A stretch of 64,000 nt of DNA, taken from contig NZ_CP013015.1 in the NCBI RefSeq assembly GCF_001577525.1, positions 1,941,751 to 2,005,750 of the forward strand. The letters run 5' to 3'. The stretch comes from Candidatus Desulfofervidus auxilii (GTDB lineage: Bacteria > Desulfobacterota > Desulfofervidia > Desulfofervidales > Desulfofervidaceae). Positions 1 through 64,000 of the stretch are shown here, piece by piece (positions within the stretch are counted from its first letter, which is position 1; each line of letters opens with the position of its first letter). A program made the translations under genes and the position numbers. Under the pieces are notes generated by a model, which had not been told where the DNA came from, made no database searches, and saw nothing but the letters and a program-made list of their open reading frames with translations.

Positions 1-1390
1 GAACTTTATAGCCAGATAATTTCTTGCGGCAAAAGTGAATAATTTCTTGAGGGCTTATTTGTAAGCCATTTTTTGAAACCACCACTGCCTTAACTACTTC
101 TCCTCTTAATCCATCCTGCACACCTACTACGGCCACCTCAGCTACCTTTGGGTGTTCAGCAATCACAAACTCCACTTCATTGGCGTAGACATTAATACCA
201 CCTGTAATAATCACTTCCTTTTTCCGACCAGTAATATAAAGATAGCCCTCTTCATCCAGATATCCTAAATCGCCTGTATAAAGCCAGCCATCTTTTATTA
301 TCTCTTTAGTCAATTCAGGCTCTTTGTAATAACCAGGCATAACAAACCAGCCTTTTAGCAATATTTCTCCTATTTCGTTGCAAGGTAGTTCATCACCTTT
401 ATCATCTACAATCTTTATCTCTACCCAGGGAGCAGGTTTACCAAGAATTCCTTTCCTAAACCGTTTTTCAGGCGGGGCATTTTTGGGTAAAAGGACATTT
501 GGGGCCGCCGATTCGGTCAGGCCCCAGCCAGTAATTCCTGTCACATGGGGAAATCTTTCTTCAAATTCTTTCAATAACCTTGGTGAGGCAGGAGCGCCAA
601 AATAAACAATAAGTTTTAAAGAATCAAGTCTTACTTTATTTATCTCCCTTGTCTTTAGCATCGCTTCTAAAATAGTTGGAGGTACCCAGGAAGCAGTAAC
701 ACCATAAGTCTCTATATCTTTTAGAAAACGACCTGGAGTGAACCTTTCTCCCAGGACTAGGGTGCTACCTGTACAAGCAAGCATAAGAAGATAGACAAGC
801 CCCCCTGCATGGGAAAGAGGGACATAGCAAATAAGCACTTTAAAGGGTTCAATCAGGTCAAAATATTTCATAGTAGCCACAGGGGAATCCAAGTGTCGAT
901 AGGTTAAAGGAATGGCCTTAGGTCTTCCAGTAGTGCCAGAGGTGTAAATAATGATTGCCAGTTCCTTTTCTTTTATCAACTCCTCTCTTGGAACCGCGCT
1001 TTGAGAGTTATTTATCAGATTGTCTATATCTGTGATAGTTTTTTTAAAAGAAGGCAGGTCAAAGGTAAAAAGTTCTTTAGCTATAAGATAATTGACTTCT
1101 GCATGGGCCAAGATATTTTTTAATTCATGTTGTTTTATTGAAGGGTCTAAAGGCACAACTGTAACCCCAAGGCCAAGGGCAGCTAAATAGGCATAGATGT
1201 ATTGTGGGCAATTGGGGAGGTAAATAGCTAGCTTTTCTCCTTTTTTCATCCCCAATGTTTGAAATGAAGTCATAAGCCTTTGGACCTTATTTAATAGCTC
1301 AGGGAATGTCTCTTTCTGGCCTTTATAAACAAGCGCTAGTTTGTCAGGATAGTTTTTGGCTGTATAGAGTAAACTTTCATAAATATTCAT
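1..1390 (-). CDS. AMP-forming acyl-CoA synthetase, copy A (partial, runs off left edge)
   Basis: This adenylate-forming enzyme would activate a carboxylic acid as acyl-AMP and then acyl-CoA. The ATG is at 1390, with a GGAG ribosome site inside the end of the preceding gene. The frame stays open to the window edge, so the last few C-terminal residues, including the expected catalytic lysine motif, are missing. Visible family motifs are the P-loop-like YTSGTTGRPKA, the GLTES motif, and YTGDLGYLDEEGYLYI followed by GRKKEVI. It is the third of three tandem paralogs at the end of a long minus-strand operon. In its C-terminal half it is nearly identical to copy C (2871-4319) and less like the middle copy. 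The acid substrate cannot be read from sequence. Context (SCP2 domain, LolA-like proteins, RND pump) favours a lipophilic acid. Confidence 0.9.
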   Translation of the reverse strand, partial: MNIYESLLYTAKNYPDKLALVYKGQKETFPELLNKVQRLMTSFQTLGMKKGEKLAIYLPNCPQYIYAYLAALGLGVTVVPLDPSIKQHELKNILAHAEVNYLIAKELFTFDLPSFKKTITDIDNLINNSQSAVPREELIKEKELAIIIYTSGTTGRPKAIPLTYRHLDSPVATMKYFDLIEPFKVLICYVPLSHAGGLVYLLMLACTGSTLVLGERFTPGRFLKDIETYGVTASWVPPTILEAMLKTREINKVRLDSLKLIVYFGAPASPRLLKEFEERFPHVTGITGWGLTESAAPNVLLPKNAPPEKRFRKGILGKPAPWVEIKIVDDKGDELPCNEIGEILLKGWFVMPGYYKEPELTKEIIKDGWLYTGDLGYLDEEGYLYITGRKKEVIITGGINVYANEVEFVIAEHPKVAEVAVVGVQDGLRGEVVKAVVVSKNGLQISPQEIIHFCRKKLSGYKV

Positions 1391-1391
1391 T

Positions 1392-2849
1392 TTAAATTAA
1401 CTCCGATTTTTTTATTTTACCACTACTTGTTTTGGGAAGTTTTGGTCTAAACTCTATCACCCTGGGCAATTTATAACTGGCCAATTTCTGGCGGCAATAA
1501 GAAAGTATCTCTTGAGGACTACATGGTTCTTTTAAGGTAATTATGGCCTTAATCAATTCTCCCCTTAGTTTATCTGGTGTGCTTATTACTGCTACTTCTT
1601 TTACTTTTGGATGTTCAGAGATAACAAACTCTACTTCATTAGCATATACAGTGAGTCCTCCAGTGATAATTACCTCTTTTTTTCTGCCGGCAATATAAAG
1701 ATAACCTTCTTCGTCTAGATAGCCCAAATCTCCTGTACAAAGCCAGCCATCTTTAATCACTTCTTTTGTTAATTGAGGTTCATTATAATAGCCCTTCATC
1801 ACAAAAGGGCCTTTAAGTAATACTTCTCCTATTTCACCAGGAGGAAGCTCATTGCCTCTGTCATCCACAATCTTTACCTTTACCCAAGGGGCAGGTTTTC
1901 CCAAAATGCCCTTTTTAACTCTTATCTCCATAGGTGCATCCAAGGGTAAGATTATATTTGGGGCAGTGGATTCTGTCAGACCGTAACCGGTGATCACATT
2001 TATGTGAGGGAATTTTTTCATAAATGCTTGAAAAACCCTAGGATGACAGGGAGCTCCAAATGGGCAGACATATTTTAGCGATTTGAGAGATATTATTTCC
2101 TTTTCCGTGACTTTTAATAATGCTTCTAGAATAGCTGGAGGAGCAAAGATGAGTTCAACTTGGTATTTTTCTATATATTTTAAACATCTCCCAGGAATAA
2201 ATCTTTCTATAATAACTATGGTGCTACCCATAGTGGCTTGAAATAAAGTATGAAGTGAACCTGCTTCGTGAGAGAAGGGAATGGCACAAAGTATGGTTTT
2301 AAAATCTTTTAGGCCAAAATAGCCTAAAGTCTTTACAGGGAATTCAAGATTTTTGTAAGTTAGCATTACTCCCTTTTGCTGTCCCGTGGTGCCAGATGTA
2401 TAAATAATAAGGGCTACATCCTCTTCATTGCCCATACCACGCAACTCTGTTTTGTCATCTATGGTCAATTTTTCTAAATTGCTCATAATGTGTTTGATAC
2501 TTGGGGTTTCTTTTTTTATCTTAGCGGTTTCATTGTCCGTTATAAGGATAGAGGCCTTTGCGTGATTTATTATTTTAATTGCCTCATCCTTTGTGGCCAT
2601 GATATCTATGGGAATAACCGTGGCCCCCAAACCAAAGGCAGCTAAATAGGCCATTATATATTCAGGACAGTTGGGTAGCCAGATGGCCAGTTTTTCCTCA
2701 GGTTGTAAACCAAACTGCTCCAAGGCATGTCCTATCTGGTTTACTTTTTCTAAGGCCTGAGCAAAGGTGATGACTTCTTCTTTAAAAATAAAAGCAGGTT
2801 TAGCTGCCTTTTCTTTGGCTATTTGAGAAAATTGTTTATAAACATCCAT
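1392..2849 (-). CDS. AMP-forming acyl-CoA synthetase, copy B
   Basis: A 485-residue member of the ANL superfamily (acyl-CoA synthetase type), full length for a short ligase. The ATP-binding motif YTSGTTG lies near residues 150-156, GYGLTES near 290, the TGDLGYLDEEGYLYI hinge region in the last quarter, and the conserved lysine in KTSSGKIKK close to the C-terminus. No signal peptide or membrane segment is visible, so it is cytoplasmic. The start is ATG with a GGAAG ribosome site. It lies one base from copy A and about 20 bases from copy C, so all three are co-transcribed. It is the most diverged of the three, for instance in the substrate-pocket region around residues 190-300, which suggests a different acyl preference. 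A coupled aldehyde dehydrogenase upstream could supply its acid substrate (inference). Confidence 0.93.
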   Translation of the reverse strand: MDVYKQFSQIAKEKAAKPAFIFKEEVITFAQALEKVNQIGHALEQFGLQPEEKLAIWLPNCPEYIMAYLAAFGLGATVIPIDIMATKDEAIKIINHAKASILITDNETAKIKKETPSIKHIMSNLEKLTIDDKTELRGMGNEEDVALIIYTSGTTGQQKGVMLTYKNLEFPVKTLGYFGLKDFKTILCAIPFSHEAGSLHTLFQATMGSTIVIIERFIPGRCLKYIEKYQVELIFAPPAILEALLKVTEKEIISLKSLKYVCPFGAPCHPRVFQAFMKKFPHINVITGYGLTESTAPNIILPLDAPMEIRVKKGILGKPAPWVKVKIVDDRGNELPPGEIGEVLLKGPFVMKGYYNEPQLTKEVIKDGWLCTGDLGYLDEEGYLYIAGRKKEVIITGGLTVYANEVEFVISEHPKVKEVAVISTPDKLRGELIKAIITLKEPCSPQEILSYCRQKLASYKLPRVIEFRPKLPKTSSGKIKKSELI

Positions 2850-2870
2850 TTTATGACTTCCTAAAAAAAT

Positions 2871-4319
2871 TTAAACCAATTCTGTCTTTTTTATTTTACC
2901 TACTGGGGTTTTTGGTAGTTCACTCCTAAATTCAACCACTCGCGGGACTTTATAGCCAGGTAATTTCTTGCGACAAAAATTTATAATTTCTTGAGGGGTT
3001 GTCTGTAAACCATCCCTTGAGACCACCACTGCCTTAACTACTTCTCCCCTTAAAATATCAGGTATTCCTACTACAGCTACTTCCTTTATATTTGGATGTT
3101 CAGAAAGCACAAACTCTACTTCTGTTGCATAGACATTTAGCCCGCCCACAATAATTACCTCCTTTTTACGACCGGCAATATAAAGATAGCCTTCTTCATC
3201 TAAATAACCCAAATCTCCTGTATAAAGCCAGCCATCTTTTATTATCTCTTTAGTCAATTCGGGCTCTTTATAATAGCCAGGCATAACAAACCAGCCTTTT
3301 AGCAATATTTCACCTATTTTATTGCACGGGAGTTTATCACCTTTATCATCTACAATCTTTACCTTTACCCAGGGAGCTGGTTTACCTACGATACCTTTTT
3401 TATATCTTTTTTCTTTGGGCATATCTCTGGGAAATAACACATTTGGGGCAGCAGATTCTGTTAATCCATAACCAGTAACTCCATATATATGAGGGAATCT
3501 CCTTTCAATCTCTTTAAATAATCGGGGATGGGCAGGGGCACCAAAATAGACAATAGCCTTTAAAGTCTTTAATGATACCTCATTTATTTCCTTGGTATTT
3601 AAAGAAGCCTCTAAAATAGAAGGTGGCAACCATACAGCGGTAATTTTATATTTTTCTAATTCTTTCAAAAATACCCCAGGGATAAACCTTTTTCCCAATA
3701 CCAAGGTGCTTCCAAAATAAACGGTCATTAAAAGATAGACTAGACCCCCTAGATGTGAAAAAGGCACATAACAAATATTTCTTTCTAACCATTCATCATA
3801 ACCATAATAACCCAGGGTGGCTACAGGAGAATCCAGGTGTTTATAAGTAAAAGGCACAGCCTTGGGGCTACCGGTGGTGCCTGAGGTGTAAATAAGGACA
3901 GCCAATGCCTTTTCATCAAGTATTTGTCCATCTACAGCATTAGCTGAATTAATTAAATTGTCTATATCTTTTATCACTTTAACTTCTGAAACTTCTATAT
4001 CTTTTTCCGATATAAGGTAATTTACTTCGGCATGCCTTAAGATATTTTTTACTTCTTCTTTTTTAAATGAGGCGTCCAAAGGCACTACGGTTATACCTAA
4101 AGACAATGCTGCTAAATAGGCATAAATGTATTCAGGACAATTGGGCAAACAAATGGCCAGTTTTTCTCCCCTTTTCATCCCCAATGCCTGAAATGCCCCT
4201 ATTAATTTTCTTACTTTGATAAATAGCTGTGCAAATGAATCTATGTGTTCACCAAAAATAAGGGCATCTTTTTGGGGGTATTTTTTTACTGTATTTTGGA
4301 GAACATTATAAAAATCCAT
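2871..4319 (-). CDS. AMP-forming acyl-CoA synthetase, copy C
   Basis: A 482-residue ANL-superfamily ligase with all expected motifs: YTSGTTGSPKA, GYGLTESAAPN, YTGDLGYLDEEGYLYIAGRKKEVI and the C-terminal KTPVGKIKK lysine motif. The start is ATG at 4319 with an AGGAG ribosome site. The gene begins only 10 bases after the DUF1302-like outer-membrane gene, so it is the first of the three ligases in transcription order. It shares long near-identical stretches with copy A, which points to recent duplication or gene conversion. It probably converts a free acid to its CoA thioester at the expense of ATP. The specific substrate is unknown, and a fatty or aryl-alkyl acid is as likely as acetate. Confidence 0.93.
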   Translation of the reverse strand: MDFYNVLQNTVKKYPQKDALIFGEHIDSFAQLFIKVRKLIGAFQALGMKRGEKLAICLPNCPEYIYAYLAALSLGITVVPLDASFKKEEVKNILRHAEVNYLISEKDIEVSEVKVIKDIDNLINSANAVDGQILDEKALAVLIYTSGTTGSPKAVPFTYKHLDSPVATLGYYGYDEWLERNICYVPFSHLGGLVYLLMTVYFGSTLVLGKRFIPGVFLKELEKYKITAVWLPPSILEASLNTKEINEVSLKTLKAIVYFGAPAHPRLFKEIERRFPHIYGVTGYGLTESAAPNVLFPRDMPKEKRYKKGIVGKPAPWVKVKIVDDKGDKLPCNKIGEILLKGWFVMPGYYKEPELTKEIIKDGWLYTGDLGYLDEEGYLYIAGRKKEVIIVGGLNVYATEVEFVLSEHPNIKEVAVVGIPDILRGEVVKAVVVSRDGLQTTPQEIINFCRKKLPGYKVPRVVEFRSELPKTPVGKIKKTELV

Positions 4320-4329
4320 GTTTCAACTC

Positions 4330-5832
4330 CTAGAAACTATATTTTACTTCAAAATATAGCTCCTTACTGTCATTGAATTGACCATGAAGTCCGCTTTCCT
4401 TTCCTTCCAGGATGTGGGCACCTACAGTAGTAGTCCAGTGGTCTCCCCACTCAAAATAGAAGGAAGGACTTATCCTCCAATCATTATCATCACCATAAAC
4501 TATTAAAATATTGGGTTTAAGCCTTTCATGAAAGAAATCAGTTGAAACTCTTAAAGTCAGTAAAGTTTCTACCTTATCCATAGCTCCCCCTGAAGGCCAG
4601 ACAAATGGTTGTCCATCTATATCTTTTTTAGAATTAATTAATTGGATGAATTGAAAACTGGCCAGCCAATTGGTAACAATGTATTTATCCAAACCAATCA
4701 CATAATTATAGCAATCTGTCTTTGCCCATTTAAATTTGCCATCTTTGGTGCGATAAGCCCTATAATCGTTTCTTACATAAGCAAATTCACCCCTCAAAGT
4801 CAGGCCTTTTAAAAATCCACTTACAAATGTCTTTGAGAATGTGCCTCCCCAGACATTTATACGGTGATATTTTTTGGTAAAGTAAAAGGTGCTCCCCGGA
4901 GGGGCAATCCCTTGAGAGTGAAGAAAGTTTTGTAGTTCCGTAGGGCTCATATGCATACGCATCGCTAGTTCCTGAAATTTTTGGGGGTCCATAGTGCTGG
5001 TATCTACAGTGGTGACCCTTTCAGGTGATTCTGTCTCCCAGGAATAAATATAATTTAAGGTATATTCAAAACTACCCAAGACATCCCGCCATCTTACCCC
5101 AAATTTTGAATTTCCCCATTTTTCTCCAGGTCTTCCTTCATGGGAAATTATCCGGTAATCAAAAGGAACTCCGGCCATGCCTGTGCGGCTAAAATTCAAT
5201 AAAGCATCCATCATCTTGGCTCCTTCTTTACTGGTGCCAATAGCAAACGGTGCCCCTACGGCTGGCCAATAGTCAGGTTCAAAATCAGGGATTAATAAAA
5301 ATTGAAGACTTCCATTTACTGTAGGTTGAAACTCTATCTTTAATGTCCAAAGGGGAATTTTTATTTCATTCCAGGGTTTAAGGGTAAATTCTCGCCAGTC
5401 CAATGGGTTTACATATTTATCCAAGACCCTTATACCATCTGCTGTCCCCCAGGTTATTAATTGCTTTCCTGCCCTAATATCTAAATACTCCGAAAAAAAG
5501 TCCACATAAACTTCCCTTACCCAGGATATACCCTGCCAGGTCTCTCGGTTGGTATACATGGCCTGGTGGGCAGGTGCGTATGCGTCTTCCTGATTGTAGG
5601 CAAAATCCCACCATTTATAAATATGGCCATAAAATGAAAGCCACGGTCTTGGTTTATATTGCCCTCTTAAGTCAACGATATTCATAATTTTAATCCACTT
5701 ATGAAAGTCAGGATAAACCCCAGTCTCACTCTTAATATAACCCTCTACGGTGACAGGACCTTTTTGGTAAATAGTTGCCTGACCTAAACCTGGTAAAAAA
5801 ACCACCAACAAAACAATTAGCCATTTTCTCAT
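4330..5832 (-). CDS. DUF1302-like outer-membrane beta-barrel protein
   Basis: A 500-residue exported protein. A signal peptide (RKWLIVLLVVFLPGLGQA) is followed by a sequence rich in alternating aromatic and polar strands. It ends in a C-terminal aromatic residue (VKYSF), as outer-membrane barrels do. The segment RAGKQLITWGTADGIRVLDK followed by NPLDWREF resembles the hallmark of the DUF1302 family. That family often sits beside LolA-fold (DUF1329-like) proteins and MMPL/RND transporters, exactly as here. ATG at 5832 follows a GAGGAGGG ribosome site. It is probably the outer-membrane part of an envelope transport route for a lipophilic compound, acting with the two LolA-like proteins and the RND protein upstream. 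Direction of transport (import or export) is not decidable. Confidence 0.8.
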   Translation of the reverse strand: MRKWLIVLLVVFLPGLGQATIYQKGPVTVEGYIKSETGVYPDFHKWIKIMNIVDLRGQYKPRPWLSFYGHIYKWWDFAYNQEDAYAPAHQAMYTNRETWQGISWVREVYVDFFSEYLDIRAGKQLITWGTADGIRVLDKYVNPLDWREFTLKPWNEIKIPLWTLKIEFQPTVNGSLQFLLIPDFEPDYWPAVGAPFAIGTSKEGAKMMDALLNFSRTGMAGVPFDYRIISHEGRPGEKWGNSKFGVRWRDVLGSFEYTLNYIYSWETESPERVTTVDTSTMDPQKFQELAMRMHMSPTELQNFLHSQGIAPPGSTFYFTKKYHRINVWGGTFSKTFVSGFLKGLTLRGEFAYVRNDYRAYRTKDGKFKWAKTDCYNYVIGLDKYIVTNWLASFQFIQLINSKKDIDGQPFVWPSGGAMDKVETLLTLRVSTDFFHERLKPNILIVYGDDNDWRISPSFYFEWGDHWTTTVGAHILEGKESGLHGQFNDSKELYFEVKYSF

Positions 5833-5861
5833 GATTTCCCTCCTCTTTAAATTTAAATATA

Positions 5862-5887
5862 AGGTAAAGGTAAAGGTTAAGGTAAAG
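5862..5887. repeat. GGTAAAG short tandem repeat, left flank of inserted four-helix gene
   Basis: Several imperfect copies of GGTAAAG/GGTTAAG stand in tandem just downstream (minus-strand sense) of the four-helix-bundle gene. The opposite side carries the inverted unit (CTACCTTTACCT, 6262-6273), so the small gene is bracketed by inverted copies of the same motif. Confidence 0.6.
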
Positions 5888-5892
5888 AAAAA

Positions 5893-6258
5893 TCATTTTT
5901 CTAGATTTTTTAAAGCTAAAATTACCTTATTTATGTCATTGTATAGCTGATTTAAACTGTTATCTAACTCCTCTGCTCTTATTCCATCCACATAACCTAC
6001 TCTTTTTCCATATTCTAAATGGCTTTGTGTCTCAGTTAATGAGCCTCTTGCTATGTAATAGAAATTTATCTTGTCTAAAGTATGACTTCTTCCAAATGCC
6101 TCTGCAATATTGGCAGAAATGCTAAGTGCTGCACTCCTTATCTGAGATGTAAATCCGTAATCCTCTTTTTTTGGTAGTTTTTCCGTTGATTTATGGATAG
6201 TTTCTGCAATTTCCATCGCTTTCTTCCAGATAGGCATTTCCTTAAAACTCTTATACAA
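5893..6258 (-). CDS. four-helix-bundle protein (23S rRNA intervening-sequence protein family)
   Basis: A 121-residue protein of the IVP/S23 four-helix-bundle family. It starts with the characteristic FKEMPIWKKAMEIAETI and continues with the QIRSAALSISANIAEAFGR core and the RGSLTETQSHLEYG helix. First described within 23S rRNA intervening sequences, these small proteins also occur free in genomes. Their function is not settled (a structural or RNA-related role is suspected). The start is a TTG at 6258 with a weak GGTAGAG ribosome site. It interrupts an otherwise tight operon between the LolA-like and DUF1302-like genes and is bracketed by inverted GGTAAAG repeats, so it looks like an inserted cassette rather than a pathway member. 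Confidence 0.88.
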   Translation of the reverse strand: MYKSFKEMPIWKKAMEIAETIHKSTEKLPKKEDYGFTSQIRSAALSISANIAEAFGRSHTLDKINFYYIARGSLTETQSHLEYGKRVGYVDGIRAEELDNSLNQLYNDINKVILALKNLEK

Positions 6259-6282
6259 TTCTCTACCTTTACCTGTGTTTTT

Positions 6283-7149
6283 TTACCATTCCTGTCTTTC
6301 TAAAATACGCGGTGAAAAATGTCTTTCCTTTAAACCTGAATTGTAACACCCAGGTTCAATAAGGAGTGTATCAGAATGTCCGGTGCGAAAGTTATAGACC
6401 TCCCATATCCTGGCCCACCAGCAACCTTCTTTAGGAGTATCAAAATAGTGAAAGATTTCTTTAAATTTCCTGCCTTTCTTGTCATAATACTCTTCATAAA
6501 TATCAATCCCTGTATTTTTATCTATCCAGACAATGCGATGGGTGTAATACCACGGGTTTTTTTTGGGCACGGCCTTGATTTTGTAGCAGGGGGTATTGGC
6601 ATAATAAATTTTTTTGTTGTAATGGGCCTTATAGCCTTTGAATATTTCTTCTCCTAACAATTCATATGTCTCATAACCATATCTTCTGGTAGTGACTTCT
6701 TCTACCGTGAATTCTGTGCCCATAAAAGAATCGTCTCCTTCGGCTTGCGAGACCTTTCTTATCTTTTTCATAGAAGGGAGCCAGATCCAGATATCATTCT
6801 GTTTGTTTATATCCATATAGGCCCAATTTAAGACCGCCAGCCCTTTGCTGTATTCAGGATAAGTAATGGCAATGAGGTCCTTATAGTCAAATCCATTTTT
6901 ACCATGCATAATAATTCTTTTTCTGACCGCCTTCTTTTCCCTTTTATAGCCGGATTTATCTATCATGATTAAATTTACCCCATTATAGACCGCATCATTC
7001 ACAAAACGGGTGAATTTGATATCAAACCAGTGTTGCATGATTTGCTCTGCAGTGGGATGAGGCGGTAAATCAGGTGGGCGACAGGTCATAGCCAGGCCCA
7101 GGCTTCCTAAAAACAAAAAAAACATTAGAAAAAAAAGCATTTTTTTCAT
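6283..7149 (-). CDS. LolA-fold outer-membrane lipoprotein-sorting-like protein, second copy
   Basis: A 288-residue secreted protein. The signal peptide is MKKMLFFLMFFLFLGSLGLA, and the mature chain resembles the outer membrane lipoprotein-sorting (LolA-like) family. The typical segment WLPSMKKIRKVSQAEGDDSF followed by MGTEFTVEEV is present near the middle. The start was set at the ATG at 7149 because it directly precedes the signal peptide and has an AAGGAGGAA ribosome site. Upstream candidates lie inside the neighbouring gene. It is a close paralog of the gene at 7161-8024, 11 bases away. In RND/MMPL-linked loci such periplasmic proteins are thought to carry hydrophobic cargo between membranes. 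The cargo here is unknown. Confidence 0.85.
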   Translation of the reverse strand: MKKMLFFLMFFLFLGSLGLAMTCRPPDLPPHPTAEQIMQHWFDIKFTRFVNDAVYNGVNLIMIDKSGYKREKKAVRKRIIMHGKNGFDYKDLIAITYPEYSKGLAVLNWAYMDINKQNDIWIWLPSMKKIRKVSQAEGDDSFMGTEFTVEEVTTRRYGYETYELLGEEIFKGYKAHYNKKIYYANTPCYKIKAVPKKNPWYYTHRIVWIDKNTGIDIYEEYYDKKGRKFKEIFHYFDTPKEGCWWARIWEVYNFRTGHSDTLLIEPGCYNSGLKERHFSPRILERQEW

Positions 7150-7160
7150 AAAATTCCTCC

Positions 7161-8024
7161 TTACCATTCCATTCTTTCTAAAATCCTGGGGCTAAATGCC
7201 CGCTCTTTTAAGCCCGTGTTAAATTTATAGGTTTGAATATCTATGCAATCAGCATGGCCAGTGCGGAAATTATAGACTTCCCATATCTTTGAAACCCAGC
7301 AATTTTTTTCTGGAGTGAGATAGTAGCGAAAAATGACCTTAAATTTTCTTCCTGCCTTGTCATAATATTCGTCAAAGATAGCAATACCTGTCTTTTTATC
7401 TATCCAGATTATGCGATAGCTATAATACCAGTTTTTCTTTTGAGGGATGCCTTTTATTTTATAGCAGGGTGTATCCTTAAAATAGCTCTTACCGTCTAAT
7501 CGGCTGGTATAGCCAGGGAAATTCCCCTCTCCTAAAAATTCATAGGTTTCATATCCATAACGACGGGTAGTAATGTCTTCTACAGTAAATTCACTGCCTA
7601 AAAATGAATCATCTTCTTCTGCCTGGGAAACCTTTCTTACCTTCTTTAAAGAAGGTAACCAAAGCCAGAGGTCATTCTGTTTTTTTACATCTAAATAGGC
7701 CCAGGTGAGCACAGCCAATCCTTTGGTATATTCAGGATAGGTCATGACTACTAAATCTTTGTAATCTGTTCCTTTCTTGCCATGCATAATCAAACGGCGC
7801 CGAATCCACTTTTTTGTGCGTTTAAATCCTGATTTATCAATCATGACTAACTGTCCTGTGTAATAGACATCATCCGCATAACGAGTAAACTTAATCTCAA
7901 ACCACCGCTGCATAATTTGCTCTACTGTGGGATGAGGTGGCAAAGTTTTAGGCCGACAACTGGCTGCAAACCCTGTTGAAGGCAATAGAAATAAAATTCC
8001 CAGAAATAGCCATAACTTTTTCAT
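7161..8024 (-). CDS. LolA-fold outer-membrane lipoprotein-sorting-like protein, first copy
   Basis: A 287-residue periplasmic protein with a signal peptide (MKKLWLFLGILFLLPSTGFA) and the same LolA-like core as its neighbour: WLPSLKKVRKVSQAEEDDSF then LGSEFTVEDI. The ATG at 8024 is preceded by AAGGAGG. A start further upstream would run into the aldehyde dehydrogenase gene. The two paralogs align over the whole length, including HPT.EQIMQ.WF.IKFTR near the N-terminus, so they arose by tandem duplication and may form a heteromer or serve two steps. It is part of the envelope transport set with the RND transporter and the DUF1302-like barrel. Confidence 0.85.
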   Translation of the reverse strand: MKKLWLFLGILFLLPSTGFAASCRPKTLPPHPTVEQIMQRWFEIKFTRYADDVYYTGQLVMIDKSGFKRTKKWIRRRLIMHGKKGTDYKDLVVMTYPEYTKGLAVLTWAYLDVKKQNDLWLWLPSLKKVRKVSQAEEDDSFLGSEFTVEDITTRRYGYETYEFLGEGNFPGYTSRLDGKSYFKDTPCYKIKGIPQKKNWYYSYRIIWIDKKTGIAIFDEYYDKAGRKFKVIFRYYLTPEKNCWVSKIWEVYNFRTGHADCIDIQTYKFNTGLKERAFSPRILERMEW

Positions 8025-8038
8025 AACCAACCTCCTTT

Positions 8039-9466
8039 TTATCCAAACCACCCTGATACCTGAGTCTTACCAAAGGAAATCCCAATGTGTTTTGGCTGTA
8101 AATATTCAAATAAACCCCATTTGCCCAATGTTCTTCCAAAGCCACTTTCCTTAAAACCACCAAAAGGAGTGCGGGCATCCATCTGAGCAAAGGTATTTAT
8201 CCAGACCGTGCCATATTGAGCATTTTCAGCCAATGCCTTTGCTTTTTTTAAATCTTTTGACCAGATCTGAAGCACTAAGCCCGTAGGGTTTTGTGCTATT
8301 ATGGTTTCTATTTCTTCTTGGTTAAATTTTTTTACTAACAAAATGGGATTGAAACATTCTGCATAAATCATTTCTGGTATTTCTATAATAGTGGGTTCAA
8401 AAAAATAACCTTTAGTTTCTAATGCCTTTCCGCCTTTAATGATTTTTGCCCTTTTTTCTTTAAATTCTTCTACCTTGTTTACTACTTCTTCTAAGTGTTT
8501 TTTTGACCTTAGAGGCCCCATACCTGTTAAGGCAGAACTAGGGTCTCCTACTTTTATCTTTTCCATTTTTTTACTTAAAAGCTCTAAAAACTGCTTATAA
8601 ATACCTTCTTCAATCAAACAAACACTGGTATTAATGCACATCTGTCCCTGTTTCATAAAGGCAGAGGCCATAATATTTTCTGATGATTCTTCCAGGTCTG
8701 CATCTGAAAAGACAATAGCCAGATTTACTCCACTTAATTCACTAATGACTTTTTTAGGCCTTTTTATACTTTCAAATATCTTTTTAAATGTTTCACTTGC
8801 ACCAGTGAAGGAAAACATATCTATATCTGATGCAGCCAATGCCTTTCCAATAATAGGGCCTTCTCCTGTAATGATGTTTATTAATCCCTCAGGAAAATCT
8901 AGCTCATCAATGTATTTTGCCAATTCTAATAAAGAGAGACTGCCAAGTTCAGATGGTTTAACAATTATGGCATTTCCTGCAGCCAAGGCAGCAGCGGCGT
9001 TAAATCCAAATAACATTAGAGGTACATTATAGGGTAAAAACATGCCCACTACACCAAAAGGGACATATTCAACCATATCAAAAGCATCTTTATTAAAGAA
9101 TGAGGGAAAAGAGACATTTTCTATCAAAGAAGCATAATATTCAAAACACTGAGCAGCTAAAGGAATATCCACAAAGAGTGTTTCTTTTATGGGTTTGCCT
9201 ATTTCTTTTGTTTCTAATTCAGCCAAATTTTTTAGATTTTCAAGGATTACCTTAGAAATACCTTGTAATAATTGTTTTCTTTCTTTAAAAGAGGTCTTTT
9301 GCCAGGTTTTTTGAGCCGATTTTGCTTTTTCAATACAAAATACCAAGTCACTTTCATCTGCTTGGGGTATTTGAGCAAAGACTTCTTGTGTAGCCGGATT
9401 TTCTATTAAAATTTTTTCTTTTTTATCCCTAAACTCTCCACCGATATACATACTATATGTGTGCAT
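8039..9466 (-). CDS. NAD(P)-dependent aldehyde dehydrogenase
   Basis: A 475-residue aldehyde dehydrogenase superfamily enzyme, normal length. The oxyanion asparagine is in PYNVPL, the nucleotide-binding turn in FTGASETF, the general-base glutamate in SELSGVN, and the catalytic cysteine in GQMCINTS. The ATG at 9466 has a GGAG ribosome site, and the gene begins 3 bases after the aldolase gene. It would oxidise an aldehyde to the acid. Directly downstream of a class II aldolase, it most simply takes the aldehyde fragment of the retro-aldol reaction, and the downstream acyl-CoA synthetases could then activate the acid (inference from order). It has no membrane segment. The exact substrate is unknown; SGVN in place of the usual LGGN-type motif is a small family variant. 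Confidence 0.92.
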   Translation of the reverse strand: MHTYSMYIGGEFRDKKEKILIENPATQEVFAQIPQADESDLVFCIEKAKSAQKTWQKTSFKERKQLLQGISKVILENLKNLAELETKEIGKPIKETLFVDIPLAAQCFEYYASLIENVSFPSFFNKDAFDMVEYVPFGVVGMFLPYNVPLMLFGFNAAAALAAGNAIIVKPSELGSLSLLELAKYIDELDFPEGLINIITGEGPIIGKALAASDIDMFSFTGASETFKKIFESIKRPKKVISELSGVNLAIVFSDADLEESSENIMASAFMKQGQMCINTSVCLIEEGIYKQFLELLSKKMEKIKVGDPSSALTGMGPLRSKKHLEEVVNKVEEFKEKRAKIIKGGKALETKGYFFEPTIIEIPEMIYAECFNPILLVKKFNQEEIETIIAQNPTGLVLQIWSKDLKKAKALAENAQYGTVWINTFAQMDARTPFGGFKESGFGRTLGKWGLFEYLQPKHIGISFGKTQVSGWFG

Positions 9467-9469
9467 TTT

Positions 9470-10450
9470 TTACTCCACTCCCACTTCTTTCCAAAGGGCA
9501 AATGTCCTTTCAAATACAGGAAACCATTTAGAAAGTTTATTGAAATCCCCCTTTAGTTTTATTTTGCCCTGGTTGAAGGCTACAAATGGATCGAGTTCAC
9601 CATTAAAAATTTTTTTCCAAAACTCCCCTTTAGCCGAAAACACAAATTCTGCATTTTCTTCACTATTTTTTACTTGTATTATCTTTCCTTGCTGATAGCA
9701 AAAAGAAATAGTTGTCTTGCTATCTGTTTCTTTATTGCATAAAACAGTAGTAAGATTGAGTTTTTCCCCTAAAGAACGGGCAGTTTGATCATTGTTTATT
9801 GTTTCTACCAAAGCCGCAATATGCTCTTTAGAAAATAATTTGTATTTCTTTACTTGGGTTTCTTTTTTAGGAGGGATTTTAGCCAATGACTTCAAGTTAT
9901 GAGTGATTAAACTAACCTTAGCGGTGGTTTCTAAAAGTTCAATTAAAGAAAACACAGAGACAAATTCCTTCCCTATGGCTACCACCCCATGATTTTTTAG
10001 CACTACTATATCATTGTTTTCTAGAGCACTTATCACTGGAGAAACATCTGTAACTGTAGGAGTAGTTTGAGGGATGGCAATAATATTGCCCAGATAAATT
10101 TTTTCTTCGAAGGTAATGGGCGTTAAGGTATCAAAATAGTGAAAATAATATACTGTCCAGGGCGAATGGGCATGGATGACAATAGGTTTTTCTTTAAAAG
10201 TTTTATGGATGACCAGATGAAGAGCTAATTCTGAAGTGGGTTTTTTACTACCTTCTAAAACATTGCCTTCTTTATCTATGACCAAAATATCTTCTTTTTC
10301 TAAAAATCCTAAATAAGCATTATGTGCGGTAATAAGAATCTTATCATTGATACATTTTGAAATATTGCCAGAACTTCCACAAAGCAGCCCCCTTTGATGC
10401 AACTGCCCTCCCCAGAATATGATTTCTTCTTTCTCTTGCTCGTAACTCAT
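9470..10450 (-). CDS. class II aldolase fused to SCP2-like lipid-binding domain
   Basis: A 326-residue two-domain protein. Residues about 1-200 are a class II (fuculose-phosphate type) aldolase. SGNIS is the phosphate-binding turn, the catalytic glutamate is in PTSELALH, and the metal histidines are in HAHSP and KNHGVVA. Residues about 225-326 resemble the SCP2 sterol-carrier fold: a long acidic strand region, then FWKKIFNGELDPFVAF, GKIKLKGD and a final helix. Aldolases of this family cleave 5-substituted ribulose-1-phosphates to DHAP and an aldehyde. The fused lipid-binding domain is unusual and suggests a hydrophobic substituent on the sugar. The start overlaps the previous stop (ATGA), which implies translational coupling. 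Confidence 0.82.
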   Translation of the reverse strand: MSYEQEKEEIIFWGGQLHQRGLLCGSSGNISKCINDKILITAHNAYLGFLEKEDILVIDKEGNVLEGSKKPTSELALHLVIHKTFKEKPIVIHAHSPWTVYYFHYFDTLTPITFEEKIYLGNIIAIPQTTPTVTDVSPVISALENNDIVVLKNHGVVAIGKEFVSVFSLIELLETTAKVSLITHNLKSLAKIPPKKETQVKKYKLFSKEHIAALVETINNDQTARSLGEKLNLTTVLCNKETDSKTTISFCYQQGKIIQVKNSEENAEFVFSAKGEFWKKIFNGELDPFVAFNQGKIKLKGDFNKLSKWFPVFERTFALWKEVGVE

Positions 10451-10902
10451 TTTATGAACTCCATGGGCACATATTCGTCTTTTGCTTCCACTGCTGCATT
10501 TTTGAAAAATAAACAGCCATCTATGGTTAATGCATCCTGGTCAAATACCCTTAAATCAATTTCTTCGCCTTTTAATGCCTTAATAGGCACCTGATGCAAA
10601 TGAGATAAAAGACAGACATAAAGGCTTCCACAGATACCCCAAAAATGGCCATTTTCCATTTTTTTATAAAAAAATAGCACCTCTTTTATTTTTTGTTTAT
10701 AAAAAAGAAGTCCTAACATATTATCTGTGACATAAATGGGTTTCACACCTTCTTTGTTTAATCTCTCTGCTACTTTAAGCCCTAAAATATAGGGTCTCAT
10801 TTCTGGTATAAACACCGAGTTGGTTTTTTTAATCTTTTTTAATCCTTCTTTTGAAGGAATGCCCCAAAGAAGAGAAAGACTATTTAGTTTTTCTAATCGC
10901 AT
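10447..10902 (-). CDS. half-length eIF2B/MtnA-like protein lacking catalytic residues
   Basis: A 151-residue protein that I read as a shortened, diverged relative of the next gene (10893-11780). The stretch VFIPEMRPYILGLKVAERLN followed by KPIYVTDNMLGLL mirrors VFVSETRPYLQGTRLTFWELN and AKLICDNQAAILM there, which is the C-terminal half of the MtnA/eIF2B fold. The catalytic cysteine (TICN) and the GADR aspartate of the isomerase are absent. The ATG at 10902 is preferred over an upstream GTG because of an AGGGTGG ribosome site. It overlaps both neighbours. It could be a regulatory or structural partner of the isomerase. This assignment rests on motif similarity only. Confidence 0.6.
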   Translation of the reverse strand: MRLEKLNSLSLLWGIPSKEGLKKIKKTNSVFIPEMRPYILGLKVAERLNKEGVKPIYVTDNMLGLLFYKQKIKEVLFFYKKMENGHFWGICGSLYVCLLSHLHQVPIKALKGEEIDLRVFDQDALTIDGCLFFKNAAVEAKDEYVPMEFIK

Positions 10903-11780
10903 ATCTCTATCCACCCTGAAATATATTTGGCCGGAGTAATATCAAATGCCGGATAAATTGTTTCTGGAAAATCCCTTTTTTTAAGCCACATAAACACCTC
11001 TTCTTCAGGCCTTTGTTCTATTTCAATATTTTCTATGTCTATTTCCCTTGGGTATTGGGTAAGGGCATAAAAAGGAATCTTAAAATAATGGGCAAGCCTG
11101 GCTAGGGCATAGGTGCCTATTTTATTTATAATATCTCCTTTTTTATTAGACCTATCTGCCCCAGTAATGACACAATTTATTTGACCGTCTTTCATTAAAA
11201 TGGCCGCCTGATTGTCGCATATCAATTTTGCAGGAATATGAGCCTTATTTAACTCCCAAAAGGTAAGTCTTGTCCCTTGTAAATATGGCCTGGTTTCTGA
11301 AACAAAAAATATGGCTTCCTTTCCTATTTCCTTTAAGGCAGAATACAAATAAACGAGTTCTCCATTTAGATTACAGATAGTTAAAATTCGGGCTTCAGCA
11401 GGCAACAATTTGGCCAATTTTTTAACCCGTTTTTTTCTCTTTTCTTCAAATCCCTGGACAAAACCATTTACTGCCTGCTTTATATCTAAATTCTGTCCAC
11501 AGGCTTTCTTTAATATTTCTGCCAGACGGAAAAAATCAAAGGTAGGACGTATTTTTTTAAAGGCCATAGCAGTTTTATCAATTTCTCTCACTAAAGCACA
11601 GGTATAAAAAAACAATAATACCTGACCAAAGGCCCTGGTCTTCATTTTTCCTAAGACTTCTAAGGCCTCATCTAAACTTTTCACTGTAATATATGCTTCT
11701 TTAAAAGGAAGTTGCGTTTCATCTAAGACATAAATAGTATTATTTTCCATCCTTACCGGAAAGGCCAGTGGATTATACAT
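10893..11780 (-). CDS. MtnA/eIF2B-like sugar-1-phosphate isomerase
   Basis: A 295-residue protein of the MtnA/eIF2B-alpha family. Members of the enzymatic branch convert 5-methylthioribose-1-phosphate or 5-deoxyribose-1-phosphate to the ribulose-1-phosphate. Both catalytic signatures are visible: the cysteine in LTICNLNGE and the aspartate in ITGADRSNKKGD, followed by the family hallmark NKIGTYALA. That argues for a true isomerase rather than a translation factor. The protein is somewhat shorter than classical MtnA. The ATG at 11780 has a GGAG site and overlaps the phosphorylase stop by 8 bases. Between a nucleoside phosphorylase and a class II aldolase it supplies the middle step of a DHAP-shunt-type sequence. 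The 5-substituent of the sugar is not known. Confidence 0.82.
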   Translation of the reverse strand: MYNPLAFPVRMENNTIYVLDETQLPFKEAYITVKSLDEALEVLGKMKTRAFGQVLLFFYTCALVREIDKTAMAFKKIRPTFDFFRLAEILKKACGQNLDIKQAVNGFVQGFEEKRKKRVKKLAKLLPAEARILTICNLNGELVYLYSALKEIGKEAIFFVSETRPYLQGTRLTFWELNKAHIPAKLICDNQAAILMKDGQINCVITGADRSNKKGDIINKIGTYALARLAHYFKIPFYALTQYPREIDIENIEIEQRPEEEVFMWLKKRDFPETIYPAFDITPAKYISGWIEICD

Positions 11781-12504
11781 CAATTACTCCAATCAGATCA
11801 AAGGCACGGTCAATCATCTTTTTTTCAGCATCAAAAACTTTAATACTGGCAAAACCAATTTCTCCTGTAATTAAATTATCACTGACCAATAAAATAGCGG
11901 CTGCTTTTTTGTCATAAAGATTAGCAATAGTTAAAAAAGGGCTGGTCACCATATCTACGGCAATGGCTCCTTGACTGATAGCCTCATTGACCACTTCTTT
12001 TGTTTCTCTCAATAAGGCGTCTGTGGTCCAAACCATACCTTTATGTATCTCTTTAAAGACCGTGGCCAATTTACCATTTAATTCCTGATCCGCCTCAGGG
12101 ATAGCCCCATCATTTACATAATATCTAGTAACCCCATCTCCCCTTAAGACACTCTCTACTAGAACATAATCCCCAATGTTTATCTCTTTTCGCATACTGC
12201 CACATGAACCAAGTCTGATTAAATAATCCACTCCCCCTGCACAGAGCAATTCTGTTACTAAAGCCGCATCTGGGGCATACATTCCACCATTCCCTACAGT
12301 TACTCGCTTTCCTTTATATTCTCCTGTCCAAAAGGTGTAACCAAAGGCAGAAAAGTTCTTTAAGGGATTTTTTAGTTTTTCTAAAGCCATACTTACTCTT
12401 TGGGGTTGACCACTGATAATGGCAATTTTTGCCAAATCTCCTTCTTTAAACTGCACTGCCTTTAATAAATCCATTGGTGTGATGTGAATTTCCCTTTGCA
12501 TCAT
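11773..12504 (-). CDS. nucleoside phosphorylase-like protein (PNP/UDP family)
   Basis: A 243-residue NP-I family protein. SGQPQRV matches the phosphate-binding start of the fold, GVDYLIRLGSCGSM the central strand, and the catalytic aspartate stands in LLVSDN. The usual ribose-binding motif (EMEAAG in E. coli PNP) reads DMVTSP here, so the glutamate that binds the ribose 2'- and 3'-hydroxyls in E. coli is not conserved. That hints at a non-standard nucleoside. The start is placed at the first of two adjacent ATGs (12504), which has a TAGGAG site. It follows the radical SAM gene by 10 bases. The expected reaction is phosphorolysis of an adenosine-type nucleoside to adenine and a 5-substituted ribose-1-phosphate. 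MTA/5'-deoxyadenosine phosphorylase is the conservative alternative. Confidence 0.78.
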   Translation of the reverse strand: MMQREIHITPMDLLKAVQFKEGDLAKIAIISGQPQRVSMALEKLKNPLKNFSAFGYTFWTGEYKGKRVTVGNGGMYAPDAALVTELLCAGGVDYLIRLGSCGSMRKEINIGDYVLVESVLRGDGVTRYYVNDGAIPEADQELNGKLATVFKEIHKGMVWTTDALLRETKEVVNEAISQGAIAVDMVTSPFLTIANLYDKKAAAILLVSDNLITGEIGFASIKVFDAEKKMIDRAFDLIGVIDV

Positions 12505-12514
12505 TTTTAGGCTC

Positions 12515-13975
12515 CTAAACAAAGATTTCATCTTCAATAGCTGCTTTGGTATGGGCTTCGGCGGTTTCTATATAGCATCTAGCAGTAAGCCTACAGAAAG
12601 GATGATATTTTTTATCATATAAAATCCTCTGTACTCGTCCGGGCTGACTATAAAACTCCCTGTTTGCCCAGGCCGCCAATCTACCCAGGTCTTCTTTGCT
12701 TAGATATTTGGTAGATACCACGGCATGCTGAAAGTCCCACTTTCTTAAATCCTGATCTTCAATGAATGGCTCAAGCTCCTTATACATGGGAATACCTGGT
12801 AATGGAGTCATAATTTGGAGGGCAGTCATATCAGGGTCAATATGGTTAATTCTTTCAAACCTGTCTTTAATCTTTACTTCATCGTCATCTGGAAATCCTA
12901 CCATCCAGGTAACTACTGACATAATGTTATTTTCCCGAAAGAGTCTTACAGTTTCTGCTACCTGATCCACACTAATTCCTTTATTTATCTTCTCTAAGGT
13001 TTTTTTATCTACTGCCTCCATCCCAAAAAGCCCACAAACAAAGCCTATTTTTCTCAAGGGTTTTAATAAATCCTTGTCTCTCAAGTGATATGGGGCACGT
13101 CCCATAAAGAAAAATTTGACCTTGAGCTGTCTCTTTTCCATTTCTTCAATAAATTCCTCCATCCTTTCTCTATATACATTAAAATCTTCATCCATCATCA
13201 CTACCCACTTTGCCCCAAACTGTTTCTCTAGGAGTTCTAATTCCTCTGCTACCCTTTTGCCTGAACGAATGCGGTAACATGTCCAATCTTTATCCCCTCT
13301 ATGGTCATAGTTGGTCCAACCCACACAAAAACGACAACCATTGGGACAACCTCTGGAGTGATAGGTTTCTACATAATGCTTGATCCGGTTAAAACCAATA
13401 TATTTATCCATAGGAAATAAATCATAGGCAGGGAGGGGTAAATCATCCAGATTTTCTATTAAAGGACGATATTCTGTAAGTTCTACTGTCCCATTATTCC
13501 TATAACTTAGCCCCTTTATTGATGGAATATCAGGGTCTTTTTTACTTAATTCTTTAGTTAGTTCTGGCATGGTGCGTTCTGTTTCACCAGCAATGACAAA
13601 ATCAAATTCAGGTGTTTCTTCAAGCATCTTTGGTGCATTTGCCCCGTAAAAAAATCCCCCTACACAAATTTGGACTTGTGGCATGTTTTCCTTAATAAGC
13701 TTGGCTGCCCTTTGATACCTTGGATGGATAGCCGCTACACCGGTAGTCTGTAAGGCATCTCCCATATAGACTAAGTTTGGTTCTATTTCTTTAATAGCAT
13801 TAATCATTTGTGTTTCACTAAAATTTAAGGCACGACAATCCAGGACTTTAATTTCAATCTCTGGATACCATTCCCTTAAATTGGCAGCTAATTGGGCATG
13901 ATTGACATTTATGGCAATGTGTCTTCCCCAAGTAACCCAGCCACCCATGGGGGGTTGTAAAAACAGAACCTTCAT
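12515..13975 (-). CDS. B12-binding-domain radical SAM enzyme
   Basis: A 486-residue protein. Residues about 1-150 form a cobalamin-binding-like Rossmann domain (LFLQPPMGGW, LVYMGDALQTTG, ICVGGFF, FVIAGETE). A radical SAM TIM barrel follows, with the cluster motif CPNGCRFC near residue 212 and the later elements MDEDF, GMEAVDKKTLEKINKG and TWMVGFPDD. There is a C-terminal extension of about 100 residues. The family includes methyltransferases, ring-contracting enzymes and hopanoid-modifying proteins. The ATG at 13975 has an AAGGAGG site. Immediately downstream is a nucleoside phosphorylase, and any radical SAM enzyme of this class releases or attaches 5'-deoxyadenosyl groups. Whether this one methylates, rearranges or adenosylates its substrate cannot be told from sequence. 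Confidence 0.92.
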   Translation of the reverse strand: MKVLFLQPPMGGWVTWGRHIAINVNHAQLAANLREWYPEIEIKVLDCRALNFSETQMINAIKEIEPNLVYMGDALQTTGVAAIHPRYQRAAKLIKENMPQVQICVGGFFYGANAPKMLEETPEFDFVIAGETERTMPELTKELSKKDPDIPSIKGLSYRNNGTVELTEYRPLIENLDDLPLPAYDLFPMDKYIGFNRIKHYVETYHSRGCPNGCRFCVGWTNYDHRGDKDWTCYRIRSGKRVAEELELLEKQFGAKWVVMMDEDFNVYRERMEEFIEEMEKRQLKVKFFFMGRAPYHLRDKDLLKPLRKIGFVCGLFGMEAVDKKTLEKINKGISVDQVAETVRLFRENNIMSVVTWMVGFPDDDEVKIKDRFERINHIDPDMTALQIMTPLPGIPMYKELEPFIEDQDLRKWDFQHAVVSTKYLSKEDLGRLAAWANREFYSQPGRVQRILYDKKYHPFCRLTARCYIETAEAHTKAAIEDEIFV

Positions 13976-13990
13976 TTTTTTCCTCCTTTC

Positions 13991-16315
13991 CTATTTATCC
14001 ATAGGTTTCATTAAAAAATTTGGCTTTAAAAGTAAGATAAATATAGGCAATATAATTAATGCCGAAAGCATATTAATAAACAATAAAAATCCTAAAGTGC
14101 CTCCTAGCTTTGCCTGCAATTTCAGATTTGACCATACCCAGGACCAAATCCCAATGGTTAAAATGCTTCCTGTAAAAAACACTGCCTTACCACAGGTGAA
14201 AACAGCCCGATTGATAGCAGTAATCAGATTAACTCCTTTCTCTTTTTCTTCCTTAATCCTGGATGCCAAATAGATACTGTAATCGATGCCCAGTCCTGTG
14301 CCCATGGCCGCCACAGGCAGGGTGGCTACCGTAAATGGAATATTAAACAATCCAAAGCTACCAAAGGTTAAGGCAATGCTAAAGGCCAGGGGAATAAAGA
14401 GAATTAAGCCACCAGTAAAAGAGCGTAAGGCTAAAGTAATACGGAGAAATATAAGCAAACTCAAAACAGCTATATTAGTGAATAAGCTTTTTTTAATAAT
14501 TTCATTGGTTGCTCCTAAGATCCCGATTAAACCACCTGCATAATCAAAACTTAAAAGGTGACTACGATGATAATTTTTTATCCATTGTTTGGTCAAACTA
14601 ACTACGCGTTGGATAGTTGTTCCTTGACAGTCTTTTAAGTCAAAGCGGATGTTGGCAAATTGATGGTCTGGGGTGATAAAGGCATCAAACTCTCCTGGGA
14701 AGGCATTACTTTCATAAAGAAAGATGTATTCTCCAATAGTGCTATCTTTTTTAGGCACTTCAAATTGATGCTGAATGGCTAGATTCATTAACTTGATATA
14801 ATCAGCTACCGAAAGGCTATAGCCTACTTCTTTCAGATTATGACGCAAAAATCTATTTAATTCGTCAATTTCTTGGATTGCCTCTGATTTAAGTAATGAT
14901 TCTGGCCCTTTGCCTTTAATCAATAAATAATAAGGATTTGAGCCCTCAAAATATTTATTTATCTTTCGCTCCGCTACATTATAAGGTGCATCTCGGTAAA
15001 GAGTAGAAGTTCCTGGTTCATTTTCTCCTATCTCTATGTGCTTAATGCCATATATAGCAGTGAGAAAAAGAGTTACAAATAAAGTCAGCATAAGATACAT
15101 CCGCCATTTTCTCTGCCAGAGCCACATAAAGCGTTTAAGAATAAAGGCTGTAAGGCTTAAATGGCTATTGTTCTGTTTTTTAAAATAAGGGACAGGGAAG
15201 GTAGCAAAACAGGCAGGTAAAAACATTACTACACTGATAAAGAGACTTAAAACACCCAAACTGCCTAAGACCGCAATACTTTTCATGGCCGGGATAGGAA
15301 TTAGGATTAAAGAAAAAAATCCCAAAAAATCAGTAAAAATAGAGGCACGGATAGGACTTAATAAAGAAACCAAAACGGTATGAGCAATATGTGTTTTATC
15401 TGTTTTTAAATGACTCTCTTCAAAATACCGCTCCATGAATTGAATGCTATGACTTATAGCCAGAATAAAGATGAGAAAGGGAATCAATATAGTAAAAGGA
15501 TTGAGGGTTAAATGAAACACATTAATTATAGCTAGACTAAATACCACCGACATACTACCTGCCAATAAGGGCAATAGAAATCCCCGCTTTTTCCGAAAGG
15601 CCAAAAACAGTAAAGAAAGAATGATGACTAAAGTCACGGCAAAGATATGGAAGATAAAAGATAAATTGGCATCAATATAACCTTCTAGAATGGGTCTACC
15701 ACTTAAATAGATATTTACATCGGCCCCTTGGTAACGACTAACTATTTCTTTTACTTTGGCATAAATCTGGTGGGCAGGGATATCTTCTTTAAAATCAGCT
15801 TGAATTAAAGTAGCCTTAAAGTCTTTGGAGACCAGAGGCCCGTAAACCAGGGGATTATGTTCAATTTTTTTTCTCAATGATGCCAATTCTTGGGGTGTTT
15901 GGGGAATTTCACGGAGGAGTTTGGTAACCGAGAATCCATCAGGCCAAATTTCAATGTGTTTCACATTCTGGGCAAAAAGAGAATGAACCCTTCTGGGATT
16001 GACCTCATCTAAAAGTTGGATTTCTTCCGCTATCTGCTGGACTTCTTTTAAAACAGCCGGCTGCAGTATATCACCTTGCTGAGCTTCAATAGCGATATTT
16101 ACCCTATTTAACCCCCCAAAAAGCTGGTTAAGGGTATTTTGCACAGAAATAAATCGATGTTTACTAGGAATGAAATCAATTTGACGGGTCTCTATCTTAA
16201 TGTCCCTAATAAGAAAGAGAGAGACAATAGATAGAAATATAGGCAGAAAAATGCCTAAAAGACGCCACTTGAGAATAAATTTAGCAATCCGCTCTTCTTT
16301 TATAAGACCTGCCAT
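13991..16315 (-). CDS. RND superfamily (MMPL/HpnN-like) transporter
   Basis: A 774-residue inner-membrane protein with the RND layout. One N-terminal membrane helix is followed by a large periplasmic loop (about residues 50-215), a five-to-six helix bundle, a second helix and loop (about 425-590), and a final bundle ending near the C-terminus. The MMPL-type motif GTGLGIDYSIYLASRIKEE is present in the second bundle. Such proteins move lipids or hopanoids (HpnN) or other hydrophobic compounds across the envelope using the proton gradient. ATG at 16315 was chosen because the promoter at 16347-16375 would start RNA near 16340, which excludes an upstream TTG. No strong ribosome site is seen. It is the first gene of the long minus-strand operon. 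Confidence 0.9.
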   Translation of the reverse strand: MAGLIKEERIAKFILKWRLLGIFLPIFLSIVSLFLIRDIKIETRQIDFIPSKHRFISVQNTLNQLFGGLNRVNIAIEAQQGDILQPAVLKEVQQIAEEIQLLDEVNPRRVHSLFAQNVKHIEIWPDGFSVTKLLREIPQTPQELASLRKKIEHNPLVYGPLVSKDFKATLIQADFKEDIPAHQIYAKVKEIVSRYQGADVNIYLSGRPILEGYIDANLSFIFHIFAVTLVIILSLLFLAFRKKRGFLLPLLAGSMSVVFSLAIINVFHLTLNPFTILIPFLIFILAISHSIQFMERYFEESHLKTDKTHIAHTVLVSLLSPIRASIFTDFLGFFSLILIPIPAMKSIAVLGSLGVLSLFISVVMFLPACFATFPVPYFKKQNNSHLSLTAFILKRFMWLWQRKWRMYLMLTLFVTLFLTAIYGIKHIEIGENEPGTSTLYRDAPYNVAERKINKYFEGSNPYYLLIKGKGPESLLKSEAIQEIDELNRFLRHNLKEVGYSLSVADYIKLMNLAIQHQFEVPKKDSTIGEYIFLYESNAFPGEFDAFITPDHQFANIRFDLKDCQGTTIQRVVSLTKQWIKNYHRSHLLSFDYAGGLIGILGATNEIIKKSLFTNIAVLSLLIFLRITLALRSFTGGLILFIPLAFSIALTFGSFGLFNIPFTVATLPVAAMGTGLGIDYSIYLASRIKEEKEKGVNLITAINRAVFTCGKAVFFTGSILTIGIWSWVWSNLKLQAKLGGTLGFLLFINMLSALIILPIFILLLKPNFLMKPMDK

Positions 16316-16346
16316 AATTTTAAAGTAAAATTTTAATGACAAGACT

Positions 16347-16375
16347 TTAATAGTAAAATTTTAATAGAAAGTCAA
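16347..16375 (-). promoter_or_regulatory. sigma-70-type promoter of the RND/radical SAM/ligase operon
   Basis: On the minus strand, TTGACT (16375-16370) is separated by exactly 17 bases from TATTAA (16352-16347). RNA would start near 16340, about 25 bases before the RND ATG. No other good promoter was seen within the tightly packed genes downstream. Confidence 0.6.
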
Positions 16376-16392
16376 GAGGTAAATTATAGGAC

Positions 16393-16412
16393 TTTCCCCA
16401 TTTTTAACCCAT
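16393..16412. repeat. 20-bp direct repeat flanking transposase remnant (left copy)
   Basis: The 20 bases starting TTTCCCCATTT are repeated exactly at 16867-16886 in the same orientation, on the two sides of a truncated transposase. They may mark a deletion or insertion by short direct-repeat recombination. Confidence 0.6.
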
Positions 16413-16846
16413 TATCTCTAGTATCCAATAGCCTCTCCTTTTCTCTTTTTTGCTTCCATCCCATACCCAAGCTAAATAAGGCATTTTGTTAGCATAACTC
16501 TTGCTTATGTCACTTAAATCAACAGCAATTACACTGTCTTTTCTTATTTTTATTCCTGCCTGACGGCAGGCAGGGCCCCATACTTGATAATTTCCTCATT
16601 TAACTGCTCAGAAAAATCCTCTCTGCTTATCTGTCTTGAAAGCCTACATTCTGTCTTAATTAAGGAAATGTCTTCATTTAAAGCACGGGCTATATTTGAA
16701 AGATTCACATCTTTAGCTGCTTGAATTCCATAAATCATCTGATGAATGGACTTCCCCTTGGGCTTTTTAAAACTTCTGCTCACTTTATGACTGAACTTAG
16801 TTATTTGGGCTTTTACCTTAGAAATAAGTTTAATTTCTGAATACAT
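16404..16846 (-). pseudogene. truncated DDE transposase, interrupted by a palindrome
   Basis: The N-terminal part of a DDE-type transposase reads from 16846 (MYSEIKLISKVKAQI, IHQMIYGIQAAKD) until a GC-rich palindrome at 16555-16574 breaks the frame. On the far side another frame continues as IAVDLSDISKSYANKM, then YLAWVWDGSKKEKRRGYW, which is the first catalytic-aspartate region of such enzymes. It then stops, so the rest of the transposase is missing. This is a dead insertion-sequence fragment. The family is probably IS4-like, but I cannot name the element. Confidence 0.75.
16555..16574. repeat. GC-rich palindrome (CCTGCCTG.CGGCAGGCAGG type)
   Basis: A 20-base near-perfect palindrome inserted in the transposase remnant. 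It is one of about fourteen related palindromes in this window. Confidence 0.8.
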
Positions 16847-16866
16847 CCTTTGTCCCCCTTTTGAAG

Positions 16867-16886
16867 TTTCCCCATTTTTAACCCAT
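16867..16886. repeat. 20-bp direct repeat flanking transposase remnant (right copy)
   Basis: Exact second copy of the 20 bases at 16393-16412, immediately upstream of the transposase start. Confidence 0.6.
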
Positions 16887-16915
16887 CACTGCTTCTTAAG
16901 CTAGACAAAAAGACG

Positions 16916-17018
16916 TATTCCACTTATTGAACGCCAAAAATCCTTAATTCATCCCTGCCTGCCTGCCGGCAGGCAGACAGGGATGTTTTTAAAGATTAAC
17001 TTCTAAATTTTGGGGAAT
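16916..17018 (+). repeat. about 100-bp dispersed element with central palindrome, copy 1
   Basis: The segment from TATTCCACTTATTG to GGGGAAT recurs almost base for base in reverse orientation at 39474-39572. A CCTGCCTGCCGGCAGGCAG palindrome (16953-16982) lies in its middle; it differs from copy 2 by one extra four-base palindrome unit. It contains no coding capacity and looks like a miniature mobile or REP-type element. Confidence 0.75.
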
Positions 17019-17036
17019 GTCCAATCTATTTTTCTC

Positions 17037-17065
17037 TTGACATTATCCTTTTCTTTTACTAACCT
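17037..17065 (+). promoter_or_regulatory. possible promoter of the HD/eIF2B-like gene
   Basis: TTGACA at 17037-17042, 17 bases, then TAACCT at 17060-17065. The -35 is perfect and the -10 weak. The GTG start lies only five bases further, which would give a leaderless message. Confidence 0.35.
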
Positions 17066-17070
17066 GCAAG

Positions 17071-19182
17071 GTGCAAGTTAAAATCAGCGGTTTTGCAGAG
17101 GACAAAGTGAGCGAAGAAATAGAATGGGTAGAAGCACCCTACGACGTACCTTTTAAAAATCTCAAAAACAATGTGGGAGAGGTACTGAAACGTTTTGACC
17201 AACAGTTATTTACACTGCATGATGCAAATCATTGTCGCCATGTCGAAAGGATGGTCAAAGCAATTCTGGTGAAGGCAATGGAGAGGACGAATATAGAACT
17301 TAGTCCACTAGAACGTTTTCTGCTCTTCTCAGCAGTGTGGGTGCACGACGTGGGCATGGATGACAAAATAGCCGAGGAATATTTTAAAACTATGATGGGA
17401 GAGGCACTTCTTGATAGAAAGAGGGAGGAGCATCATTACATTTCTGCTTGGTATCTTCTGAAATATTACGAGGAGATTTTTTCCAAACCTACCAAGATTC
17501 TAGACAAGCTGCATTATGATCTTGAAAGATACGTCAGAAGCATAGCGGTGATAATACGGTACCACAGAAAAATTGAGTCTCTCGATACATGTCCCAAGAC
17601 AGATTACATAAAAGGAGAGATTATCAGGCTCCGCCTGCTCAGTGCCATTTTGAGATTGGCTGATACCCTCCATATTGACAGCACACGTGTTGATCCAAAT
17701 CTTTATGCAATGGTCCAGATTGCTGCATTTGATAGGGCTGCCAGGCTACACTGGTTGAAATCGTTCTTTGTTTCCAATGTGCACATAAATCCCGAGACAC
17801 AGACAATTAGTGTCACTCTTGACCTACCTGATCATAATCTCTTTGCCGGTTACGTTGGTAAAAGCAGAAGCCCCACTATGGGAGACATATGGAAGCTGCC
17901 CAAAAAGATTGACGAACAAATAAAGAACCTCGAGTACATAATCAACTCAGACATAAAAGAAGATCTGGTAGCGGTAAACAAAATCTTTACAGATTACAAA
18001 ATGCCTACCTACGTAAGGGTAAAGATACAGAGAAGGGTTGTCCCGGGATTCTCCATAGACGCATATAACGAGTTTGTGAGTCTTTTGAGTGAGTTGGACA
18101 TGCTGTTTTCCCCTTACACCTCGAAGGTCATCAAAAGGGCTCTGGAGTGCCTGAGATCATTTCAGAAACACGACTTTAAGAACCGCATTGAAAATTTCCA
18201 AAGTCAACTCCGGCAAATGCTGGTTTATTTTGATCAGATTCTTGCCAAACGACCGTGCCATCTCGGGTTGCGCAAGATCAGAGATCTCGTCGAACTAGTC
18301 CAGAGAGACCTTAACAGGTGCCTCCCTTCTCATCCCAACCCTGGAGAACTGATAGGATCCTTTCAGGCCAAACTTGGCCAGATTGCCAATTTAATCGAGA
18401 ATTCTATGGATTCCGCCAAAGAAAAGATCGCTGGCAAATGCAAAGAAGTTATAGGCGAGGAAGCTGAAAGCATATTTCTGTTTGGCTACAGTTCGACAGT
18501 ACTGAAGCTGTTAGGGAAAATGGCAGTAAAGGAGCCTCACGCCCGAAACAGACTGAAAATCTTCGTTTTGGAATGCAGCGGAAAAAGAAAATTTACGCAC
18601 AGCAACCTGCTTGAGTACAACGACGGCCTTCGCTATGCGATTGATATCTCAAAGCTGGGATACAAAAAAGTCTTTATCATTCCGGACACAGCCTTTCCAT
18701 CCTTGCTTAACATGGGTGCAACTGCAACAGACATAAGCCAGGTGGTGCGTGAAATTGAACCTCCCGACCCAGGAAGGTCAGTCGTGTTATTCGGGACAAA
18801 CGGAATAGATGAAAACGGCGACTGTGGTCACACCTCAGGACACCTGATGGTATGCATAATAGCCGGGTATTTCAAAGTACCAGTGAAAGTAGTCACGCAT
18901 TCTTTCAAAATCGGCACAATACCGTGGAACTTACAGGCACGTAGAGAAGGCGATTGGCTGACCACCCAGCCCAATTTGGTCGAGGATATGCGGGACAGCG
19001 GTGTTCAGCTGTTCAATCCGAGAGAAGATAAGATTCCGTTCAACCTTGTGAGTGAGATTTATACAGAGAACATTGATATAAGAGGAAGTAAAAGTGAGAA
19101 AAAAAACCAGCTGGCTGAGCTGTTGAAGTTTTCCAGAGAGTCCTTTGAAAAACTGAAGTACTGTCTGCAACAATGCCAGTAG
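17071..19182 (+). CDS. HD-domain phosphohydrolase fused to eIF2B-like (ISOCOT-fold) domain
   Basis: A 703-residue soluble protein. Residues about 30-210 form an HD domain with H50/H54/H57, the H92-D93 pair in WVHDVGMDD, H121/H122, H165 (RYHRK) and D198 (RLADTLHID). This resembles HD domains found in bacterial conflict and stress proteins. Residues about 330-460 are helical. Residues about 464-640 resemble eIF2B-alpha: FLFGYSSTVLKLL, VLECSGKRKFTH, FGTNGIDENGDCGHTSG and VPVKVVTHSFKIG. The MtnA catalytic Cys and Asp are missing there, so the domain likely senses a nucleotide or sugar phosphate. The start is GTG, with an in-frame stop at 17038 and no clear ribosome site. Codon use looks richer in G+C than neighbours, and it sits between decayed transposons, so acquisition by transfer is likely. 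Substrate unknown. Confidence 0.75.
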   Translation: MQVKISGFAEDKVSEEIEWVEAPYDVPFKNLKNNVGEVLKRFDQQLFTLHDANHCRHVERMVKAILVKAMERTNIELSPLERFLLFSAVWVHDVGMDDKIAEEYFKTMMGEALLDRKREEHHYISAWYLLKYYEEIFSKPTKILDKLHYDLERYVRSIAVIIRYHRKIESLDTCPKTDYIKGEIIRLRLLSAILRLADTLHIDSTRVDPNLYAMVQIAAFDRAARLHWLKSFFVSNVHINPETQTISVTLDLPDHNLFAGYVGKSRSPTMGDIWKLPKKIDEQIKNLEYIINSDIKEDLVAVNKIFTDYKMPTYVRVKIQRRVVPGFSIDAYNEFVSLLSELDMLFSPYTSKVIKRALECLRSFQKHDFKNRIENFQSQLRQMLVYFDQILAKRPCHLGLRKIRDLVELVQRDLNRCLPSHPNPGELIGSFQAKLGQIANLIENSMDSAKEKIAGKCKEVIGEEAESIFLFGYSSTVLKLLGKMAVKEPHARNRLKIFVLECSGKRKFTHSNLLEYNDGLRYAIDISKLGYKKVFIIPDTAFPSLLNMGATATDISQVVREIEPPDPGRSVVLFGTNGIDENGDCGHTSGHLMVCIIAGYFKVPVKVVTHSFKIGTIPWNLQARREGDWLTTQPNLVEDMRDSGVQLFNPREDKIPFNLVSEIYTENIDIRGSKSEKKNQLAELLKFSRESFEKLKYCLQQCQ

Positions 19183-19597
19183 TATTTTGAAAAAGCAGTG
19201 CAGAGAGGAGGCCTATTCGGAACCGAATATATGTCAAGAGTGGTTGGCTGAATGTAGGGTACGCCGAGGTAAATTGCGTCAGGGGCCAGCGTTATTACCT
19301 ACCCGTGGGCCATCTTAATTACCCACTTAAGTCTTTTATTATTTTTCTTGAACACCTACTCTTTGTCCCTAATCTTTGGCGTATGCTTTTAAACTCAACT
19401 TTGACACCTAAAAATCAAAATTTGCCTATATTTGGGCATTTTTCACCTGTAATTTCAGACGTACCCACTACATTCTTCCCTATCTCAAGCACCCGTGGAG
19501 GTACAGCTAAACCTGCTGCCCTAACCCTCAAGTAGGCTTTGCCATTTAACTCAGTCCTTACTAAATAGTATTTGTCACTACACTTAAGCTTTACCAC

Positions 19598-19616
19598 CCT
19601 GCCTGCGGCAGGCAGG
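19598..19616. repeat. GC-rich palindrome in IS
   Basis: CCTGCCTGCGGCAGGCAGG inserted near the 3' end of the IS1634-type transposase. Confidence 0.8.
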
Positions 19617-19817
19617 CCTTACGGTTAAAAGGTTTTTTATTACCTGATGGGGGATATATCTGGCTCCATCTCCTTTAACCTTTTTGTAAACTCCCATTCA
19701 AGCAATAAGGCCAAAAAGCATAAAAAGATATGGGCTTTTATCCGCCGAGGTACATAGTGATAAATGGGCTGTATCTCAAAATGGCTCTTTAATTCCCTGA
19801 ATACTCGTTCTATCTTC

Positions 19818-19837
19818 CCTGTCTGCCGACAGGCAGG
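19818..19837. repeat. GC-rich palindrome in IS
   Basis: CCTGTCTGCCGACAGGCAGG. When translated it gives the artefactual LPVGRQG-type peptide that breaks the transposase. Confidence 0.8.
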
Positions 19838-20298
19838 CATAACTTCCTATAGGCCAAGGCTATCTCCTCTGCCTTAAGTTCTGTGTTACTGGTAATTACA
19901 TATTTACCATCGTATTTCTTTTTTGCTTCTACCTTTTTAGGGTTAATCTTGATGCCTTCCCTTTCTACGGTTAGGTATCTTTTATATCCCCTGTTTTTGA
20001 TTAATCCCTTGGGGGCCTCTTTAAGCCGTTGTTTGAGTTTCTCTAAAAGCATTTCTCTATCCAGGGCATCTTTCTCTGCTTCATAAGGATTAAAACAGAT
20101 GATGTATCTTTTTTCGTTGAGTTTTATCTCCTTAATGGATAAATTATCTTTTATTTTCTGGTATCTACCTGCCCTCTTTGATACCTCTTCTCTTACCTCC
20201 TTTAGACTCCTTAATTTTACCCCTAAGATGTATTCCAAACCCTCTTGCTCAAGTAAGGCTATGTTTTCTTTACTCACCATGCCTCTATCACTCACAAA

Positions 20299-20318
20299 CC
20301 TGTCTGCCGACAGGCAGG
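20299..20318. repeat. GC-rich palindrome in IS
   Basis: Same 20-base sequence as at 19818-19837, inserted just before the FVSDRGM catalytic region. Confidence 0.8.
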
Positions 20319-20500
20319 TATGACTTGATTTAAATCAGGCCGTTTATCTTTGGATAATCCCCTTTGCATGAGTTCATTCTCTTCTCCATAGAATTTAATA
20401 GAGGTGGTATCAAAAAACACTAAGTCCACATCGGCATTAAACAGGAATCTTGATAATAAAGGGTATCTTCTATCTCCTTTGCCTTTCTCTCTAAAAAGTC

Positions 20501-20525
20501 CCTGTCTGCCGACAGGCAGGCAGAC
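20501..20525. repeat. GC-rich palindrome in IS
   Basis: Palindrome of the same CCTGTCTGCCGACAGGCAGG type, extended by CAGAC. Confidence 0.8.
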
Positions 20526-20798
20526 TGCGATAAAGGTGATGCAGTTCTATGTCTTGCTCTACTCCGTGAAGATATATCTCTTTTTTTATCCAATCATAAG
20601 TAGAAAGCTTACTTATAGGGTCAATAAGCCTATTTAACACTAAGGCAAAAATAGTTGAACCTAAATCAAACTCACAGTTTGACTCTTTAGCAAATCTCTC
20701 CATAATCCTTTTTAAACCAGTCTTCTCCCACAAACTTTTAAAAACTACCACTGGTCCATACACTTTAGCATATTCTGCCAAAAGGCCCTTTGAGGCAT

Positions 20799-20821
20799 CC
20801 CCGCCTGCCAGGACGGGCAGG
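20799..20821. repeat. GC-rich palindrome in IS
   Basis: A 23-base variant (CCCCGCCTGCC...GGGCAGG) inserted between the fragments KFSEKRAI and SKGLLAEY of the transposase. Confidence 0.8.
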
Positions 20822-20871
20822 TATAATGGCCCTTTTCTCTGAAAATTTAACTAGATTATCAATGATGGTAT

Positions 20872-20892
20872 CCCCGCCTGCCGTCGGGCAGG
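20872..20892. repeat. GC-rich palindrome in IS
   Basis: A variant of the preceding copy (CCCCGCCTGCCGTCGGGCAGG) inserted just upstream of TIIDNLVKF. It introduces the first frameshift of the transposase. Confidence 0.8.
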
Positions 20893-21289
20893 AATGCTCC
20901 TCTGGGTGGAAGAACTGTCCAATCTACCTAGGTTGGCCAGGGTAATCTGTTTTACTCTTTTGCCTTCTCTTTTAGCCGTGCAAAGTAAGAGATATTCTCT
21001 TACCGAACCATTTTTGTTCTTGCATCTTTTTACCCTGAAGAACATGACTTGACGTTGACATAAACATATTTCCTTGTCAGGGCTTTTTTATATTACACGT
21101 GACACTACATTTTCACAAAACGGACATCTCGTTTTTCATTTATGCCCATTTTTACTGCATTTTGTTTTTCGGATATAGCCAAAATAGAGGTTTTGCTGTC
21201 AAAGTTGAGTTAGAAATACTTTTAAGATGTGATTAACTAATTCTTTCACAATTTTATAAAGAGTTAATAATGAAGGGATTAAAAGTCAA

Positions 21290-22510
21290 TTATTTCTCCA
21301 TACTTACTTCCACTTCTTCTACTCCTCTGGGATGAACTTTACGGATGATAAAAGTAAGATTATTATAACGAAATTTTTCTCCTGTTTTCGGGATTCTTCC
21401 TAGATGATACAAAATAAAACCATTTAATGTTTCATAATCTCCTTTAGGTAAATCAAAAGGGAGCATTTCATTAATATCGTCTATTTCCATCCGCGCCTTA
21501 ATGAGATATCTATTTTCCTCCAATTTCTGGAAAAACTCAGGTATTCGTTCATCTTCTCCTAAAATTTCACCAGTGATTTCTTCAACTAAATCTTTAATGG
21601 TAACGATTCCCACTGCCCCACCATATTCATCTACCACTACGGCCAAAGGTTGCTTTTTTTGTTGCATTTCCTTTAAAAGTTGGTGAACTGGTTTTGTTTC
21701 AGGCACAAAAAAAGCAGGTTTAATATATGGTTTAATACTTACCTTTAAATCTGGTAGGTTAATAAGGTCAAGATAGTGAATAATGCCCACAATGTGGTCT
21801 ACTCTCTCTTTGTAGACTGGTAAGCGAGTGTGAAGATATTTATTAAATACCCCAATAGCCTCTTCTAGAGTAGCTTTGTCAGAAATAGATATTACTTCCA
21901 TTAAGGGAATCATAACCCTCTTCACATCAATCTCTGTAAAGGTGAAAAGACGGGATAAGAAATTGCGCTCTTTCCGAGTAAGTTTTATTTCTAACTCATT
22001 TTTTTGAATGAGAAATTTTAGCTCTTCCTTAGTAAAAAAGGCAATTTTTTGGTTTTCTTTTGCTCCTGCGAGTTTGAGAAAAAAATTAGTTAAAGCACTT
22101 AAAACCAATACTAATGGAGCCAGAAGAAAACTTGCAATTTTTAGTCCATAAGCTGACTTGGGAGCAATCAAATTGGCATATTGGCGACAGATGGTCTTAG
22201 GCACTATTTCTCCAAAAATTAGAAAAATAGGAGGTAAACTCACAATAGAGAGGATTTCACCCCAATTGCCTAAGGATTGTATTAGAAAAGAAGTAGTGAG
22301 AGCAGTATTAATAATAACACTTAAATTTGTTCCCAGAAGGGTAATACCAAAAAGAGAAGATGGCTTTTCTAAAAATTTTAGGGCCTTTTTTGCTCCCTTT
22401 GCCCTAAGATATCTTAAATCAGCAGAAACAAGGGCAATCTCAGAGCCTGAAAAGAATCCCTCTAAAAGTAAAAGCGTAAAAAATATAATTAAACTTATTA
22501 TGGGGTTCAT
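21290..22510 (-). CDS. CorC/HlyC-type CBS-domain membrane protein (DUF21)
   Basis: A 406-residue inner-membrane protein of the hemolysin C/CorC-like family. It has an N-terminal DUF21 region with four hydrophobic segments (starting IISLIIFFTLLLLEGFFSG), then a pair of CBS domains (VMIPLMEVISISDKATLEEA and PLAVVVDEYGGAVGIVTIKD). A C-terminal CorC/HlyC transporter-associated domain of about 80 residues follows (DYETLNGFILYHLGRIPKTG). Family members are linked to magnesium or cobalt homeostasis, and CBS pairs usually bind adenine nucleotides. The ATG at 22510 overlaps the stop of the upstream paralog by four bases, so the two are translated together and may form a heterodimer. Confidence 0.92.
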   Translation of the reverse strand: MNPIISLIIFFTLLLLEGFFSGSEIALVSADLRYLRAKGAKKALKFLEKPSSLFGITLLGTNLSVIINTALTTSFLIQSLGNWGEILSIVSLPPIFLIFGEIVPKTICRQYANLIAPKSAYGLKIASFLLAPLVLVLSALTNFFLKLAGAKENQKIAFFTKEELKFLIQKNELEIKLTRKERNFLSRLFTFTEIDVKRVMIPLMEVISISDKATLEEAIGVFNKYLHTRLPVYKERVDHIVGIIHYLDLINLPDLKVSIKPYIKPAFFVPETKPVHQLLKEMQQKKQPLAVVVDEYGGAVGIVTIKDLVEEITGEILGEDERIPEFFQKLEENRYLIKARMEIDDINEMLPFDLPKGDYETLNGFILYHLGRIPKTGEKFRYNNLTFIIRKVHPRGVEEVEVSMEK

Positions 22511-23745
22511 GAATTAAGTTTTTCTACCTCTAGTTCAGTAATTCTTCTTCCTTTAAGGCCCTTTACTGTAAATTTAAAATTAGCAATTTGAACAGAGTCT
22601 CCTTTTTTAGGCAATCGTCCTAAAGCACTCCATATAAGTCCACCTAAAGTATCTTCCTCAGACTCTAAATTTGTTTTAAAGAAAAAGTTAAAATCGCTTA
22701 AAGGGGTTTTGGCTAAAACCCTATACTTGTTAGGGGCTATCTGTCTATACCATTCTTCAGTAACATCATATTCGTCATAAATTTCACCAAAAAGCTCTTC
22801 TAAAAGGTCTTCTGTGGTCACTAATCCCTTTATACTTCCATATTCATCCACTATCATGGCCATAGTAATTTTTTGGCTTTGAAGTTCTGCTAAAAGTGTG
22901 TCTACCTTTTTGGTAGTTGGAACAAAATAAGGAGGAAGGAGTTTTTCACGAAAGTCCTTTAACTTTCCTGTTTTTTCACTACCCAAGAGGTATTTAGTGT
23001 GAAATATACCAATAACATTATCTAAACTACCTTCATAAATAGGAATTCTGGAAAAACGGTGGTAGTTAAGGGCATTTATTACCTCTTGCAAATCTGTATC
23101 AATAGAAAGAGCAAAAATATCAGGCCGTGGAACCATAATTTCAGAGACCGTTTTTTGGCGAAAGCGAAACAGCCTTATAATAAATTCCTTTTCAATGGAT
23201 TTTAACTCTCCTTTTTCATGACCGGTTTCAATGAGGTCTAAGAATTGCTTCTCTAAAAAAACCGGTTTTTTGGGGGGAGGAGGCATGAAGAAAAGCACAG
23301 TATTTATTATATACTTCTTAATAATATTATGGAAAGGAGTGACAATACGGACAAAAAAGTCAATAAAAGGACTAACTCTGATGCAAAAACTAGGTGCTTT
23401 TGCATAGCTAAAGGCCTTGGGAATAATTTCTCCCAAAAGGAGTAAAAGGGGTGTCATAACCAAGATGGCAAGCCATTTCCCATTTTTCCCATAAAGAGTG
23501 AGGGCTACTGAGGTAGCCAAGGCTGATGCCGTAATGTTAACGGTGTCATTCCCAATGAGAATAGAAATAAGTAAATGATTTGGCTGGACAAGTAAAGAGG
23601 CTGCTTTTTTACCTCTTGAAGTTTCCTTGAGTTTTAGAATTTGATACCGGGTAAGGGAAAAAAAGGCAGTTTCTGAACCAGAAAAGATGGCAGAAAATAT
23701 TAATAGAAGAAAAATTAAGCAGATTTTAAAATAAACCAACTCCAT
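22507..23745 (-). CDS. CorC/HlyC-type CBS-domain membrane protein (DUF21), paralog
   Basis: A 412-residue paralog of the next gene with the same order. The DUF21 membrane region opens with FLLLIFSAIFSGSETAFFSL, then come two CBS domains (IMVPRPDIFALSIDTDLQEV and MAMIVDEYGSIKGLVTTEDL) and the C-terminal associated domain (LGGLIWSALGRLPKKGD). The ATG at 23745 fits the family N-terminus. A TTG at 23769 is possible but adds only a short unconserved lead. No clear ribosome site is visible. It probably works with its neighbour in divalent cation efflux or homeostasis. That role is known from the family, not shown here. Confidence 0.92.
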   Translation of the reverse strand: MELVYFKICLIFLLLIFSAIFSGSETAFFSLTRYQILKLKETSRGKKAASLLVQPNHLLISILIGNDTVNITASALATSVALTLYGKNGKWLAILVMTPLLLLLGEIIPKAFSYAKAPSFCIRVSPFIDFFVRIVTPFHNIIKKYIINTVLFFMPPPPKKPVFLEKQFLDLIETGHEKGELKSIEKEFIIRLFRFRQKTVSEIMVPRPDIFALSIDTDLQEVINALNYHRFSRIPIYEGSLDNVIGIFHTKYLLGSEKTGKLKDFREKLLPPYFVPTTKKVDTLLAELQSQKITMAMIVDEYGSIKGLVTTEDLLEELFGEIYDEYDVTEEWYRQIAPNKYRVLAKTPLSDFNFFFKTNLESEEDTLGGLIWSALGRLPKKGDSVQIANFKFTVKGLKGRRITELEVEKLNS

Positions 23746-23867
23746 TATTATTAAATTTAACACACTCAACTATTGACGTCAAAGACCCAAGATTCCTAAT
23801 AGAATAAGCCAAAATATGAGAGGGCATTATGGGCCAGGTGCCATTGGAAATAAAAGGAGATTTTTTA

Positions 23868-24167
23868 CTACCATTCCATTTGGCCAAGAGGACGTGTAAA
23901 TGTATAATTAATAGGTTCTACAATGAGTTTATGAGCAGTGTATTTCACATTTCTTGAGCACAAAGTAAATGGTAATGACAAGACAAAAACGGTAGTTCCA
24001 ACACCAATACTTATTAAACCTGCTGGACGGGCTAATATCATATCAAATATCATTAAATCATTATCTATGTTATTAGATTCTGTGGATTCCCCAGCCGCCA
24101 CTGGCCCAATAATTGAAAATATGAGACATAAAGTAATCAATAAGATTATAGACCTTTTACTTCTCAT
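23868..24167 (-). CDS. small exported membrane protein of unknown function
   Basis: A 99-residue protein with an N-terminal signal peptide (SIILLITLCLIFSIIGPVAAG) and a second hydrophobic stretch (PAGLISIGVGTTVFVLSLPF). It ends in a conserved-looking tail, KLIVEPINYTFTRPLGQMEW. I recognise this pattern from small uncharacterised proteobacterial exported proteins that end in an FTRPLG motif, but no function is known to me. The ATG at 24167 has a GGAGGG ribosome site, so it is a real gene despite its size. It is monocistronic, with about 120 bases to the CBS gene downstream. Confidence 0.75.
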   Translation of the reverse strand: MRSKRSIILLITLCLIFSIIGPVAAGESTESNNIDNDLMIFDMILARPAGLISIGVGTTVFVLSLPFTLCSRNVKYTAHKLIVEPINYTFTRPLGQMEW

Positions 24168-24248
24168 TTTTTATCCCTCCTTGTTTTTGAACCACCATTT
24201 GAGATATAGTATCAAGTTTGAGGTTCACATGTCAAGAAAAATTATTGT

Positions 24249-24522
24249 CCTAAATCCGTGATAACTTTAAAAGAAAACCCGCAAGTGGAGTAACTGACCT
24301 TACGCACATTATAAAAAATCATAAGTAATTTAACAAAAAGAACAAACGTTTAAATATGGTCTAAAAAATCCAAATTTCAAAATCCAAATGCCAAATGGCT
24401 TGATTTGACACCTGTCTGCGTGCGGACACGCACAGGCAGGTTTGAGCTTTGTCATTTGTCATTTTAAGATTTAATGTCCATCATTTGGATCTCCGTTAAA
24501 ATTACTTTGACGAAGTCCTAGG
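24249..24522. other. intergenic cluster of dispersed repeats
   Basis: No gene is seen between 24168 and 24559. The stretch holds four repeated pieces. ATAACTTTAAAAGAAAACCC (24262) recurs at 46681 and, inverted, near 40000. AGTAACTGACCTTACG (near 24290) recurs inverted near 39977. An AT-rich segment (24320-24339 and 24361-24395) recurs inverted at 57401-57454. A GC-rich palindrome lies at 24411-24440. Confidence 0.6.
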
Positions 24523-24551
24523 TTGACACATAATGTATCTTCTGATACAAA
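24523..24551 (+). promoter_or_regulatory. promoter with extended -10 for the DVU0298-type gene
   Basis: TTGACA at 24523-24528, 17 bases, TACAAA at 24546-24551 preceded by TG (extended -10). RNA would start at or next to the ATG at 24560, which implies a leaderless message. Confidence 0.5.
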
Positions 24552-24559
24552 AAATTCCA

Positions 24560-25639
24560 ATGAAAGTGCCTGTAGCATATATTCCTAAGTGCCCTTTTTG
24601 CGGTGAACCTATTGAGCCTCCTAAAGAGGTGCCTTCTGCCAGAATCCTTGAATTTCCAAGGAATGTCTGCAAAAACTGTGGTGCGGTGTATGTTTATGAT
24701 GCTACCGGACACAATCTTGGGGCTGCTTATGTTGAAGCCTTGGTCTTTGCCTGTGATGATGACTGGGATTTGGCATGGCAACTTTTACCAGAAGAGGATT
24801 ATTTGGAGGGACGGATTGAACACTATGATGGAGTTACACATAAGGTTATTCAAGGTAATTTTTATCAAGAAAGATACATCAGAGGAGTGCTACTTTTCAT
24901 AAAGTTACAGGAAGATATTCAGGAAGTGACTAATGAAGGGGTGAAGAAAAAGATAAGTTCACTTACCTATTCCTCAACTCCTAAACGTTCTCCCCGTTTT
25001 TCTAAAAAATTAGTGGAAGAGTTGGTAAAGGAAAACAATTTAGAAGAATTAGTTAATTTAGCTAAGGAAGATACAAGGGTGGTTACTGCCTTACAAAGGC
25101 TTCTTTATAGTGGGGATGAGCAGTTAAGGTGGCGAGCCATTAAGGCCTTGGGAGAGGTAAGTAAGGTTATAGTAAAGTTTAAGCCTAGTATAGTTACTAA
25201 ATTTTTGCGCAATATCATCTATGCCCGTTCTGATTCGGCTGCTTCTAGTTGGGGGGCTATAGGGGCTACTGCCGAAATCATTAGTAACAACCCTGAAATA
25301 TATAAAAATTTTATTCCCCCTTTTGTTTCTTTTTTAATAGATCAAGATTCTCGGAAAGAAGTATTGTGGGGCATTGGAAGAGTAGCTGAACGCGGGAGGC
25401 CTGATTTGGTCAAAAAAATTATCCCTGCGCTTTATAAACTAGTAACAGATGAAGACCCTAGCATCCGAGGGCATGCTGCGTGGTGTCTAGGGATATTTAA
25501 AGAAAAACCAGCCAAGCCTTTATTAGAAGATTTATTAGAAGATCAACATGTTATTCAAATCTTCATAGATGGAGACTTAAAGAAAAAGACTATAAGTGAG
25601 CTGGCGAGAAGAGCCATCCATCAAATAGAAGATGCATGA
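24560..25639 (+). CDS. DVU0298-type zinc-ribbon/HEAT-repeat protein
   Basis: A 359-residue soluble protein. An N-terminal zinc ribbon (CPFCGEP and CKNCGAVYVYD) is followed by a conserved acidic/aromatic segment. HEAT or PBS-lyase-like helical repeats then run from about residue 150 to the end (LRWRAIKALGEVSKV, ASSWGAIGATAEII, EVLWGIGRVAERG, IRGHAAWCLGIF). I recognise this arrangement as the DVU0298 family of sulfate-reducing bacteria, whose function is unknown. Such repeats usually serve protein-protein contacts. The start was set at the ATG at 24560, eight bases after a good -10 box, rather than at 24533, which lies inside the promoter. It overlaps the next gene by eight bases. Confidence 0.8.
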   Translation: MKVPVAYIPKCPFCGEPIEPPKEVPSARILEFPRNVCKNCGAVYVYDATGHNLGAAYVEALVFACDDDWDLAWQLLPEEDYLEGRIEHYDGVTHKVIQGNFYQERYIRGVLLFIKLQEDIQEVTNEGVKKKISSLTYSSTPKRSPRFSKKLVEELVKENNLEELVNLAKEDTRVVTALQRLLYSGDEQLRWRAIKALGEVSKVIVKFKPSIVTKFLRNIIYARSDSAASSWGAIGATAEIISNNPEIYKNFIPPFVSFLIDQDSRKEVLWGIGRVAERGRPDLVKKIIPALYKLVTDEDPSIRGHAAWCLGIFKEKPAKPLLEDLLEDQHVIQIFIDGDLKKKTISELARRAIHQIEDA

Positions 25640-26750
25640 GCCTGCCATAGAGTATAATGTGGCTTCTCCTTATGGAAATCTCCCTGTTAATAAAGAAGAT
25701 TTACATCTACCTTTAGAGGGGGATAAGGCGAGGACACCCTATAAAAGATATTTTGGAGCTATCAAGGCCTTTATTTCTAAAGACCATTATAAGTTTATCC
25801 TTAAGGTGCTTAAAGAACAATTAAGTCATTCTATAACTTTAGAGGAAATAGAAAAAATTATTATTAAGGCTCAAAAACACGGGGCGTTTTACCACCCTGC
25901 TAGTATAGAAATATTAATTAATAATAAGGCTATTAATTTGGGTGTTAATGTAGCTACAGAAAAAGATAAAATCCAGTGGTTAGAAAAGGAATTTTTTCTC
26001 CTAAAAAATTTTGAAAAAAACTTTAAAGATTTTTCTTACCTGCCGAAAGTATTCGGGGCAGACTATGTAGATAATATGTTTATTACTCTTATAGAATGGT
26101 TTGATGACTATCACGAGTTTCACCTTTCTTTAGATGAAAAAAAACAGTCTAAAATAATCCTTTGGGATTTTAAAAATGGTTACCGCTACCTCACAAAAGT
26201 CCAAACATTTGCATTATACAGAGAAATCGCAAAAATCCTCACTCTTTATTATGATATCAAAACCTTTAGACAAATTTACCCTTGGCATCATGCTGCTGGA
26301 GATTTTGTGGCTCAGATAAAAGACAATAAAATAGCAGTTAAACTTACCACCGTTAGAGGGTATGAACCTATTATTGGCTTTGTTAAAACTGATAATATAA
26401 ACCCTATTTTTGCCCTTATTCAGTTTTTTTTAATGCTTAGTTTAAAAATGCGACTAGATAAATTTGATGGTATGGGGAAAATAGGATGGTTAGAAGATTT
26501 TTGTGTTAAGGCTACCATAGAAGGTTTTTTTGAGGCACTTAAAATGAAAGAAAAAGAAATGTTTCAAATATGTGAAGTTTCCTGTGATGAATTTTTAGAG
26601 CTATTAAAGTCTTTTACTAAAAAAGAAGTAGAATCTCTCTTTGCCCCTCTTTTGGACTGGTATCAGCAGGAAAAAGATTTCCCTGTCATTATGGATAATA
26701 TTAAAGGACATATTAGTTCCTTATGCTCTCTCATTCATAGTAATGAGTGA
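25632..26750 (+). CDS. uncharacterised partner of the DVU0298-type protein
   Basis: A 372-residue cytoplasmic protein that I do not recognise with confidence. The middle third (EWFDDYHEFHLSLDE, IILWDFKNGYRYL) has the look of a degenerate kinase or phosphotransferase-like fold, but no complete catalytic loop can be pointed out. HHAAGDFVAQI and GYEPIIGFVKT are striking conserved-looking blocks. The second half is helical. It overlaps the upstream HEAT-repeat gene by eight bases, so the two are translationally coupled and very likely act together. No signal peptide or true membrane helix is present; one hydrophobic stretch (ALIQFFLMLSL) is probably buried. Confidence 0.75.
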   Translation: MHEPAIEYNVASPYGNLPVNKEDLHLPLEGDKARTPYKRYFGAIKAFISKDHYKFILKVLKEQLSHSITLEEIEKIIIKAQKHGAFYHPASIEILINNKAINLGVNVATEKDKIQWLEKEFFLLKNFEKNFKDFSYLPKVFGADYVDNMFITLIEWFDDYHEFHLSLDEKKQSKIILWDFKNGYRYLTKVQTFALYREIAKILTLYYDIKTFRQIYPWHHAAGDFVAQIKDNKIAVKLTTVRGYEPIIGFVKTDNINPIFALIQFFLMLSLKMRLDKFDGMGKIGWLEDFCVKATIEGFFEALKMKEKEMFQICEVSCDEFLELLKSFTKKEVESLFAPLLDWYQQEKDFPVIMDNIKGHISSLCSLIHSNE

Positions 26751-26834
26751 GAAAACATCCTGAAATTAGCATTGAGGACAACAAAGGAAATTTTTAAAAG
26801 TTTTTAAGACAAATTGCCCGAAGAAAAATCCACC

Positions 26835-27467
26835 TTACTCAAGAATTCCCTTTATAAGATTATTGAACGGTAATTTTAAGGCCCTGGGAACAAATAGCAT
26901 AAGTGAACATTTCTCAGGATGAGCAGAACCTGCCCAATTTAATAACCTTTCTGAAAGATTACAGAGTTGATGATAAATTTCGTCTAGCTTGACTGTAGGA
27001 TAAGTAACCCCTTTTTGAAAACCAGAAGAACCACAGGCATAGACCTTTTCTTTTAAGGCCAGAGGAACACCATAAAGGCGACAGATAATAGGTCTTTTTA
27101 CATAGAAATCACATTCTTCTTTGTCATTTAGGAATGGACATCTTATTCGCTGTTTTCCCATGCCAAAAACCTTCATTTTAGGGTCATCATCAAATACATG
27201 CAAACGGTCTTTAGCATGCAATATATCTGTTTCTGTCTTTTCCATCCTTCTAAAAATTTCTCTTCTCTGCCTTCTTTCTAAACGATTGAAATAGAAATTT
27301 ATATAAGCTGCTTCAATAATAAATAAACCAAAAGGGGCATAACAACAATCGCAGCAATGAATATGACATCGCACACAAGAAGGATATTCCTGAGCAATCT
27401 TTTGAAAGAGAATGTCTGCCTTTTTTACTAGTGTTTCGTATTCTCCAAAAAAATCAAACAATTCCAT
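26835..27467 (-). CDS. YkgJ-family cysteine-cluster protein
   Basis: A 210-residue protein with the YkgJ-type metal-binding cluster: CVRCHIHCCDCC near residues 35-46, then CPFLNDKEECDFY and RPIICRLYGVPL. These proteins are thought to chelate zinc or an iron-sulfur cluster. Their role is mostly unknown, though some assist metalloenzyme assembly. It is cytoplasmic, with an amphipathic helical C-terminal half. The ATG at 27467 lies nine bases after the stop of the TPR gene upstream, so the two form a small operon. The ribosome site is weak (TAGGTAA). The extra cysteines outside the core motif (YACGSSG, EKCSLM) could add ligands. Confidence 0.85.
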   Translation of the reverse strand: MELFDFFGEYETLVKKADILFQKIAQEYPSCVRCHIHCCDCCYAPFGLFIIEAAYINFYFNRLERRQRREIFRRMEKTETDILHAKDRLHVFDDDPKMKVFGMGKQRIRCPFLNDKEECDFYVKRPIICRLYGVPLALKEKVYACGSSGFQKGVTYPTVKLDEIYHQLCNLSERLLNWAGSAHPEKCSLMLFVPRALKLPFNNLIKGILE

Positions 27468-27476
27468 TTCTGTTAC

Positions 27477-28103
27477 CTATTTTTTACGATATGGTTCTAG
27501 TTGTTTTAAAAATTCCGGATGTACTTCAAACCCTAGAGTAAGTGCCTTATCACAATGTTCAATGGCCTTTTGGTAATCTCCTTTTAAATAATAAACATAG
27601 GCCAAATTGTTATGTCCTAAGGAAAAATGAGGAGCTATTTTTAGCATTTTCTTATTCATCTCAATACTTTTTTCTAAATCTCCTTTCTGAAGATAGGCAT
27701 TGGCTAGATTACACATGGCTTGGACAATACGAGGATTCAATTCTAAGGCCTTTTCTAAGACCTCTATAGCCTCATCTGTTTTTCCCATCTGTAGATAAGC
27801 AAATCCCATATTAGCATAACCCCTGGCATATCTGGGTTCTATCTCCACCGCCCTTTGGTTAGCCTTAACTACTTTCTCTAGGTCTCCTTTTTTAAAATAT
27901 ATATACCCCAAATTCACAAAGGCTTCAAACATCCGGCTGCCATCTACAATGGATTGTTCAAAGGCAATCCGTGCCTCATCTAGCTTACCCTCTTGCAAGA
28001 GGGCTATACCTAAATTATACTGTGCACTAGCACACTCGGGATTCTCTTCAAGCATTTGTTTTTGTTCAGAAACAAAAGTTTCAATGTCTTTTGGTTCTTT
28101 CAT
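27477..28103 (-). CDS. tetratricopeptide-repeat protein
   Basis: A 208-residue protein made almost wholly of TPR units. About five tandem 34-residue repeats are visible, with the usual pattern such as ASAQYNLGIALLQEGKLDEA, AFVNLGYIYFKKGDLEK and GYANMGFAYLQMGKTDEAIE. It has no signal peptide and probably acts as a cytoplasmic scaffold. The ATG at 28103 was chosen because it follows a near-perfect GGAGGTGAT ribosome site; a start nine bases upstream has none. It is the first gene of a two-gene operon with the YkgJ protein and is transcribed divergently from nrpR. Confidence 0.9.
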   Translation of the reverse strand: MKEPKDIETFVSEQKQMLEENPECASAQYNLGIALLQEGKLDEARIAFEQSIVDGSRMFEAFVNLGYIYFKKGDLEKVVKANQRAVEIEPRYARGYANMGFAYLQMGKTDEAIEVLEKALELNPRIVQAMCNLANAYLQKGDLEKSIEMNKKMLKIAPHFSLGHNNLAYVYYLKGDYQKAIEHCDKALTLGFEVHPEFLKQLEPYRKK

Positions 28104-28250
28104 AAATATCACCTCCGAAGTTGCTTTTTAACATACACTATATAAGAGGTCAAGAAAGGCTTCCAACTATTTTTCCTTTGTTCCATTTAAAGGCATATGG
28201 CAAATATGAACCTATTTTTGCCGTTAATTTGTTTTTGACTTTAGTAATTA

Positions 28251-28278
28251 TTGACAAATTTAAAATTTTTTATATTAT
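28251..28278 (+). promoter_or_regulatory. promoter of nrpR and downstream genes
   Basis: TTGACA at 28251-28256, 16 bases, TATTAT at 28273-28278. RNA would start near 28285, inside the palindrome at 28278-28300. Confidence 0.65.
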
Positions 28279-28300
28279 GGTCAATGGTAACCTATGGCCA
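28278..28300. promoter_or_regulatory. palindromic candidate operator (likely NrpR autoregulation)
   Basis: The 23-bp imperfect palindrome reads TGGtCAatGGTaACCtaTGgCCA. It overlaps the end of the -10 box and the expected RNA start of nrpR. Its placement is that of a repressor site. It differs from the GGAA-N6-TTCC operator known for archaeal NrpR. Confidence 0.55.
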
Positions 28301-28324
28301 CAATTTTATGGAGGATTTTGTTAC

Positions 28325-29341
28325 ATGTTTCAAGAAACTAGTTCTGATGCAGAGAGAAAGATATTATCTATCCTCAAGGTTTTGAGTGAGTCTTCTAAAC
28401 CGCTGGGCTCAATTACTATTGCGCGAGAGCTTAAACGACATGGAATTTCTTTGAGCGAGAGGGCAGTCAGGTATTACCTAAGAATTACGGATGAAAGAGG
28501 TTATACTCAATTCCTGGGTCGCAATGGCAGAATGCTCACTTCAAAGGGGCTTGAAGAACTCAAACTAGCACTAGCGCCAGAACAAGTGGGTTTTATTTTA
28601 GATAAACTGGAACTCTTAGCATTTCAAACTACCTTTGACCCTCAAAAAAGGAGGGGAGAACTTCCTATAAATACCTCACTTGTTGACCAGGAAAGATTCA
28701 AAGAGGCATTACTGGTGATGAAAGATGTATTTAAGGCCGGAATCTGTGTTAGTGAATTAGTTGCAGTGGCCTCTGAGGGAGAAAAGCTTGGTTCGGTAGT
28801 TATCCCAAAAGGGAAAATTGGACTAGCCACAGTTTGTAGTGTGGTTATAAATGGAGTATTGCTTAAGTCAGGCATTCCTATAGACTCTAAGTTTGGAGGG
28901 GTGCTTGAAATAAAAAATTCAAAACCCAAGCGATTTGTGGCTATAATCAATTATGATGGCACATCCCTTGATCCATCAGAACAATACATTCGGGCAAGAA
29001 TGACCAGTGTTAGAAAAGTAGTGAAAACTGGAAATGGGAAAATACTAGCCAATTTCCGTGAGATACCAGCTCCATCCAGAACAATGGTTGAGGAAAAGAT
29101 AGCCATGCTTAAGGAGGTGGGTATCAATGGGGTTTATGTCTTAGGGAATACTAGTGAGGCAATTTGTCAAATTCCTGTCCGTTTAAATCGAGTGGGTATG
29201 GTGTTACTCGGAGGATTAAACCCAGTGGCAGCGGCTGTTGAGGCGGGAATTATGGTTGAAAACATAGCTGAAAGCGGAATGCTTGATTTTGAAAAACTAG
29301 TTAGTTTTTGGGAAGTTTTGAATAAATATACCAATGATTGA
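28325..29341 (+). CDS. nrpR: NrpR-type (DUF128) transcriptional regulator
   Basis: A 338-residue regulator. Residues about 1-75 form a winged helix (ILSILKVLSESSKPLGSITI, GISLSERAVRYYLRITDERG). The rest is a single DUF128/NrpR effector domain with GLATVCSVVINGVLLKSGIP, SKFGGVLEI, NYDGTSLDPSEQY, IPAPSR and a GGLNPVAAAVEAGI end. Archaeal NrpR represses nitrogen-assimilation genes until 2-oxoglutarate binds. Bacterial members are little studied. The ATG at 28325 has GGAGG ten bases upstream, and an earlier in-frame ATG lies before the promoter. Glutamate synthase genes lie downstream on the same strand, which supports a nitrogen role. The palindrome at 28278-28300 is a plausible own operator. 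Confidence 0.88.
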   Translation: MFQETSSDAERKILSILKVLSESSKPLGSITIARELKRHGISLSERAVRYYLRITDERGYTQFLGRNGRMLTSKGLEELKLALAPEQVGFILDKLELLAFQTTFDPQKRRGELPINTSLVDQERFKEALLVMKDVFKAGICVSELVAVASEGEKLGSVVIPKGKIGLATVCSVVINGVLLKSGIPIDSKFGGVLEIKNSKPKRFVAIINYDGTSLDPSEQYIRARMTSVRKVVKTGNGKILANFREIPAPSRTMVEEKIAMLKEVGINGVYVLGNTSEAICQIPVRLNRVGMVLLGGLNPVAAAVEAGIMVENIAESGMLDFEKLVSFWEVLNKYTND

Positions 29342-29373
29342 TAAAAAAATATGTTGTTTGTAAGGAGATAATT

Positions 29374-29910
29374 TTGTCTTTATCTACCCTAAAGTTGGAT
29401 GCAAATTTTAAATACAGTGTATCCCAAAGGCCTGGTGGGGAACACCTTACTTATTGTTTTGCCTGTGGGACATGCACCGGTAGTTGTCCTACCCATCGGT
29501 TAATCCCAGCGCTCAATCCACAAAAAATCATTCATATGATTTTGCTTGGCTTCAAGAAAAGTGTTCTTTCTGCAACCGCTATCTGGGATTGTTCTTTATG
29601 CCATACCTGTGATGTAGTTTGTCCTCAGGATGTCAGATTCAGCAAAATAATACTTGTCTTGCGCCAAATGGCCTATGAAGAAAGATATGTAGATCAGGGT
29701 TCCCTTATAAATATAGGTAGGCTTGCTATGGTCTACGAAAAGTTTTGTTCAGGTTGTTTAGTTTGTGTGCGTGCCTGTCCTTTTGGTGCAATATTTATTA
29801 ATAAAAAGGGATTCCCCCAAATAGAACCAGTAAAATGTAGGGCTTGTGGAATATGTAGAGCTGAATGTCCAGCCAAGGCGATTAAATTAAAGGAGGAGTT
29901 ATATTGGTAG
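29374..29910 (+). CDS. HdrC-like protein fused to a 2x[4Fe-4S] ferredoxin
   Basis: A 178-residue iron-sulfur protein. The N-terminal part has the two HdrC cluster motifs (CFACGTCTGSCP and CSLCHTCDVVCPQD). The C-terminal part has two ferredoxin motifs (CSGCLVCVRACPFGAI and CRACGICRAECPAKAI), so four [4Fe-4S] clusters are expected. It is cytoplasmic. HdrC normally passes electrons between HdrA and HdrB; neither is encoded here. The TTG at 29374 is preferred as start because AAGGAGA lies six bases upstream; an earlier TTG at 29338 lacks a site. It is followed by mvhD-like, metV and metF genes with overlaps, so it probably wires a methylene-THF reductase complex to a ferredoxin or hydrogenase partner. 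Confidence 0.88.
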   Translation: MSLSTLKLDANFKYSVSQRPGGEHLTYCFACGTCTGSCPTHRLIPALNPQKIIHMILLGFKKSVLSATAIWDCSLCHTCDVVCPQDVRFSKIILVLRQMAYEERYVDQGSLINIGRLAMVYEKFCSGCLVCVRACPFGAIFINKKGFPQIEPVKCRACGICRAECPAKAIKLKEELYW

Positions 29911-30266
29911 TCTGCTTTTATTGTTATCACTGTGGATTGGAAGAAAGGGATTTAATAAAGACTATTCCCTCAAGAGATATAAAAACAAATAGAGTGGCCT
30001 GCACAGGGAAAATAGATAGTCTCATGCTTTTGCATGCCTTGGAAGAAGGGGCAGAGCAAATTTTTGTCTTTGGATGCCCCGAAGAAGAATGTCATAATGT
30101 GACTGGAAGTAAAAAAGCAAGGAGCAGGATTGAATACCTAAAGAAAATATTAAAAGAGTTAGGGATAAAGGAAGAAGTAATAAAATTTGTAACTGTGCCT
30201 AGGGTTATAAGTTTATACAAGATGAAGCAGAAATTTGCAGAGGGGGAGGTTAATGATTGTCGCTGA
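29904..30266 (+). CDS. MvhD-like [2Fe-2S] electron-transfer subunit
   Basis: A 120-residue protein of the MvhD/FlpD family. The cysteine pattern is MVVCFYCYHC at the N-terminus, RVACTGKID, and FGCPEEECHNVTGSKKAR, consistent with one [2Fe-2S] cluster. MvhD joins heterodisulfide-reductase-type modules to hydrogenase or other oxidoreductases. The start is TTG at 29904, seven bases after AGGAGG, overlapping the HdrC-like gene. In Moorella-type acetogens mvhD stands next to hdrCBA and metVF, which is the closest known arrangement to this one. Confidence 0.85.
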   Translation: MVVCFYCYHCGLEERDLIKTIPSRDIKTNRVACTGKIDSLMLLHALEEGAEQIFVFGCPEEECHNVTGSKKARSRIEYLKKILKELGIKEEVIKFVTVPRVISLYKMKQKFAEGEVNDCR

Positions 30267-30915
30267 GAGAAAGCCTATAAGAGAGATTTTAGAAATGCTA
30301 GAGGGTTATAAAAAAATTCTCATCTTAGGCTGTAGGGCATGTGTAACAGTGTGTTGTGCTGGTGGACAAAAAGAAGTGGAAGTAATGGGTTCTATCATCA
30401 GGATAGACCGTAAGAAGAGAAATAAAGCAGTAGAGACGATAGAGAGGGTTATCGATAGACAGTGTGATGCTATTTATTTTTCCATGGTTGACAATCTCAT
30501 TCAAGAAAGTGAGGTGGTGCTCTCTTTAGCCTGTGGAGTAGGTGTAAATATGTTAGCTGAGACTTATCCTAAAAAATTAATACTACCAGCATTAAACACG
30601 GGCTTTATGGGTATTACAGAAGAGCAAGGGGTTTGGTCAGAACGGTGTATTGGCTGTGGAGATTGCATATTAGGCAAGACTGCTGGTTTGTGTCCTTTGG
30701 CCAGATGTCCAAAGGGACTCCTTAATGGACCCTGTTTAGGGTCTAATAATGGTAAATGTGAGGTATTTCCAGAACATGATTGTGTGTGGTATTTGATTTA
30801 CAAACGGCTTAAAGGGTTGAATCAATTGGATAAATTAAAAGCAATCATTCCACCTAAGGATTGGGCCAAAGGACAGCCGCCCAGAAAGATTATCAGAGAG
30901 GATATAAGGTTATGA
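30253..30915 (+). CDS. metV: MetV: zinc/iron-sulfur subunit of methylene-THF reductase
   Basis: A 220-residue protein with the methylene-tetrahydrofolate reductase C-terminal domain typical of MetV. It has LGCRACVTVCCAGGQKEV near the start, then the cysteine-rich tail CIGCGDCILGKTAGLCPLAR, CPKGLLNGPCLG, GKCEVFPEHDCVWY. MetV pairs with MetF and carries iron-sulfur clusters (and zinc in some forms), letting MetF take electrons from ferredoxin or partner subunits rather than only NADH. The ATG at 30253 has a GGGGGAGG site and overlaps the MvhD-like gene by 14 bases. It overlaps metF by four bases. Confidence 0.88.
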   Translation: MIVAERKPIREILEMLEGYKKILILGCRACVTVCCAGGQKEVEVMGSIIRIDRKKRNKAVETIERVIDRQCDAIYFSMVDNLIQESEVVLSLACGVGVNMLAETYPKKLILPALNTGFMGITEEQGVWSERCIGCGDCILGKTAGLCPLARCPKGLLNGPCLGSNNGKCEVFPEHDCVWYLIYKRLKGLNQLDKLKAIIPPKDWAKGQPPRKIIREDIRL

Positions 30916-31733
30916 AAACTGCATTATCTAAAGGTCAATTTGTGGTTACCGCTGAGTTTTATCCTCCTAAAGAGGCAAATGGAAGTGAGATCAAGGAAAG
31001 GGCCTTGGTCTTAAAGGATGTGGTGGAGGCAGTGGTAGTGCGAGATAATCCTTTGGCTCAAGTGCATACTAGCCCTATAGCTACAGCAACCTTGCTTTTA
31101 AATGTGGGGTTAGCACCCATAGTGCAGATAAGCATAAGGGATAAAAATAGGCTTGCTATTCAGAGTGATATATTAGGTGCTGTTACCTTAGGGGTGAAGG
31201 CATTTTTTTGCTTGGAGGACTGTCATCAAAGGGTAGGAGATAATCCAGGAGCCAAAGGTGTGTTTGATCTGGATTGTGTTCAACTTATTTCCATAATGAA
31301 AAAAATTGAACATAGTCTTGTAGGAACAAGGATTAATCCTTTTGCCCATCCATTAGAACTTCATCTAATAAATCTTTCTAAAAAAATTAATGCAGGGGTG
31401 GATTTCATACAAACAATGCCTGTATTTGACTTGGAGCGGTTTAAAGAATTTATTTCCCTCATCAAAGGAGAAAACCTCTATTTACTGGCAGGGGTAAGGC
31501 CTATAAAATCATGGCAAGCCCTCCAATCTACGTCTCAAATGGTTATTCCAGAAAACATCGTTCAAAGGATAAAGAATACCCCTGAAAATAAACAAGCAGA
31601 GGAAGGGATAAAAATCTGTGTTGAGATTATAAAGGCTTTAAAGCAAATAAAAGGGGTGAATGGCATCCATATCTTTGCCCATGATTGGGAAGAAGCCGTT
31701 CCTATTTTGGTTCGTCAGGCAAATTTAAAATGA
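30912..31733 (+). CDS. metF: MetF: methylenetetrahydrofolate reductase
   Basis: A 273-residue TIM-barrel flavoprotein of the MTHFR family that interconverts methylene- and methyl-tetrahydrofolate in the methyl branch of the acetyl-CoA pathway. Visible signatures are VVTAEFYPPKEANGSEI with the catalytic-type glutamate, VVVRDNPLAQVH, PIVQISIRDKNRLAIQSDIL (folate region), and GVDFIQTMPVFD. It lacks the long C-terminal regulatory part of eukaryotic enzymes, as usual in bacteria. The ATG overlaps the metV stop (ATGA). A longer reading from 30861 lies inside metV and is rejected. It works with MetV and the flanking MvhD/HdrC-type proteins. Confidence 0.9.
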   Translation: MKTALSKGQFVVTAEFYPPKEANGSEIKERALVLKDVVEAVVVRDNPLAQVHTSPIATATLLLNVGLAPIVQISIRDKNRLAIQSDILGAVTLGVKAFFCLEDCHQRVGDNPGAKGVFDLDCVQLISIMKKIEHSLVGTRINPFAHPLELHLINLSKKINAGVDFIQTMPVFDLERFKEFISLIKGENLYLLAGVRPIKSWQALQSTSQMVIPENIVQRIKNTPENKQAEEGIKICVEIIKALKQIKGVNGIHIFAHDWEEAVPILVRQANLK

Positions 31734-32104
31734 AAAAGCTGGTCATCTTTTTTTGTCAAAATTTGAGTTATAAAAAGGAGGAAATATTTAAAGTGTTGGA
31801 CTTTCCTAGTGAAATTTCTATTAGGTTAATTCCTATTCCCTGTAGTGCAGAAATATCTGTGGGTCTTCTTTTAAAGATATTGGAAACAGACCTAGATGCA
31901 ATATTTATCTTAACTTGTCCTGAAACCTCCTGCCAATCAGGAGAAGGAAGCATTAGAGCCAAAAAGAGAGTGGAATATACCCAGGAAATTTTGGAGGAAT
32001 TGGGTTTAGGTAAAGATAGATTGGTTATGTTTGAGGTTGATGACTCGGAAAATCTACAACAAATAGGAAGGAATATTAAGAAAAAATGCCTAAGTATCAC
32101 ATAA
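31730..32104 (+). CDS. second MvhD-like protein, diverged
   Basis: A 124-residue relative of the MvhD-like protein at 29904. Corresponding positions are FFCQNLSYKKEEI, IPCSAEISVGLLLK and LTCPETSCQSGEGSIRAKKR followed by a similar helix (VEYTQEILEELGLG). One cysteine of the N-terminal pair is lost. Four cysteines in the right places remain, so a [2Fe-2S] cluster is still possible. The start is ATG, overlapping the metF stop by four bases; a longer reading from 31685 lies in metF. Its end overlaps the first ferredoxin/glutamate-synthase gene by 19 bases. It probably links the MetVF module to the following proteins. Confidence 0.75.
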   Translation: MKKLVIFFCQNLSYKKEEIFKVLDFPSEISIRLIPIPCSAEISVGLLLKILETDLDAIFILTCPETSCQSGEGSIRAKKRVEYTQEILEELGLGKDRLVMFEVDDSENLQQIGRNIKKKCLSIT

Positions 32105-33450
32105 ATGTAAAACCAGCTCCTCCTAGGTTTCTTCCTCCAGGCAAATATGTCTTAATCGATAGAGAAGAGGGATGTCTAGGCTGCAAATATTGTGTGAAAA
32201 AGTTATGTCCTTATGGTGTTTATAATAAAAGGGAATTTGATTCCATTCAATTAAGAGACACTATAGATTATTATTGTCGTAATTGTCTTTATTGTGTTGA
32301 AGCTTGCCCAGGTGGAACTATTACCTTAATGGTTAATCCTACCTATTTGGAAATAGGTGATAGTTACTGGAAGCCTGAAATTATTACCAAGATTTGGCGC
32401 CAAGCAGAGACAGGGATGATTTCGGTCTCAGGGGCAGGTTATAGGGGCCCATTTGCCGGTTCGGGTTTTGATGATATGTGGACAGATATGTCAGAAATTG
32501 TTAGACCTACTCGGGATGGTATTCATGGGCGAGAATACATCAGCACTGATATTGAGATTGGGAGAAAACTGTCCTATTTAGCCTTTGATGCCCAGGGGAA
32601 GTTGGCCTCATCTACCCCACCTCTGATAGAAATTCCTATTCCTATGCTTTTTTCTTTACCCGGATGGGGAAAGTGGGGGAAACCAGTATTACTTTCTATG
32701 GCTAAGGCAGCCAAGACACTGAATACCTTATTTATTATACCCCTGGCACAATTTACAAAAGAACTTCATCCCTATATAGACAATCTTGGCATCTATATAG
32801 ATTCATTAGAAGAGCTCTCTGCTTTACCAAAGGATGTGAAGATTATTGAAATACCATACAATTTGAGCCAAAATTTTCAAGTCATAAAAACTTCCCATCC
32901 TCAAACTATTGTTATGATAAAAATACCTCTATCTCCAGAGGCAAAACAAAGGAGTCTTACCTTAACTAAAAATGGTGCGGAAGTCTTCCATTTTTCCGCC
33001 GATGACCATGGTTTGGAATTTGCTGAAAAACCACGATTTATAAAAGATATAATTAAAGACATCCATCTTAGTCTGGTAGATGAAGGAACTAGGGATGAGG
33101 TTACTGTCCTGGTGAGTGGAGGGATTGCTATGGCAGAACATGTAGCCAAGACTACTATCTGTGGAGCAGATGGAGTAATTTTAGACCAGGTGCTTATGGT
33201 AGCTCTGGAATGCCGATTATGTAAAGACTGTTTGCAGGGGATACCCTGTCCTATAGATATAGAAAACATAGAGCCTGATTGGGGGGCACAACGTTTGATA
33301 AATCTTATGAATGCTTGGCGAGACCAATTATTGGAAGTGCTTGGGGCCATGGGGATGCGGGACGTGCGGAGGCTCAGGGGAGAGATGGGAAGGGCTATTT
33401 TTTATAAAGATGTTTTAAATGAAGCATTTGCTTCTATTAAAAGGAAATAA
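32086..33450 (+). CDS. ferredoxin fused to degenerate glutamate synthase FMN-like domain
   Basis: A 454-residue protein. An N-terminal two-cluster ferredoxin (CLGCKYCVKKLCPYGV and CRNCLYCVEACPGG) is joined to a domain shaped like the glutamate synthase central FMN barrel. The tail CRLCKDCLQGIPCPIDIEN followed by WGAQRLINLMNAWRDQL matches the next gene. The barrel itself is degenerate: the substrate/FMN loop HLDGSYGGTGAAP seen in the paralog at 33454 is absent and replaced by unrelated sequence (VFHFSADDHGLEFAEKP). It is therefore probably not a full catalytic subunit but an electron-transfer or structural partner. It starts at ATG overlapping the second MvhD-like gene. Confidence 0.8.
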   Translation: MPKYHINVKPAPPRFLPPGKYVLIDREEGCLGCKYCVKKLCPYGVYNKREFDSIQLRDTIDYYCRNCLYCVEACPGGTITLMVNPTYLEIGDSYWKPEIITKIWRQAETGMISVSGAGYRGPFAGSGFDDMWTDMSEIVRPTRDGIHGREYISTDIEIGRKLSYLAFDAQGKLASSTPPLIEIPIPMLFSLPGWGKWGKPVLLSMAKAAKTLNTLFIIPLAQFTKELHPYIDNLGIYIDSLEELSALPKDVKIIEIPYNLSQNFQVIKTSHPQTIVMIKIPLSPEAKQRSLTLTKNGAEVFHFSADDHGLEFAEKPRFIKDIIKDIHLSLVDEGTRDEVTVLVSGGIAMAEHVAKTTICGADGVILDQVLMVALECRLCKDCLQGIPCPIDIENIEPDWGAQRLINLMNAWRDQLLEVLGAMGMRDVRRLRGEMGRAIFYKDVLNEAFASIKRK

Positions 33451-33453
33451 AAA

Positions 33454-34935
33454 ATGGGAAGCTGGCCACCGGAAGTAAAGGGAACCACATCACGCTTTAA
33501 ACGACCATTAGGTAAATATAAAATTATAAAAAGGGCGAACTGTAATAATTGTGGTTTATGTGTGAAGCTTTGTCCTTGCGGGGTGTATAAGTTTATAGGT
33601 AAAAAAGTAATGCCTCTCCGAGAATATCGGTGTATAGGCTTTAGTTGTGAAGGAAGTGAGCATTATTGTGTAGCCCAGTGTCCTGAGAAGGCATTAATGG
33701 TAATTAAAAATCCTACTATTGAGGCCTTAGGTGATTATCGGTGGACATCCGATTTAATATTAAGCACCTGGTATCAGGCAGAGACAGGAAACCCACCTGA
33801 TTATATGGAATACAAAATAGGAAATTCTGGAGGTGGTTTTGACCGTCTGAGATTTAGCTTTGAATTTGAAAATCAAAATTTTTCTTTAAAAGAAGATGTT
33901 TCTACTACTATAGACCTTAATCGTAGAAATGATGGACGTCCTCAAGTAACCATCAGTGTGCCTTGGTATGGAGGAGGCATGTCTTTTGGGTCTGTAAGTC
34001 TCACTACTATGTTGGCTCGAGCTAAGGCATGTATGGAGTGGAATACCTTTACTTGCACTGGAGAAGGAGGTTATCCCGAAGCGCTCATTCCTTATAAAGA
34101 CCATGTCATTACTCAAGTAGCTACGGGTTTATTTGGGGTGAGAGAAGAAACCATTAAACGGGCAAGGATAGTTGAATTTAAATATGCCCAAGGGGCAAAG
34201 CCCGGACTGGGTGGACATCTTTTAGGTGATAAAGTAACGCCAGATGTAGCGAGGATGCGAGAGTCTGTGCCAGGTATATCCCTATTTTCTCCCTTTCCAT
34301 TTCATAGCGTTTATTCGGTAGAAGACCATAAAAAGCATGTAGATTGGATTAAAGAGATAAATCCCAAGGCCTTGATTTCTGTTAAGGTCTCTACCCCTGT
34401 AGATGTAGACATGGTGGCCATAGGTAGTTACTATGCTGGAGCACATATTATACATTTAGATGGCAGTTATGGAGGCACGGGGGCAGCTCCAGATATTGCC
34501 AAAAAAAATATTGCCATGCCTATTGAACTGGCTATTCCCAAAGTGCACCGTTTCCTTTTGGAAGAAGGGGTAAGGGATGAGATGGTAATTATTGCCAGTG
34601 GTGGTATTAGGACTGCCTATGATATAGCCAAGGCTATTGCCTTAGGAGCAGATGGGGTAGTGATAGGCACTGCTGAACTAGTGGCCTTGGAATGCACTAG
34701 GTGTGGTAATTGTGAAAGGGGGAGGGGTTGTCCTAGAGGAATAGCTACTACAGACATGGAATTGTCCAGTATGGTAGAACTTGAATGGGCCACCCAACGC
34801 ATTAGTAACCTATTTCACAGTTGGTATTTGCAACTAATAGATATCTTAAGACGTTTGGGTATGCATAGCATTACTGAATTGGTAGGTAAGACAGACTGTC
34901 TTTTTTATATAGATAAATGGAGTGAGAATGGATAA
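33454..34935 (+). CDS. ferredoxin-glutamate synthase FMN-domain protein (GltB central domain type)
   Basis: A 493-residue protein. Residues about 25-90 form a two-cluster ferredoxin (CNNCGLCVKLCPCGV, then an unusual CIGFSCEGSEHYCVAQCP). The rest is the glutamate synthase FMN barrel. GGGMSFGSVSLTT, CTGEGGYPEA, KYAQGAKPGLGGHLLGDKV, HLDGSYGGTGAAPDIAKK and the GGIRTAYDIAKAIALGADGV phosphate-binding end are all intact. A cysteine-rich CTRCGNCERGRGCPRGIAT probably binds the [3Fe-4S] cluster. It converts 2-oxoglutarate plus ammonia (channelled from the glutaminase subunit) to glutamate, using electrons through the fused ferredoxin. The start is ATG just after the previous stop. Confidence 0.9.
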   Translation: MGSWPPEVKGTTSRFKRPLGKYKIIKRANCNNCGLCVKLCPCGVYKFIGKKVMPLREYRCIGFSCEGSEHYCVAQCPEKALMVIKNPTIEALGDYRWTSDLILSTWYQAETGNPPDYMEYKIGNSGGGFDRLRFSFEFENQNFSLKEDVSTTIDLNRRNDGRPQVTISVPWYGGGMSFGSVSLTTMLARAKACMEWNTFTCTGEGGYPEALIPYKDHVITQVATGLFGVREETIKRARIVEFKYAQGAKPGLGGHLLGDKVTPDVARMRESVPGISLFSPFPFHSVYSVEDHKKHVDWIKEINPKALISVKVSTPVDVDMVAIGSYYAGAHIIHLDGSYGGTGAAPDIAKKNIAMPIELAIPKVHRFLLEEGVRDEMVIIASGGIRTAYDIAKAIALGADGVVIGTAELVALECTRCGNCERGRGCPRGIATTDMELSSMVELEWATQRISNLFHSWYLQLIDILRRLGMHSITELVGKTDCLFYIDKWSENG

Positions 34936-37525
34936 AGCTATAAAACAAATCATCAAATCCAGAAATAAGCTTCCTCCTTCACCTTACTCTTATAAATCAA
35001 AGTTTGAGCAAGAAGGGGGCTGTGGAGTTACTGGTTTTGCCTGCAATATTCCTGTAAGTGGTAGACATATTTTTGAACCTTCTATTCAAATGCACAATAG
35101 AGGAAATGGAAAGGGTGGAGGTATTGCGGCTGTAGGTCTTAAGGCTGAAGACCTTGGAGTAAACCAAGAAATTTTAGAAAATGATTATCTTTACCAAATT
35201 GCCCTTCTAAATAATGAGGTGCAAAAACAACTGGAAGAGGAGTTTATCAAGCCCTTATTTGAAATAGATAATGCTGAAAGGGTAAAAACAGTAGCCGATT
35301 ATCGGGATATTCCTGGACTTGTAGTAAAACCCCCAGATGTAGTTCGCTATTTTGTGCGAGTAAGGCCAGAAATACTGAAAAATTTTCTAGAAAAAAATAG
35401 CCTTCAAGACCTAGACTTAAGAAGGGCAGAAGATGAGTTTATCTATCAAACCACTTATAGAATCAATAATAAATTTTATTCCTCTTTGGGTGAAAAAAAG
35501 GCCTTTGTTCTTTCCCATGGAAGGAACATGCTCATCTTTAAAATAGTAGGCTATGCCGAACAAGTAGTGCAATATTACCAACTTGAAGATTTAAAGGCCC
35601 ATGTGTGGATTGCGCATCAACGCTATCCTACCAAAGGAAAAGTCTGGCATCCTGCTGGTGCCCATCCCTTTGTGGGCATGGATGAGGCACTGGTTCATAA
35701 TGGTGACTTTGCCAATTATTATGCAGTAACACAATATTTAAAACAGCGAAATATATTCCCATTATTTCTTACCGATACCGAAGTTTCCGTGTTATTGTTT
35801 GATTTGCTAAATCGGGTCTATGGTTATCCTCTGGAGTATATCATTGAGGCTATGGCTCCTACTACAGAATTGGATTTTGCATTATTGCCTCCGGAAAAAC
35901 AAAAAATCTACTCCGCTATTCATGCTTGCCATATCCATGGTTCACCAGATGGTCCTTGGTTTTTTATTATTGCTAGAAACGAGCCTTATAAGAATTATTT
36001 TCAACTCATTGGCATTACCGATACCGCCATGCTTAGACCCCAAGTCTTTGCCCTTTATGAGGGAGAGGTGCAAATAGGGCTTATTTGTTCTGAGAAACAG
36101 GCCATTGATGCTACCTTAAGGAGTTTATCCAAAGAAGATAAACGTTTTTGTCCGGTGGCTGATCAATACTGGAATGCCCGAGGAGGTAGTCATACCGACG
36201 GAGGTGCCTTTATCTTTACCGTAAAGCCCAAAAAAGATGACCCTTCACAAAAAGTCATTATTTGCACAGATAAATTTGGCAGGGTGGTTTCAATCCCCAA
36301 AAAAGAAATACCACCTAAGGGCATTTCCTTAACCACATCTAACTTTTTAGAAAAGATTGAGCTTAAAATAAACGCCACCTTGCCCATAAAGGCCTTCAAA
36401 GAAATATTACCTTTAATCCCCAAATGGGATTATGAGGAATTTTATGGTCTTTGTCATAAACTGGCAAACAGGGCTATTGAGGATGAAAGGACAAAGAAAT
36501 GGATTATAGAATTTCTTACCTTGCTTAACGATAGACGCTATGCCTTAGGAAAGAAAAAGAGGAGTTGGGTCTTAGCCACTATCAATGATGTCTTAAAAGA
36601 GATATTTGATACTACCCCAGACATTACTTCTAAAATATCAAGCAGATACAAAAAGATAGATTGGGATAGCCAAAAGGCATTAAGACCTCCTAAAAAAGAA
36701 GAAAAAGTCTTAGTAATTGATGCTTGGGGATTTCCACCAGAGGGAGAAGAGTGTGATGCCAAGCTAATCTGTAAGGCGTATCTTGAGGGATGGCGTCTTT
36801 TTATTGCTTATAATTATCGGGGACAACGGTTTTGTGGCTGTGGACTTGGGCCAAACACACAGGGTGTGCATATTGATGTCTATGGTAGTGCTGGTGATTA
36901 CCTGGGTTCAGGCATAGATGGTTTGGAAATATATGTGCATGGAAATGCCCAAGACCAGGTAGGGCAGATTATTAATAAGGGTAAAATGGTTATTTTTGGA
37001 GATGTGGGTCAGACATTTCTTTATGGGGCCAAGGGAGGAGAAATTTATGTCTTAGGCAATGCTGCGGGTAGACCCCTTATTAATGCCGTGGGACATCCGC
37101 GGGTGGTCATAAATGGGACTGCCCTGGATTATCTGGCTGAATCCTTTATGGCTGGAGACCCTTTAAAAGGGGGAGGATTTGTGCTTTTAAATGGGATAGA
37201 ATTCGATGAAGACGGCAACTTGAAAGAACAATCCATACCTTATCCAGGTTCAAATCTTTTTTCCTTGGCCTCAGGTGGGGCAGTGTATGTGAGAGACCCT
37301 TATAAGAAATTAGTAGAAGACCAGCTCAATGGGGGCGAATTTGCTTCCCTTACTAAGGAAGATTGGAATCTCATCTTGCCTTATCTAGAAGAGAACGAAA
37401 GGTTGTTTGGCATCAAAGTAGAAGATTTACTCAGAGTAAATGGGAAATTAAAAACCCCTTATGAAGTCTATCGTAAGGTAAAAGCAATTAAACTTGAGGT
37501 GCTAACTGGAGGAATACCAGAATAG
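34928..37525 (+). CDS. glutamate synthase glutaminase (class II amidotransferase) fused to GXGXG domain
   Basis: An 865-residue subunit. After a propeptide of about 31 residues comes GGCGVTGF, whose cysteine should become the N-terminal nucleophile on processing. The class II amidotransferase domain follows (HNRGNGKGGG, HQRYPTKGKVWHPAGAHPF, EALVHNGDFANYYA). The C-terminal third is the GXGXG beta-helix of GltB (GDYLGSGIDGLEIYVHG, GKMVIFGDVGQTFLYGAKGG). The FMN domain that separates the two in bacterial GltB is encoded by the preceding gene, so this is a split, rearranged glutamate synthase close to the archaeal-type three-part form. The ATG at 34928 has a GGAG site; a GTG six bases upstream is possible. 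Confidence 0.9.
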   Translation: MDKAIKQIIKSRNKLPPSPYSYKSKFEQEGGCGVTGFACNIPVSGRHIFEPSIQMHNRGNGKGGGIAAVGLKAEDLGVNQEILENDYLYQIALLNNEVQKQLEEEFIKPLFEIDNAERVKTVADYRDIPGLVVKPPDVVRYFVRVRPEILKNFLEKNSLQDLDLRRAEDEFIYQTTYRINNKFYSSLGEKKAFVLSHGRNMLIFKIVGYAEQVVQYYQLEDLKAHVWIAHQRYPTKGKVWHPAGAHPFVGMDEALVHNGDFANYYAVTQYLKQRNIFPLFLTDTEVSVLLFDLLNRVYGYPLEYIIEAMAPTTELDFALLPPEKQKIYSAIHACHIHGSPDGPWFFIIARNEPYKNYFQLIGITDTAMLRPQVFALYEGEVQIGLICSEKQAIDATLRSLSKEDKRFCPVADQYWNARGGSHTDGGAFIFTVKPKKDDPSQKVIICTDKFGRVVSIPKKEIPPKGISLTTSNFLEKIELKINATLPIKAFKEILPLIPKWDYEEFYGLCHKLANRAIEDERTKKWIIEFLTLLNDRRYALGKKKRSWVLATINDVLKEIFDTTPDITSKISSRYKKIDWDSQKALRPPKKEEKVLVIDAWGFPPEGEECDAKLICKAYLEGWRLFIAYNYRGQRFCGCGLGPNTQGVHIDVYGSAGDYLGSGIDGLEIYVHGNAQDQVGQIINKGKMVIFGDVGQTFLYGAKGGEIYVLGNAAGRPLINAVGHPRVVINGTALDYLAESFMAGDPLKGGGFVLLNGIEFDEDGNLKEQSIPYPGSNLFSLASGGAVYVRDPYKKLVEDQLNGGEFASLTKEDWNLILPYLEENERLFGIKVEDLLRVNGKLKTPYEVYRKVKAIKLEVLTGGIPE

Positions 37526-37731
37526 GAAACTAATAACAAAATCCCTCTATATTTTAAGGACAACCCTTTTTCTATTTGGATTTAGTTTTACTGGCACGTC
37601 CTAGGCTGTGTATAAATTCACTTGCAATTAAATTATTAGGGGCTTATCCTCAGTTACAAAATGAAAATTAGGAGGCTAAGCTTATCAGAGATTTTTAAAT
37701 CACATATAAGGGGACACTACCCGTTGTCTTA

Positions 37732-39390
37732 CTAAACAGCGCTTCTGAAGACTTTTGAATAAGCCAGTTTACCCAAGATTTTTTCTATTTCTTCTAACAG
37801 TGGTAATAATGTTTCTGATTTAAGGGCAGAAATGGCAATGGCATTATATCTCTTGCATTGTTGTTTTACATATCCTTCGGAAACCAAATCTTTTTTGTTA
37901 AATACCCTAAGGGTGGGGATATGAGCTAGCTGGAGTTGAGAAAGGATTTCTTCTACAGAGGTAATATGGTCAGGAAAACAAGGATTGCTTATATCAATAA
38001 GATGGATAAGAAGATGTGCTTCATATAATTCTTCCAGAGTAGCCGCAAAGGCATCAAACAACTCTTTTGGCAAATTCCGGATAAACCCTACTGTATCTGT
38101 AATAATTGCTTCTTTTTCACTAGGGAAACGAAGACGGCGACTAGTAGGGTCTAGGGTAGCAAATAGACGATTTTCAGCTAGTATGTCACTTTTAGTTAGA
38201 GTATTGAGAAGGGTAGACTTTCCTGCATTGGTGTAGCCAATAATAGAAATAATAGGCAATTGCATTCTACGGCGCTTAATTCTTCTTTGCATCCGTTGAG
38301 CTTGAATATTTTTTAACTCCTTTTGTAAATGGTGGAGTCTTTTTTTAATCCGCCTTCTATCTATCTCTAATTTTGTTTCTCCTGGACCTCTTCCTCCAAT
38401 ACCTCCTGCAAGTCGGGACATAGAGGCATCTTGTTTGACCAAACGGGGTAAAACATACTTAAGTTGGGCCATTTCTACTTGGATTTTTCCCTCCCTTGAT
38501 TTTGCCCTTTGGGCAAAAATATCCAAAATAAGCTGTGTTCTGTCTATTACTCTTAAATCAGTAAATTTGGCAATGGCATTTGCTTGAGAAGGATTCAACT
38601 CATGGTCAAAGATAAGAAGATTGGCTCCACTTTGAAGGGCACGGATAATTACCTCTGCCAATTTCCCCTTCCCTATGAAAAATTTAGGATTAATATACCT
38701 GCGTTTTTGAACAACCTTATCTACTATTTCCACTCCGGCTGTGTTAGCTAATTCTGACAATTCTGTTAAAGAGGTTTCTGGTTCTGTCTTCTCACCTGAG
38801 TTGGCTACATGGATTAAAATTGCTTTATCTTTGTTTTCCTTTATGGAATGTGCCTTTTGTACTCGCTGAAACTCTTCTTCTAAGGCACTGATTAATTGGT
38901 CAAATTTTATCTGCAAATGTCCATAGGATATTGGTTTTAAGACTCGCCAACCACAACCGTTCTCATTAACTGGCAATAAGTGAGCTAAATGGTAATAACG
39001 GGGAATACCTCTTTCATCCATTACAATTGTTCCCATGAGGTCTAGTCGCAATAAGGCCAAGTCGGTTAAATCTTCTTCATTTAATCCTTCTTCTATAAGA
39101 TGGGTATGAAGGCACCTCAGTCCTCTCAATCGAGTAAGACCGCTGCGATAGCGGCTTAAATCTGGTAATAAGATGCCTTTTTGGTCTCCAACAACCACAA
39201 ATTCTATTGTTCCTGAACGTTCAATAATAAGACCAATTTGTCTTTTGATTTCAAAGGAAAGCTCACTTATATAACGTGTTAGCTCAGGAGTTATTATCTC
39301 TTCATGGGGAATACGTCGGCGATAGATTCTTTCCAGACGTTTAATTTGATTTGATTTTAAACCACCTAAATTACCGAAAACTCTTGCTAT
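37732..39390 (-). CDS. hflX: HflX GTPase, apparently starting at ATA
   Basis: A 553-codon ribosome-associated GTPase that splits stalled or hibernating ribosomes. The central glycine-rich motif GGIGGRGPGETKLEIDRRR, the G1 motif GYTNAGKS, DTVGFIRNLP and NKKD are all present. Homology continues well upstream of the first ordinary start codon. GNLGGFKSNQIKRLERIYRR followed by RIPHEEIITPELTRYI matches the typical HflX N-terminus. It begins at an ATA codon (39390-39388) where Met is expected. An in-frame TAG lies two codons upstream, AGAGGTG stands at ribosome-site distance, and a strong promoter is about 35 bases away. Either AUA is used as start or the base is a mutation or assembly error. Confidence 0.88.
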   Translation of the reverse strand: MARVFGNLGGLKSNQIKRLERIYRRRIPHEEIITPELTRYISELSFEIKRQIGLIIERSGTIEFVVVGDQKGILLPDLSRYRSGLTRLRGLRCLHTHLIEEGLNEEDLTDLALLRLDLMGTIVMDERGIPRYYHLAHLLPVNENGCGWRVLKPISYGHLQIKFDQLISALEEEFQRVQKAHSIKENKDKAILIHVANSGEKTEPETSLTELSELANTAGVEIVDKVVQKRRYINPKFFIGKGKLAEVIIRALQSGANLLIFDHELNPSQANAIAKFTDLRVIDRTQLILDIFAQRAKSREGKIQVEMAQLKYVLPRLVKQDASMSRLAGGIGGRGPGETKLEIDRRRIKKRLHHLQKELKNIQAQRMQRRIKRRRMQLPIISIIGYTNAGKSTLLNTLTKSDILAENRLFATLDPTSRRLRFPSEKEAIITDTVGFIRNLPKELFDAFAATLEELYEAHLLIHLIDISNPCFPDHITSVEEILSQLQLAHIPTLRVFNKKDLVSEGYVKQQCKRYNAIAISALKSETLLPLLEEIEKILGKLAYSKVFRSAV

Positions 39391-39426
39391 AGACTACACC
39401 TCTTTTAAATATACTATACATTTTAT

Positions 39427-39455
39427 ATTATAACCTACTATTTAGACTATGACAA
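39427..39455 (-). promoter_or_regulatory. promoter of hflX
   Basis: On the minus strand, TTGTCA (39455-39450), 17 bases, then a perfect TATAAT (39432-39427). RNA would start near 39420, giving a leader of about 30 bases before the ATA codon. Confidence 0.7.
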
Positions 39456-39473
39456 GGTTATGTTAAATTGGAG

Positions 39474-39572
39474 ATTCCCCAAAATTTAGAAGTTAATCTT
39501 TAAAAACATCCCTGTCTGCCTGCCGGCAGGCAGGGATGAATTAAGGATTTTTGGCGTTCAATAAGTGGAATA
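39474..39572 (-). repeat. about 100-bp dispersed element with central palindrome, copy 2
   Basis: Near-identical inverted copy of 16916-17018, from ATTCCCCAAAATTTAG to AAGTGGAATA, with a CCCTGTCTGCCTGCCGGCAG palindrome at 39510-39535. It lies directly behind the hflX promoter region and is non-coding. Confidence 0.75.
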
Positions 39573-39615
39573 AGAAAATACCTCAAGATTAACTTCACCA
39601 ACTTATTTATAGCTT

Positions 39616-39696
39616 AGCAGATTGCTCCGTTAAGCCATCAAGACCAAGCCCTTCAGGGTGGCTTTCGCCAGTCTTGATGGCACTCCGCAATCTGCT
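39616..39696. repeat. long stem-loop element
   Basis: Left arm 39616-39643 (AGCAGATTG...GCCATCAAGAC) pairs with right arm 39671-39696 (GTCTTGATGGC...CAATCTGCT). The arms match over about 26 bases with a small interruption. The 27-base loop can form an inner AGCC/GGCT hairpin. No gene is present, so it may be a small mobile element or a structured RNA. Confidence 0.65.
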
Positions 39697-39755
39697 TTTT
39701 AAAAACTAGAGTTGGTTGAAAGGGAAAAAAGTTTTTTCCTTAAGGAACTATTTTC

Positions 39756-39866
39756 TGTCAAGCCTGTCTGCCCCTGCCCGACGGCAGGCGGGGACAGGCA
39801 GGGAGGAGCGCAGCGAGCTGCGGAATGCCTGCCCGACCGCAGGCGGGCGAGCACTCCTTGACAGGC
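39756..39866. repeat. nested GC-rich palindromes within a CTGTCAAG/CTTGACAG inverted repeat
   Basis: Two palindromes of the GCAGG family (39763-39802 and 39827-39848) lie inside an outer inverted repeat, CTGTCAAG near 39756 and CTTGACAG near 39858. The spacer GCGCAGCGAGCTGCG is itself palindromic. The block stands out as very GC-rich in an AT-rich region. Confidence 0.65.
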
Positions 39867-39891
39867 ACGGTCTTAAATAAAATATTTGTAT

Positions 39892-39919
39892 GGTTGCGGT
39901 CAGTTTTTTGACCGCAACC
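39892..39919. terminator. perfect 11-bp hairpin, terminator-like
   Basis: GGTTGCGGTCA, a six-base T-rich loop, then TGACCGCAACC. On the plus strand it is followed by TTTAAAAATGATTTTTTATT, so it could stop transcription coming from the left. It could also be part of the repeat cluster. Confidence 0.45.
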
Positions 39920-40096
39920 TTTAAAAATGATTTTTTATTGTTATGGCTTAAAATTAAAAACAATTTTTTACTGTACGTAAGGTCAGTTACTATATTTGAC
40001 CGTTTTCTTTTAAAGTTATTACTATTTTGAAGAGCCCACCTTACCTTTCTTTTTGGAAAGCTTCTAAAAATTCTGGGGAAAGTCCTGTATGTTAAA

Positions 40097-40180
40097 CCCA
40101 AAATCCGTAATAGTTCTTAAAGAAAACCCACCTACCTGCCGTCGGGCAGGGGCAGGACATATCCCTGCCGGTTTTTGGGA
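40097..40180. repeat. AAAATCCGTAAT-type element with palindrome, upstream of heptose kinase
   Basis: CCCAAAATCCGTAA, then TTAAAGAAAACCCA, a CCTGCCGTCGGGCAGG palindrome (40135-40150) and a closing TTTTTGGGA. The same order occurs at 46668-46791. The rest of 39573-40222 contains no gene. Confidence 0.6.
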
Positions 40181-40222
40181 TTTATATTGAAAAATGGTAG
40201 GGAATATTGTAAAAGCAAATTC

Positions 40223-41239
40223 ATGGAAAAAGACCGTTTGATGGAAATCGTTGAGCAATTGCCAAAGGCTAAGATTTTAGTGGTTGGGGATGTGATGATG
40301 GATATATTTATGTGGGGTAAAGTAAATCGCATCTCTCCTGAAGCACCTGTGCCAGTGGTAGATGTAGTGGATGAATCTTGGCGTTTAGGAGGAGCGGCTA
40401 ATGTAGTAAACAATTTGTTTTCATTAGATACAAAGGTGTTTTTAATGGGAGTTATTGGAGATGATGAAGCAGGGTATAAATTAAAAAAAGAAGTGGAAAA
40501 AATGGGAATTGACCCTCAAGGGTTAATTATAGAACCAGGCCGGCCTACTACAGTTAAGACCCGGATTATTGCCCATAGTCAACAAGTAGTCAGGGTGGAT
40601 AGAGAAAAAAGACATTTAATTAATAATGATACTGTAAAAAAAATGTTGGATTTTGTTCAAGCCCATATTTCAGATATAGATGCTATTTTGGTTTCTGACT
40701 ATGCCAAAGGAGTTATTTGTCCGCTCTTAATAAAGGAATTAAAAAACCTTATTAAAGGTAAAAGAATTTTTTTAGCTGTAGACCCTAAGGTAAAAAATAT
40801 ACTCCTTTTTGAAGGTGTGAGTGTGGTTACTCCTAATCATTATGAGGCCATTCAGGCCGCTGGATTTAATGGTATGGTAGATATTACTAAAGATATGGTG
40901 GAAAAAGCAGGGAAGAATTTGCTTCAAAAGTTAGATACTCAAGCAGTTCTTATCACTAGAGGAGAGCAAGGAATGGTGCTTTTTGAAAAGGATAGCATTA
41001 CTTATATACCTGCCATGGCTAGGAAAGTCTATGATGTCACTGGTGCAGGTGATACTGTAATTGCTACTTTTACCGCGGCTTGTGTTAGTAAGGCTAGTTT
41101 TAAAGAGGCTGCCATACTGGCCAATTTGGCAGCAGGTAGGGTAGTAGGTGAAATAGGTACAGCTACAGTGAATAGAGCACAACTTATTAAAATCTTAAAG
41201 AGCTCAAATGAGTATTTTAAAACCCCCTTTACCTGCTAA
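40223..41239 (+). CDS. rfaE1: heptose-7-phosphate kinase (RfaE1/HldE kinase domain)
   Basis: A 338-residue PfkB/ribokinase-family enzyme of the RfaE domain I type. It phosphorylates D-glycero-D-manno-heptose-7-phosphate at C1 for ADP-heptose synthesis, a precursor of lipopolysaccharide inner core. ILVVGDVMMDIFMWGKVNRI followed by SPEAPVPV near the N-terminus is diagnostic, as are WRLGGAANVVNNL and the anion-hole motif DVTGAGDTVIATF with its catalytic aspartate. The nucleotidyltransferase half of bifunctional HldE is absent. The ATG at 40223 was chosen; an earlier reading starts inside a repeat element. No strong ribosome site is seen. Its end overlaps the DUF4416 gene. It implies a Gram-negative envelope with LPS. 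Confidence 0.9.
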   Translation: MEKDRLMEIVEQLPKAKILVVGDVMMDIFMWGKVNRISPEAPVPVVDVVDESWRLGGAANVVNNLFSLDTKVFLMGVIGDDEAGYKLKKEVEKMGIDPQGLIIEPGRPTTVKTRIIAHSQQVVRVDREKRHLINNDTVKKMLDFVQAHISDIDAILVSDYAKGVICPLLIKELKNLIKGKRIFLAVDPKVKNILLFEGVSVVTPNHYEAIQAAGFNGMVDITKDMVEKAGKNLLQKLDTQAVLITRGEQGMVLFEKDSITYIPAMARKVYDVTGAGDTVIATFTAACVSKASFKEAAILANLAAGRVVGEIGTATVNRAQLIKILKSSNEYFKTPFTC

Positions 41240-41738
41240 ACTAATCATGAGTCTTATTTTTAGGGTCCCTGAGTTTTACCAAAAGGTGTTGACTGACCTT
41301 TCACAATTATTTGGCCCTTTAGACTTTATAAGTGAGGTTTTACCATTTGACCAAACAGATTATTATTGTCCAGAAATGGGTAAGCCTTTATGGAGGCGAT
41401 TAATAAGTTTTGAAAAATTGATTTTACCTGATGAGCTTCCTGATATAAAGATAGAGACTAATGGGTTAGAACAAAAATATGCGGATTCAGGAAAAAGGCG
41501 AGTGAATATTGACCCTGGTTATATAACGGCTGAACGCTTAGTCCTTGCTACAGGCAAAAATTATACTCACCGCATATATTTAAGAGCAGGTGTTTATGCG
41601 GATTTAACCCTTATTTACCAAAAAGGTGATTTTCAGCCTTTACCTTGGACATATCCTGATTATGCTAGTGAGTCACTGAAGAAACTTCTGCGATTTATCC
41701 GGAAAAAATACCTATTACAGAGAAAAGAAGGAGTATAA
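41208..41738 (+). CDS. DUF4416 family protein
   Basis: A 176-residue protein of the DUF4416 family, which is common in Desulfobacterota and related anaerobes and has no established function. Recognisable segments are a short N-terminal PAKLIMSLIFR, the aspartate/tyrosine-rich DQTDYYCPEMGKPLWRRL, and NIDPGYITAERLVLATGKNY followed by HRIYL. It is cytoplasmic and lacks membrane helices. The ATG overlaps the end of the heptose kinase gene by 32 bases, and the gene ends two bases before yicC, so the three are one operon. The conserved neighbourhood suggests a housekeeping role, but I cannot assign one. Confidence 0.85.
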   Translation: MSILKPPLPAKLIMSLIFRVPEFYQKVLTDLSQLFGPLDFISEVLPFDQTDYYCPEMGKPLWRRLISFEKLILPDELPDIKIETNGLEQKYADSGKRRVNIDPGYITAERLVLATGKNYTHRIYLRAGVYADLTLIYQKGDFQPLPWTYPDYASESLKKLLRFIRKKYLLQRKEGV

Positions 41739-41739
41739 A

Positions 41740-42612
41740 ATGAGAAGCATGACCGCCTATGCTAGGAGTGAACTTGACTGGAATAACTTACATTTTAATG
41801 TAGAAATGAGGACTTTAAATCACCGTTATTGTGACATTTTTTTAAAACTCCCTCAGAAACTTTTGTCTTTAGAAGAGGATATAAAGCAATTAATTGGAAA
41901 ATTTATTACCAGAGGACGGGTAGAATGCACTCTAAAAATCAGCGGTAATATGGTAGGATTACCTGTTCTCAGTGTTAATTGGGAAGCAGCCAGGGCCTAT
42001 TATTCCCTTTTAAAAGACCTGAAAACAGGCTTAGGTCTGAATGGTGATATTACCCTGGATATGTTTTTAGGTGTAAAGGACATATTTACTACTGAAGAGG
42101 AAAAGAACAATATAGAAGAATTTTGGCCTCCACTAAAACAGGTAATAGAAGAAGCCCTAAATGAGATAAAGACTATGCGACAACAAGAAGGTGAAAAACT
42201 AAAAAAAGACATAGAAAACCGCATCCAATATATTGCTACTATTTTGAATAAAATCAAAGGACATATACCTGAGATACTTCAAAACTATGCTCAACGCTTA
42301 AAACAAAGAGTTAAGGAATTAACTGGTATAGAAATAGATCAAGACCGTTTGGTGCAGGAAGTAGTCCTTTTTGCCGAGAGAAGTGATATTACTGAGGAAA
42401 TTGTTCGTTTGGAAACTCATCTTCAAAAATTCAAGGAATGGTTAGAGAAAGACGAACCTGTGGGGCGCAAACTAGATTTCCTTTTGCAAGAAATGCATAG
42501 GGAGGCTAATACTATGGGAGTAAAGGCCAATAATACCTTTGTTAGCCAGGAAGTAGTAGAAATTAAGACCGAACTGGAGAAGATTAGACAACAAATCCAA
42601 AATATAGAGTAA
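41740..42612 (+). CDS. yicC: YicC/YloC family endoribonuclease
   Basis: A 290-residue YicC-type protein. The family is a stress-related endoribonuclease acting on RNA, with an N-terminal YicC domain (RSMTAYARSE, RTLNHRYCDIFLKLPQKL) and a C-terminal DUF1732 domain. The latter has the highly conserved ending FLLQEMHREANTMGVKANNT. AERSDITEEIVRLETHLQKF is also typical. The ATG at 41740 follows AAGAAGGAG. It is the last gene of the heptose-kinase/DUF4416 operon and converges with the methyltransferase gene. In many Gram-negatives gmk follows yicC, but not here. Confidence 0.93.
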   Translation: MRSMTAYARSELDWNNLHFNVEMRTLNHRYCDIFLKLPQKLLSLEEDIKQLIGKFITRGRVECTLKISGNMVGLPVLSVNWEAARAYYSLLKDLKTGLGLNGDITLDMFLGVKDIFTTEEEKNNIEEFWPPLKQVIEEALNEIKTMRQQEGEKLKKDIENRIQYIATILNKIKGHIPEILQNYAQRLKQRVKELTGIEIDQDRLVQEVVLFAERSDITEEIVRLETHLQKFKEWLEKDEPVGRKLDFLLQEMHREANTMGVKANNTFVSQEVVEIKTELEKIRQQIQNIE

Positions 42613-42613
42613 G

Positions 42614-43228
42614 TCAAATCAAAGAAATACACCTTTGCCGTTTCCGCATCAAACAAACCCAGGCTCTGGGCGGATTTGGGCGGTTAGAACCGAAATGACT
42701 TGAGATTAGCGAGAGAATTTCAAAATAAGGTTCTACGGAGTTAACAATATCCCTTGCCGTACGCCGAGGAGGACCGTAGCCAGACCTCTGGTCATCAGCG
42801 TTGCCAACAATAGTTAACCACAAACTATCTTTTTCTAAATAGTTAGCGACTTTTTCGGCAAATCTTTTTCGTTCCTCATCAGAGTCAAATAAATGAAAAC
42901 AGCCTCTATCAAAGACAAAGCCAAACGGTGCCCCTTCAATTTTATTTGTAATGAAATCAGCTACCATAAAGATACATTTAATATTGGCTTTTAAGGCCTT
43001 TTCTTTAGCTTTATCTATCGCAATTTCTGAAATATCAATTCCTGTCACTTGAAAATAATGCTGAGCAAGCCAAATGGAATTGTCGCCAGTTCCGCATCCA
43101 ATATCTAATGCCTTACAAGGTTTTATAGGTATCTTAGTTACAGCTTCAATAAGATTGAAATCTGGTTTACCTATATCCCAGGGTGTTTCAGGGGTTTTAT
43201 ATCTTTTTTCTTTTTGCTCATTTCCCAT
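42614..43228 (-). CDS. class I SAM-dependent methyltransferase
   Basis: A 204-residue methyltransferase with a clear Rossmann signature: ALDIGCGTGDNSIWLAQ (motif I), VTGIDISEIAIDKAKEKA (motif II) and FVFDRGCFHLF (post II). It most resembles thiopurine/TellB-like small methyltransferases, but the acceptor is unknown. The ATG at 43228 has a GGAA site and starts four bases after the NTPase gene, so the two form a pair. It is convergent with yicC, with only one base between the ends. The C-terminal end (NRPNPPRAWVCLMRKR) resembles the closing strand of such enzymes. Confidence 0.88.
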   Translation of the reverse strand: MGNEQKEKRYKTPETPWDIGKPDFNLIEAVTKIPIKPCKALDIGCGTGDNSIWLAQHYFQVTGIDISEIAIDKAKEKALKANIKCIFMVADFITNKIEGAPFGFVFDRGCFHLFDSDEERKRFAEKVANYLEKDSLWLTIVGNADDQRSGYGPPRRTARDIVNSVEPYFEILSLISSHFGSNRPNPPRAWVCLMRKRQRCISLI

Positions 43229-43232
43229 CAGT

Positions 43233-43772
43233 TTAATTCCCTTTGATAGATTTTAAGGCTATCTCAGTTATTATAGTTTCTACTAAGATGTTTCTATTTT
43301 CCTGATTTACTTCCATAAGTCTTACTTGAGGTAAGTGCTTTATCTTTTCTATAAATTTATTCCCCTTCAAACTAATGCTACCTAATATAGGATTTGGCTT
43401 AAAAAACAAATCCCATATTACTTTTCTAAATTTTTGAGAAAAACATTCCATTTTCCCAATTTCATCAATTATAATGATTTCTTCAGAACAAAGGGGGATT
43501 AAGATTGAAAGATGGTTTTCCAGAGATAATACATCCACTTTATATTTACCCACTTTATAAGGACTTTCTATGTCCACATGAGAGAAGATGATTTCCTTCC
43601 CATCTAATGTAACCAATTTAAACCCCAGTCGCTTCCCTTTTTCTTTAATTTCCTCTGTATAAAATCCTCGTAAGGGATATTTTCTTTCTTTCAGGAATTG
43701 AGTAATTTTTTTAATAATAGTAGTTTTTCCTATCCTAGGGGGACCGGTAATGAGGATTTTTAAATTAGTCAT
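43233..43772 (-). CDS. THEP1-type nucleoside-triphosphatase
   Basis: A 179-residue P-loop NTPase of the THEP1 family, described from thermophiles (Aquifex) and widespread in archaea. The Walker A motif ITGPPRIGKTT, the following RGFYTEEI, and the Walker B EEIIIIDEIGKMECFS are intact. The family hydrolyses ATP, GTP and other NTPs slowly; its physiological role is unclear. The ATG is at 43772 with no strong ribosome site nearby. It is cotranscribed with the methyltransferase. Its presence fits, but does not prove, a thermophilic lifestyle. Confidence 0.9.
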   Translation of the reverse strand: MTNLKILITGPPRIGKTTIIKKITQFLKERKYPLRGFYTEEIKEKGKRLGFKLVTLDGKEIIFSHVDIESPYKVGKYKVDVLSLENHLSILIPLCSEEIIIIDEIGKMECFSQKFRKVIWDLFFKPNPILGSISLKGNKFIEKIKHLPQVRLMEVNQENRNILVETIITEIALKSIKGN

Positions 43773-43984
43773 GTTCTGTTTCTAAATTATCATAATAACT
43801 ATTTTTCTTGCAAGTTCTAAGAAATATTTATAGATTCCTTAGTATTCTCTATCAAAAACTGTAGGGCAGGAGATATCTATAGGTAAATGAAACAATTTAA
43901 GCTTATGGATTTTTTCTAAAGTACCTCTTGCTTATTTACATTAAAATGTTTAAAAATATATCCATGGTAAAAAGGAGGTAAAGG

Positions 43985-44197
43985 ATGCCCATCTATGAAT
44001 ATATATGTCAAGAATGCGGTGCTCAATTTGAATGTTTGGTGCGGACAGGTGAAGAAATAGTTTGTCCAAATTGCCAGGGAAAGAACTTAAAACGTCTGGT
44101 TTCGGCTTGCAGTTTTAGTTTCGGTAAAGGTAGCACAAAAAGTAATACCTCCGTAAAATCAAGTAAAAGTTGCACTAGTTGCTCAGCTTTTTCCTGA
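43985..44197 (+). CDS. FmdB-family zinc-ribbon protein
   Basis: A 70-residue protein with the FmdB-type zinc ribbon: MPIYEYICQECGAQFECL, then VCPNCQGKNLKRLVS. A short serine/lysine-rich tail ending CTSCSAFS follows. FmdB-like proteins are putative regulators of unknown target and are frequent in Desulfobacterota. The ATG at 43985 follows AAAGGAGGTAAAGG, an excellent ribosome site. It precedes hemC by 25 bases on the same strand, so it may be cotranscribed. About 210 bases upstream, to the divergent NTPase gene, contain no other gene. Confidence 0.9.
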   Translation: MPIYEYICQECGAQFECLVRTGEEIVCPNCQGKNLKRLVSACSFSFGKGSTKSNTSVKSSKSCTSCSAFS

Positions 44198-44222
44198 GCC
44201 ACTTGTCGTTAGGAGGCTCTGG

Positions 44223-45152
44223 ATGGGCCTCAAAAAGGTGCGTGTAGGCAGTCGCGGCAGTGGCTTGGCCTTAAAACAAACTCAAGATGTTATTAATCAA
44301 TTAAAAGTTTTTTATCCTGAAATAGAGTTTGAGGTCAAAATTATTAAAACTAAAGGAGATAAAATACTAGATGCCCCTTTGGCCAAAATAGGGGGAAAAG
44401 GTCTATTTGTCAAAGAAATCGAAGAAGCCCTTCAAAAAGGAGAAATAGACCTAGCTATACATAGTTTAAAAGATATGCCTACTTTTTTACCTGAAGGATT
44501 ATGTCTAGGTGCAATTCCTCAAAGGGAAGACCCCAGAGATGCGGTAATTACTCAAGATAATACTTCGTTTTCACAACTTCCTTTAAATGCCATTATTGGG
44601 ACTAGTAGTCTGAGAAGACAAGCCCAATTGCTCCATTTAAATCCTGATTTTAAAATAGTGCCCTTACGAGGAAATGTAGATACCAGAATTAAAAAATTAA
44701 GACACCAAGGTTTGGATGCTATAATTTTAGCCAGTGCGGGATTAAAACGCATGGGTATGGCAGACCAGATTACAGAATGTCTTTCTCCAGAAGTTATGCT
44801 TCCTGCTATTGGGCAAGGGGCCTTAGGTGTAGAAATTAGGAAAGAAAGGATATGGCAAGACTTTGTTGCTCCTCTAAATCATTTACCTACAGCCATAGCA
44901 GTCAGCGCAGAGAGGGCATTCTTAGCTAGATTAGAAGGAGGTTGTCAGGTGCCTATTGCTGCTTATGCAGTGCTTAATGGAAGTGAAATAGAGATTAAAG
45001 GGCTGGTAGCGGATGTAAAAGGTCAACGGTTTTTTAAGCATACTTTAAGAGGTTCAAAAGAATTGGCTGTTGCATTAGGAGAGCAGTTAGCAGAGATTCT
45101 TTTAAACCAGGGTGCAAAGGAGGTTTTGGACGAGGTTTATGCAAAAAGCTAA
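44223..45152 (+). CDS. hemC: hydroxymethylbilane synthase
   Basis: A 309-residue porphobilinogen deaminase that joins four porphobilinogens into hydroxymethylbilane. Typical motifs are VGSRGSGLALKQTQDV, KIGGKGLFVKEIEEAL, HSLKDMPT, GTSSLRRQAQLL, LRGNVDTRI and LEGGCQVPIAAYA, whose cysteine anchors the dipyrromethane cofactor. The length is normal. The ATG at 44223 has an AGGAGG site six bases upstream. Its 3' end overlaps cobA-hemD by 14 bases. The pair leads to uroporphyrinogen III and precorrin-2, thus siroheme (needed by dissimilatory sulfite reductase), cobalamin and alternative heme. Confidence 0.96.
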   Translation: MGLKKVRVGSRGSGLALKQTQDVINQLKVFYPEIEFEVKIIKTKGDKILDAPLAKIGGKGLFVKEIEEALQKGEIDLAIHSLKDMPTFLPEGLCLGAIPQREDPRDAVITQDNTSFSQLPLNAIIGTSSLRRQAQLLHLNPDFKIVPLRGNVDTRIKKLRHQGLDAIILASAGLKRMGMADQITECLSPEVMLPAIGQGALGVEIRKERIWQDFVAPLNHLPTAIAVSAERAFLARLEGGCQVPIAAYAVLNGSEIEIKGLVADVKGQRFFKHTLRGSKELAVALGEQLAEILLNQGAKEVLDEVYAKS

Positions 45153-46647
45153 AGTTTATTTAGTAGGGGCAGGGCCAGGAGACCCAGGATTGCTTACCTT
45201 AAAGGCCAAAAATCTTTTGGAAACAGCAGATGTGGTTGTCTATGACTATCTTGCCTATTCTGAGCTTTTAGATTATGCCCAAGGAGCAGAGAAGATTTAT
45301 GTGGGAAAGACTGCGGGTTGTCACACCCTTTCCCAAGAAGAAATCAATCAATTGCTTATTAAGAAAGCCAAAGAAGGTAAAATGGTGATCCGGCTGAAAG
45401 GAGGTGACCCTTTTATCTTTGGACGCGGGGGTGAAGAAGCCCAAGTTTTGATAAAAGAAAAAATTTCCTTTGAAATAGTGCCAGGTGTGAGTTCAGCTAT
45501 TGCTGTGCCTGCTTATGCCGGTATTCCTCTTACCCATAGGGCCTATGCTTCTTCTGTGGCTTTTATTACTGGTCACGAAGACCCTACTAAAGTTGATTCT
45601 GCTATCAATTGGGAAAAATTGGCTACAGGGGTAGATACACTAGTTTTTTTAATGGGGGTAGGTCGTTTGCCTCAGATTGTGGAGCAGCTTTTGCGTTATG
45701 GTCGTTCACCCGAAGAACCAGTAGCTATCATTCGTTGGGGAACACTACCTGAGCAGCAAACCATAGTGGGTAAATTAGCCAATATTACAAAACTGGCAGA
45801 AAAAGAGGGGATAAAACCACCTGCTATCATAGTTATTGGTGAGGTAGTAAAACTGAGAGAGACCCTTAATTGGTGGGAGAAAAAACCTTTATTTGGGAAA
45901 AGAATTTTGATTACTAGAACTTTAGGACAAGCAGGTGAAATGGCAAGGGAGTTACAGGCATTGGGAGGCAGATGTCATATTTTTCCTACTATTGAAATTG
46001 TCCCTCCTACAGATTATGCACTTTTAGATAAGGCCATTGTTCACTTAAATGAATATGATTGGTGCCTATTTACCAGTGTGAATGGAGTTAAGTATTTTCG
46101 TAAACGTTTAGAACAACTGGATAAAGATGTGCGGGCATTAGGGTCAGTAAAGATTGGGGTAATTGGTGAAAAGACTGCTTTAGCCTTGCAAGATTGGGGA
46201 ATAAAACCTGACCTTATGCCTCAAGAGTTCCGGGCTGAGGCCTTGGCTGAAGCGCTGAAAAACCAAGGTATAAACGGAAAGAAAGTTTTATTAGCTCGGG
46301 CAGAGAAAGCTAGAGATATTTTACCAGAGACACTTAAATCTGCTGGGGCAGAAGTAGATATAATACCAGTTTATCGCACAGTTTTACCTAAGGCAAACAA
46401 AGACAAATTGAAAGAAATTTTGGACAAAAGGTTAGATATCGTTGTATTTACCAGCTCTTCTACCGTTAAACATTTAGCAGAAATGGTTAGTCCTGAACCA
46501 TTAGGAACAATGCTTCAGGGTGTAACTATTGCCTGTATTGGGCCGATTACTGCTCAGACTGCCAAGGAACTAGGTTTGAAAGTAACTATTATGCCTAAGA
46601 CTTACACTATAAAGGCCTTGGTAGAAGCCATTGTTTCTTTCACATAA
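45139..46647 (+). CDS. cobA-hemD: uroporphyrinogen-III C-methyltransferase / uroporphyrinogen-III synthase fusion
   Basis: A 502-residue bifunctional protein. Residues about 1-245 are the SAM-dependent methyltransferase (VYLVGAGPGDPGLLTLKAK, LKGGDPFIFGRGGEE, VPGVSSAIAVPAYAGIPLTH). Residues about 255-502 are uroporphyrinogen-III synthase (KRILITRTLGQAGEMAREL, FTSVNGVKYF, DIVVFTSSSTVKHL). Together they close the ring and methylate it to precorrin-2. Such CobA-HemD fusions are common in Desulfobacterota and Clostridia. The ATG at 45139 was chosen because the family N-terminus begins there; it overlaps the end of hemC. A weak GAGG site lies just upstream. Confidence 0.95.
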   Translation: MQKAKVYLVGAGPGDPGLLTLKAKNLLETADVVVYDYLAYSELLDYAQGAEKIYVGKTAGCHTLSQEEINQLLIKKAKEGKMVIRLKGGDPFIFGRGGEEAQVLIKEKISFEIVPGVSSAIAVPAYAGIPLTHRAYASSVAFITGHEDPTKVDSAINWEKLATGVDTLVFLMGVGRLPQIVEQLLRYGRSPEEPVAIIRWGTLPEQQTIVGKLANITKLAEKEGIKPPAIIVIGEVVKLRETLNWWEKKPLFGKRILITRTLGQAGEMARELQALGGRCHIFPTIEIVPPTDYALLDKAIVHLNEYDWCLFTSVNGVKYFRKRLEQLDKDVRALGSVKIGVIGEKTALALQDWGIKPDLMPQEFRAEALAEALKNQGINGKKVLLARAEKARDILPETLKSAGAEVDIIPVYRTVLPKANKDKLKEILDKRLDIVVFTSSSTVKHLAEMVSPEPLGTMLQGVTIACIGPITAQTAKELGLKVTIMPKTYTIKALVEAIVSFT

Positions 46648-46667
46648 ATTGCTTTAAACCATATTTT

Positions 46668-46791
46668 CCCAAAATCCGTAATAACTTTAAAAGAAAACCC
46701 ACAAACTTGCCTGTCCTCTCCTGCCATCGGGCAGGCCTGCCTGACGGCAGGCAGGTTGGATTTTATCCAAAAATCAATCGCGGATTTTGGG
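46668..46791. repeat. composite intergenic element bounded by CCCAAAATCCG / CGGATTTTGGG
   Basis: Outer 11-base inverted repeats at 46668-46678 and 46781-46791 enclose ATAACTTTAAAAGAAAACCCA and two GC-rich palindromes (46720-46735 and 46736-46755). A related element lies at 40097-40180 and a shorter one near 24250. It looks like a MITE-type element. Confidence 0.65.
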
Positions 46792-46832
46792 TTTTCTTGT
46801 CTTTATTCATTAAATATGATAATTTAAAAGAT

Positions 46833-49028
46833 GTGAACAAACTGGTATTTGTTTCTAACAGGTTACCTTTTACTATAGTAAAAAGAAAAGGCAGTTTCCA
46901 TCTTCAGCCAAGTGCAGGCGGACTGGCTACAGGTTTAAGTTCCTTTTATAAAGCATATCAAGCTATATGGGTAGGATGGTCAGGCGTTGCTAAAGAAAAG
47001 ATAAAAGGGAGCGAAAGAGAAAAATTTGAAAAAAGATTAAAAGCTGAAAATTGTTATCCTGTATTTCTTTCTCAATCTGATATAGAAAATTTTTATCATG
47101 GTTTTTGTAATAAAACTATTTGGCCACTTTTTCACTATTTTCCCCTGTATACAGTCCATAGCAAAAGATTGTGGGAGGCTTATAAACGGGTAAATGAAAT
47201 CTTTTGTGATGAAGTGGCAAAAGTGGCCCAAGAGGATGACATAATTTGGATACACGATTATCATTTAATGTTATTGCCCCAATTTTTGAGAGATAGGTTT
47301 CCAGAAGCAACCATAGCATTTTTCCTTCATATTCCCTTTCCATCCTTTGAAATTTTTCGTCTGCTTCCCTGGCGGAGGGAAATTTTAAGAGGTCTGTTGG
47401 GGGCAGACCTTATAGGCTTCCACACTTATGACTATGTCCGCCATTTTTTAGAAAGTGCTAGTTCTTTGATAGGTTGTGAACATAGTTTTGGACATATTAC
47501 TGCCGAAAATAGGGTGATAAGAGTAGATGCATTCCCCATGGGTATTGATTATCAACGTTTTGCCAGGGCAGCAAAAAACCCCAAGGTAAAGCAAGAAATT
47601 CAAAGGATTCGCCACATTGTTAAGACGCGAAATATGGTTTTATCCGTTGACCGTTTGGATTATACTAAAGGTATACCTCAAAGACTGGAGGCATTTGACC
47701 TTTTTTTAGAAAAAAACCCAAAATATAAAGAAAAAATTACTCTGGTGCTGGTAGCTGTGCCATCTCGGACAAATGTAGAGCAATATAAGTTGTTAAAAGC
47801 GGAGTTAGATGAGCTTGTAGGTAAGATTAACGGGAAACATGGGACTATCGGCTGGATACCTGTTTGGTATCTTTATCGTTGTTTATCCTTTACCAGTTTA
47901 GTTGCCTTGTATAATATTGCTGATGTTGCCTTAATTACTCCATTAAGGGATGGGATGAACTTGATAGCAAAGGAGTTTATTGCTTCTAAAATGGATGACC
48001 GTGGTGTATTGATTCTCAGCGAAATGGCTGGAGCAGCAAAGGAGTTGGGAGAGGCTATTATTATAAACCCTAATAATAAAGAGAGAATTGTAAATGCCTT
48101 AAAAGAGGCATTGGAAATGAAAGAAGAAGAACAAATAGAACGAAACAAGATAATGCGGAGGAGATTACAGAGGTATAATGTAGTAAGGTGGGCAAATGAT
48201 TTTATGGATAGGCTTTCTTATGTTAAAAAAATACAACAGGAATTATTAGTGAGAAAATTCACTCCAGTTATAAAAGAGAACTTAATTAGAGACTATTTAA
48301 AAGCTGATAAACGTCTTATATTACTAGATTATGATGGAACCTTAATTTCCTTCGCTGAGAAGCCAGAGAGGGCAAGTCCTGATGCCCAAATTTTAAAAAC
48401 TCTTGAAATGTTGACCAAAATCCCAGGAAATAAAGTAGTAATTATAAGTGGAAGAGATAAAGAAACATTGGAGAAATGGTTTGGGCATCTAAAGCTGGGA
48501 CTGATTGCTGAACATGGTGTATGGGTTAGAGAAAAAGAGTGGGAGATGCTAGAGCCTTTGAGAAATGATTGGAAGGAAGAAATAAGACCCATTCTTGAAC
48601 TTTATGTAGATAGGACACCTGGTTCCTTTATTGAAGAAAAGGAGTTTTCGCTAGTTTGGCATTATCGGAAGGCAGACCCCGAGTTGGCTCAATTGCGAGC
48701 TAGAGAATTAAGGGATGCCCTTTTACATATTACAGGTAATTTTAATTTAGGGGTTTTAGAAGGAAATAAGGTAATGGAAGTTAAAAATGCAGGTATAAAT
48801 AAAGGAAAAGCAGCCTTAAAATGGGTTTCAAAAGAAAAATGGGACTTTATTCTGGCTATTGGAGATGATTGGACAGATGAAGATGTTTTTAGTATCTTAC
48901 CTCCATGGGCTTACTCTATTAAAGTGGGTTTAAGTCCCTCAAAAGCCAGGTTTAATATAGGTTCTTTATATGAAGTAAGGTCTTTATTAAAAACATTGGG
49001 TGAAAAAGAAATATCTCATGAACAATAA
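46833..49028 (+). CDS. trehalose-6-phosphate synthase / phosphatase fusion
   Basis: A 731-residue bifunctional enzyme. The first about 470 residues are the GT20 trehalose-6-phosphate synthase (LVFVSNRLPF, WIHDYHLMLLPQFLRDRFP, HIPFPSFEIFRLLPWR, DRLDYTKGIPQRLEAF). The remainder is a HAD-type trehalose-6-phosphate phosphatase (LILLDYDGTLISF, IISGRDKETLEKWF, IGDDWTDEDVF). It makes trehalose from UDP- or ADP-glucose and glucose-6-phosphate. The GTG at 46833 is where family homology begins; an earlier in-frame ATG at 46707 lies inside a repeat element and is rejected. No good ribosome site is visible, so the exact start is uncertain. It overlaps the next gene by 11 bases. Confidence 0.93.
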   Translation: MNKLVFVSNRLPFTIVKRKGSFHLQPSAGGLATGLSSFYKAYQAIWVGWSGVAKEKIKGSEREKFEKRLKAENCYPVFLSQSDIENFYHGFCNKTIWPLFHYFPLYTVHSKRLWEAYKRVNEIFCDEVAKVAQEDDIIWIHDYHLMLLPQFLRDRFPEATIAFFLHIPFPSFEIFRLLPWRREILRGLLGADLIGFHTYDYVRHFLESASSLIGCEHSFGHITAENRVIRVDAFPMGIDYQRFARAAKNPKVKQEIQRIRHIVKTRNMVLSVDRLDYTKGIPQRLEAFDLFLEKNPKYKEKITLVLVAVPSRTNVEQYKLLKAELDELVGKINGKHGTIGWIPVWYLYRCLSFTSLVALYNIADVALITPLRDGMNLIAKEFIASKMDDRGVLILSEMAGAAKELGEAIIINPNNKERIVNALKEALEMKEEEQIERNKIMRRRLQRYNVVRWANDFMDRLSYVKKIQQELLVRKFTPVIKENLIRDYLKADKRLILLDYDGTLISFAEKPERASPDAQILKTLEMLTKIPGNKVVIISGRDKETLEKWFGHLKLGLIAEHGVWVREKEWEMLEPLRNDWKEEIRPILELYVDRTPGSFIEEKEFSLVWHYRKADPELAQLRARELRDALLHITGNFNLGVLEGNKVMEVKNAGINKGKAALKWVSKEKWDFILAIGDDWTDEDVFSILPPWAYSIKVGLSPSKARFNIGSLYEVRSLLKTLGEKEISHEQ

Positions 49029-49689
49029 AGAACCTAAAATTCAGCCTTTTGCTGTAAAAGATTGTGCCTTAATTGCCATTGCTACTGGGATTCAGGCATA
49101 TAATTTGAGAGAATTAAAAGATAAACTGACTAATATTCACCCAGGAAGTATTTACTATCACTTTTGGGGCAGTCTTTTGTTTCCCCGTTTTGAAGAGCCA
49201 GAATTTATTAATGACTTTGCTGCCTGGGCGTATTATTCTCTTCATGACCAGGCTTTAGCCGAGAGACTGGCGGTTATTGATCCTACGAAATTTGCTGATA
49301 TAGAGGAATTGCGTCAAGAATTAATAGAAGAGATAGAAGAAAGACTTTATGAAAGTGAGATTGTTCCATGGGCAAGGCCAGGTGAACAATTTCATTTTAA
49401 ACGCTCACAAATTGTGGTATTTGACACTTCTAAGCGTATTACAGAACCAAAAGAACTTTCAACTGTTTTACCCACTTTCACCGAAGGTAGTGTTTTCTAT
49501 CACTTTATAGATGCTAGAAGACGCACATCAGGAGGAGAAGATGATTTTCGGGCTTGGCTTGTTGGCTTTGGGGATACATACACTGATTTGTGTCATCTAA
49601 TTGCTAATATCGATCCCTATTTTACTACTTTAGCAGAACTGCGGTGCAAACTTTCAGATTTATTTCAGACTTACTTTAGAGAGAGATAA
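49018..49689 (+). CDS. DUF5752 family protein
   Basis: A 223-residue cytoplasmic protein of the DUF5752 family, made of two related halves. PFAVKDCALIAIATGI, GSIYYHFWGSLL and DFAAWAYYSLHDQALAERLA in the first half are echoed by GSVFYHFIDARRR and DFRAWLVGFGDTYTDLCHLI in the second, so it is probably an internal duplication. Function is unknown. Its position between TPS/TPP and TreT-like genes, with overlapping ends on both sides, suggests a role in trehalose synthesis or its control. The ATG at 49018 was chosen over one at 49000 because the family conservation starts just after it. Confidence 0.8.
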   Translation: MNNKEPKIQPFAVKDCALIAIATGIQAYNLRELKDKLTNIHPGSIYYHFWGSLLFPRFEEPEFINDFAAWAYYSLHDQALAERLAVIDPTKFADIEELRQELIEEIEERLYESEIVPWARPGEQFHFKRSQIVVFDTSKRITEPKELSTVLPTFTEGSVFYHFIDARRRTSGGEDDFRAWLVGFGDTYTDLCHLIANIDPYFTTLAELRCKLSDLFQTYFRER

Positions 49690-50927
49690 TGGGAAAGCTT
49701 GAGTTTTATGCCGATATTGTTGGTCATGACGTTATAGACCATCTTTATCAATTATCTAGTTTGTTAAAGAATATCAAGGTCATCCATGTCAACTCTACCC
49801 GCAAAGGAGGAGGAGTTGCAGAAATTCTGGAAAAATTAGTTCCCCTTAGCCAAGAATTGGGAATTGATACCAAGTGGGAAGTGATAACTGGGAATGAAAG
49901 ATTCTTCCATTGCACAAAAAGTATGCATAATGCCCTTCAGGGGAACCCGTTAGACATTCCAAATGGGCTTTTAAAGGTATACGAAGAAACAAATGCCCAA
50001 AATGCAGAAAAACTATGTCCAGCACTTGAAGAAGCAGATGTAGTATTTATTCACGACCCCCAACCTGCTCCTTTATTAAAATTTTGTCCCAAACGCAAGG
50101 GTAAATGGGTGTGGCGTTGTCATATAGATATTAGTCGTCCTTATCGGCCTGTATGGAAATATCTTAGGGATTTCATTAAAGACTATGATGCCAGTATTTT
50201 CCATCTTGCAGATTTTGCTCAGCCATTGCCACATCCTTTATATCTTATTCCTCCAAGTATTGACCCGCTAAGTGAGAAAAATAAGGAGCTAGAAGAGGAA
50301 AAAGTCCATTCTATTTACGAGAAATTTAACATAAATCCTGAATTGCCCACTATTGTTCAAGTTTCTCGCTTTGATCGCTTTAAAGATCCTCTAGGAGTAA
50401 TTCGGGCTTATAGACTGGCAAAGGAGTTTATTCCATCCTTACAGTTGATACTTGCTGGAGGGGGAGCGGCAGATGACCCAGAAACTGAGATTGTCTTAGC
50501 AGAAGTAAAAGAGGTAGCAAGTGGGGATCCAAATATTCATGTTTTATTTTTGCCTCCAGGGTCTGACCGCATTATAAATGCTATTCAACGAGGGGCTGAT
50601 ATTATTTTACAAAAATCTATTCGTGAGGGTTTTGGTCTTACTGTGACCGAAGGCATGTGGAAGGGCAAACCAGTTATTGGTGGTAATACAGGTGGGATTA
50701 GACTTCAAGTGATTAACCATCATACAGGTTTCTTAGTGAATACTCCAGAAGGAGCCGCCTTGCGTATTCATTATCTTTTTCACTATCGTGATCAGCTTCA
50801 AACCATGGGGAAAAAAGCAAGAGAATTTGTTAGGAGAAATTTCCTCATAACCCGACATTTAAGAGATTATCTTACTTTTATGGTGAGTATTATCTATAAT
50901 GTAGAAGAACGTATTGAGTTAGGATAA
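49689..50927 (+). CDS. TreT-like trehalose synthase (GT4 glycosyltransferase)
   Basis: A 412-residue GT-B glycosyltransferase close to trehalose glycosyltransferring synthase TreT, which makes trehalose from NDP-glucose and glucose and is best known from thermophiles. Visible motifs are HVNSTRKGGGVAEIL, FIHDPQPAPL, HIDISRP, QVSRFDRFKDPLGVI and the nucleotide-sugar-binding IREGFGLTVTEGMWKGKPVI. Its ATG overlaps the DUF5752 stop by one base (TAATG). With TPS/TPP in the same operon the cell would have two routes to trehalose. An alternative reading is another GT4 family member acting on sugar phosphates. Confidence 0.85.
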   Translation: MGKLEFYADIVGHDVIDHLYQLSSLLKNIKVIHVNSTRKGGGVAEILEKLVPLSQELGIDTKWEVITGNERFFHCTKSMHNALQGNPLDIPNGLLKVYEETNAQNAEKLCPALEEADVVFIHDPQPAPLLKFCPKRKGKWVWRCHIDISRPYRPVWKYLRDFIKDYDASIFHLADFAQPLPHPLYLIPPSIDPLSEKNKELEEEKVHSIYEKFNINPELPTIVQVSRFDRFKDPLGVIRAYRLAKEFIPSLQLILAGGGAADDPETEIVLAEVKEVASGDPNIHVLFLPPGSDRIINAIQRGADIILQKSIREGFGLTVTEGMWKGKPVIGGNTGGIRLQVINHHTGFLVNTPEGAALRIHYLFHYRDQLQTMGKKAREFVRRNFLITRHLRDYLTFMVSIIYNVEERIELG

Positions 50928-50934
50928 TATTCTT

Positions 50935-52200
50935 TTAGCCTTTCCAAACATCGTCAGGTTTTAATCTTACTTGGAAAGTAGGTGTTTCTAACAGCTTTTG
51001 GTAATAAGCTATTTGTTTTTTAAAACTGAGATATAGTCTTTTTGGTAAAGGTGAGGCAGGGGGAGCGCTAAATTTCAAATAATTGATAAATCTATTGCCA
51101 ACCAAGAACCGAAAGTCTAAGTGGGGTCCAGTGGCCAGTCCGGTCATTCCTACATAACCAATAACCTGACCTTGTTTCACCCAACTCCCTCTTTTTAGTC
51201 CTTTAGCAAAACGACTTAAATGGCCATAAGTGCTGGAATAACGATGGTTATGTCTAATTTTGATAAATTTACCATAATCTCCTTTCCAACCTATATAAAC
51301 GATTTTGCCATCTGCTATGGATTCCACAGGGGTGCCTGTAGGAGCCGCATAATCTATCCCTAAATGAGGACGCACAATTCCTAAAATTGGATGCCGCCGA
51401 TGATAAGAAAAACCAGAACTAATCCGCTTATAGCGTAAGGGGGCCTTGAGGAAGGCCTTTTGTAAAGGTCTCCCTTTAGAATCGTAATAACTGCCTTTAC
51501 CAGGAGATGTTTCAAAATAATAGGCCTCAAAGCATCTACCTTGATTCACAAATTTGGCGGCTAGGATACGACCATAGCGTGAAAATTGACCATTGACATA
51601 GATTTTTTCATATATAAATTGATATTTATCACCTGGTCTTAGGTCTGTAAAAAAATTTATGTCCCAGCAAAAGATGTCTGCAAGCTCAAGGATTAGTTGA
51701 GGATTAATATTATGACTTAATGCAGATAAATATAAATTTGTTGTGATTTCTCCTTTAGCACTGGCTAAAAATACATGGCAGGGAATAGTTTGAATAAGAC
51801 TCTTTATGCCAAAGGGTGTGATAAAAAAAATATATCTTTTCTCAGGAGAACTTGAAAATGTGAGTTCTTTCAAATTGTTTTGAAAGAAGGTGAGGTATAA
51901 TTTGTCATTTGGTCTTATTTTATTTATTGCCACTAGTTTTTTTAAATTTTTTACTAATTCCTGGGTAAGATTGGGATGAATTTTGTATTTGTTTATAAGG
52001 ACTTGGTAAATACTCTCATTCTTCCTAAAAGTATGTTCAATGTTCCTCTCTTGTAAAATTATGTCTTGCTTCCAATTGAGGTAATCAAAGGCAGGGAGAG
52101 ATTTCAGGGCCCCTTGAGAAGTCTTTGCTCTAAGATAAACAAAGAACGTAAAAGATAACAATAAAAAAATAATCCATTTTTCCTTTCTTAGGTAATCCAT
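50935..52200 (-). CDS. M23-family murein endopeptidase with N-terminal membrane anchor
   Basis: A 421-residue protein. An N-terminal hydrophobic segment (WIIFLLLSFTFFVYL) acts as signal or anchor. A middle region resembles the LysM/OapA-like part of MepM-type proteins (NESIYQVLINKYKIHPNL, INPQLILELADIFCWDINFF), and the C-terminal LytM/M23 peptidase domain follows. Zinc ligands are in RPHLGIDYAAPTGTPV and TGPHLDFRF, with the catalytic histidine in STYGHLSRF. It cleaves peptide cross-links in peptidoglycan. The ATG at 52200 was chosen because the alternative ATG at 52224 lies inside the terminator hairpin of the upstream gene. It converges with the TreT-like gene. Confidence 0.9.
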   Translation of the reverse strand: MDYLRKEKWIIFLLLSFTFFVYLRAKTSQGALKSLPAFDYLNWKQDIILQERNIEHTFRKNESIYQVLINKYKIHPNLTQELVKNLKKLVAINKIRPNDKLYLTFFQNNLKELTFSSSPEKRYIFFITPFGIKSLIQTIPCHVFLASAKGEITTNLYLSALSHNINPQLILELADIFCWDINFFTDLRPGDKYQFIYEKIYVNGQFSRYGRILAAKFVNQGRCFEAYYFETSPGKGSYYDSKGRPLQKAFLKAPLRYKRISSGFSYHRRHPILGIVRPHLGIDYAAPTGTPVESIADGKIVYIGWKGDYGKFIKIRHNHRYSSTYGHLSRFAKGLKRGSWVKQGQVIGYVGMTGLATGPHLDFRFLVGNRFINYLKFSAPPASPLPKRLYLSFKKQIAYYQKLLETPTFQVRLKPDDVWKG

Positions 52201-52212
52201 TTTTAAAGGAAA

Positions 52213-52234
52213 AGGGACAGGCATTGCACTGTCC
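52213..52234 (-). terminator. intrinsic terminator behind the pyrophosphatase gene
   Basis: On the minus strand GGGACAG, an eight-base loop, CTGTCCC, then TTTTCCTTT. It lies 11 bases after the pyrophosphatase stop. The complementary strand also ends in TTTT, so it may work both ways. Confidence 0.7.
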
Positions 52235-52244
52235 CTTTTATTAT

Positions 52245-53168
52245 TTATATCTCAGCAAAGGCTTTTTCTAAAGGAGGAACAAGTTGTTTTTTACGGCTCA
52301 TCACTTTTTCTAGCCATACAGACTTCCCTTCTAAGGGAATACCAAAGGCCTTTTCCACTACACTCGGCTCATCAGTCACTACCAACAACTCGGTCGCTTC
52401 TTTCATTATATCGGTTAACATGAGAAATACACTGTGCCTTCCTTCTTCTTTTACCTTTTTTAGTTCTTCATAAAGGTCGTCTTTTATGTCGGCCAATAGA
52501 GATAGATCTACTACTTCTAGTTGTGCTGCCCCCACTTTTTTGCCTGACATTACATAATCTTTAAAGTCTCTAAAGATTAATTCTCTAGGCGTTTTGCCAG
52601 CAACCGCTGATTTGGCCTTGAACATTTCCATGGCATAGGCTTCTATATCTGCAATGCCTGCAATTTCTGCCAATTCCTTGGCCCTCTCTTTATCTTCATC
52701 AGTGGTAGTAACTGATTTAAACATTACAGTATCACTTAAAATCGCCGATAACATAATTCCGGCGATTTCCTTAGGAATTTCTATCCCTAAGTAATCATAA
52801 AGTTTCTTTACTACAGTGCAAGTGCAACCCACAGGCATAGATAAGAAAAAGATAGGATTGGGTGTGGTTAAATCTCCAAGCTTATGATGGTCTACAATTT
52901 CTACAATTTCGCCTTTATCCATATTATCAGGGCTTTGAGTGGTTTCGCTGTGGTCCACAATAATAAACTTTTTCCCCGTTGCATCTGTCATCAGTTCTGG
53001 TACTGGAATTCCAAATTTATTCAAAACAAATTCAGTTTCAGGATTCAAATCACCTAACCGCACAGCTACTGCATCCATACCCCGTTTCTTCTTTAAGTGA
53101 GCATAAGCAATAGCAGCACATATGGCATCCGTGTCGGGACTTTTGTGACCTGCGACATATACTGGCAT
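52245..53168 (-). CDS. ppaC: manganese-dependent inorganic pyrophosphatase
   Basis: A 307-residue family II (DHH) pyrophosphatase. It starts VYVAGHKSPDTDAICAAIAY (metal-binding His and Asp) and has IVDHSE, the DHH motif EIVDHHKLGD and SDTVMFKSVT. The C-terminal DHHA2 domain carries the typical SRKKQLVPPLEKAF ending. It has no CBS/DRTGG insert, so it is the simple form. It hydrolyses pyrophosphate to phosphate in the cytoplasm; in sulfate reducers this pulls sulfate adenylylation forward. The ATG has an AAGGAGGG site, and the gene is flanked by its own promoter and terminator. Confidence 0.95.
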   Translation of the reverse strand: MPVYVAGHKSPDTDAICAAIAYAHLKKKRGMDAVAVRLGDLNPETEFVLNKFGIPVPELMTDATGKKFIIVDHSETTQSPDNMDKGEIVEIVDHHKLGDLTTPNPIFFLSMPVGCTCTVVKKLYDYLGIEIPKEIAGIMLSAILSDTVMFKSVTTTDEDKERAKELAEIAGIADIEAYAMEMFKAKSAVAGKTPRELIFRDFKDYVMSGKKVGAAQLEVVDLSLLADIKDDLYEELKKVKEEGRHSVFLMLTDIMKEATELLVVTDEPSVVEKAFGIPLEGKSVWLEKVMSRKKQLVPPLEKAFAEI

Positions 53169-53215
53169 TTTTCCCTCCTTAAAATTTTATTTTCAAAAAC
53201 TTTAAAATCACGCTT

Positions 53216-53244
53216 TTTTAACACGGAATATATAGATTGTCAAG
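53216..53244 (-). promoter_or_regulatory. promoter of ppaC
   Basis: On the minus strand, TTGACA (53244-53239), 17 bases, TTAAAA (53221-53216), then a leader of about 40 bases to the ATG. Confidence 0.5.
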
Positions 53245-53266
53245 TTTTTCCTTCACAAAACATATT

Positions 53267-55633
53267 TCATCCCACCATCCCCAGTTTTAGTTTTTCTCCC
53301 CAGTAATGCCTGAGGTATGATGCTAAATATTTATATTCTGAAGACTGAAGTTCAGGGTCAGTGGCTATGATATGAAAAGCAGCTTCTCTAGCCTGTTTTA
53401 AGATTTCTATGTCTTTAATCATATCAGCAAAGCGAAGTTCGGGAAAACCAGCTTGTTTGGTACCTAGAATTTCTCCTGGTCCCCGCAGCCGCAGATCTGC
53501 CTCAGCAATCTTAAAACCATCATTTGTTTCTATAATGGCCTTTAAGCGCTGTTTGGCCAATGAAGTAATTTTTTCTGGTGTAAGTAAAAGGCAATAGGCT
53601 TGGTCTGTCCCCCGGCCTACTCGTCCCCTTAATTGATGCAATTGAGCTAGCCCAAATCTCTCAGCATGTTCAATGACCATTACACTGGCTTGAGGCACAT
53701 CCACTCCTACCTCAATCACAGTAGTGGCTACTAATATGTCAATGCTCCCAGTGCGAAAGAGGGTCATTATTTCTTGTTTTTCCTCTGCTTTCATCCGACC
53801 ATGCAAAAGGGCAAGTTTATATTGACTAAAGCGCTTTTTTAAAGTTTCATACATAGTAGTAGCTGCCTTTAACTCCAATATTTCTGATTCTTCTATAAGG
53901 GGATAGACAATATAAACCTGAACACCTTCACGGAGTTTTTCTTCCAGAAACCGATATACTTGCTCTCGGTCTTTTTCCCAGAAGTGCATCGTTTCTACTG
54001 GTTTTCGCCCAGGTGGCATTTCGTCCAGGATAGAAATATCTAAGTCACCATATAAGGTCATGGCTAAGGTGCGAGGGATAGGGGTAGCAGTCATCACCAA
54101 TACATCTGGGGTAACACCTTTTGCTACTAATGTAGCCCGTTGAGCCACCCCAAAGCGGTGTTGTTCATCAATAATAACCAGGCCCAAACGCTGAAATTCC
54201 ACTCCTTCCTGGATTAAAGCATGAGTACCTATGACCAGTTGATATCTACCTTTTAAAATGCCTTCATAAATTGCCTGTTTTTCCTTGGATTTTAGTTGGC
54301 TAGTAAGGAGCGCCAATTTTATAGGGAGGTTTTTTAACAATCTTTGAGCATTTTCAAAGTGCTGTTCAGCCAGGATTTCTGTTGGGGCCATGATGGCTAC
54401 TTGGTATCCGGATTCAATGGCGATAAGTGTGGCTAATAAGGCCAAGATGGTTTTTCCACTGCCTACATCTCCCTGCAAAAGACGATGCATAGGACGGGAA
54501 GAAGCCATATTTTGTTTAATTTCTTCAAAGACTCGCTTTTGTCCATTAGTCAAAATAAAAGGAAGACTTTTTAAAAACGGCTCTATATATAAATAAGATG
54601 GCTTAAGTGAGATGCCCTGTTTCTGAGAATATGCCTTGCGTTTAATGGCTAGACCCAACTCCAAACAGAAAAAATCAATAAATTTTAAGGTCCGGTGGTA
54701 AGGGGAAGTATCCTGGTTAAGTTCCCTAACAGAAACATTTGCTGGAGGATGATGAAGGTGAAAAACTGCTTCCCATAAAGGAGATAATTTGTATCTTTGA
54801 CGCAAGCTTAATGGTAACGGACATCCCAGAAAATGGACATATTTTAGAATAATCCTTTGCATTAAATTCCGCGTCTGTTTAGGGTATATTCCATCTATTT
54901 CAGGATATACAGGCACAATCTCTAGTTTTATTTCTCTATCCCAACTTACATCGGGATGATGTATAACTTTTTCCCAACCATAGTGACGCACTAAACCACT
55001 AAATGTAACTTCCCGTCCAGGTTTAAATTCAGCCTGCATATATTTTAGTTGATAATTAAACCACACCCCTGCCAGTTGTCCTGTGCCATCACTAATAACT
55101 ACTTTATATAACTTACGTCTTCCCTGTTTTACTGGCAAAACACCACTAACTATGATTTTCCCTCGGACGACCACAGTCTGGTTTGGTTGGATGTCTTTTA
55201 TGTATTTAAAGTGACGATGGTCTTCATAATGAGTAGGCAGAAAATAAAGCAAGTCTTCCAGAGTAAAAATTCCTTTCTTTTTGAAAATTTTTCGCCACTT
55301 AGGAGTAAGCAGAGGGATATTTTCCAAGGAACTGAGTAATATTTCCCACTGAGGTGAAGGATGGATAAGGTATTGAATAAGGGAAATGGCCTTCTCAATT
55401 TTTTTTCTTTTTTCTTTGTCTGGAGCATGGTCAAAACCCCGGATAACCTGATTTAAGTGCTTCAAAATTTCTTGTTGCCAGGGGGCAGAGGAAGGAACAA
55501 GTTTTTGGGTTAAAGTATTCACAAAGGTTTCTAAGAACTTAATTTTATTTAAGGCCGCATAATTATTTTTTTGGGCCAGTAAAAAGGGACGTAAAAGGGT
55601 ATTATAATTGGAGTGGTAATGGTTGTCTCTAAT
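53267..55633 (-). CDS. recG: RecG ATP-dependent DNA helicase, apparently starting at ATT
   Basis: A 788-codon branch-migration helicase for stalled replication forks. A wedge/OB domain (TVVVRGKIIVSGVLP) precedes the helicase core: LLQGDVGSGKTILAL (Walker A), IIDEQHRFG (DEQH box), VMTATPIPRTLAMTLYGDLD and QLRGRVGRG. A GTG at 55522 is the first ordinary start, but coding similarity continues upstream in frame (RPFLLAQKNNYAALNKIKFL), as expected for the N-terminal region of RecG in this phylum. It reaches ATT at 55633 with AGGAG exactly six bases upstream, overlapping the previous stop. An in-frame TAG lies just before. I therefore propose an ATT start; GTG is the conservative alternative. Confidence 0.88.
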   Translation of the reverse strand: MRDNHYHSNYNTLLRPFLLAQKNNYAALNKIKFLETFVNTLTQKLVPSSAPWQQEILKHLNQVIRGFDHAPDKEKRKKIEKAISLIQYLIHPSPQWEILLSSLENIPLLTPKWRKIFKKKGIFTLEDLLYFLPTHYEDHRHFKYIKDIQPNQTVVVRGKIIVSGVLPVKQGRRKLYKVVISDGTGQLAGVWFNYQLKYMQAEFKPGREVTFSGLVRHYGWEKVIHHPDVSWDREIKLEIVPVYPEIDGIYPKQTRNLMQRIILKYVHFLGCPLPLSLRQRYKLSPLWEAVFHLHHPPANVSVRELNQDTSPYHRTLKFIDFFCLELGLAIKRKAYSQKQGISLKPSYLYIEPFLKSLPFILTNGQKRVFEEIKQNMASSRPMHRLLQGDVGSGKTILALLATLIAIESGYQVAIMAPTEILAEQHFENAQRLLKNLPIKLALLTSQLKSKEKQAIYEGILKGRYQLVIGTHALIQEGVEFQRLGLVIIDEQHRFGVAQRATLVAKGVTPDVLVMTATPIPRTLAMTLYGDLDISILDEMPPGRKPVETMHFWEKDREQVYRFLEEKLREGVQVYIVYPLIEESEILELKAATTMYETLKKRFSQYKLALLHGRMKAEEKQEIMTLFRTGSIDILVATTVIEVGVDVPQASVMVIEHAERFGLAQLHQLRGRVGRGTDQAYCLLLTPEKITSLAKQRLKAIIETNDGFKIAEADLRLRGPGEILGTKQAGFPELRFADMIKDIEILKQAREAAFHIIATDPELQSSEYKYLASYLRHYWGEKLKLGMVG

Positions 55634-56288
55634 TTTTTTCTCCTATCAATTGGGTAATGGTCTTGGGTGTAAATGGTCCACCCCGAACACCCTCAAATTT
55701 GACAAAGACCCCATCATTTTTTCTAAACCAGTAATATGAATGCCAAAACATAGATAGCCATCCTTTTAAAGTAACCTTAATTTTAACAGTATGGTATTTT
55801 TTATTACCTATTTTTATTTCCTCTTCGCCTTCCTTATTTGCTATCATTTTGTGAAAACTGAAATCCCTGGGGCATATAATGCCAAAAAGCTTTGATTTTT
55901 GTTTACTTTTTACCAAACTCAAAAATCCAAATTCAGGAGTTTGAATCCAGGGAGTTTTGTCAATCTTCAGTATCCTTTGTTTTTTCTTTCCATTTTTTTC
56001 TAAATGAACCGTGATGGTATTTTCTTTTCTTACTGCTACAAATCTATTATTTTTTTTAATTACGCTCCACTTTAGGGTTGAGCCATCTTTTTTATGCAAA
56101 AGAAACAAACGATTTTCTCCAGGCTTTATAGCCTGAATGAGGATTCTATCTGATGTTTCTTTGATAATCCTCCATGTAACCCTAATTTGTTTATTCTTTG
56201 TAATTTCTTTATAATGATATATTTTATGAGGATAAAGGCTAATAACCGTCAGAAAAAATCCTATAGGTAGTAAAAGAAAATTTCTCAT
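55629..56288 (-). CDS. exported protein of unknown function
   Basis: A 219-residue protein with an N-terminal signal sequence (NFLLLPIGFFLTVISLYP). It then has a lysine-rich, strand-rich sequence with short repeated hydrophobic-polar alternation (VTWRIIKET, TVHLEKNGKKK, HTVKIKVTLKGWLSMFWHSY). I do not recognise the family. The layout resembles periplasmic beta-barrel-like proteins such as DUF3108 relatives, but no diagnostic motif is seen. The ATG is at 56288 without a clear ribosome site. It overlaps the proposed recG start by five bases, so the two are likely cotranscribed. Confidence 0.65.
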   Translation of the reverse strand: MRNFLLLPIGFFLTVISLYPHKIYHYKEITKNKQIRVTWRIIKETSDRILIQAIKPGENRLFLLHKKDGSTLKWSVIKKNNRFVAVRKENTITVHLEKNGKKKQRILKIDKTPWIQTPEFGFLSLVKSKQKSKLFGIICPRDFSFHKMIANKEGEEEIKIGNKKYHTVKIKVTLKGWLSMFWHSYYWFRKNDGVFVKFEGVRGGPFTPKTITQLIGEKN

Positions 56289-56391
56289 TATTTCTTATAT
56301 TACAAAATCTCTCTCAAAAGTTAAAGTTAACTACAATTGCTTCGCACTTGTTATCCTTGACACCATGGATGGAAATCTTTACCCTTTTCTT

Positions 56392-57084
56392 ATGAAAGAC
56401 ATTCCCTATAATAAATATGTTGATTATGCCCTCTTAAAACCTACTGTTACACCCCAAGAAATTACTAAGGGGTGTAAGGAAGCTATAAAGCATGAGTTTA
56501 TGTCCTTTTTTGTCCCCCCTGGATATGTTAATTTAGCTGTTCATAATTTAAAAAACACTTCTGTAAAGGTAGGGACGGTAATTGGTTTTCCTATGGGTTA
56601 TACCGATTCTAAGACCAAAATCTATGAAGCTCAACAGGCGGTTAAAAATGGTGCCCATGAATTGGATATAGTCATTCAAATTGGCTGGGCCAAGGCAGGT
56701 GAGTATAATAAAGTGACAGAAGAGATAATAAGTCTAAGAAAAAATCTTCCTGGAGATGTGATATTAAAAGCCATTTTAGAATTGGCCTATTTTTCTCCTT
56801 CTGAAAAAGAGAACCTAATTTTGGCTCTAAAAGACACTCCAGTGGCATTTTTGAAGACTTCAACGGGTTTTGGTCCTGGTGGGGCAACAATAAAGGATAT
56901 TAAACTCATGAAAAGGCTACTAGGAAGAGAAAAAGGTATTAAGGCAGCAGGGGGTATAAAAGATGCCGCCACTTTTATCCAAATGATAAATGCCGGTGCC
57001 ACCCGTATTGGGACCAGTAGTGGACCTTTAATTATACAAGAGTTAAGCGCAATGGCTCAATGCAGAATGCAGAATGCAAATTGA
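56392..57084 (+). CDS. deoC: deoxyribose-phosphate aldolase
   Basis: A 230-residue TIM-barrel class I aldolase that splits 2-deoxyribose-5-phosphate into acetaldehyde and glyceraldehyde-3-phosphate. The Schiff-base lysine is in AFLKTSTGFGPGGAT, the second active-site lysine in GIKAAGGIKD, and the aspartate in HELDIVIQIG. VGTVIGFPMGY is also typical. Two ATGs are possible (56365 and 56392). I chose the second because family similarity begins near DIPYNKYVDYALLKP and a TTGACA box stands 35 bases upstream. The last codons (AQCRMQNAN) run into a repeated TGCAGAATGCAGAATGC sequence, so the natural C-terminus may have been extended by repeat insertion. Confidence 0.9.
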   Translation: MKDIPYNKYVDYALLKPTVTPQEITKGCKEAIKHEFMSFFVPPGYVNLAVHNLKNTSVKVGTVIGFPMGYTDSKTKIYEAQQAVKNGAHELDIVIQIGWAKAGEYNKVTEEIISLRKNLPGDVILKAILELAYFSPSEKENLILALKDTPVAFLKTSTGFGPGGATIKDIKLMKRLLGREKGIKAAGGIKDAATFIQMINAGATRIGTSSGPLIIQELSAMAQCRMQNAN

Positions 57085-57115
57085 AAAATGCAAAATCCCC
57101 TTCTGTTAAATTGGA

Positions 57116-57305
57116 ACGTTAGCACGTTTACACGTTTGCACGTTAGAATTGGGAATTAGGAACTGGGAATTGGGAATTTCTATTTTCTGTTTCCCGTTTC
57201 CCTTTCCTTCTTTCCTTCTTTATGCGCGTTAACACGTTTACACATTGACACGTTTACATGTTAGAATTGGGAACTGGGAATTTCTGTTTTCCGTTTTCTA
57301 TTTTC
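57116..57305. repeat. imperfect duplication of an 80-bp AT-rich intergenic segment
   Basis: Copy 1 (about 57116-57200) and copy 2 (about 57226-57305) share ACACGTTTACAC, GTTAGAATTGGGAA, CTGGGAATT and TTTCTGTTTTC-like blocks in the same order. The intergenic stretch 57085-57545 holds no gene. Confidence 0.6.
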
Positions 57306-57400
57306 TTAACTGTATTTTGTAGGTTAGACCCCCATTCCACTACATTTGGCTATTTCATTCCCTCACTATTTCACTACTCACTGATTTAATGTTTTGGCAT

Positions 57401-57454
57401 TTTGGCATTTGGATTTTGAAATTTGGATTTTTTAGTTTTTGTTAAATTACTTAT
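57401..57454 (-). repeat. dispersed AT-rich repeat, inverted relative to 24320-24395
   Basis: Read on the minus strand, CATAAGTAATTTAACAAAAA is followed by CTAAAAAATCCAAATTTCAA and AATCCAAATGCCAAA. The same two blocks stand in the same order at 24320-24339 and 24361-24395. Confidence 0.65.
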
Positions 57455-57509
57455 GGCCTGACTTTGACGTAGTCCTGTCATCAATTTTTATACCAAGTTT
57501 ATAAATTTA

Positions 57510-57538
57510 TTGCCAAACATAGATTTGTTCTATAGAAT
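57510..57538 (+). promoter_or_regulatory. promoter of marC-like gene, probably leaderless
   Basis: TTGCCA at 57510-57515, 17 bases, TAGAAT at 57533-57538. The ATG is only seven bases after the -10 box, so RNA and translation would start together. Confidence 0.55.
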
Positions 57539-57545
57539 ATAAAAA

Positions 57546-58163
57546 ATGGAAGTAGCATTTATAATAAAGGTCTTTGTTTCCATATTTATTATTGTTGATC
57601 CTATTGGACTTATTCCAGGATTTATTGCTCTTACTGCTTCTTATTCTCAATCAAAAATAAAGACTACTGTGTGGGAAACTACTTTAACCCTTATTTTAGT
57701 ACTCACAGTTTTTACTCTTTTTGGCAACGACATTCTTAACTTTTTTGGTATTACCATCCCTGCTTTTAGAATTGCTGGCGGGATAATTATTTTTATGATT
57801 GCTTGGCAAATGCTTCAAGCTAAACAAACAAGATTAAAAATATCTCCTGAAGAAGAGGTATATAGTAAGGAACAAGAAAAAATTGGTATTGTTCCCCTGG
57901 GTATTCCTATGCTGGCTGGACCAGGCGCTATTACTACGGTAATTGTCCTTAGTGGAGAAAAACAAATCCTTGCCAAATTTATAATTTTAGGGAGTGTCTT
58001 GGCTACTGCCTTCCTCACCTATTTCATTCTCCTATTTGCTAAACGTTTTTCTGATTGGCTGGGACCTACTGGTTTGTATATCTTTACCCGTTTGATGGGA
58101 CTTATTCTAGCTGCTATTGCAGTCCAGTTTGTAATCGATGGGATAAGAATTCTTAGCTTTTAA
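57546..58163 (+). CDS. MarC family integral membrane protein
   Basis: A 205-residue inner-membrane protein with six predicted hydrophobic helices. It has the MarC signature: FVSIFIIVDPIGLIPGFIAL in helix 1, FRIAGGIIIFMIAWQML in helix 3, VPLGIPMLAGPGAITTVIVL in the middle loop/helix, and a closing FTRLMGLILAAIAVQFVIDG. Despite the name, a role in multidrug resistance was not confirmed for E. coli MarC, and the transported solute is unknown. The start at ATG 57546 has no ribosome site but sits directly behind a promoter, consistent with a leaderless message. Confidence 0.9.
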   Translation: MEVAFIIKVFVSIFIIVDPIGLIPGFIALTASYSQSKIKTTVWETTLTLILVLTVFTLFGNDILNFFGITIPAFRIAGGIIIFMIAWQMLQAKQTRLKISPEEEVYSKEQEKIGIVPLGIPMLAGPGAITTVIVLSGEKQILAKFIILGSVLATAFLTYFILLFAKRFSDWLGPTGLYIFTRLMGLILAAIAVQFVIDGIRILSF

Positions 58164-58207
58164 GTCCCCAAAACAATATTTATGTAATATGTGCTTATCC
58201 TTAACAA

Positions 58208-58236
58208 TTGACAACCCAAGCTCAGTGTGGTATTTT
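58208..58236 (+). promoter_or_regulatory. promoter of tRNA-Gly
   Basis: TTGACA at 58208-58213, 17 bases, TATTTT at 58231-58236. The tRNA 5' end follows eight bases later. Confidence 0.7.
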
Positions 58237-58244
58237 TTAAACAA

Positions 58245-58319
58245 GCGGGTATAACTCAGTGGTAGAGTGCGAGCTTCCCAAGCTCGTGGTCGCGGGTTCG
58301 AATCCCGTTGCCCGCTCCA
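58245..58319 (+). tRNA. tRNA-Gly (anticodon CCC), CCA encoded
   Basis: A full cloverleaf. The acceptor stem is GCGGGTA/TGCCCGC, the D arm CTCAGTGGTAGAG, the anticodon stem CGAGC/GCTCG with loop TTCCCAA (anticodon CCC, reading GGG), the T arm CGGGTTCGAATCCCG, discriminator T, and genomic CCA at 58317-58319. It has its own promoter and terminator. Confidence 0.96.
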
Positions 58320-58334
58320 AAGAGCTTGATTTTT

Positions 58335-58359
58335 AAAGTGGGCTTTTGCCCACTTTTTT
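58335..58359 (+). terminator. intrinsic terminator behind tRNA-Gly
   Basis: AAAGTGGGC, loop TTTT, GCCCACTTT, then TTT. It lies between the tRNA and rimP and excludes a rimP start inside it. Confidence 0.75.
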
Positions 58360-58372
58360 ATTAGAGGGAAAA

Positions 58373-58840
58373 TTGAGTTTATATACGGAGAAAATTATAA
58401 AAAAGGTTAAAAAGTTAGTTATGCCGATTTTAGGAGACGAAGGCTTGGAATTAGTTGATGTTGAGTTTCAAAGAGAAAAACAAGGTTGGGTCTTACGGGT
58501 GTATATTGATAAGCCCGGGGGGGTAACTTTAGATGATTGCACAGACATAAGTTACCAATTAAGTGCTGTTTTGGATGTGGAAGACCTTATTGATACTAGT
58601 TATACGTTGGAAGTTTCTTCTCCTGGTCTTACCCGACCACTTAAAGAGCTAAGTGATTATGAAAGATATAAAGGGCAATTAGTAAAGATTAAAACTTATA
58701 AACCCATAGATGGAAAGAAGGTATTTAGAGGTAAATTGATTGGTTTAGAAAATGAAATAGTGAAAATTGAGAATGAAAAGGGAGAACACGAAATTCCTTT
58801 TAAAATTATTGCAAAGGCAAATTTAAATTTTGAGCTTTAG
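58373..58840 (+). CDS. rimP: ribosome maturation factor RimP
   Basis: A 155-residue protein that assists 30S subunit maturation. Typical segments are GLELVDVEFQREKQGWVLRV, YIDKPGGVTLDDCTDISYQL, and YTLEVSSPGLTRPLK, followed by the C-terminal SH3-like part (KIKTYKPIDGKKVFRGKL). The TTG at 58373 was chosen, with GAGGG four bases upstream. A reading from 58346 would begin inside the tRNA terminator. It heads the classical rimP-nusA-infB operon. Confidence 0.93.
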   Translation: MSLYTEKIIKKVKKLVMPILGDEGLELVDVEFQREKQGWVLRVYIDKPGGVTLDDCTDISYQLSAVLDVEDLIDTSYTLEVSSPGLTRPLKELSDYERYKGQLVKIKTYKPIDGKKVFRGKLIGLENEIVKIENEKGEHEIPFKIIAKANLNFEL

Positions 58841-58855
58841 GAGTATTTTTAACTG

Positions 58856-60133
58856 ATGGAGCTGAAAAGAATTATTGAACAATTAACCAAAGATAAAGGC
58901 ATTGAAAAGGAGTTTTTAATAAAAACCATTGAAGAAGCAGTCTATTCAGCAGCAAGAAAAAAGTATGGTCTTCAAGCTGACATTGAGGTTGTGTATAATG
59001 AAGAAACAGGAGAGATAGAAGTTTATCTTTTTAAAACAGTGGTAGAAACACTTACCAATCCAATAAAAGAAATAATTTTGAGTGAGGCCCAAAAGCTAAA
59101 CCAGGAGGTAGAACTAGGAGATAGCGTGGGGATAAAACTGAGTATGGCTGAATTTGGAAGGATAGCTGCTCAAGCGGCCAAACAGGTAATTCTCCAAAGA
59201 ATGAAGGAAGCAGAAGAAGAAATTATATATGAAGAGTTCAAAGATAGGAAAGGAGAGGTAGTAAATGGAATTGTCCAACGATTAGATAAAGAAGGAGTTA
59301 TAGTTAATCTGGGAAAGACAGAAGCACTTTTACCCTGGGGAGAAGTTATTCCTAATAAAGACAATTTTAAAAGAGGAGATAGATTAAGAGCCTATATCTT
59401 GGATGTAAGAAAGGAGAGTAAAATATCACAAATTATACTTTCTAGGACACACCCTGCCTTTCTCATTGCCTTGTTTACTTTAGAAGTGCCTGAAATTAGT
59501 GAAGGTATAGTTAAAATTATTAATGCAGCCCGTGAGCCTGGTAGCCGTGCAAAAATTGCCGTGACTTCGCAAGATCCGGATGTAGACCCTATTGGGGCTT
59601 GTGTGGGCATCAGGGGCTCAAGGGTTCAAAATGTGGTAAGGGAGTTAAAGGGAGAAAAAATAGATATTGTCCATTGGGATCCTGACCCAGCAAAATTTAT
59701 ATGCAATGCCATCGCCCCAGCAAAGGTATTAAAAGTAATTATGGATAAAGATGAACAACGTATGGAAATCATTGTCCCTGACGACCAACTTTCTCTTGCT
59801 ATTGGTAGACAGGGGCAAAATGTGCGTTTAGCTTCCAAATTAACAGGATGGAAACTTGATGTCCGGAGTAAAAGCAGATATAAAGAAATACAAAGATTAC
59901 AATATGAAAGTTTATTGAAAGTAGATGGAATGACCAAAGAAATTGCTGATTTATTGACCCAAAATGAAATTGTTTCTGCTGAGGAATTAGCCCAAGCTAC
60001 CGTAGAAGAGTTAAAAGGGCTGGGATTTAGAGAAGATAAAGCCTTGGCATTAATTACTGCTGCCGAAAAATTTATGTCTACGCCTCAAGCGACAGAAGAT
60101 GTGAAATTAGAAGCCGAAAGTGGAGAAGAATAA
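58856..60133 (+). CDS. nusA: transcription termination/antitermination factor NusA
   Basis: A 425-residue RNA-polymerase-binding factor. It has an N-terminal domain to about residue 125, an S1 domain (KGEVVNGIVQRLDKEGVIVN), and two KH domains with REPGSRAKIAV, VGIRGSRVQNVVRELKGEKI and LAIGRQGQNVRLASKLTGWK. A helix-hairpin-helix-like tail follows (GLGFREDKALALITAAEKFM). It regulates pausing, termination and antitermination. The ATG is at 58856, with GGAG about 12 bases upstream. It is cotranscribed with rimP and infB. Confidence 0.97.
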   Translation: MELKRIIEQLTKDKGIEKEFLIKTIEEAVYSAARKKYGLQADIEVVYNEETGEIEVYLFKTVVETLTNPIKEIILSEAQKLNQEVELGDSVGIKLSMAEFGRIAAQAAKQVILQRMKEAEEEIIYEEFKDRKGEVVNGIVQRLDKEGVIVNLGKTEALLPWGEVIPNKDNFKRGDRLRAYILDVRKESKISQIILSRTHPAFLIALFTLEVPEISEGIVKIINAAREPGSRAKIAVTSQDPDVDPIGACVGIRGSRVQNVVRELKGEKIDIVHWDPDPAKFICNAIAPAKVLKVIMDKDEQRMEIIVPDDQLSLAIGRQGQNVRLASKLTGWKLDVRSKSRYKEIQRLQYESLLKVDGMTKEIADLLTQNEIVSAEELAQATVEELKGLGFREDKALALITAAEKFMSTPQATEDVKLEAESGEE

Positions 60134-60186
60134 ATTTTATCTTCAAGCCTCAGGATTAAAGACAGTAGGAGGCTTAATAGAATAAT

Positions 60187-62574
60187 ATGGCTAAAGTTAA
60201 AGTGTATCAATTAGCAAAAGAGTTGAAAATATCCAGTAAAGAACTTCTTTATCGTCTGGAAGATTTGGGAATCATGGTAAAAAACCACATGAGCACTCTT
60301 ACCACAGATGAGGTGGTTAAAATAAGAGAAGCATTTGCTAAAATACCTCCAAAAGCAAAACAAAAAAAGGTAATTATAAGAAAAAAACCTCCTACTACTA
60401 AGATGCCAATTAAAGAAATGCCAGTTACTTTGGAAGTTAAAGAAGAAAAAATTGAAGAAGAAATACCTAGTGTAACAGAAGAAATAACTCCTGTATCACC
60501 TAGCAAAGAAGAGTTGGTAGAAAAGACACAAACAGAAGAAGTCCCGGAAGAAAAACCTAAAAAGAAAAAGCCAAAAGAAGAGGCCTTAGATATTGAAGAA
60601 AAAAAGAGAAGAAAAAAACCACCCCTTCCTCGCAAGAGACATCGGCAAGTGGTTATAGATATATTTGAAGAAGAGGAGGAGACATCTCCTGTTATTTATC
60701 CTGCAGAGGTTATACCTATTCCCAAACCCAAGCCAAAAAAGAAAGAAGGAAAACCGCCTTTAAAACCAGTTACTGCCCCTCCTAAGCCTATTAAGCGCCG
60801 GATTGAAATGGGAGAAACCATTACGGTGGGTGAATTAGCTCGAGCTATGGGAGTAAAGGCAGGAGAGTTGATAAAGAAACTTATGAGTTTAGGGGTAATG
60901 AGTACCATTAACCAGCCATTAGATTACGATACAGCCTCTTTAGTAGCTAGTGAATTTGATTATGAGGTAAAACAAGTAGGTTTTGTAGAGGAAGATGTTC
61001 TTAAACCCATACCTGATAAACCTGAAGATTTGAAACCCCGTCCACCTGTAGTTACAGTAATGGGACATGTGGATCATGGCAAAACTTCTCTTTTAGATGC
61101 CATCCGTCACACCAATGTTATTTCTATAGAAACAGGTGGGATTACTCAACACATAGGTGCTTATTATGTGAACCTAGATAAAGGAAATGTCGTGTTTTTA
61201 GACACACCTGGTCATGAAGCCTTTACTGCTATGCGTGCACGGGGAGCTCAAGTAACAGACATCGTAGTATTGGTAGTGGCAGCAGATGATGGAGTAATGG
61301 AGCAAACAAGAGAGGCCATTAATCATGCCAAAGAAGCAGGTGTGCCCATAGTGGTAGCTATTAATAAAATAGATAAACCCAATGCTAACCCAGAAAAGGT
61401 GAAAAGGGAGCTATCAAAACTCGGCCTTACACCAGAAGAGTGGGGAGGAGATACCCTTTATGCAGAGATCTCTGCTAAAAAAAGAATTGGGATTGACAAT
61501 TTGTTAGAATTAATTTTGTTACAAGCTGAGATGTTAGAACTCAAGGCAAATCCTAATAAACCAGCCCGTGGAATAGTGATAGAAGCCCGTTTAGACAAAG
61601 GGAGAGGTCCTGTAGCTACTGTCCTGGTTAAAGAAGGGACTCTTAAAATAGGTGATTTCTTTGTATGTGGTCTTCATTATGGAAAGATAAGGGCTATGTT
61701 CAATGACCGAGGAGAATCAGTGAGAAAAGTAGGCCCATCATTGCCAGTAGAAATTCAGGGTATTTCTGGTGTTCCTGAAGCAGGGGATTCTTTAGTAGTG
61801 GTGAAGGATGAAAAAATAGCTAAAGAAATTAGCCATTATCGCCAACAGAAACAGAGAGAAGCAACATTAGTGAGGGCAGGTGTAAGTTTAGAAAATCTGT
61901 ATGAAAAAATAGAAGAGGGGGAAATTAAAGAATTAAAACTTATTATCAAAGCCGATGTCCAGGGTTCAGTAGAAGCATTGAAAGAAGCTTTAACTAAATT
62001 AAGTACCCAAGAGATAAAGATAAATATAATCCATGCCTCTACAGGAGTAATTACTGAATCAGATATTTTACTTGCCTCTGCATCACATGCAGTTATAATT
62101 GGTTTTAATATTAGGCCTAGTGCTAAAGTTATGGATTTAGCAGAGAAAGAAAAAGTAGATATTCGTTATTATGACGTCATTTACCAACTATTGGATGATA
62201 TTCAAGCTTCAATAAAGGGCTTGCTTGGACCAGAATATAAAGAAAAAGTTATAGGAGAAGCTGAAATTAGGCAGCTTTTTAAAGTGCCCAAAGTGGGAGT
62301 AGTGGCAGGTTGTTATGTGAGAAAGGGAGAGATAAAACGGTCTTGTAAAGTGAGAATCTTAAGAGATGGAGTGGTAGTATATAATGGACAGTTATCTTCT
62401 TTAAAACGTTTTAAAGAAGATGTAAAAGAAGTAGGAACAGGCTATGAGTGTGGAATGAGCTTTGAAAACTTCCAGGACATTAAAGTAGGAGATATAATTG
62501 AGGCCTATATAGTGGAAGAGGTAGAAAAAACCATTGATTTTAGAGCGAAAACTCAAAGAACGGATAATGGATAG
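60187..62574 (+). CDS. infB: translation initiation factor IF-2
   Basis: A 795-residue GTPase that brings initiator tRNA to the ribosome. The N-terminal IF2-N motif ([20 protein letters not shown]) is followed by a long charged Lys/Glu/Pro-rich linker to about residue 200 and a second IF2-N-like motif ([20 protein letters not shown]). The G domain follows ([42 protein letters not shown]), then domains II-IV. The ATG is at 60187, with AGGAGG about 16 bases upstream, which is rather far. It is the third gene of the rimP operon. Confidence 0.97.
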
Positions 62575-62695
62575 GAGTTTGAAGACTGTTTAATTATGAA
62601 TTACTCTTTGCAAATTACAAAATACCACCTCTCTGTTAAATATATGCTAACTATTTTATAAAGAATTTTGTTAGTAGTTTTGGAGTTATTTAACT

Positions 62696-63025
62696 ATGTT
62701 TGTGGGTGTGAGCCAAATCTTAATGCGCTTACCTGAGAATCACTCCTTAAAAGGCAAAAGGCGAGTTATACACCAGATTGTGGACAGAGTAAAAAACAGA
62801 TTTAATGTTTCTATAGCTGAGGTAGGAGCCCATGACCGATGGCAGACAATTCAACTTGGGCTATGTAAAGTAGGTTTAAATGAGAATAAGGTTCAAGCAG
62901 AGATAAATAAAGTAGTTGATTTTATTAATGATATGAATCTCACAGAGATAATTGATGCAGAGATAGAAATTATTTCCTTTTCTACCAGAACGACTGTTTA
63001 TGAAAAATTATCTCCCTGCCTCTAA
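62696..63025 (+). CDS. DUF503 (YlxP-like) protein
   Basis: A 109-residue protein of the DUF503/YlxP family, usually found beside infB and rbfA in Gram-positives and deltaproteobacteria. Typical elements are MFVGVSQILMRLPENHSLKG, KRRVIHQIVDRVKNRFNVSI, AEVGAHDRWQTIQLGL and the ending AEIEIISFSTRTTVYE. Function is unestablished, with a ribosome-related role suspected from its constant neighbourhood. The ATG at 62696 has a GGAG site about 11 bases upstream. It overlaps the truB reading frame by 26 bases. Confidence 0.9.
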   Translation: MFVGVSQILMRLPENHSLKGKRRVIHQIVDRVKNRFNVSIAEVGAHDRWQTIQLGLCKVGLNENKVQAEINKVVDFINDMNLTEIIDAEIEIISFSTRTTVYEKLSPCL

Positions 63026-63944
63026 AGAGTTGAAACCAAAGATTAGGATGAAAGAAATATCAGGCATATTTGTTATTGACAAACCAGGGGGTATTACTTC
63101 CTTTGAAATAGTGAGGCGGATTAAAACCTGGCTTAATCTGAAAAAAGTAGGCCACGGTGGCACTTTAGACCCATTAGCTACTGGAGTTTTACCCGTTTTT
63201 ATCAATAAAGCCACCAAAATTGCTCAGTTTTTTCTAAACATGGATAAGACTTATATGGCTACTATGCGTCTTGGTTTAGAGACAGAAACCATGGATATTG
63301 AAGGAGAAATAACACGTGTTTGCAAAAAAATAGATGTTTCCATAGAAGAATTGCAAATGGTAATGCGAGGTTTTCAGGGAAAGATTACTCAGATTCCCCC
63401 TTCTTATTCCAGTCTCAAGGTAGGTGGAGTTCCTCTTTATAAATGGGCAAGGAAGGGTATTAAGATACAACCTGCTCCGAGGGAAGTAGAAATTTATGAG
63501 TTAAAGCTTAAGAGCTTTAGACCCCCGGAAGTGGATTTTGAAGTCTCATGCTCTAAAGGCACATACATTAGAACATTATGTTCAGATATAGGGAAAAAAC
63601 TGGGTTGCGGTGCTTGTTTGGTCAGTTTAAGAAGATTGAAGACAGGTCCTTTTACTATTGAAATGGCTATTCCTCTTGAGGTTTTAAAGGAGGCTGTAAA
63701 AGCAGGAAAATGGCAGGATTATCTCTTGGACTTAAATAAAGCTCTAGCTAATTTTGAAGCGGTAGTGCTTAATAAAAAGCAAGAGGAACAGGTTAAACAT
63801 GGAAGATTTATTCGCTGGCCTTATAAACTGACAAGGCCATTAATTCGTGCCTTAAACAAAGAAAATCAATTGGTTGCCTTATTGCAAACCCAAGAGACTC
63901 AAAAAGGTATGCAATTACGACCAGTAAAGGTTTTTGATATTTAA
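63000..63944 (+). CDS. truB: tRNA pseudouridine-55 synthase
   Basis: A 314-residue TruB that makes pseudouridine 55 in the T loop of tRNAs. The N-terminal GIFVIDKPGGITSFEIV and the catalytic aspartate in GHGGTLDPLATGVLPV are intact, as are YMATMRLGLETETMDIEG, IPPSYSSLKVGGVPLYKWAR and CSKGTYIRTLCSDIG. The C-terminal part carries a short PUA-like region. The start could be ATG 63000 (overlapping DUF503) or ATG 63048 just before the conserved region; neither has a good ribosome site. rbfA, often found between infB and truB, is not here. Confidence 0.95.
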   Translation: MKNYLPASKELKPKIRMKEISGIFVIDKPGGITSFEIVRRIKTWLNLKKVGHGGTLDPLATGVLPVFINKATKIAQFFLNMDKTYMATMRLGLETETMDIEGEITRVCKKIDVSIEELQMVMRGFQGKITQIPPSYSSLKVGGVPLYKWARKGIKIQPAPREVEIYELKLKSFRPPEVDFEVSCSKGTYIRTLCSDIGKKLGCGACLVSLRRLKTGPFTIEMAIPLEVLKEAVKAGKWQDYLLDLNKALANFEAVVLNKKQEEQVKHGRFIRWPYKLTRPLIRALNKENQLVALLQTQETQKGMQLRPVKVFDI

Positions 63945-63959
63945 GGAAGGAGGATAAAA

Positions 63960-64000
63960 ATGACATTAATGCCAGAACAAAAACAAGAAATTATCAGGAA
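63960..64000 (+). CDS. rpsO: ribosomal protein S15 (partial, runs off right edge)
   Basis: Only the first 13 codons are inside the window (MTLMPEQKQEIIR). They fit the S15 N-terminus, and rpsO normally follows truB. The ATG at 63960 is preceded by AAGGAGG, an ideal ribosome site. The identification relies on this short match plus position. Confidence 0.75.
   Translation, partial: MTLMPEQKQEIIR

Follow-up and report, generated by a model that had tools for sequence, protein, structure and literature searches.

A conserved radical SAM, phosphorylase, isomerase and SCP2-aldolase cassette in Candidatus Desulfofervidus auxilii and its possible role in extending hydrophobic compounds

Analysis of a 64,000-nucleotide stretch of the Candidatus Desulfofervidus auxilii genome (NZ_CP013015.1; hereafter the window) led to a cassette encoding a B12-binding radical SAM enzyme (rSAM), a phosphorylase, an MtnA-like isomerase and a class II aldolase with an SCP2 lipid-binding domain. 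The core gene set was found again in 37 public loci, from Omnitrophota, Desulfobacterota and others, and such conservation of the block over several phyla indicates that it is not a chance assembly. We somewhat favour a model in which a hydrophobic acceptor is adenosylated and then extended by two carbons, where we infer the adenosylation, the acceptor, the direction and the SCP2 ligand. The cassette also exists in a second form, new to this work, in which it is part of type II polyketide clusters. No description of the cassette was found in our literature searches; a paper on limonene and Omnitrophota (PMC12583861) is unrelated. In the window, a single minus-strand operon runs from 16342 past base 1, its neighbouring genes overlapping or lying apart by at most 60 bases (Table 1). 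Domain searches assigned MMPL/RND, Radical_SAM with B12-binding, PNP_UDP_1, IF-2B (MtnA), Aldolase_II with SCP2, Aldedh, two LolA_like/DUF1329, DUF1302 and AMP-binding families. Every gene named in the original prediction was found, in the same order, and the short isomerase-like subunit had been overlooked.

Table 1. Genes of the operon, with positions in the window.
Feature	Position	Strand	Basis and remarks
RND/MMPL transporter, HAE3-like	13991..16342	-	TIGR00921 177 bits, HpnN only 69; orthologue in 17 related loci
B12-binding rSAM, clade A	12515..13975	-	Nearest NCBIfam BchE, 217 bits (cut-off 481)
Purine-nucleoside-phosphorylase-family protein	11773..12537, likely start near 12504	-	Family match; ribose-binding Glu replaced by Val
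MtnA-like aldose-1-phosphate isomerase	10893..11783	-	Retains catalytic Cys137 and Asp210; pocket loops shorter
Short MtnA-like partner, 155 aa, IF-2B fold	10447..10914	-	Without catalytic Cys/Asp; between isomerase and aldolase
Class II aldolase with C-terminal SCP2 lipid-binding domain (residues ~205-326)	9470..10450	-	Pfam; AlphaFold pLDDT 91
Aldehyde dehydrogenase, NAD(P)-type	8039..9466	-	Family match
LolA_like/DUF1329 periplasmic carrier 1	7161..8051	-	Family match
LolA_like/DUF1329 periplasmic carrier 2	6283..7167	-	Family match
23S-rRNA-IVP-like ORF, 121 aa	5893-6258		Between carrier 2 and barrel
DUF1302 outer-membrane barrel, AmeA-like	4330..5832	-	Family match; PMC6394551 for AmeA
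AMP-forming acyl-CoA synthetase 1	2871..4319	-	Family match
AMP-forming acyl-CoA synthetase 2	1392..2849	-	Family match
AMP-forming acyl-CoA synthetase 3, cut by window edge	2..1390	-	Similarity to synthetases 1 and 2

According to the favoured model, the rSAM would transfer SAM's 5'-deoxyadenosyl moiety onto a hydrophobic acceptor R. From the resulting 5'-C-alkyl adenosine, the phosphorylase would strip adenine to leave R-ribose-1-phosphate. The isomerase, as a putative heteromer with its short partner, would form R-ribulose-1-phosphate, and the SCP2-aldolase, with the lipid portion bound by SCP2, would cleave this to DHAP and R-CH2-CHO, which the aldehyde dehydrogenase and CoA ligases would convert to R-CH2-CO-CoA. 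Some Omnitrophota carry a zinc alcohol dehydrogenase, which would oxidise C4, and an LsrF-type thiolase (353 bits, cut-off 297; six loci), which would cleave thiolytically. The named substrate of LsrF is C4-oxidised 5-deoxyribulose-1-phosphate, and in these loci the thiolase would be an alternative way from the same ribulose-1-phosphate to the same acyl-CoA. In net terms, two carbons of the SAM ribose and an activated carboxyl would be added, without oxygen, to an acceptor that lacks a functional group, and in the form found in the window the compound or its product would be moved by the Ame-type RND/LolA/DUF1302 system. We see roughly even chances for the claim that a B12-type rSAM enzyme adenosylates non-functionalised hydrophobic compounds, with a lipid-binding relay trimming the sugar to a CoA-activated two-carbon extension, independently of oxygen, alone or with a type II polyketide synthase (PKS). 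If true, anaerobes would draw on SAM as a source of two carbons for inert hydrophobic compounds, by a logic comparable to fumarate addition; the conserved cassette of Omnitrophota and Desulfofervidaceae would gain a function, new lipids or polyketides would be predicted and the few known adenosylating rSAM enzymes would be extended to the large B12 family. Confirmation would add a new oxygen-free functionalisation of hydrocarbons or lipids, and even on a conservative reading the loci bring to light a gene set not recognised so far and, in uncultured anaerobes, a family of type II polyketide clusters not yet described.

The rSAM retains its CxxxCxxC motif in all orthologues aligned. It resembles the BchE-type B12 enzymes in both domains and in its best NCBIfam score, but remains under the equivalog cut-off (TIGR02026, 217 vs 481 bits), nor does it belong to the ladderane-cluster family TIGR04072 (81 vs 360 bits). 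An rSAM-family orthologue was detected in 17/17 cassette genomes tested, including genomes where it sits away from the cassette. The family is otherwise rare: a survey of 395 Desulfobacterota found the rSAM in 13 and a full-length aldolase-SCP2 in 14, with 10 genomes carrying both against 0.46 expected. Three genomes (G006, G028, G420) have the rSAM without a detected aldolase-SCP2, which we count against the favoured model. Counted likewise is the matter of precedent: the known adenosylating enzymes HpnH and MqnE belong to other rSAM families, and we know of no B12-type radical SAM enzyme that adenosylates its substrate. The futalosine menaquinone pathway (MqnE, MqnB) is a precedent for adenosylation by an rSAM and for SAM-ribose carbons entering a product; it differs in its rSAM family and in proceeding by MqnC/MqnD cyclisation and cleavage, where the cassette would release its product by isomerase and aldolase. 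Another observation held against the model is an rSAM paralogue located with a glycyl radical enzyme. The latter was considered as a hydrocarbon-adding synthase and rejected, as it scores like members of the PFL2/dehydratase group.

Phosphorylase, MtnA-type isomerase and class II aldolase are encoded together, as in the DHAP shunt or drd pathway (MtnP or MtnK, MtnA, Ald2/DrdA), and share with it the three reaction types, the catalytic residues and the expected products, DHAP and an aldehyde. In contrast to that pathway, the cassette has an SCP2-fused aldolase, an additional non-catalytic isomerase subunit, remodelled isomerase loops, a phosphorylase with Val for Glu, an obligate rSAM partner and a coexisting canonical MtnA. 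The phosphorylase model (AlphaFold, pLDDT 89) has MTA phosphorylase 1jdv as its best fold match, and the ribose-binding Glu is replaced by Val/Ile in 38/38 phosphorylases, a swap that could point to an altered reaction and that is also counted against the favoured model. As for the isomerase, every aligned orthologue indeed retains the predicted catalytic Cys137 and Asp210. All 13 cassette isomerases set against canonical ones have lost the RGAPAIG loop along with the seven residues that follow the catalytic Cys, RGAPAIG is replaced in 39/39, and the window enzyme scores under the canonical MtnA cut-offs (TIGR00512, 166 vs 279 bits; PRK05720, 174 vs 271). The aldolase keeps metal-site His93/95/154 and Glu74 in all orthologues aligned, and the top aldolases among the fold matches of its AlphaFold model include the 5-deoxyribulose-1-P aldolase DrdA with DHAP (6btg). 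Its SCP2 domain (match 1.2e-9) has counterparts detected by Pfam in 29 of 31 cassette aldolases; the aldolase-SCP2 proteins of L145-L147 were set aside, being divergent and having other neighbours and no cassette. Isomerase and short partner form one protein in L068 and L070, and in L063 isomerase, partner, aldolase and SCP2 are all fused; the steps are therefore consecutive. The phosphorylase-isomerase-aldolase order proposed earlier is supported.

The main rival, which we judge unlikely, is a dedicated by-product salvage, in which the rSAM would act on a lipid or polyketide with chemistry like that of BchE, and the cassette (or the LsrF route) would turn the released, inhibitory 5'-deoxyadenosine into DHAP and acetate or acetyl-CoA. 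Inhibition of rSAM enzymes by 5'-deoxyadenosine and its disposal as DHAP and acetaldehyde are established (PMC6079011, PMC8102628); additionally, the modelled structures point to MTA phosphorylase and FucA/DrdA aldolases as best matches, and the downstream enzymes are common to both rSAM clades. However, SCP2 would be kept on the aldolase across phyla without evident reason if the aldehyde were acetaldehyde, and the canonical isomerase pocket loops are gone. Moreover, a separate canonical MtnA over cut-off lies elsewhere in 27/29 cassette genomes and further PNP-family genes in 22/24, so that general salvage is already covered. The hydrophobic substrate of the favoured model, as originally predicted, draws its support from the SCP2 domains, the remodelled loops, the apolar transport genes of Ame type, the constant rSAM and these separate salvage genes. 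Phosphorylase and aldolase are not sorted strictly by rSAM clade, a pattern that would arise if the two clades supplied a common nucleoside such as 5'-deoxyadenosine, and this is counted against the adenosylation model.

The transporter had been called RND/HpnN-like, of which the RND part holds; it is not HpnN (TIGR03480, 69 vs 752 bits), and its best NCBIfam is HAE3 (TIGR00921), yet under the cut-off (177 vs 352). Together with the DUF1302 barrel and the DUF1329/LolA proteins in the same operon, it matches AmeABCD of Castellaniella by family content, the differences being the two LolA_like copies and the clustering with the cassette. AmeA/B/D form an apolar monoterpene efflux system, and in Castellaniella the Ame-type genes are located with those for anaerobic monoterpene metabolism (PMC6394551). 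The latter finding, the three CoA ligases within the window and the PadR- or MarR-like regulators (named by eye) at the head of several loci agree with a catabolic sub-case of the adenosylation model, compatible with it, in which imported hydrocarbons or terpenes would be adenosylated for activation, extended and beta-oxidised. We hold it to be quite unlikely, given that the polyketide-type clusters, about half of the cassette loci, look biosynthetic, SAM is a costly activating reagent and no beta-oxidation genes were recognised adjoining the cassette. As to the co-occurrence across genomes that the original prediction proposed to search for, the families were found together in the 37 loci; SCP2 accompanies the shunt enzymes, being fused to practically every copy of the aldolase, but the RND and LolA genes are missing from G052, L041, L049, L054, L057 and L067-L075. 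The aldehyde dehydrogenase does not adjoin the cassette in G003, G004, L053 and L057, also counted against the favoured model.

Very unlikely, in our assessment, is the reverse direction, in which a fatty aldehyde and DHAP would be joined on the SCP2-aldolase, isomerised to an aldose-1-phosphate and coupled to adenine, giving a nucleoside lipid. In its favour, the core reactions could in principle run backwards; aldol formation by DrdA was measured on several aldehydes (PMC6079011), and the transport genes could export the product. Against this, the always co-occurring rSAM would have no role, the LsrF thiolase fits cleavage only and the dehydrogenase would not supply aldehyde because it resembles acid-forming types (betaine-aldehyde-DH-like). 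Housekeeping salvage of MTA or 5'-deoxyadenosine is disfavoured by the separate canonical MtnA and PNP genes and the lost pocket loops. The hopanoid analogy shares with the HpnH/HpnG pathway the idea of an adenosylated lipid from which a PNP-family enzyme takes adenine, but in the cassette rSAM and phosphorylase are of other families, and isomerase and aldolase follow. The window rSAM does not match HpnH (TIGR03470), the genome has no gene above that cut-off, and the phosphorylase is not HpnG (TIGR03468, 38 vs 187 bits). No squalene-hopene cyclase exceeded the cut-off in 41 cassette genomes, a search of unproven sensitivity as no control genome exceeded it either; squalene/phytoene synthase is missing from this genome, while controls do score. 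The suggested hopanoid link is not supported, and an in-house hopanoid acceptor was rejected because neither hopene cyclase in the 41 genomes nor HpnH above cut-off or squalene synthase in this one turned up.

In the second form, the cassette is accompanied by a ketosynthase (KS) pair, an ACP, SRPBCC and PF04199 cyclases and an SDR reductase, which identify a type II PKS. The best PDB matches of the KS are 6smo (AntD) and the actinorhodin KS. These clusters resemble those of type II aromatic polyketides (actinorhodin, Photorhabdus anthraquinone) in KS pair, ACP, cyclases and SDR, and differ from them in being joined to the rSAM-phosphorylase-isomerase-aldolase cassette and in occurring in anaerobes. 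An apparent absence of PNP from the polyketide-type loci proved wrong, as the gene is located further upstream within the cluster or at another place in the genome.

The original prediction of a single operon proved accurate, with all the families it named present on the minus strand in a genome assembled as one contig of 2.54 Mb. The genes follow the order RND transporter, B12-type radical SAM enzyme (rSAM), PNP-family phosphorylase, MtnA-like isomerase, a 155-aa isomerase-like protein, a class II aldolase fused to SCP2 (aldolase-SCP2), aldehyde dehydrogenase, two LolA-like proteins, a 23S-rRNA-IVP-type ORF, a DUF1302 barrel and three acyl-CoA synthetases. The transporter triad (RND/LolA/DUF1302) resembles AmeA, AmeB and AmeD of an apolar monoterpene efflux system (PMC6394551). 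No IVP-type ORF was found between LolA2 and the barrel in the relatives' loci L031, L035 and L037. A divergently transcribed gene near the operon encodes a 703-aa protein that, unusually, pairs HD-CE with an IF-2B (MtnA-fold) domain at its C-terminus.

Coordinates of features in the window, elsewhere in its genome (G000) and in related loci (L-numbers)
Feature	Location	Strand	Remarks
Operon	16342 to past the window's left edge	-	Overlaps or gaps between neighbouring genes ≤60 bases
Phosphorylase	11773-12537	-	
Short isomerase-like protein, 155 aa	10447-10914	-	Keeps IF-2B/MtnA-fold motifs ExRPxxxG and TDNM
23S-rRNA-intervening-sequence-type four-helix protein ORF	5893-6258	-	Between LolA2 and DUF1302 barrel
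HD-CE/IF-2B protein	17071-19182	+	Divergent to operon
Type II polyketide-like cluster, window's own genome	G000:C1:1347165-1357693 (L108 from 12165 through L109 to about 2693)		Clade-B rSAM
rSAM, short isomerase-like protein, CoA ligase, acyltransferase-like gene	L138:10040-14475		In a row
rSAM paralogue beside glycyl radical enzyme	L110:12903-17652; L133:293-5113; L137:2-1926		Three genomes
LsrF-type thiolase, aldolase-SCP2, CoA ligase	L144:3-2882		Consecutive; another Desulfobacterota genome

With the N-terminal part of the isomerase as query, a search of some 85,000 species genomes led to 37 loci, mainly in Candidatus Omnitrophota and Deltaproteobacteria. Among the clustered loci (four present twice, the window counted as one), the isomerase occurs in 43, aldolase-SCP2 in 40, rSAM and the short isomerase-like subunit in 36 each, and the phosphorylase in 31; several phosphorylases lie farther along the cluster, just beyond the part covered, or at another place in the genome. 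Accessory families are found in fewer: aldehyde dehydrogenase 29, CoA ligase 22, RND and LolA 17 each, DUF1302 14. The rSAM was present in each of the 17 cassette genomes tested, even where it does not adjoin the cassette. Within 395 Desulfobacterota, rSAM occurs in 13 and full-length aldolase-SCP2 in 14, and both together in 10 against 0.46 expected (P about 1e-14); because the ten include six that are closely related, these represent about four or five independent lineages. The genome of L138 yielded no full-length aldolase-SCP2. Where an rSAM paralogue adjoins a glycyl radical enzyme (PFL2/dehydratase group), an activase lies alongside in L110 and L133.

Concerning the isomerase step, the predicted MtnA-like enzyme is present, while its 155-aa partner had been overlooked. 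This short subunit lacks the catalytic Cys and Asp and adjoins the isomerase in most loci. The two form one 508-aa protein in L068 and L070, and in L063 they share a single 873-aa reading frame with aldolase and SCP2. These fusions are good evidence that isomerase and SCP2-aldolase would catalyse consecutive steps, and suggest a heteromeric isomerase. Alignment with canonical MtnA copies showed that the RGAPAIG loop and the seven residues after the catalytic Cys are missing from each of the 13 cassette isomerases compared, which keep the Cys and Asp as well as the ETRPxxQG and NKxGT motifs; such losses would be expected had a pocket that closes around methyl or methylthio been opened up.

The nearest fold to the phosphorylase is Sulfolobus MTA phosphorylase, and Val or Ile replaces the superfamily's ribose-hydroxyl-binding Glu in 38 of 38 orthologues, including that of the window. 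SCP2 was matched in 29 of 31 aldolases. Both domains of the fusion are confidently modelled by AlphaFold (mean pLDDT 91), the aldolase half resembling FucA and DHAP-bound DrdA (6btg) in fold and the tail matching sterol carrier proteins best, though weakly (0.011), among PDB sequences. Divergent fusions without the rest of the cassette occur in one Desulfobacterota family (L145, L146, L147).

The enzyme families are already known, and no published description of the cassette system was found in the literature searched. Its reactions follow one another as in the DHAP shunt, but it has parts absent from the shunt and its isomerase falls below canonical MtnA cut-offs; it is also distinct from the HpnH/HpnG pathway. 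Observation covers which genes are present, their catalytic residues, the fusions, SCP2 and the co-occurrence. In the reading that we favour, for which adenosylation, acceptor and reaction direction are what we infer, the rSAM would adenosylate a hydrophobic acceptor R, the product would undergo phosphorolysis and isomerisation, and SCP2-assisted aldol cleavage would give DHAP and R-CH2-CHO, to be oxidised and then CoA-activated. A hopanoid or triterpene made in-house was ruled out as R. The main rival is that the enzymes are dedicated to disposing of 5'-deoxyadenosine released as a by-product by the rSAM, on the pattern of the drd pathway (PMC6079011). Of 29 cassette genomes, 27 also encode a separate MtnA of the canonical type, scoring over the curated cut-off, and 22 of 24 have additional genes of the PNP family.

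Six loci bear an LsrF-type thiolase downstream of the cassette (353 bits; cut-off 297), usually accompanied by a zinc alcohol dehydrogenase. LsrF thiolyses 3-hydroxy-5-phosphonooxypentane-2,4-dione to DHAP and acyl-CoA, and this named substrate is the product of C4 oxidation of 5-deoxyribulose-1-phosphate. The presence of this thiolase is independent support for an intermediate of the 5-(substituted)-deoxyribulose-1-phosphate type that ends as acyl-CoA; it bears on the intermediate and not on the substituent.

The rSAM tree has two fully supported clades, which the phosphorylase and aldolase trees do not strictly follow. Form A (the window, Desulfofervidaceae and some Omnitrophota) is accompanied by FadD and RND/LolA/DUF1302 genes. 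Form B lies inside a type II polyketide cluster with FadD, phosphorylase, SRPBCC protein, ApbA-like reductase, TIGR04076 protein, a ketosynthase pair, ACP, PF04199 and SRPBCC cyclases, MFS, SDR, rSAM, amidohydrolase, the isomerase pair, aldolase-SCP2 and a dehydrogenase. Since several form-A Omnitrophota have no genome-wide polyketide cyclase match, form A can stand alone. The best solved relatives of the form-B ketosynthase are the actinorhodin ketosynthase and 6smo, AntD of the Photorhabdus anthraquinone PKS. Clusters labelled ladderane have been reported outside anammox bacteria, in Omnitrophota and Desulfobacterota (PMC9902471), and form B might be among them. In the genome that carries the window, the polyketide-like cluster contains rSAM, aldehyde ferredoxin oxidoreductase, ApbA-like and TIGR04076 proteins, two ketosynthases, ACP, two cyclases, SDR and amidohydrolase.

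Follow-up and report, generated by a model that had tools for sequence, protein, structure and literature searches.

Within a 64,000-nucleotide stretch of Candidatus Desulfofervidus auxilii DNA (the window; the host genome is a single contig of 2.54 Mb), an open frame on the forward strand begins with a GTG start codon and encodes a protein of 703 residues free of internal stops, in agreement with the initial annotation, which had called this gene intact. Its product is composed of an HD-CE domain at the N-terminus and a domain of the eIF2B-alpha/beta/delta fold at the C-terminus, with a helical region between them. The gene, its parts and the flanking elements are as follows:

17071-19182, forward strand: HD-CE/eIF2B-like fusion gene, read as an open frame (family n=5; GC3 0.49 versus a mean of 0.31, z 4.0)
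17143-18039, forward strand: HD-CE domain with a trailing helix and strand, residues 25-323 (PF24391; seven residues identical in 16/16 domains; Z 14.2)
18055-18456, forward strand: helical middle, residues 329-462, with the invariant motif R394-x-C396-H397 (RxCH), delimited from low-confidence model secondary structure
18457-19152, forward strand: eIF2B-type Rossmann-like module, residues 463-694 (VIA-align Z 18.4; profile E 3e-10; pocket after PMC8187479)
16908-17024, no strand assigned: interspersed repeat of ~110 bases with a central G+C-rich palindrome, present at ~25-30 other places in the genome
19810-20781, reverse strand: broken IS1634-family transposase (NCBIfam NF033559, E 9e-30 and 2e-10; tblastn matches to annotated IS1634 transposases)

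The N-terminal half had initially been described as an HD domain that keeps its histidine and aspartate ligands, and we could assign it to a named family, HD-CE (PF24391), whose Pfam model matched residues 47-258 with an E-value of 4.9e-34 and 118.6 bits (cut-off 27). The ligands H54, H92, D93 and D198, together with H50, H121 and H165, are identical in 16/16 aligned HD-CE domains, which come from several phyla and are joined to any of a range of partners. The resulting pattern of candidate metal ligands, H-x3-H ... HD ... H ... H ... D, suggests that the HD-CE half is likely an active metal-dependent hydrolase. A two-metal site is possible, as in other members of the HD superfamily. An AlphaFold2 model of the 703-residue protein, generated from seven sequences, was only of middling quality (pLDDT 61, pTM 0.50), so that domain packing and gating lie beyond its reach. 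Residues 26-320 of this model resemble the C-terminal HD domains of exopolyphosphatase/GppA proteins, the closest solved fold (VIA-align Z 14.2), although the ASKHA kinase-like catalytic domains of the PPX/GppA proteins are absent from the fusion. Exopolyphosphatase was also the top match when the HD half was compared with PDB profiles (E 0.002), and further relatives included the HD domain protein 2o6i and cyclic-nucleotide phosphodiesterases. A model of the HD half made without an alignment (pLDDT 34) was useless and was discarded, as were weak Pfam matches of the full-length protein to BP28CT, GCHY-1 and LYRM2 that fell under the cut-off.

In the C-terminal half, the Pfam IF-2B model (PF01008) matched residues 571-666 with an E-value of 7.3e-11 and 42.3 bits (cut-off 22.4). 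In one homologue (L003) the same model was covered from position 8 to 280 of 280, at L003 residues 324-611, and as this match spans almost the entire model we consider the C-terminal module to be complete. The helical middle (329-462) occupies the position of the N-terminal helical domain of eIF2B, and the L003 match begins in the equivalent region. When a profile was built from the C-terminal halves of all five members of the family described below, its top match was human eIF2B-alpha (E 3e-10), followed by eIF2B-beta and ribose-1,5-bisphosphate (R15P) isomerase at ~1e-9, with MtnA further down (1.8e-7); hhalign of the C-terminal half against seven MtnA-type proteins gave 97.6%. The predicted structure aligned with human eIF2B-alpha over 168 residues at 3.3 A (VIA-align Z 18.4). 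A match to the eIF2B fold, which the initial annotation had named as the point on which its reading of this region would turn, was thus found by both profile and structure. The further claim that the domain lacks the MtnA catalytic residues also held: Gly472 replaces the catalytic Cys and Asn577 the catalytic Asp, and both replacements are invariant in 5/5 members. The five proteins were either unmatched by the NCBIfam isomerase models or scored far under their cut-offs. The fusion shares superfamily and fold with MtnA and R15P isomerase but not their catalytic Cys and Asp, while in eIF2B-alpha these two residues are likewise absent.

In human eIF2B-alpha, the subunit through which the stress sensor eIF2B detects sugar phosphates, the pocket that binds fructose 6-phosphate (F6P) contacts the sugar through G196, A129, Y130, E198 and N208 and the phosphate through R132 and K234 (PMC8187479). 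Equivalent positions were read from the profile alignment of the five C-terminal halves to human eIF2B-alpha. The glycine at G196 is kept as Gly575, Y130 corresponds to Tyr473 (Tyr in 4/5 members and Arg in L046), and K234 corresponds to Lys613, which is Lys or Arg in 5/5 members. The remaining contacts are replaced: A129, at the position of the MtnA catalytic Cys, by the invariant Gly472; E198 by the invariant Asn577; N208 by the invariant His587; and the phosphate-contacting R132 by Ser475, a position that holds Ser, Thr or Glu across the five members. The full F6P-contact set of eIF2B-alpha is thus not present. Beyond the pocket, K505, D518, D539, H591, R625, R651 and D653 are invariant within the module. 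The sugar-phosphate pocket is, by these contacts, retained yet rebuilt, and the known isomerase chemistry has been lost. The fusion further differs from eIF2B-alpha in being bacterial, joined to a hydrolase and without translation-factor partners.

Beyond what the initial annotation had described, the fusion proved to be a conserved multi-phylum family. Its five members are the 17071-19182 protein, L003 (genome G346), L004 (genome G163), L046 (a Planctomycetota MAG) and L047 (an Acidobacteria MAG). L003 and L004 came from the 395 genomes searched in the home phylum, Desulfobacterota, and L046 and L047 were recovered by a search with a three-row alignment; the 17071-19182 protein as sole query retrieved no members from genome contigs or viral contigs. 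The four homologues share 24-27% identity with the 17071-19182 protein, or 26-28% in a second alignment. Residues invariant in the family are H50, H54, H92, D93, R118, H121, H122, H165 and D198 in the N-terminal part, R394, C396 and H397 in the middle, and G472, S474, K505, Y516, D518, G519, Y522, A523, P538, D539, G575, N577, H587, G590, H591, R625, N649, P650, R651 and D653 in the C-terminal part. Pairwise identities are alike in the HD and eIF2B parts, which, together with the common motif in the middle, argues against a chance fusion. Phylogenetic analysis of 16 HD-CE domains placed the five from the fusions together on one side of a branch (support 87/87, recovered in 85% of bootstrap trees), and within this group Desulfobacterota sequences pair with that of Planctomycetota (92/94) and that of Acidobacteriota (95/92). 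These pairings between phyla point to horizontal transfer. The fusion was present in 3/395 genomes of Desulfobacterota, 1/392 of Planctomycetota and 1/396 of Acidobacteriota, counts that include the genome at the centre of each search (the 3/395 includes that of the 17071-19182 gene), and no member was found among plasmids, phages or viral contigs. The family is accordingly rare, patchily distributed across three phyla and horizontally spread. Several candidates were rejected: the long IF-2B open frames in G500 and G530 are ordinary MtnA genes with a spurious upstream extension, the HD match of L050 (Trueperaceae) lies within an open reading frame that we took to encode a protein of the Ppx/GppA type, and L052 (Trueperaceae) nearly repeats L050.

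The fusion gene stands out from its surroundings in composition, as had been noted initially: its G+C content is 43.9% versus a mean of 37.7%, and both this value and its GC3 are the highest of the 43 open reading frames in the window. The initial annotation had also placed the gene in a mobile island, among dead transposons and palindromes. The ~110-base repeat ends ~47 bases upstream of its start codon, and downstream of it lies the broken IS1634 transposase, which consists of two fragments with palindromes between them. No transposase match was obtained for the upstream fragment at 16550-16846, however, and nothing shows a single mobile element that carries the gene, so that the surroundings largely fit the description given whereas the term island is only partly supported. 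Cargo of one transposon is likewise an unsupported origin for the gene, as no matched ends were found around it. The ends of the 16908-17024 repeat are imperfectly inverted, giving it a MITE-like appearance. Palindromes of the form CTGCC-N4-GGCAG occur 13 times in the window versus 0.02 expected by chance, at positions that include 16556, 16959, 19823, 20304, 20506, 20878, 39516, 39774, 40136 and 46721, and several lie within the broken transposase frames.

To place the HD-CE half among its relatives, the partners of this domain in other proteins were compared. HD-CE was present in 16/395 genomes of Desulfobacterota. It is joined to Hsp90-like ATPase domains (L005, L081 and L082), to NACHT/STAND ATPases that in some cases carry an FGE-like domain (L049, L053, L055, L056, L087, L090 and L091), and to a CARF domain (L093). 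The gene for a CARF7-HD-CE protein (L098:2192-4165) has Cas6 and Cas7 genes on either side, and its locus, which also holds Cas10 and Cas5, matched type III-D models. In addition, the PADLOC model for the UG24 defence reverse transcriptase, a candidate defence RT, is matched in its C-terminal part by the HD-CE region. The HD-CE half of the fusion agrees with this family in its above-cut-off match, its residue pattern and its linkage to a further domain, and differs in that its partner is eIF2B-like, whereas the partners observed in other proteins were STAND/NACHT, Hsp90-like ATPase, CARF or nucleoside hydrolase domains. Among individual proteins, L053:9893-13096 and L087 are HD-CE-NACHT proteins with an FGE/sulfatase-modifying-like C-terminal domain and L090 is HD-CE-NACHT, these three occurring in Nitrospirota and Desulfobacterota, while L092:1-3747 has the unusual combination of HD-CE with a response-regulator receiver and an inosine-uridine nucleoside hydrolase. 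L098 is from a Desulfobacterota genome, and an MNT/HEPN-like gene adjoins its CARF7-HD-CE gene. The host genome (G000) itself holds a second HD-CE gene, encoding an HD-CE-STAND protein (G000:C1:2291880-2296860; L055:3884-8857), which an IS3-like element interrupts within the HD domain.

The recurrent joining of HD-CE to sensor or switch domains is the main ground on which we read the eIF2B-like half as a sensor, and its occurrence with NACHT/STAND, Hsp90-like ATPase, CARF and a candidate defence RT suggests a ligand-gated phosphohydrolase. We give roughly even chances to the proposal that the protein is a single-protein sensor-effector, in which the eIF2B-like half senses a phosphorylated metabolite and gates the HD-CE phosphohydrolase. 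The foreign composition of the gene, the lack of neighbours common to the five loci and the separate ordinary MtnA in each holder genome tested also favour this proposal. In the mechanism that we infer, which extends to dimerisation, ligand, direction of gating, substrate and physiological role, the eIF2B-like module, devoid of the isomerase residues, would form a dimer whose ancestral pocket takes up a small phosphorylated ligand, either a sugar phosphate or a nucleotide. Binding or loss of this ligand would bring about a conformational change that switches the HD-CE domain on or off, and the HD-CE domain would in turn hydrolyse a phosphodiester or phosphate ester, with a nucleotide as the likeliest substrate. 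The gene would pass horizontally between genomes as an accessory gene that stands alone, and a role in conflict or stress appears likelier than one in housekeeping. A counterpoint to the sensor reading is that so many polar residues of the eIF2B-like half are invariant, which could instead reflect a new catalytic activity. The eIF2B fold is known from isomerases and, in eukaryotes, from a stress sensor whose regulatory core it forms. Were the sensor reading true, this fold would serve outside translation simply to receive a signal, and a new type of sensor would stand beside the CARF, STAND and Hsp90 set joined to HD-CE effectors. Residues N577, H587 and H591, together with those of the HD domain, offer a handle toward the ligand and substrate and thereby toward HD-CE function. 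Both domains are known and their combination appears new, as we found no description of an HD-CE domain joined to an eIF2B module that lacks the isomerase residues; our search of the open-licence literature returned no papers on HD-CE or on this fusion, which is weak evidence of novelty.

As a special case of the sensor-effector reading, the protein may be a single-gene anti-phage system of the abortive-infection-like type, in which the eIF2B-like half would detect an infection-induced change in a metabolite or nucleotide, whereupon the HD half would destroy nucleotides or a second messenger and so halt the phage. Such a function is in keeping with the presence of HD-CE in the type III-D CRISPR CARF effector, in proteins with STAND/NACHT or Hsp90-like ATPase domains and in the UG24 DRT model, and with the foreign G+C content, cross-phylum transfer and rarity of the fusion. 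PADLOC, however, returned no match for the 17071-19182 protein and only weak HD-level matches for its homologues, and no defence island surrounds any of the five fusion loci, among whose 44 neighbours only a WYL regulator, an MNT-type gene and generic matches turned up. That no members were found among plasmids, phages or viral contigs also weighs against this reading, and we regard it as possible but on balance somewhat doubtful. A signal-gated hydrolase for defence or stress had been proposed initially; profile, structural and comparative evidence supports the idea of a sensor paired with a hydrolase, while the link to defence is indirect, coming from HD-CE in defence-type proteins and being offset by the want of a PADLOC match and of consistent defence neighbours. 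A parallel exists with the CARF-HD effectors of type III CRISPR-Cas, which likewise couple a ligand-sensing Rossmann-like domain to HD-CE, the logic seen in L098. The fusion departs from these effectors in its eIF2B-like sensor, its reversed domain order and its location away from any CRISPR locus, and no CARF or Csm6 match was found in the 17071-19182 protein. That the fusion is an immune or stress switch of this kind, a bacterial analogue of metabolite sensing by eIF2B coupled directly to an effector, with a catalytically dead eIF2B-type module reading a phosphorylated metabolite or nucleotide in place of the CARF domain and gating HD-CE, is a tentative proposal that we would hold to be doubtful.

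A bifunctional enzyme is a less probable alternative. Here the family-specific residues N577, H587, H591, D518 and R651 would enable the eIF2B-like half to catalyze a new reaction, with a phosphorylated sugar or a nucleotide as substrate, while the HD half would act on the substrate or product of that reaction, as in metabolite repair or the salvage of an unusual nucleotide. The many invariant polar residues of the second half, at and past the sugar-phosphate pocket positions, favour this alternative, as does the presence of sugar isomerases in the superfamily of this fold, but both known catalytic residues are gone and a patchy, horizontal distribution would be unusual for a salvage enzyme. 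The partners of HD-CE, moreover, are mostly switch domains rather than enzymes, the nucleoside-hydrolase fusion L092 being the exception. The genomic neighbourhoods also argue against this reading, since metabolic neighbour genes are not shared among the five loci. No neighbour gene was common to these loci, apart from a radical-SAM-type resemblance of a general kind at two of them. The homologues are thus not embedded in a metabolic operon; had they always been so, the initial annotation would have taken its own proposal as refuted. Taken together, these points make a bifunctional enzyme unlikely, and the sensor-effector remains the reading that we prefer.

Finally, it is very improbable that the protein is a metabolic homologue of MtnA or R15P isomerase with an incidental HD domain, acting in methylthioribose or nucleotide salvage, perhaps with a nearby operon: although its C-terminal half belongs to the same superfamily as MtnA and a salvage operon with PNP-family, MtnA-like and class II aldolase genes lies only 4.5 kb away, this reading is largely refuted by the replacement of the catalytic Cys and Asp in 5/5 members, by the separate ordinary MtnA genes in every holder genome tested (G000 and four others), by the position of the operon on the opposite strand, past an MMPL transporter gene, and by the lack of such an operon near the other four fusion copies. 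The operon-like run in question, at 8039-12537, encodes an aldehyde dehydrogenase, a class II aldolase with SCP2, an MtnA-type protein and a PNP-family protein, and resembles a salvage shunt for methylthioadenosine/5-deoxyribose. The run also contains a separate open reading frame of 155 residues (10447-10914), whose match to the IF-2B model is confined to the middle of that model.
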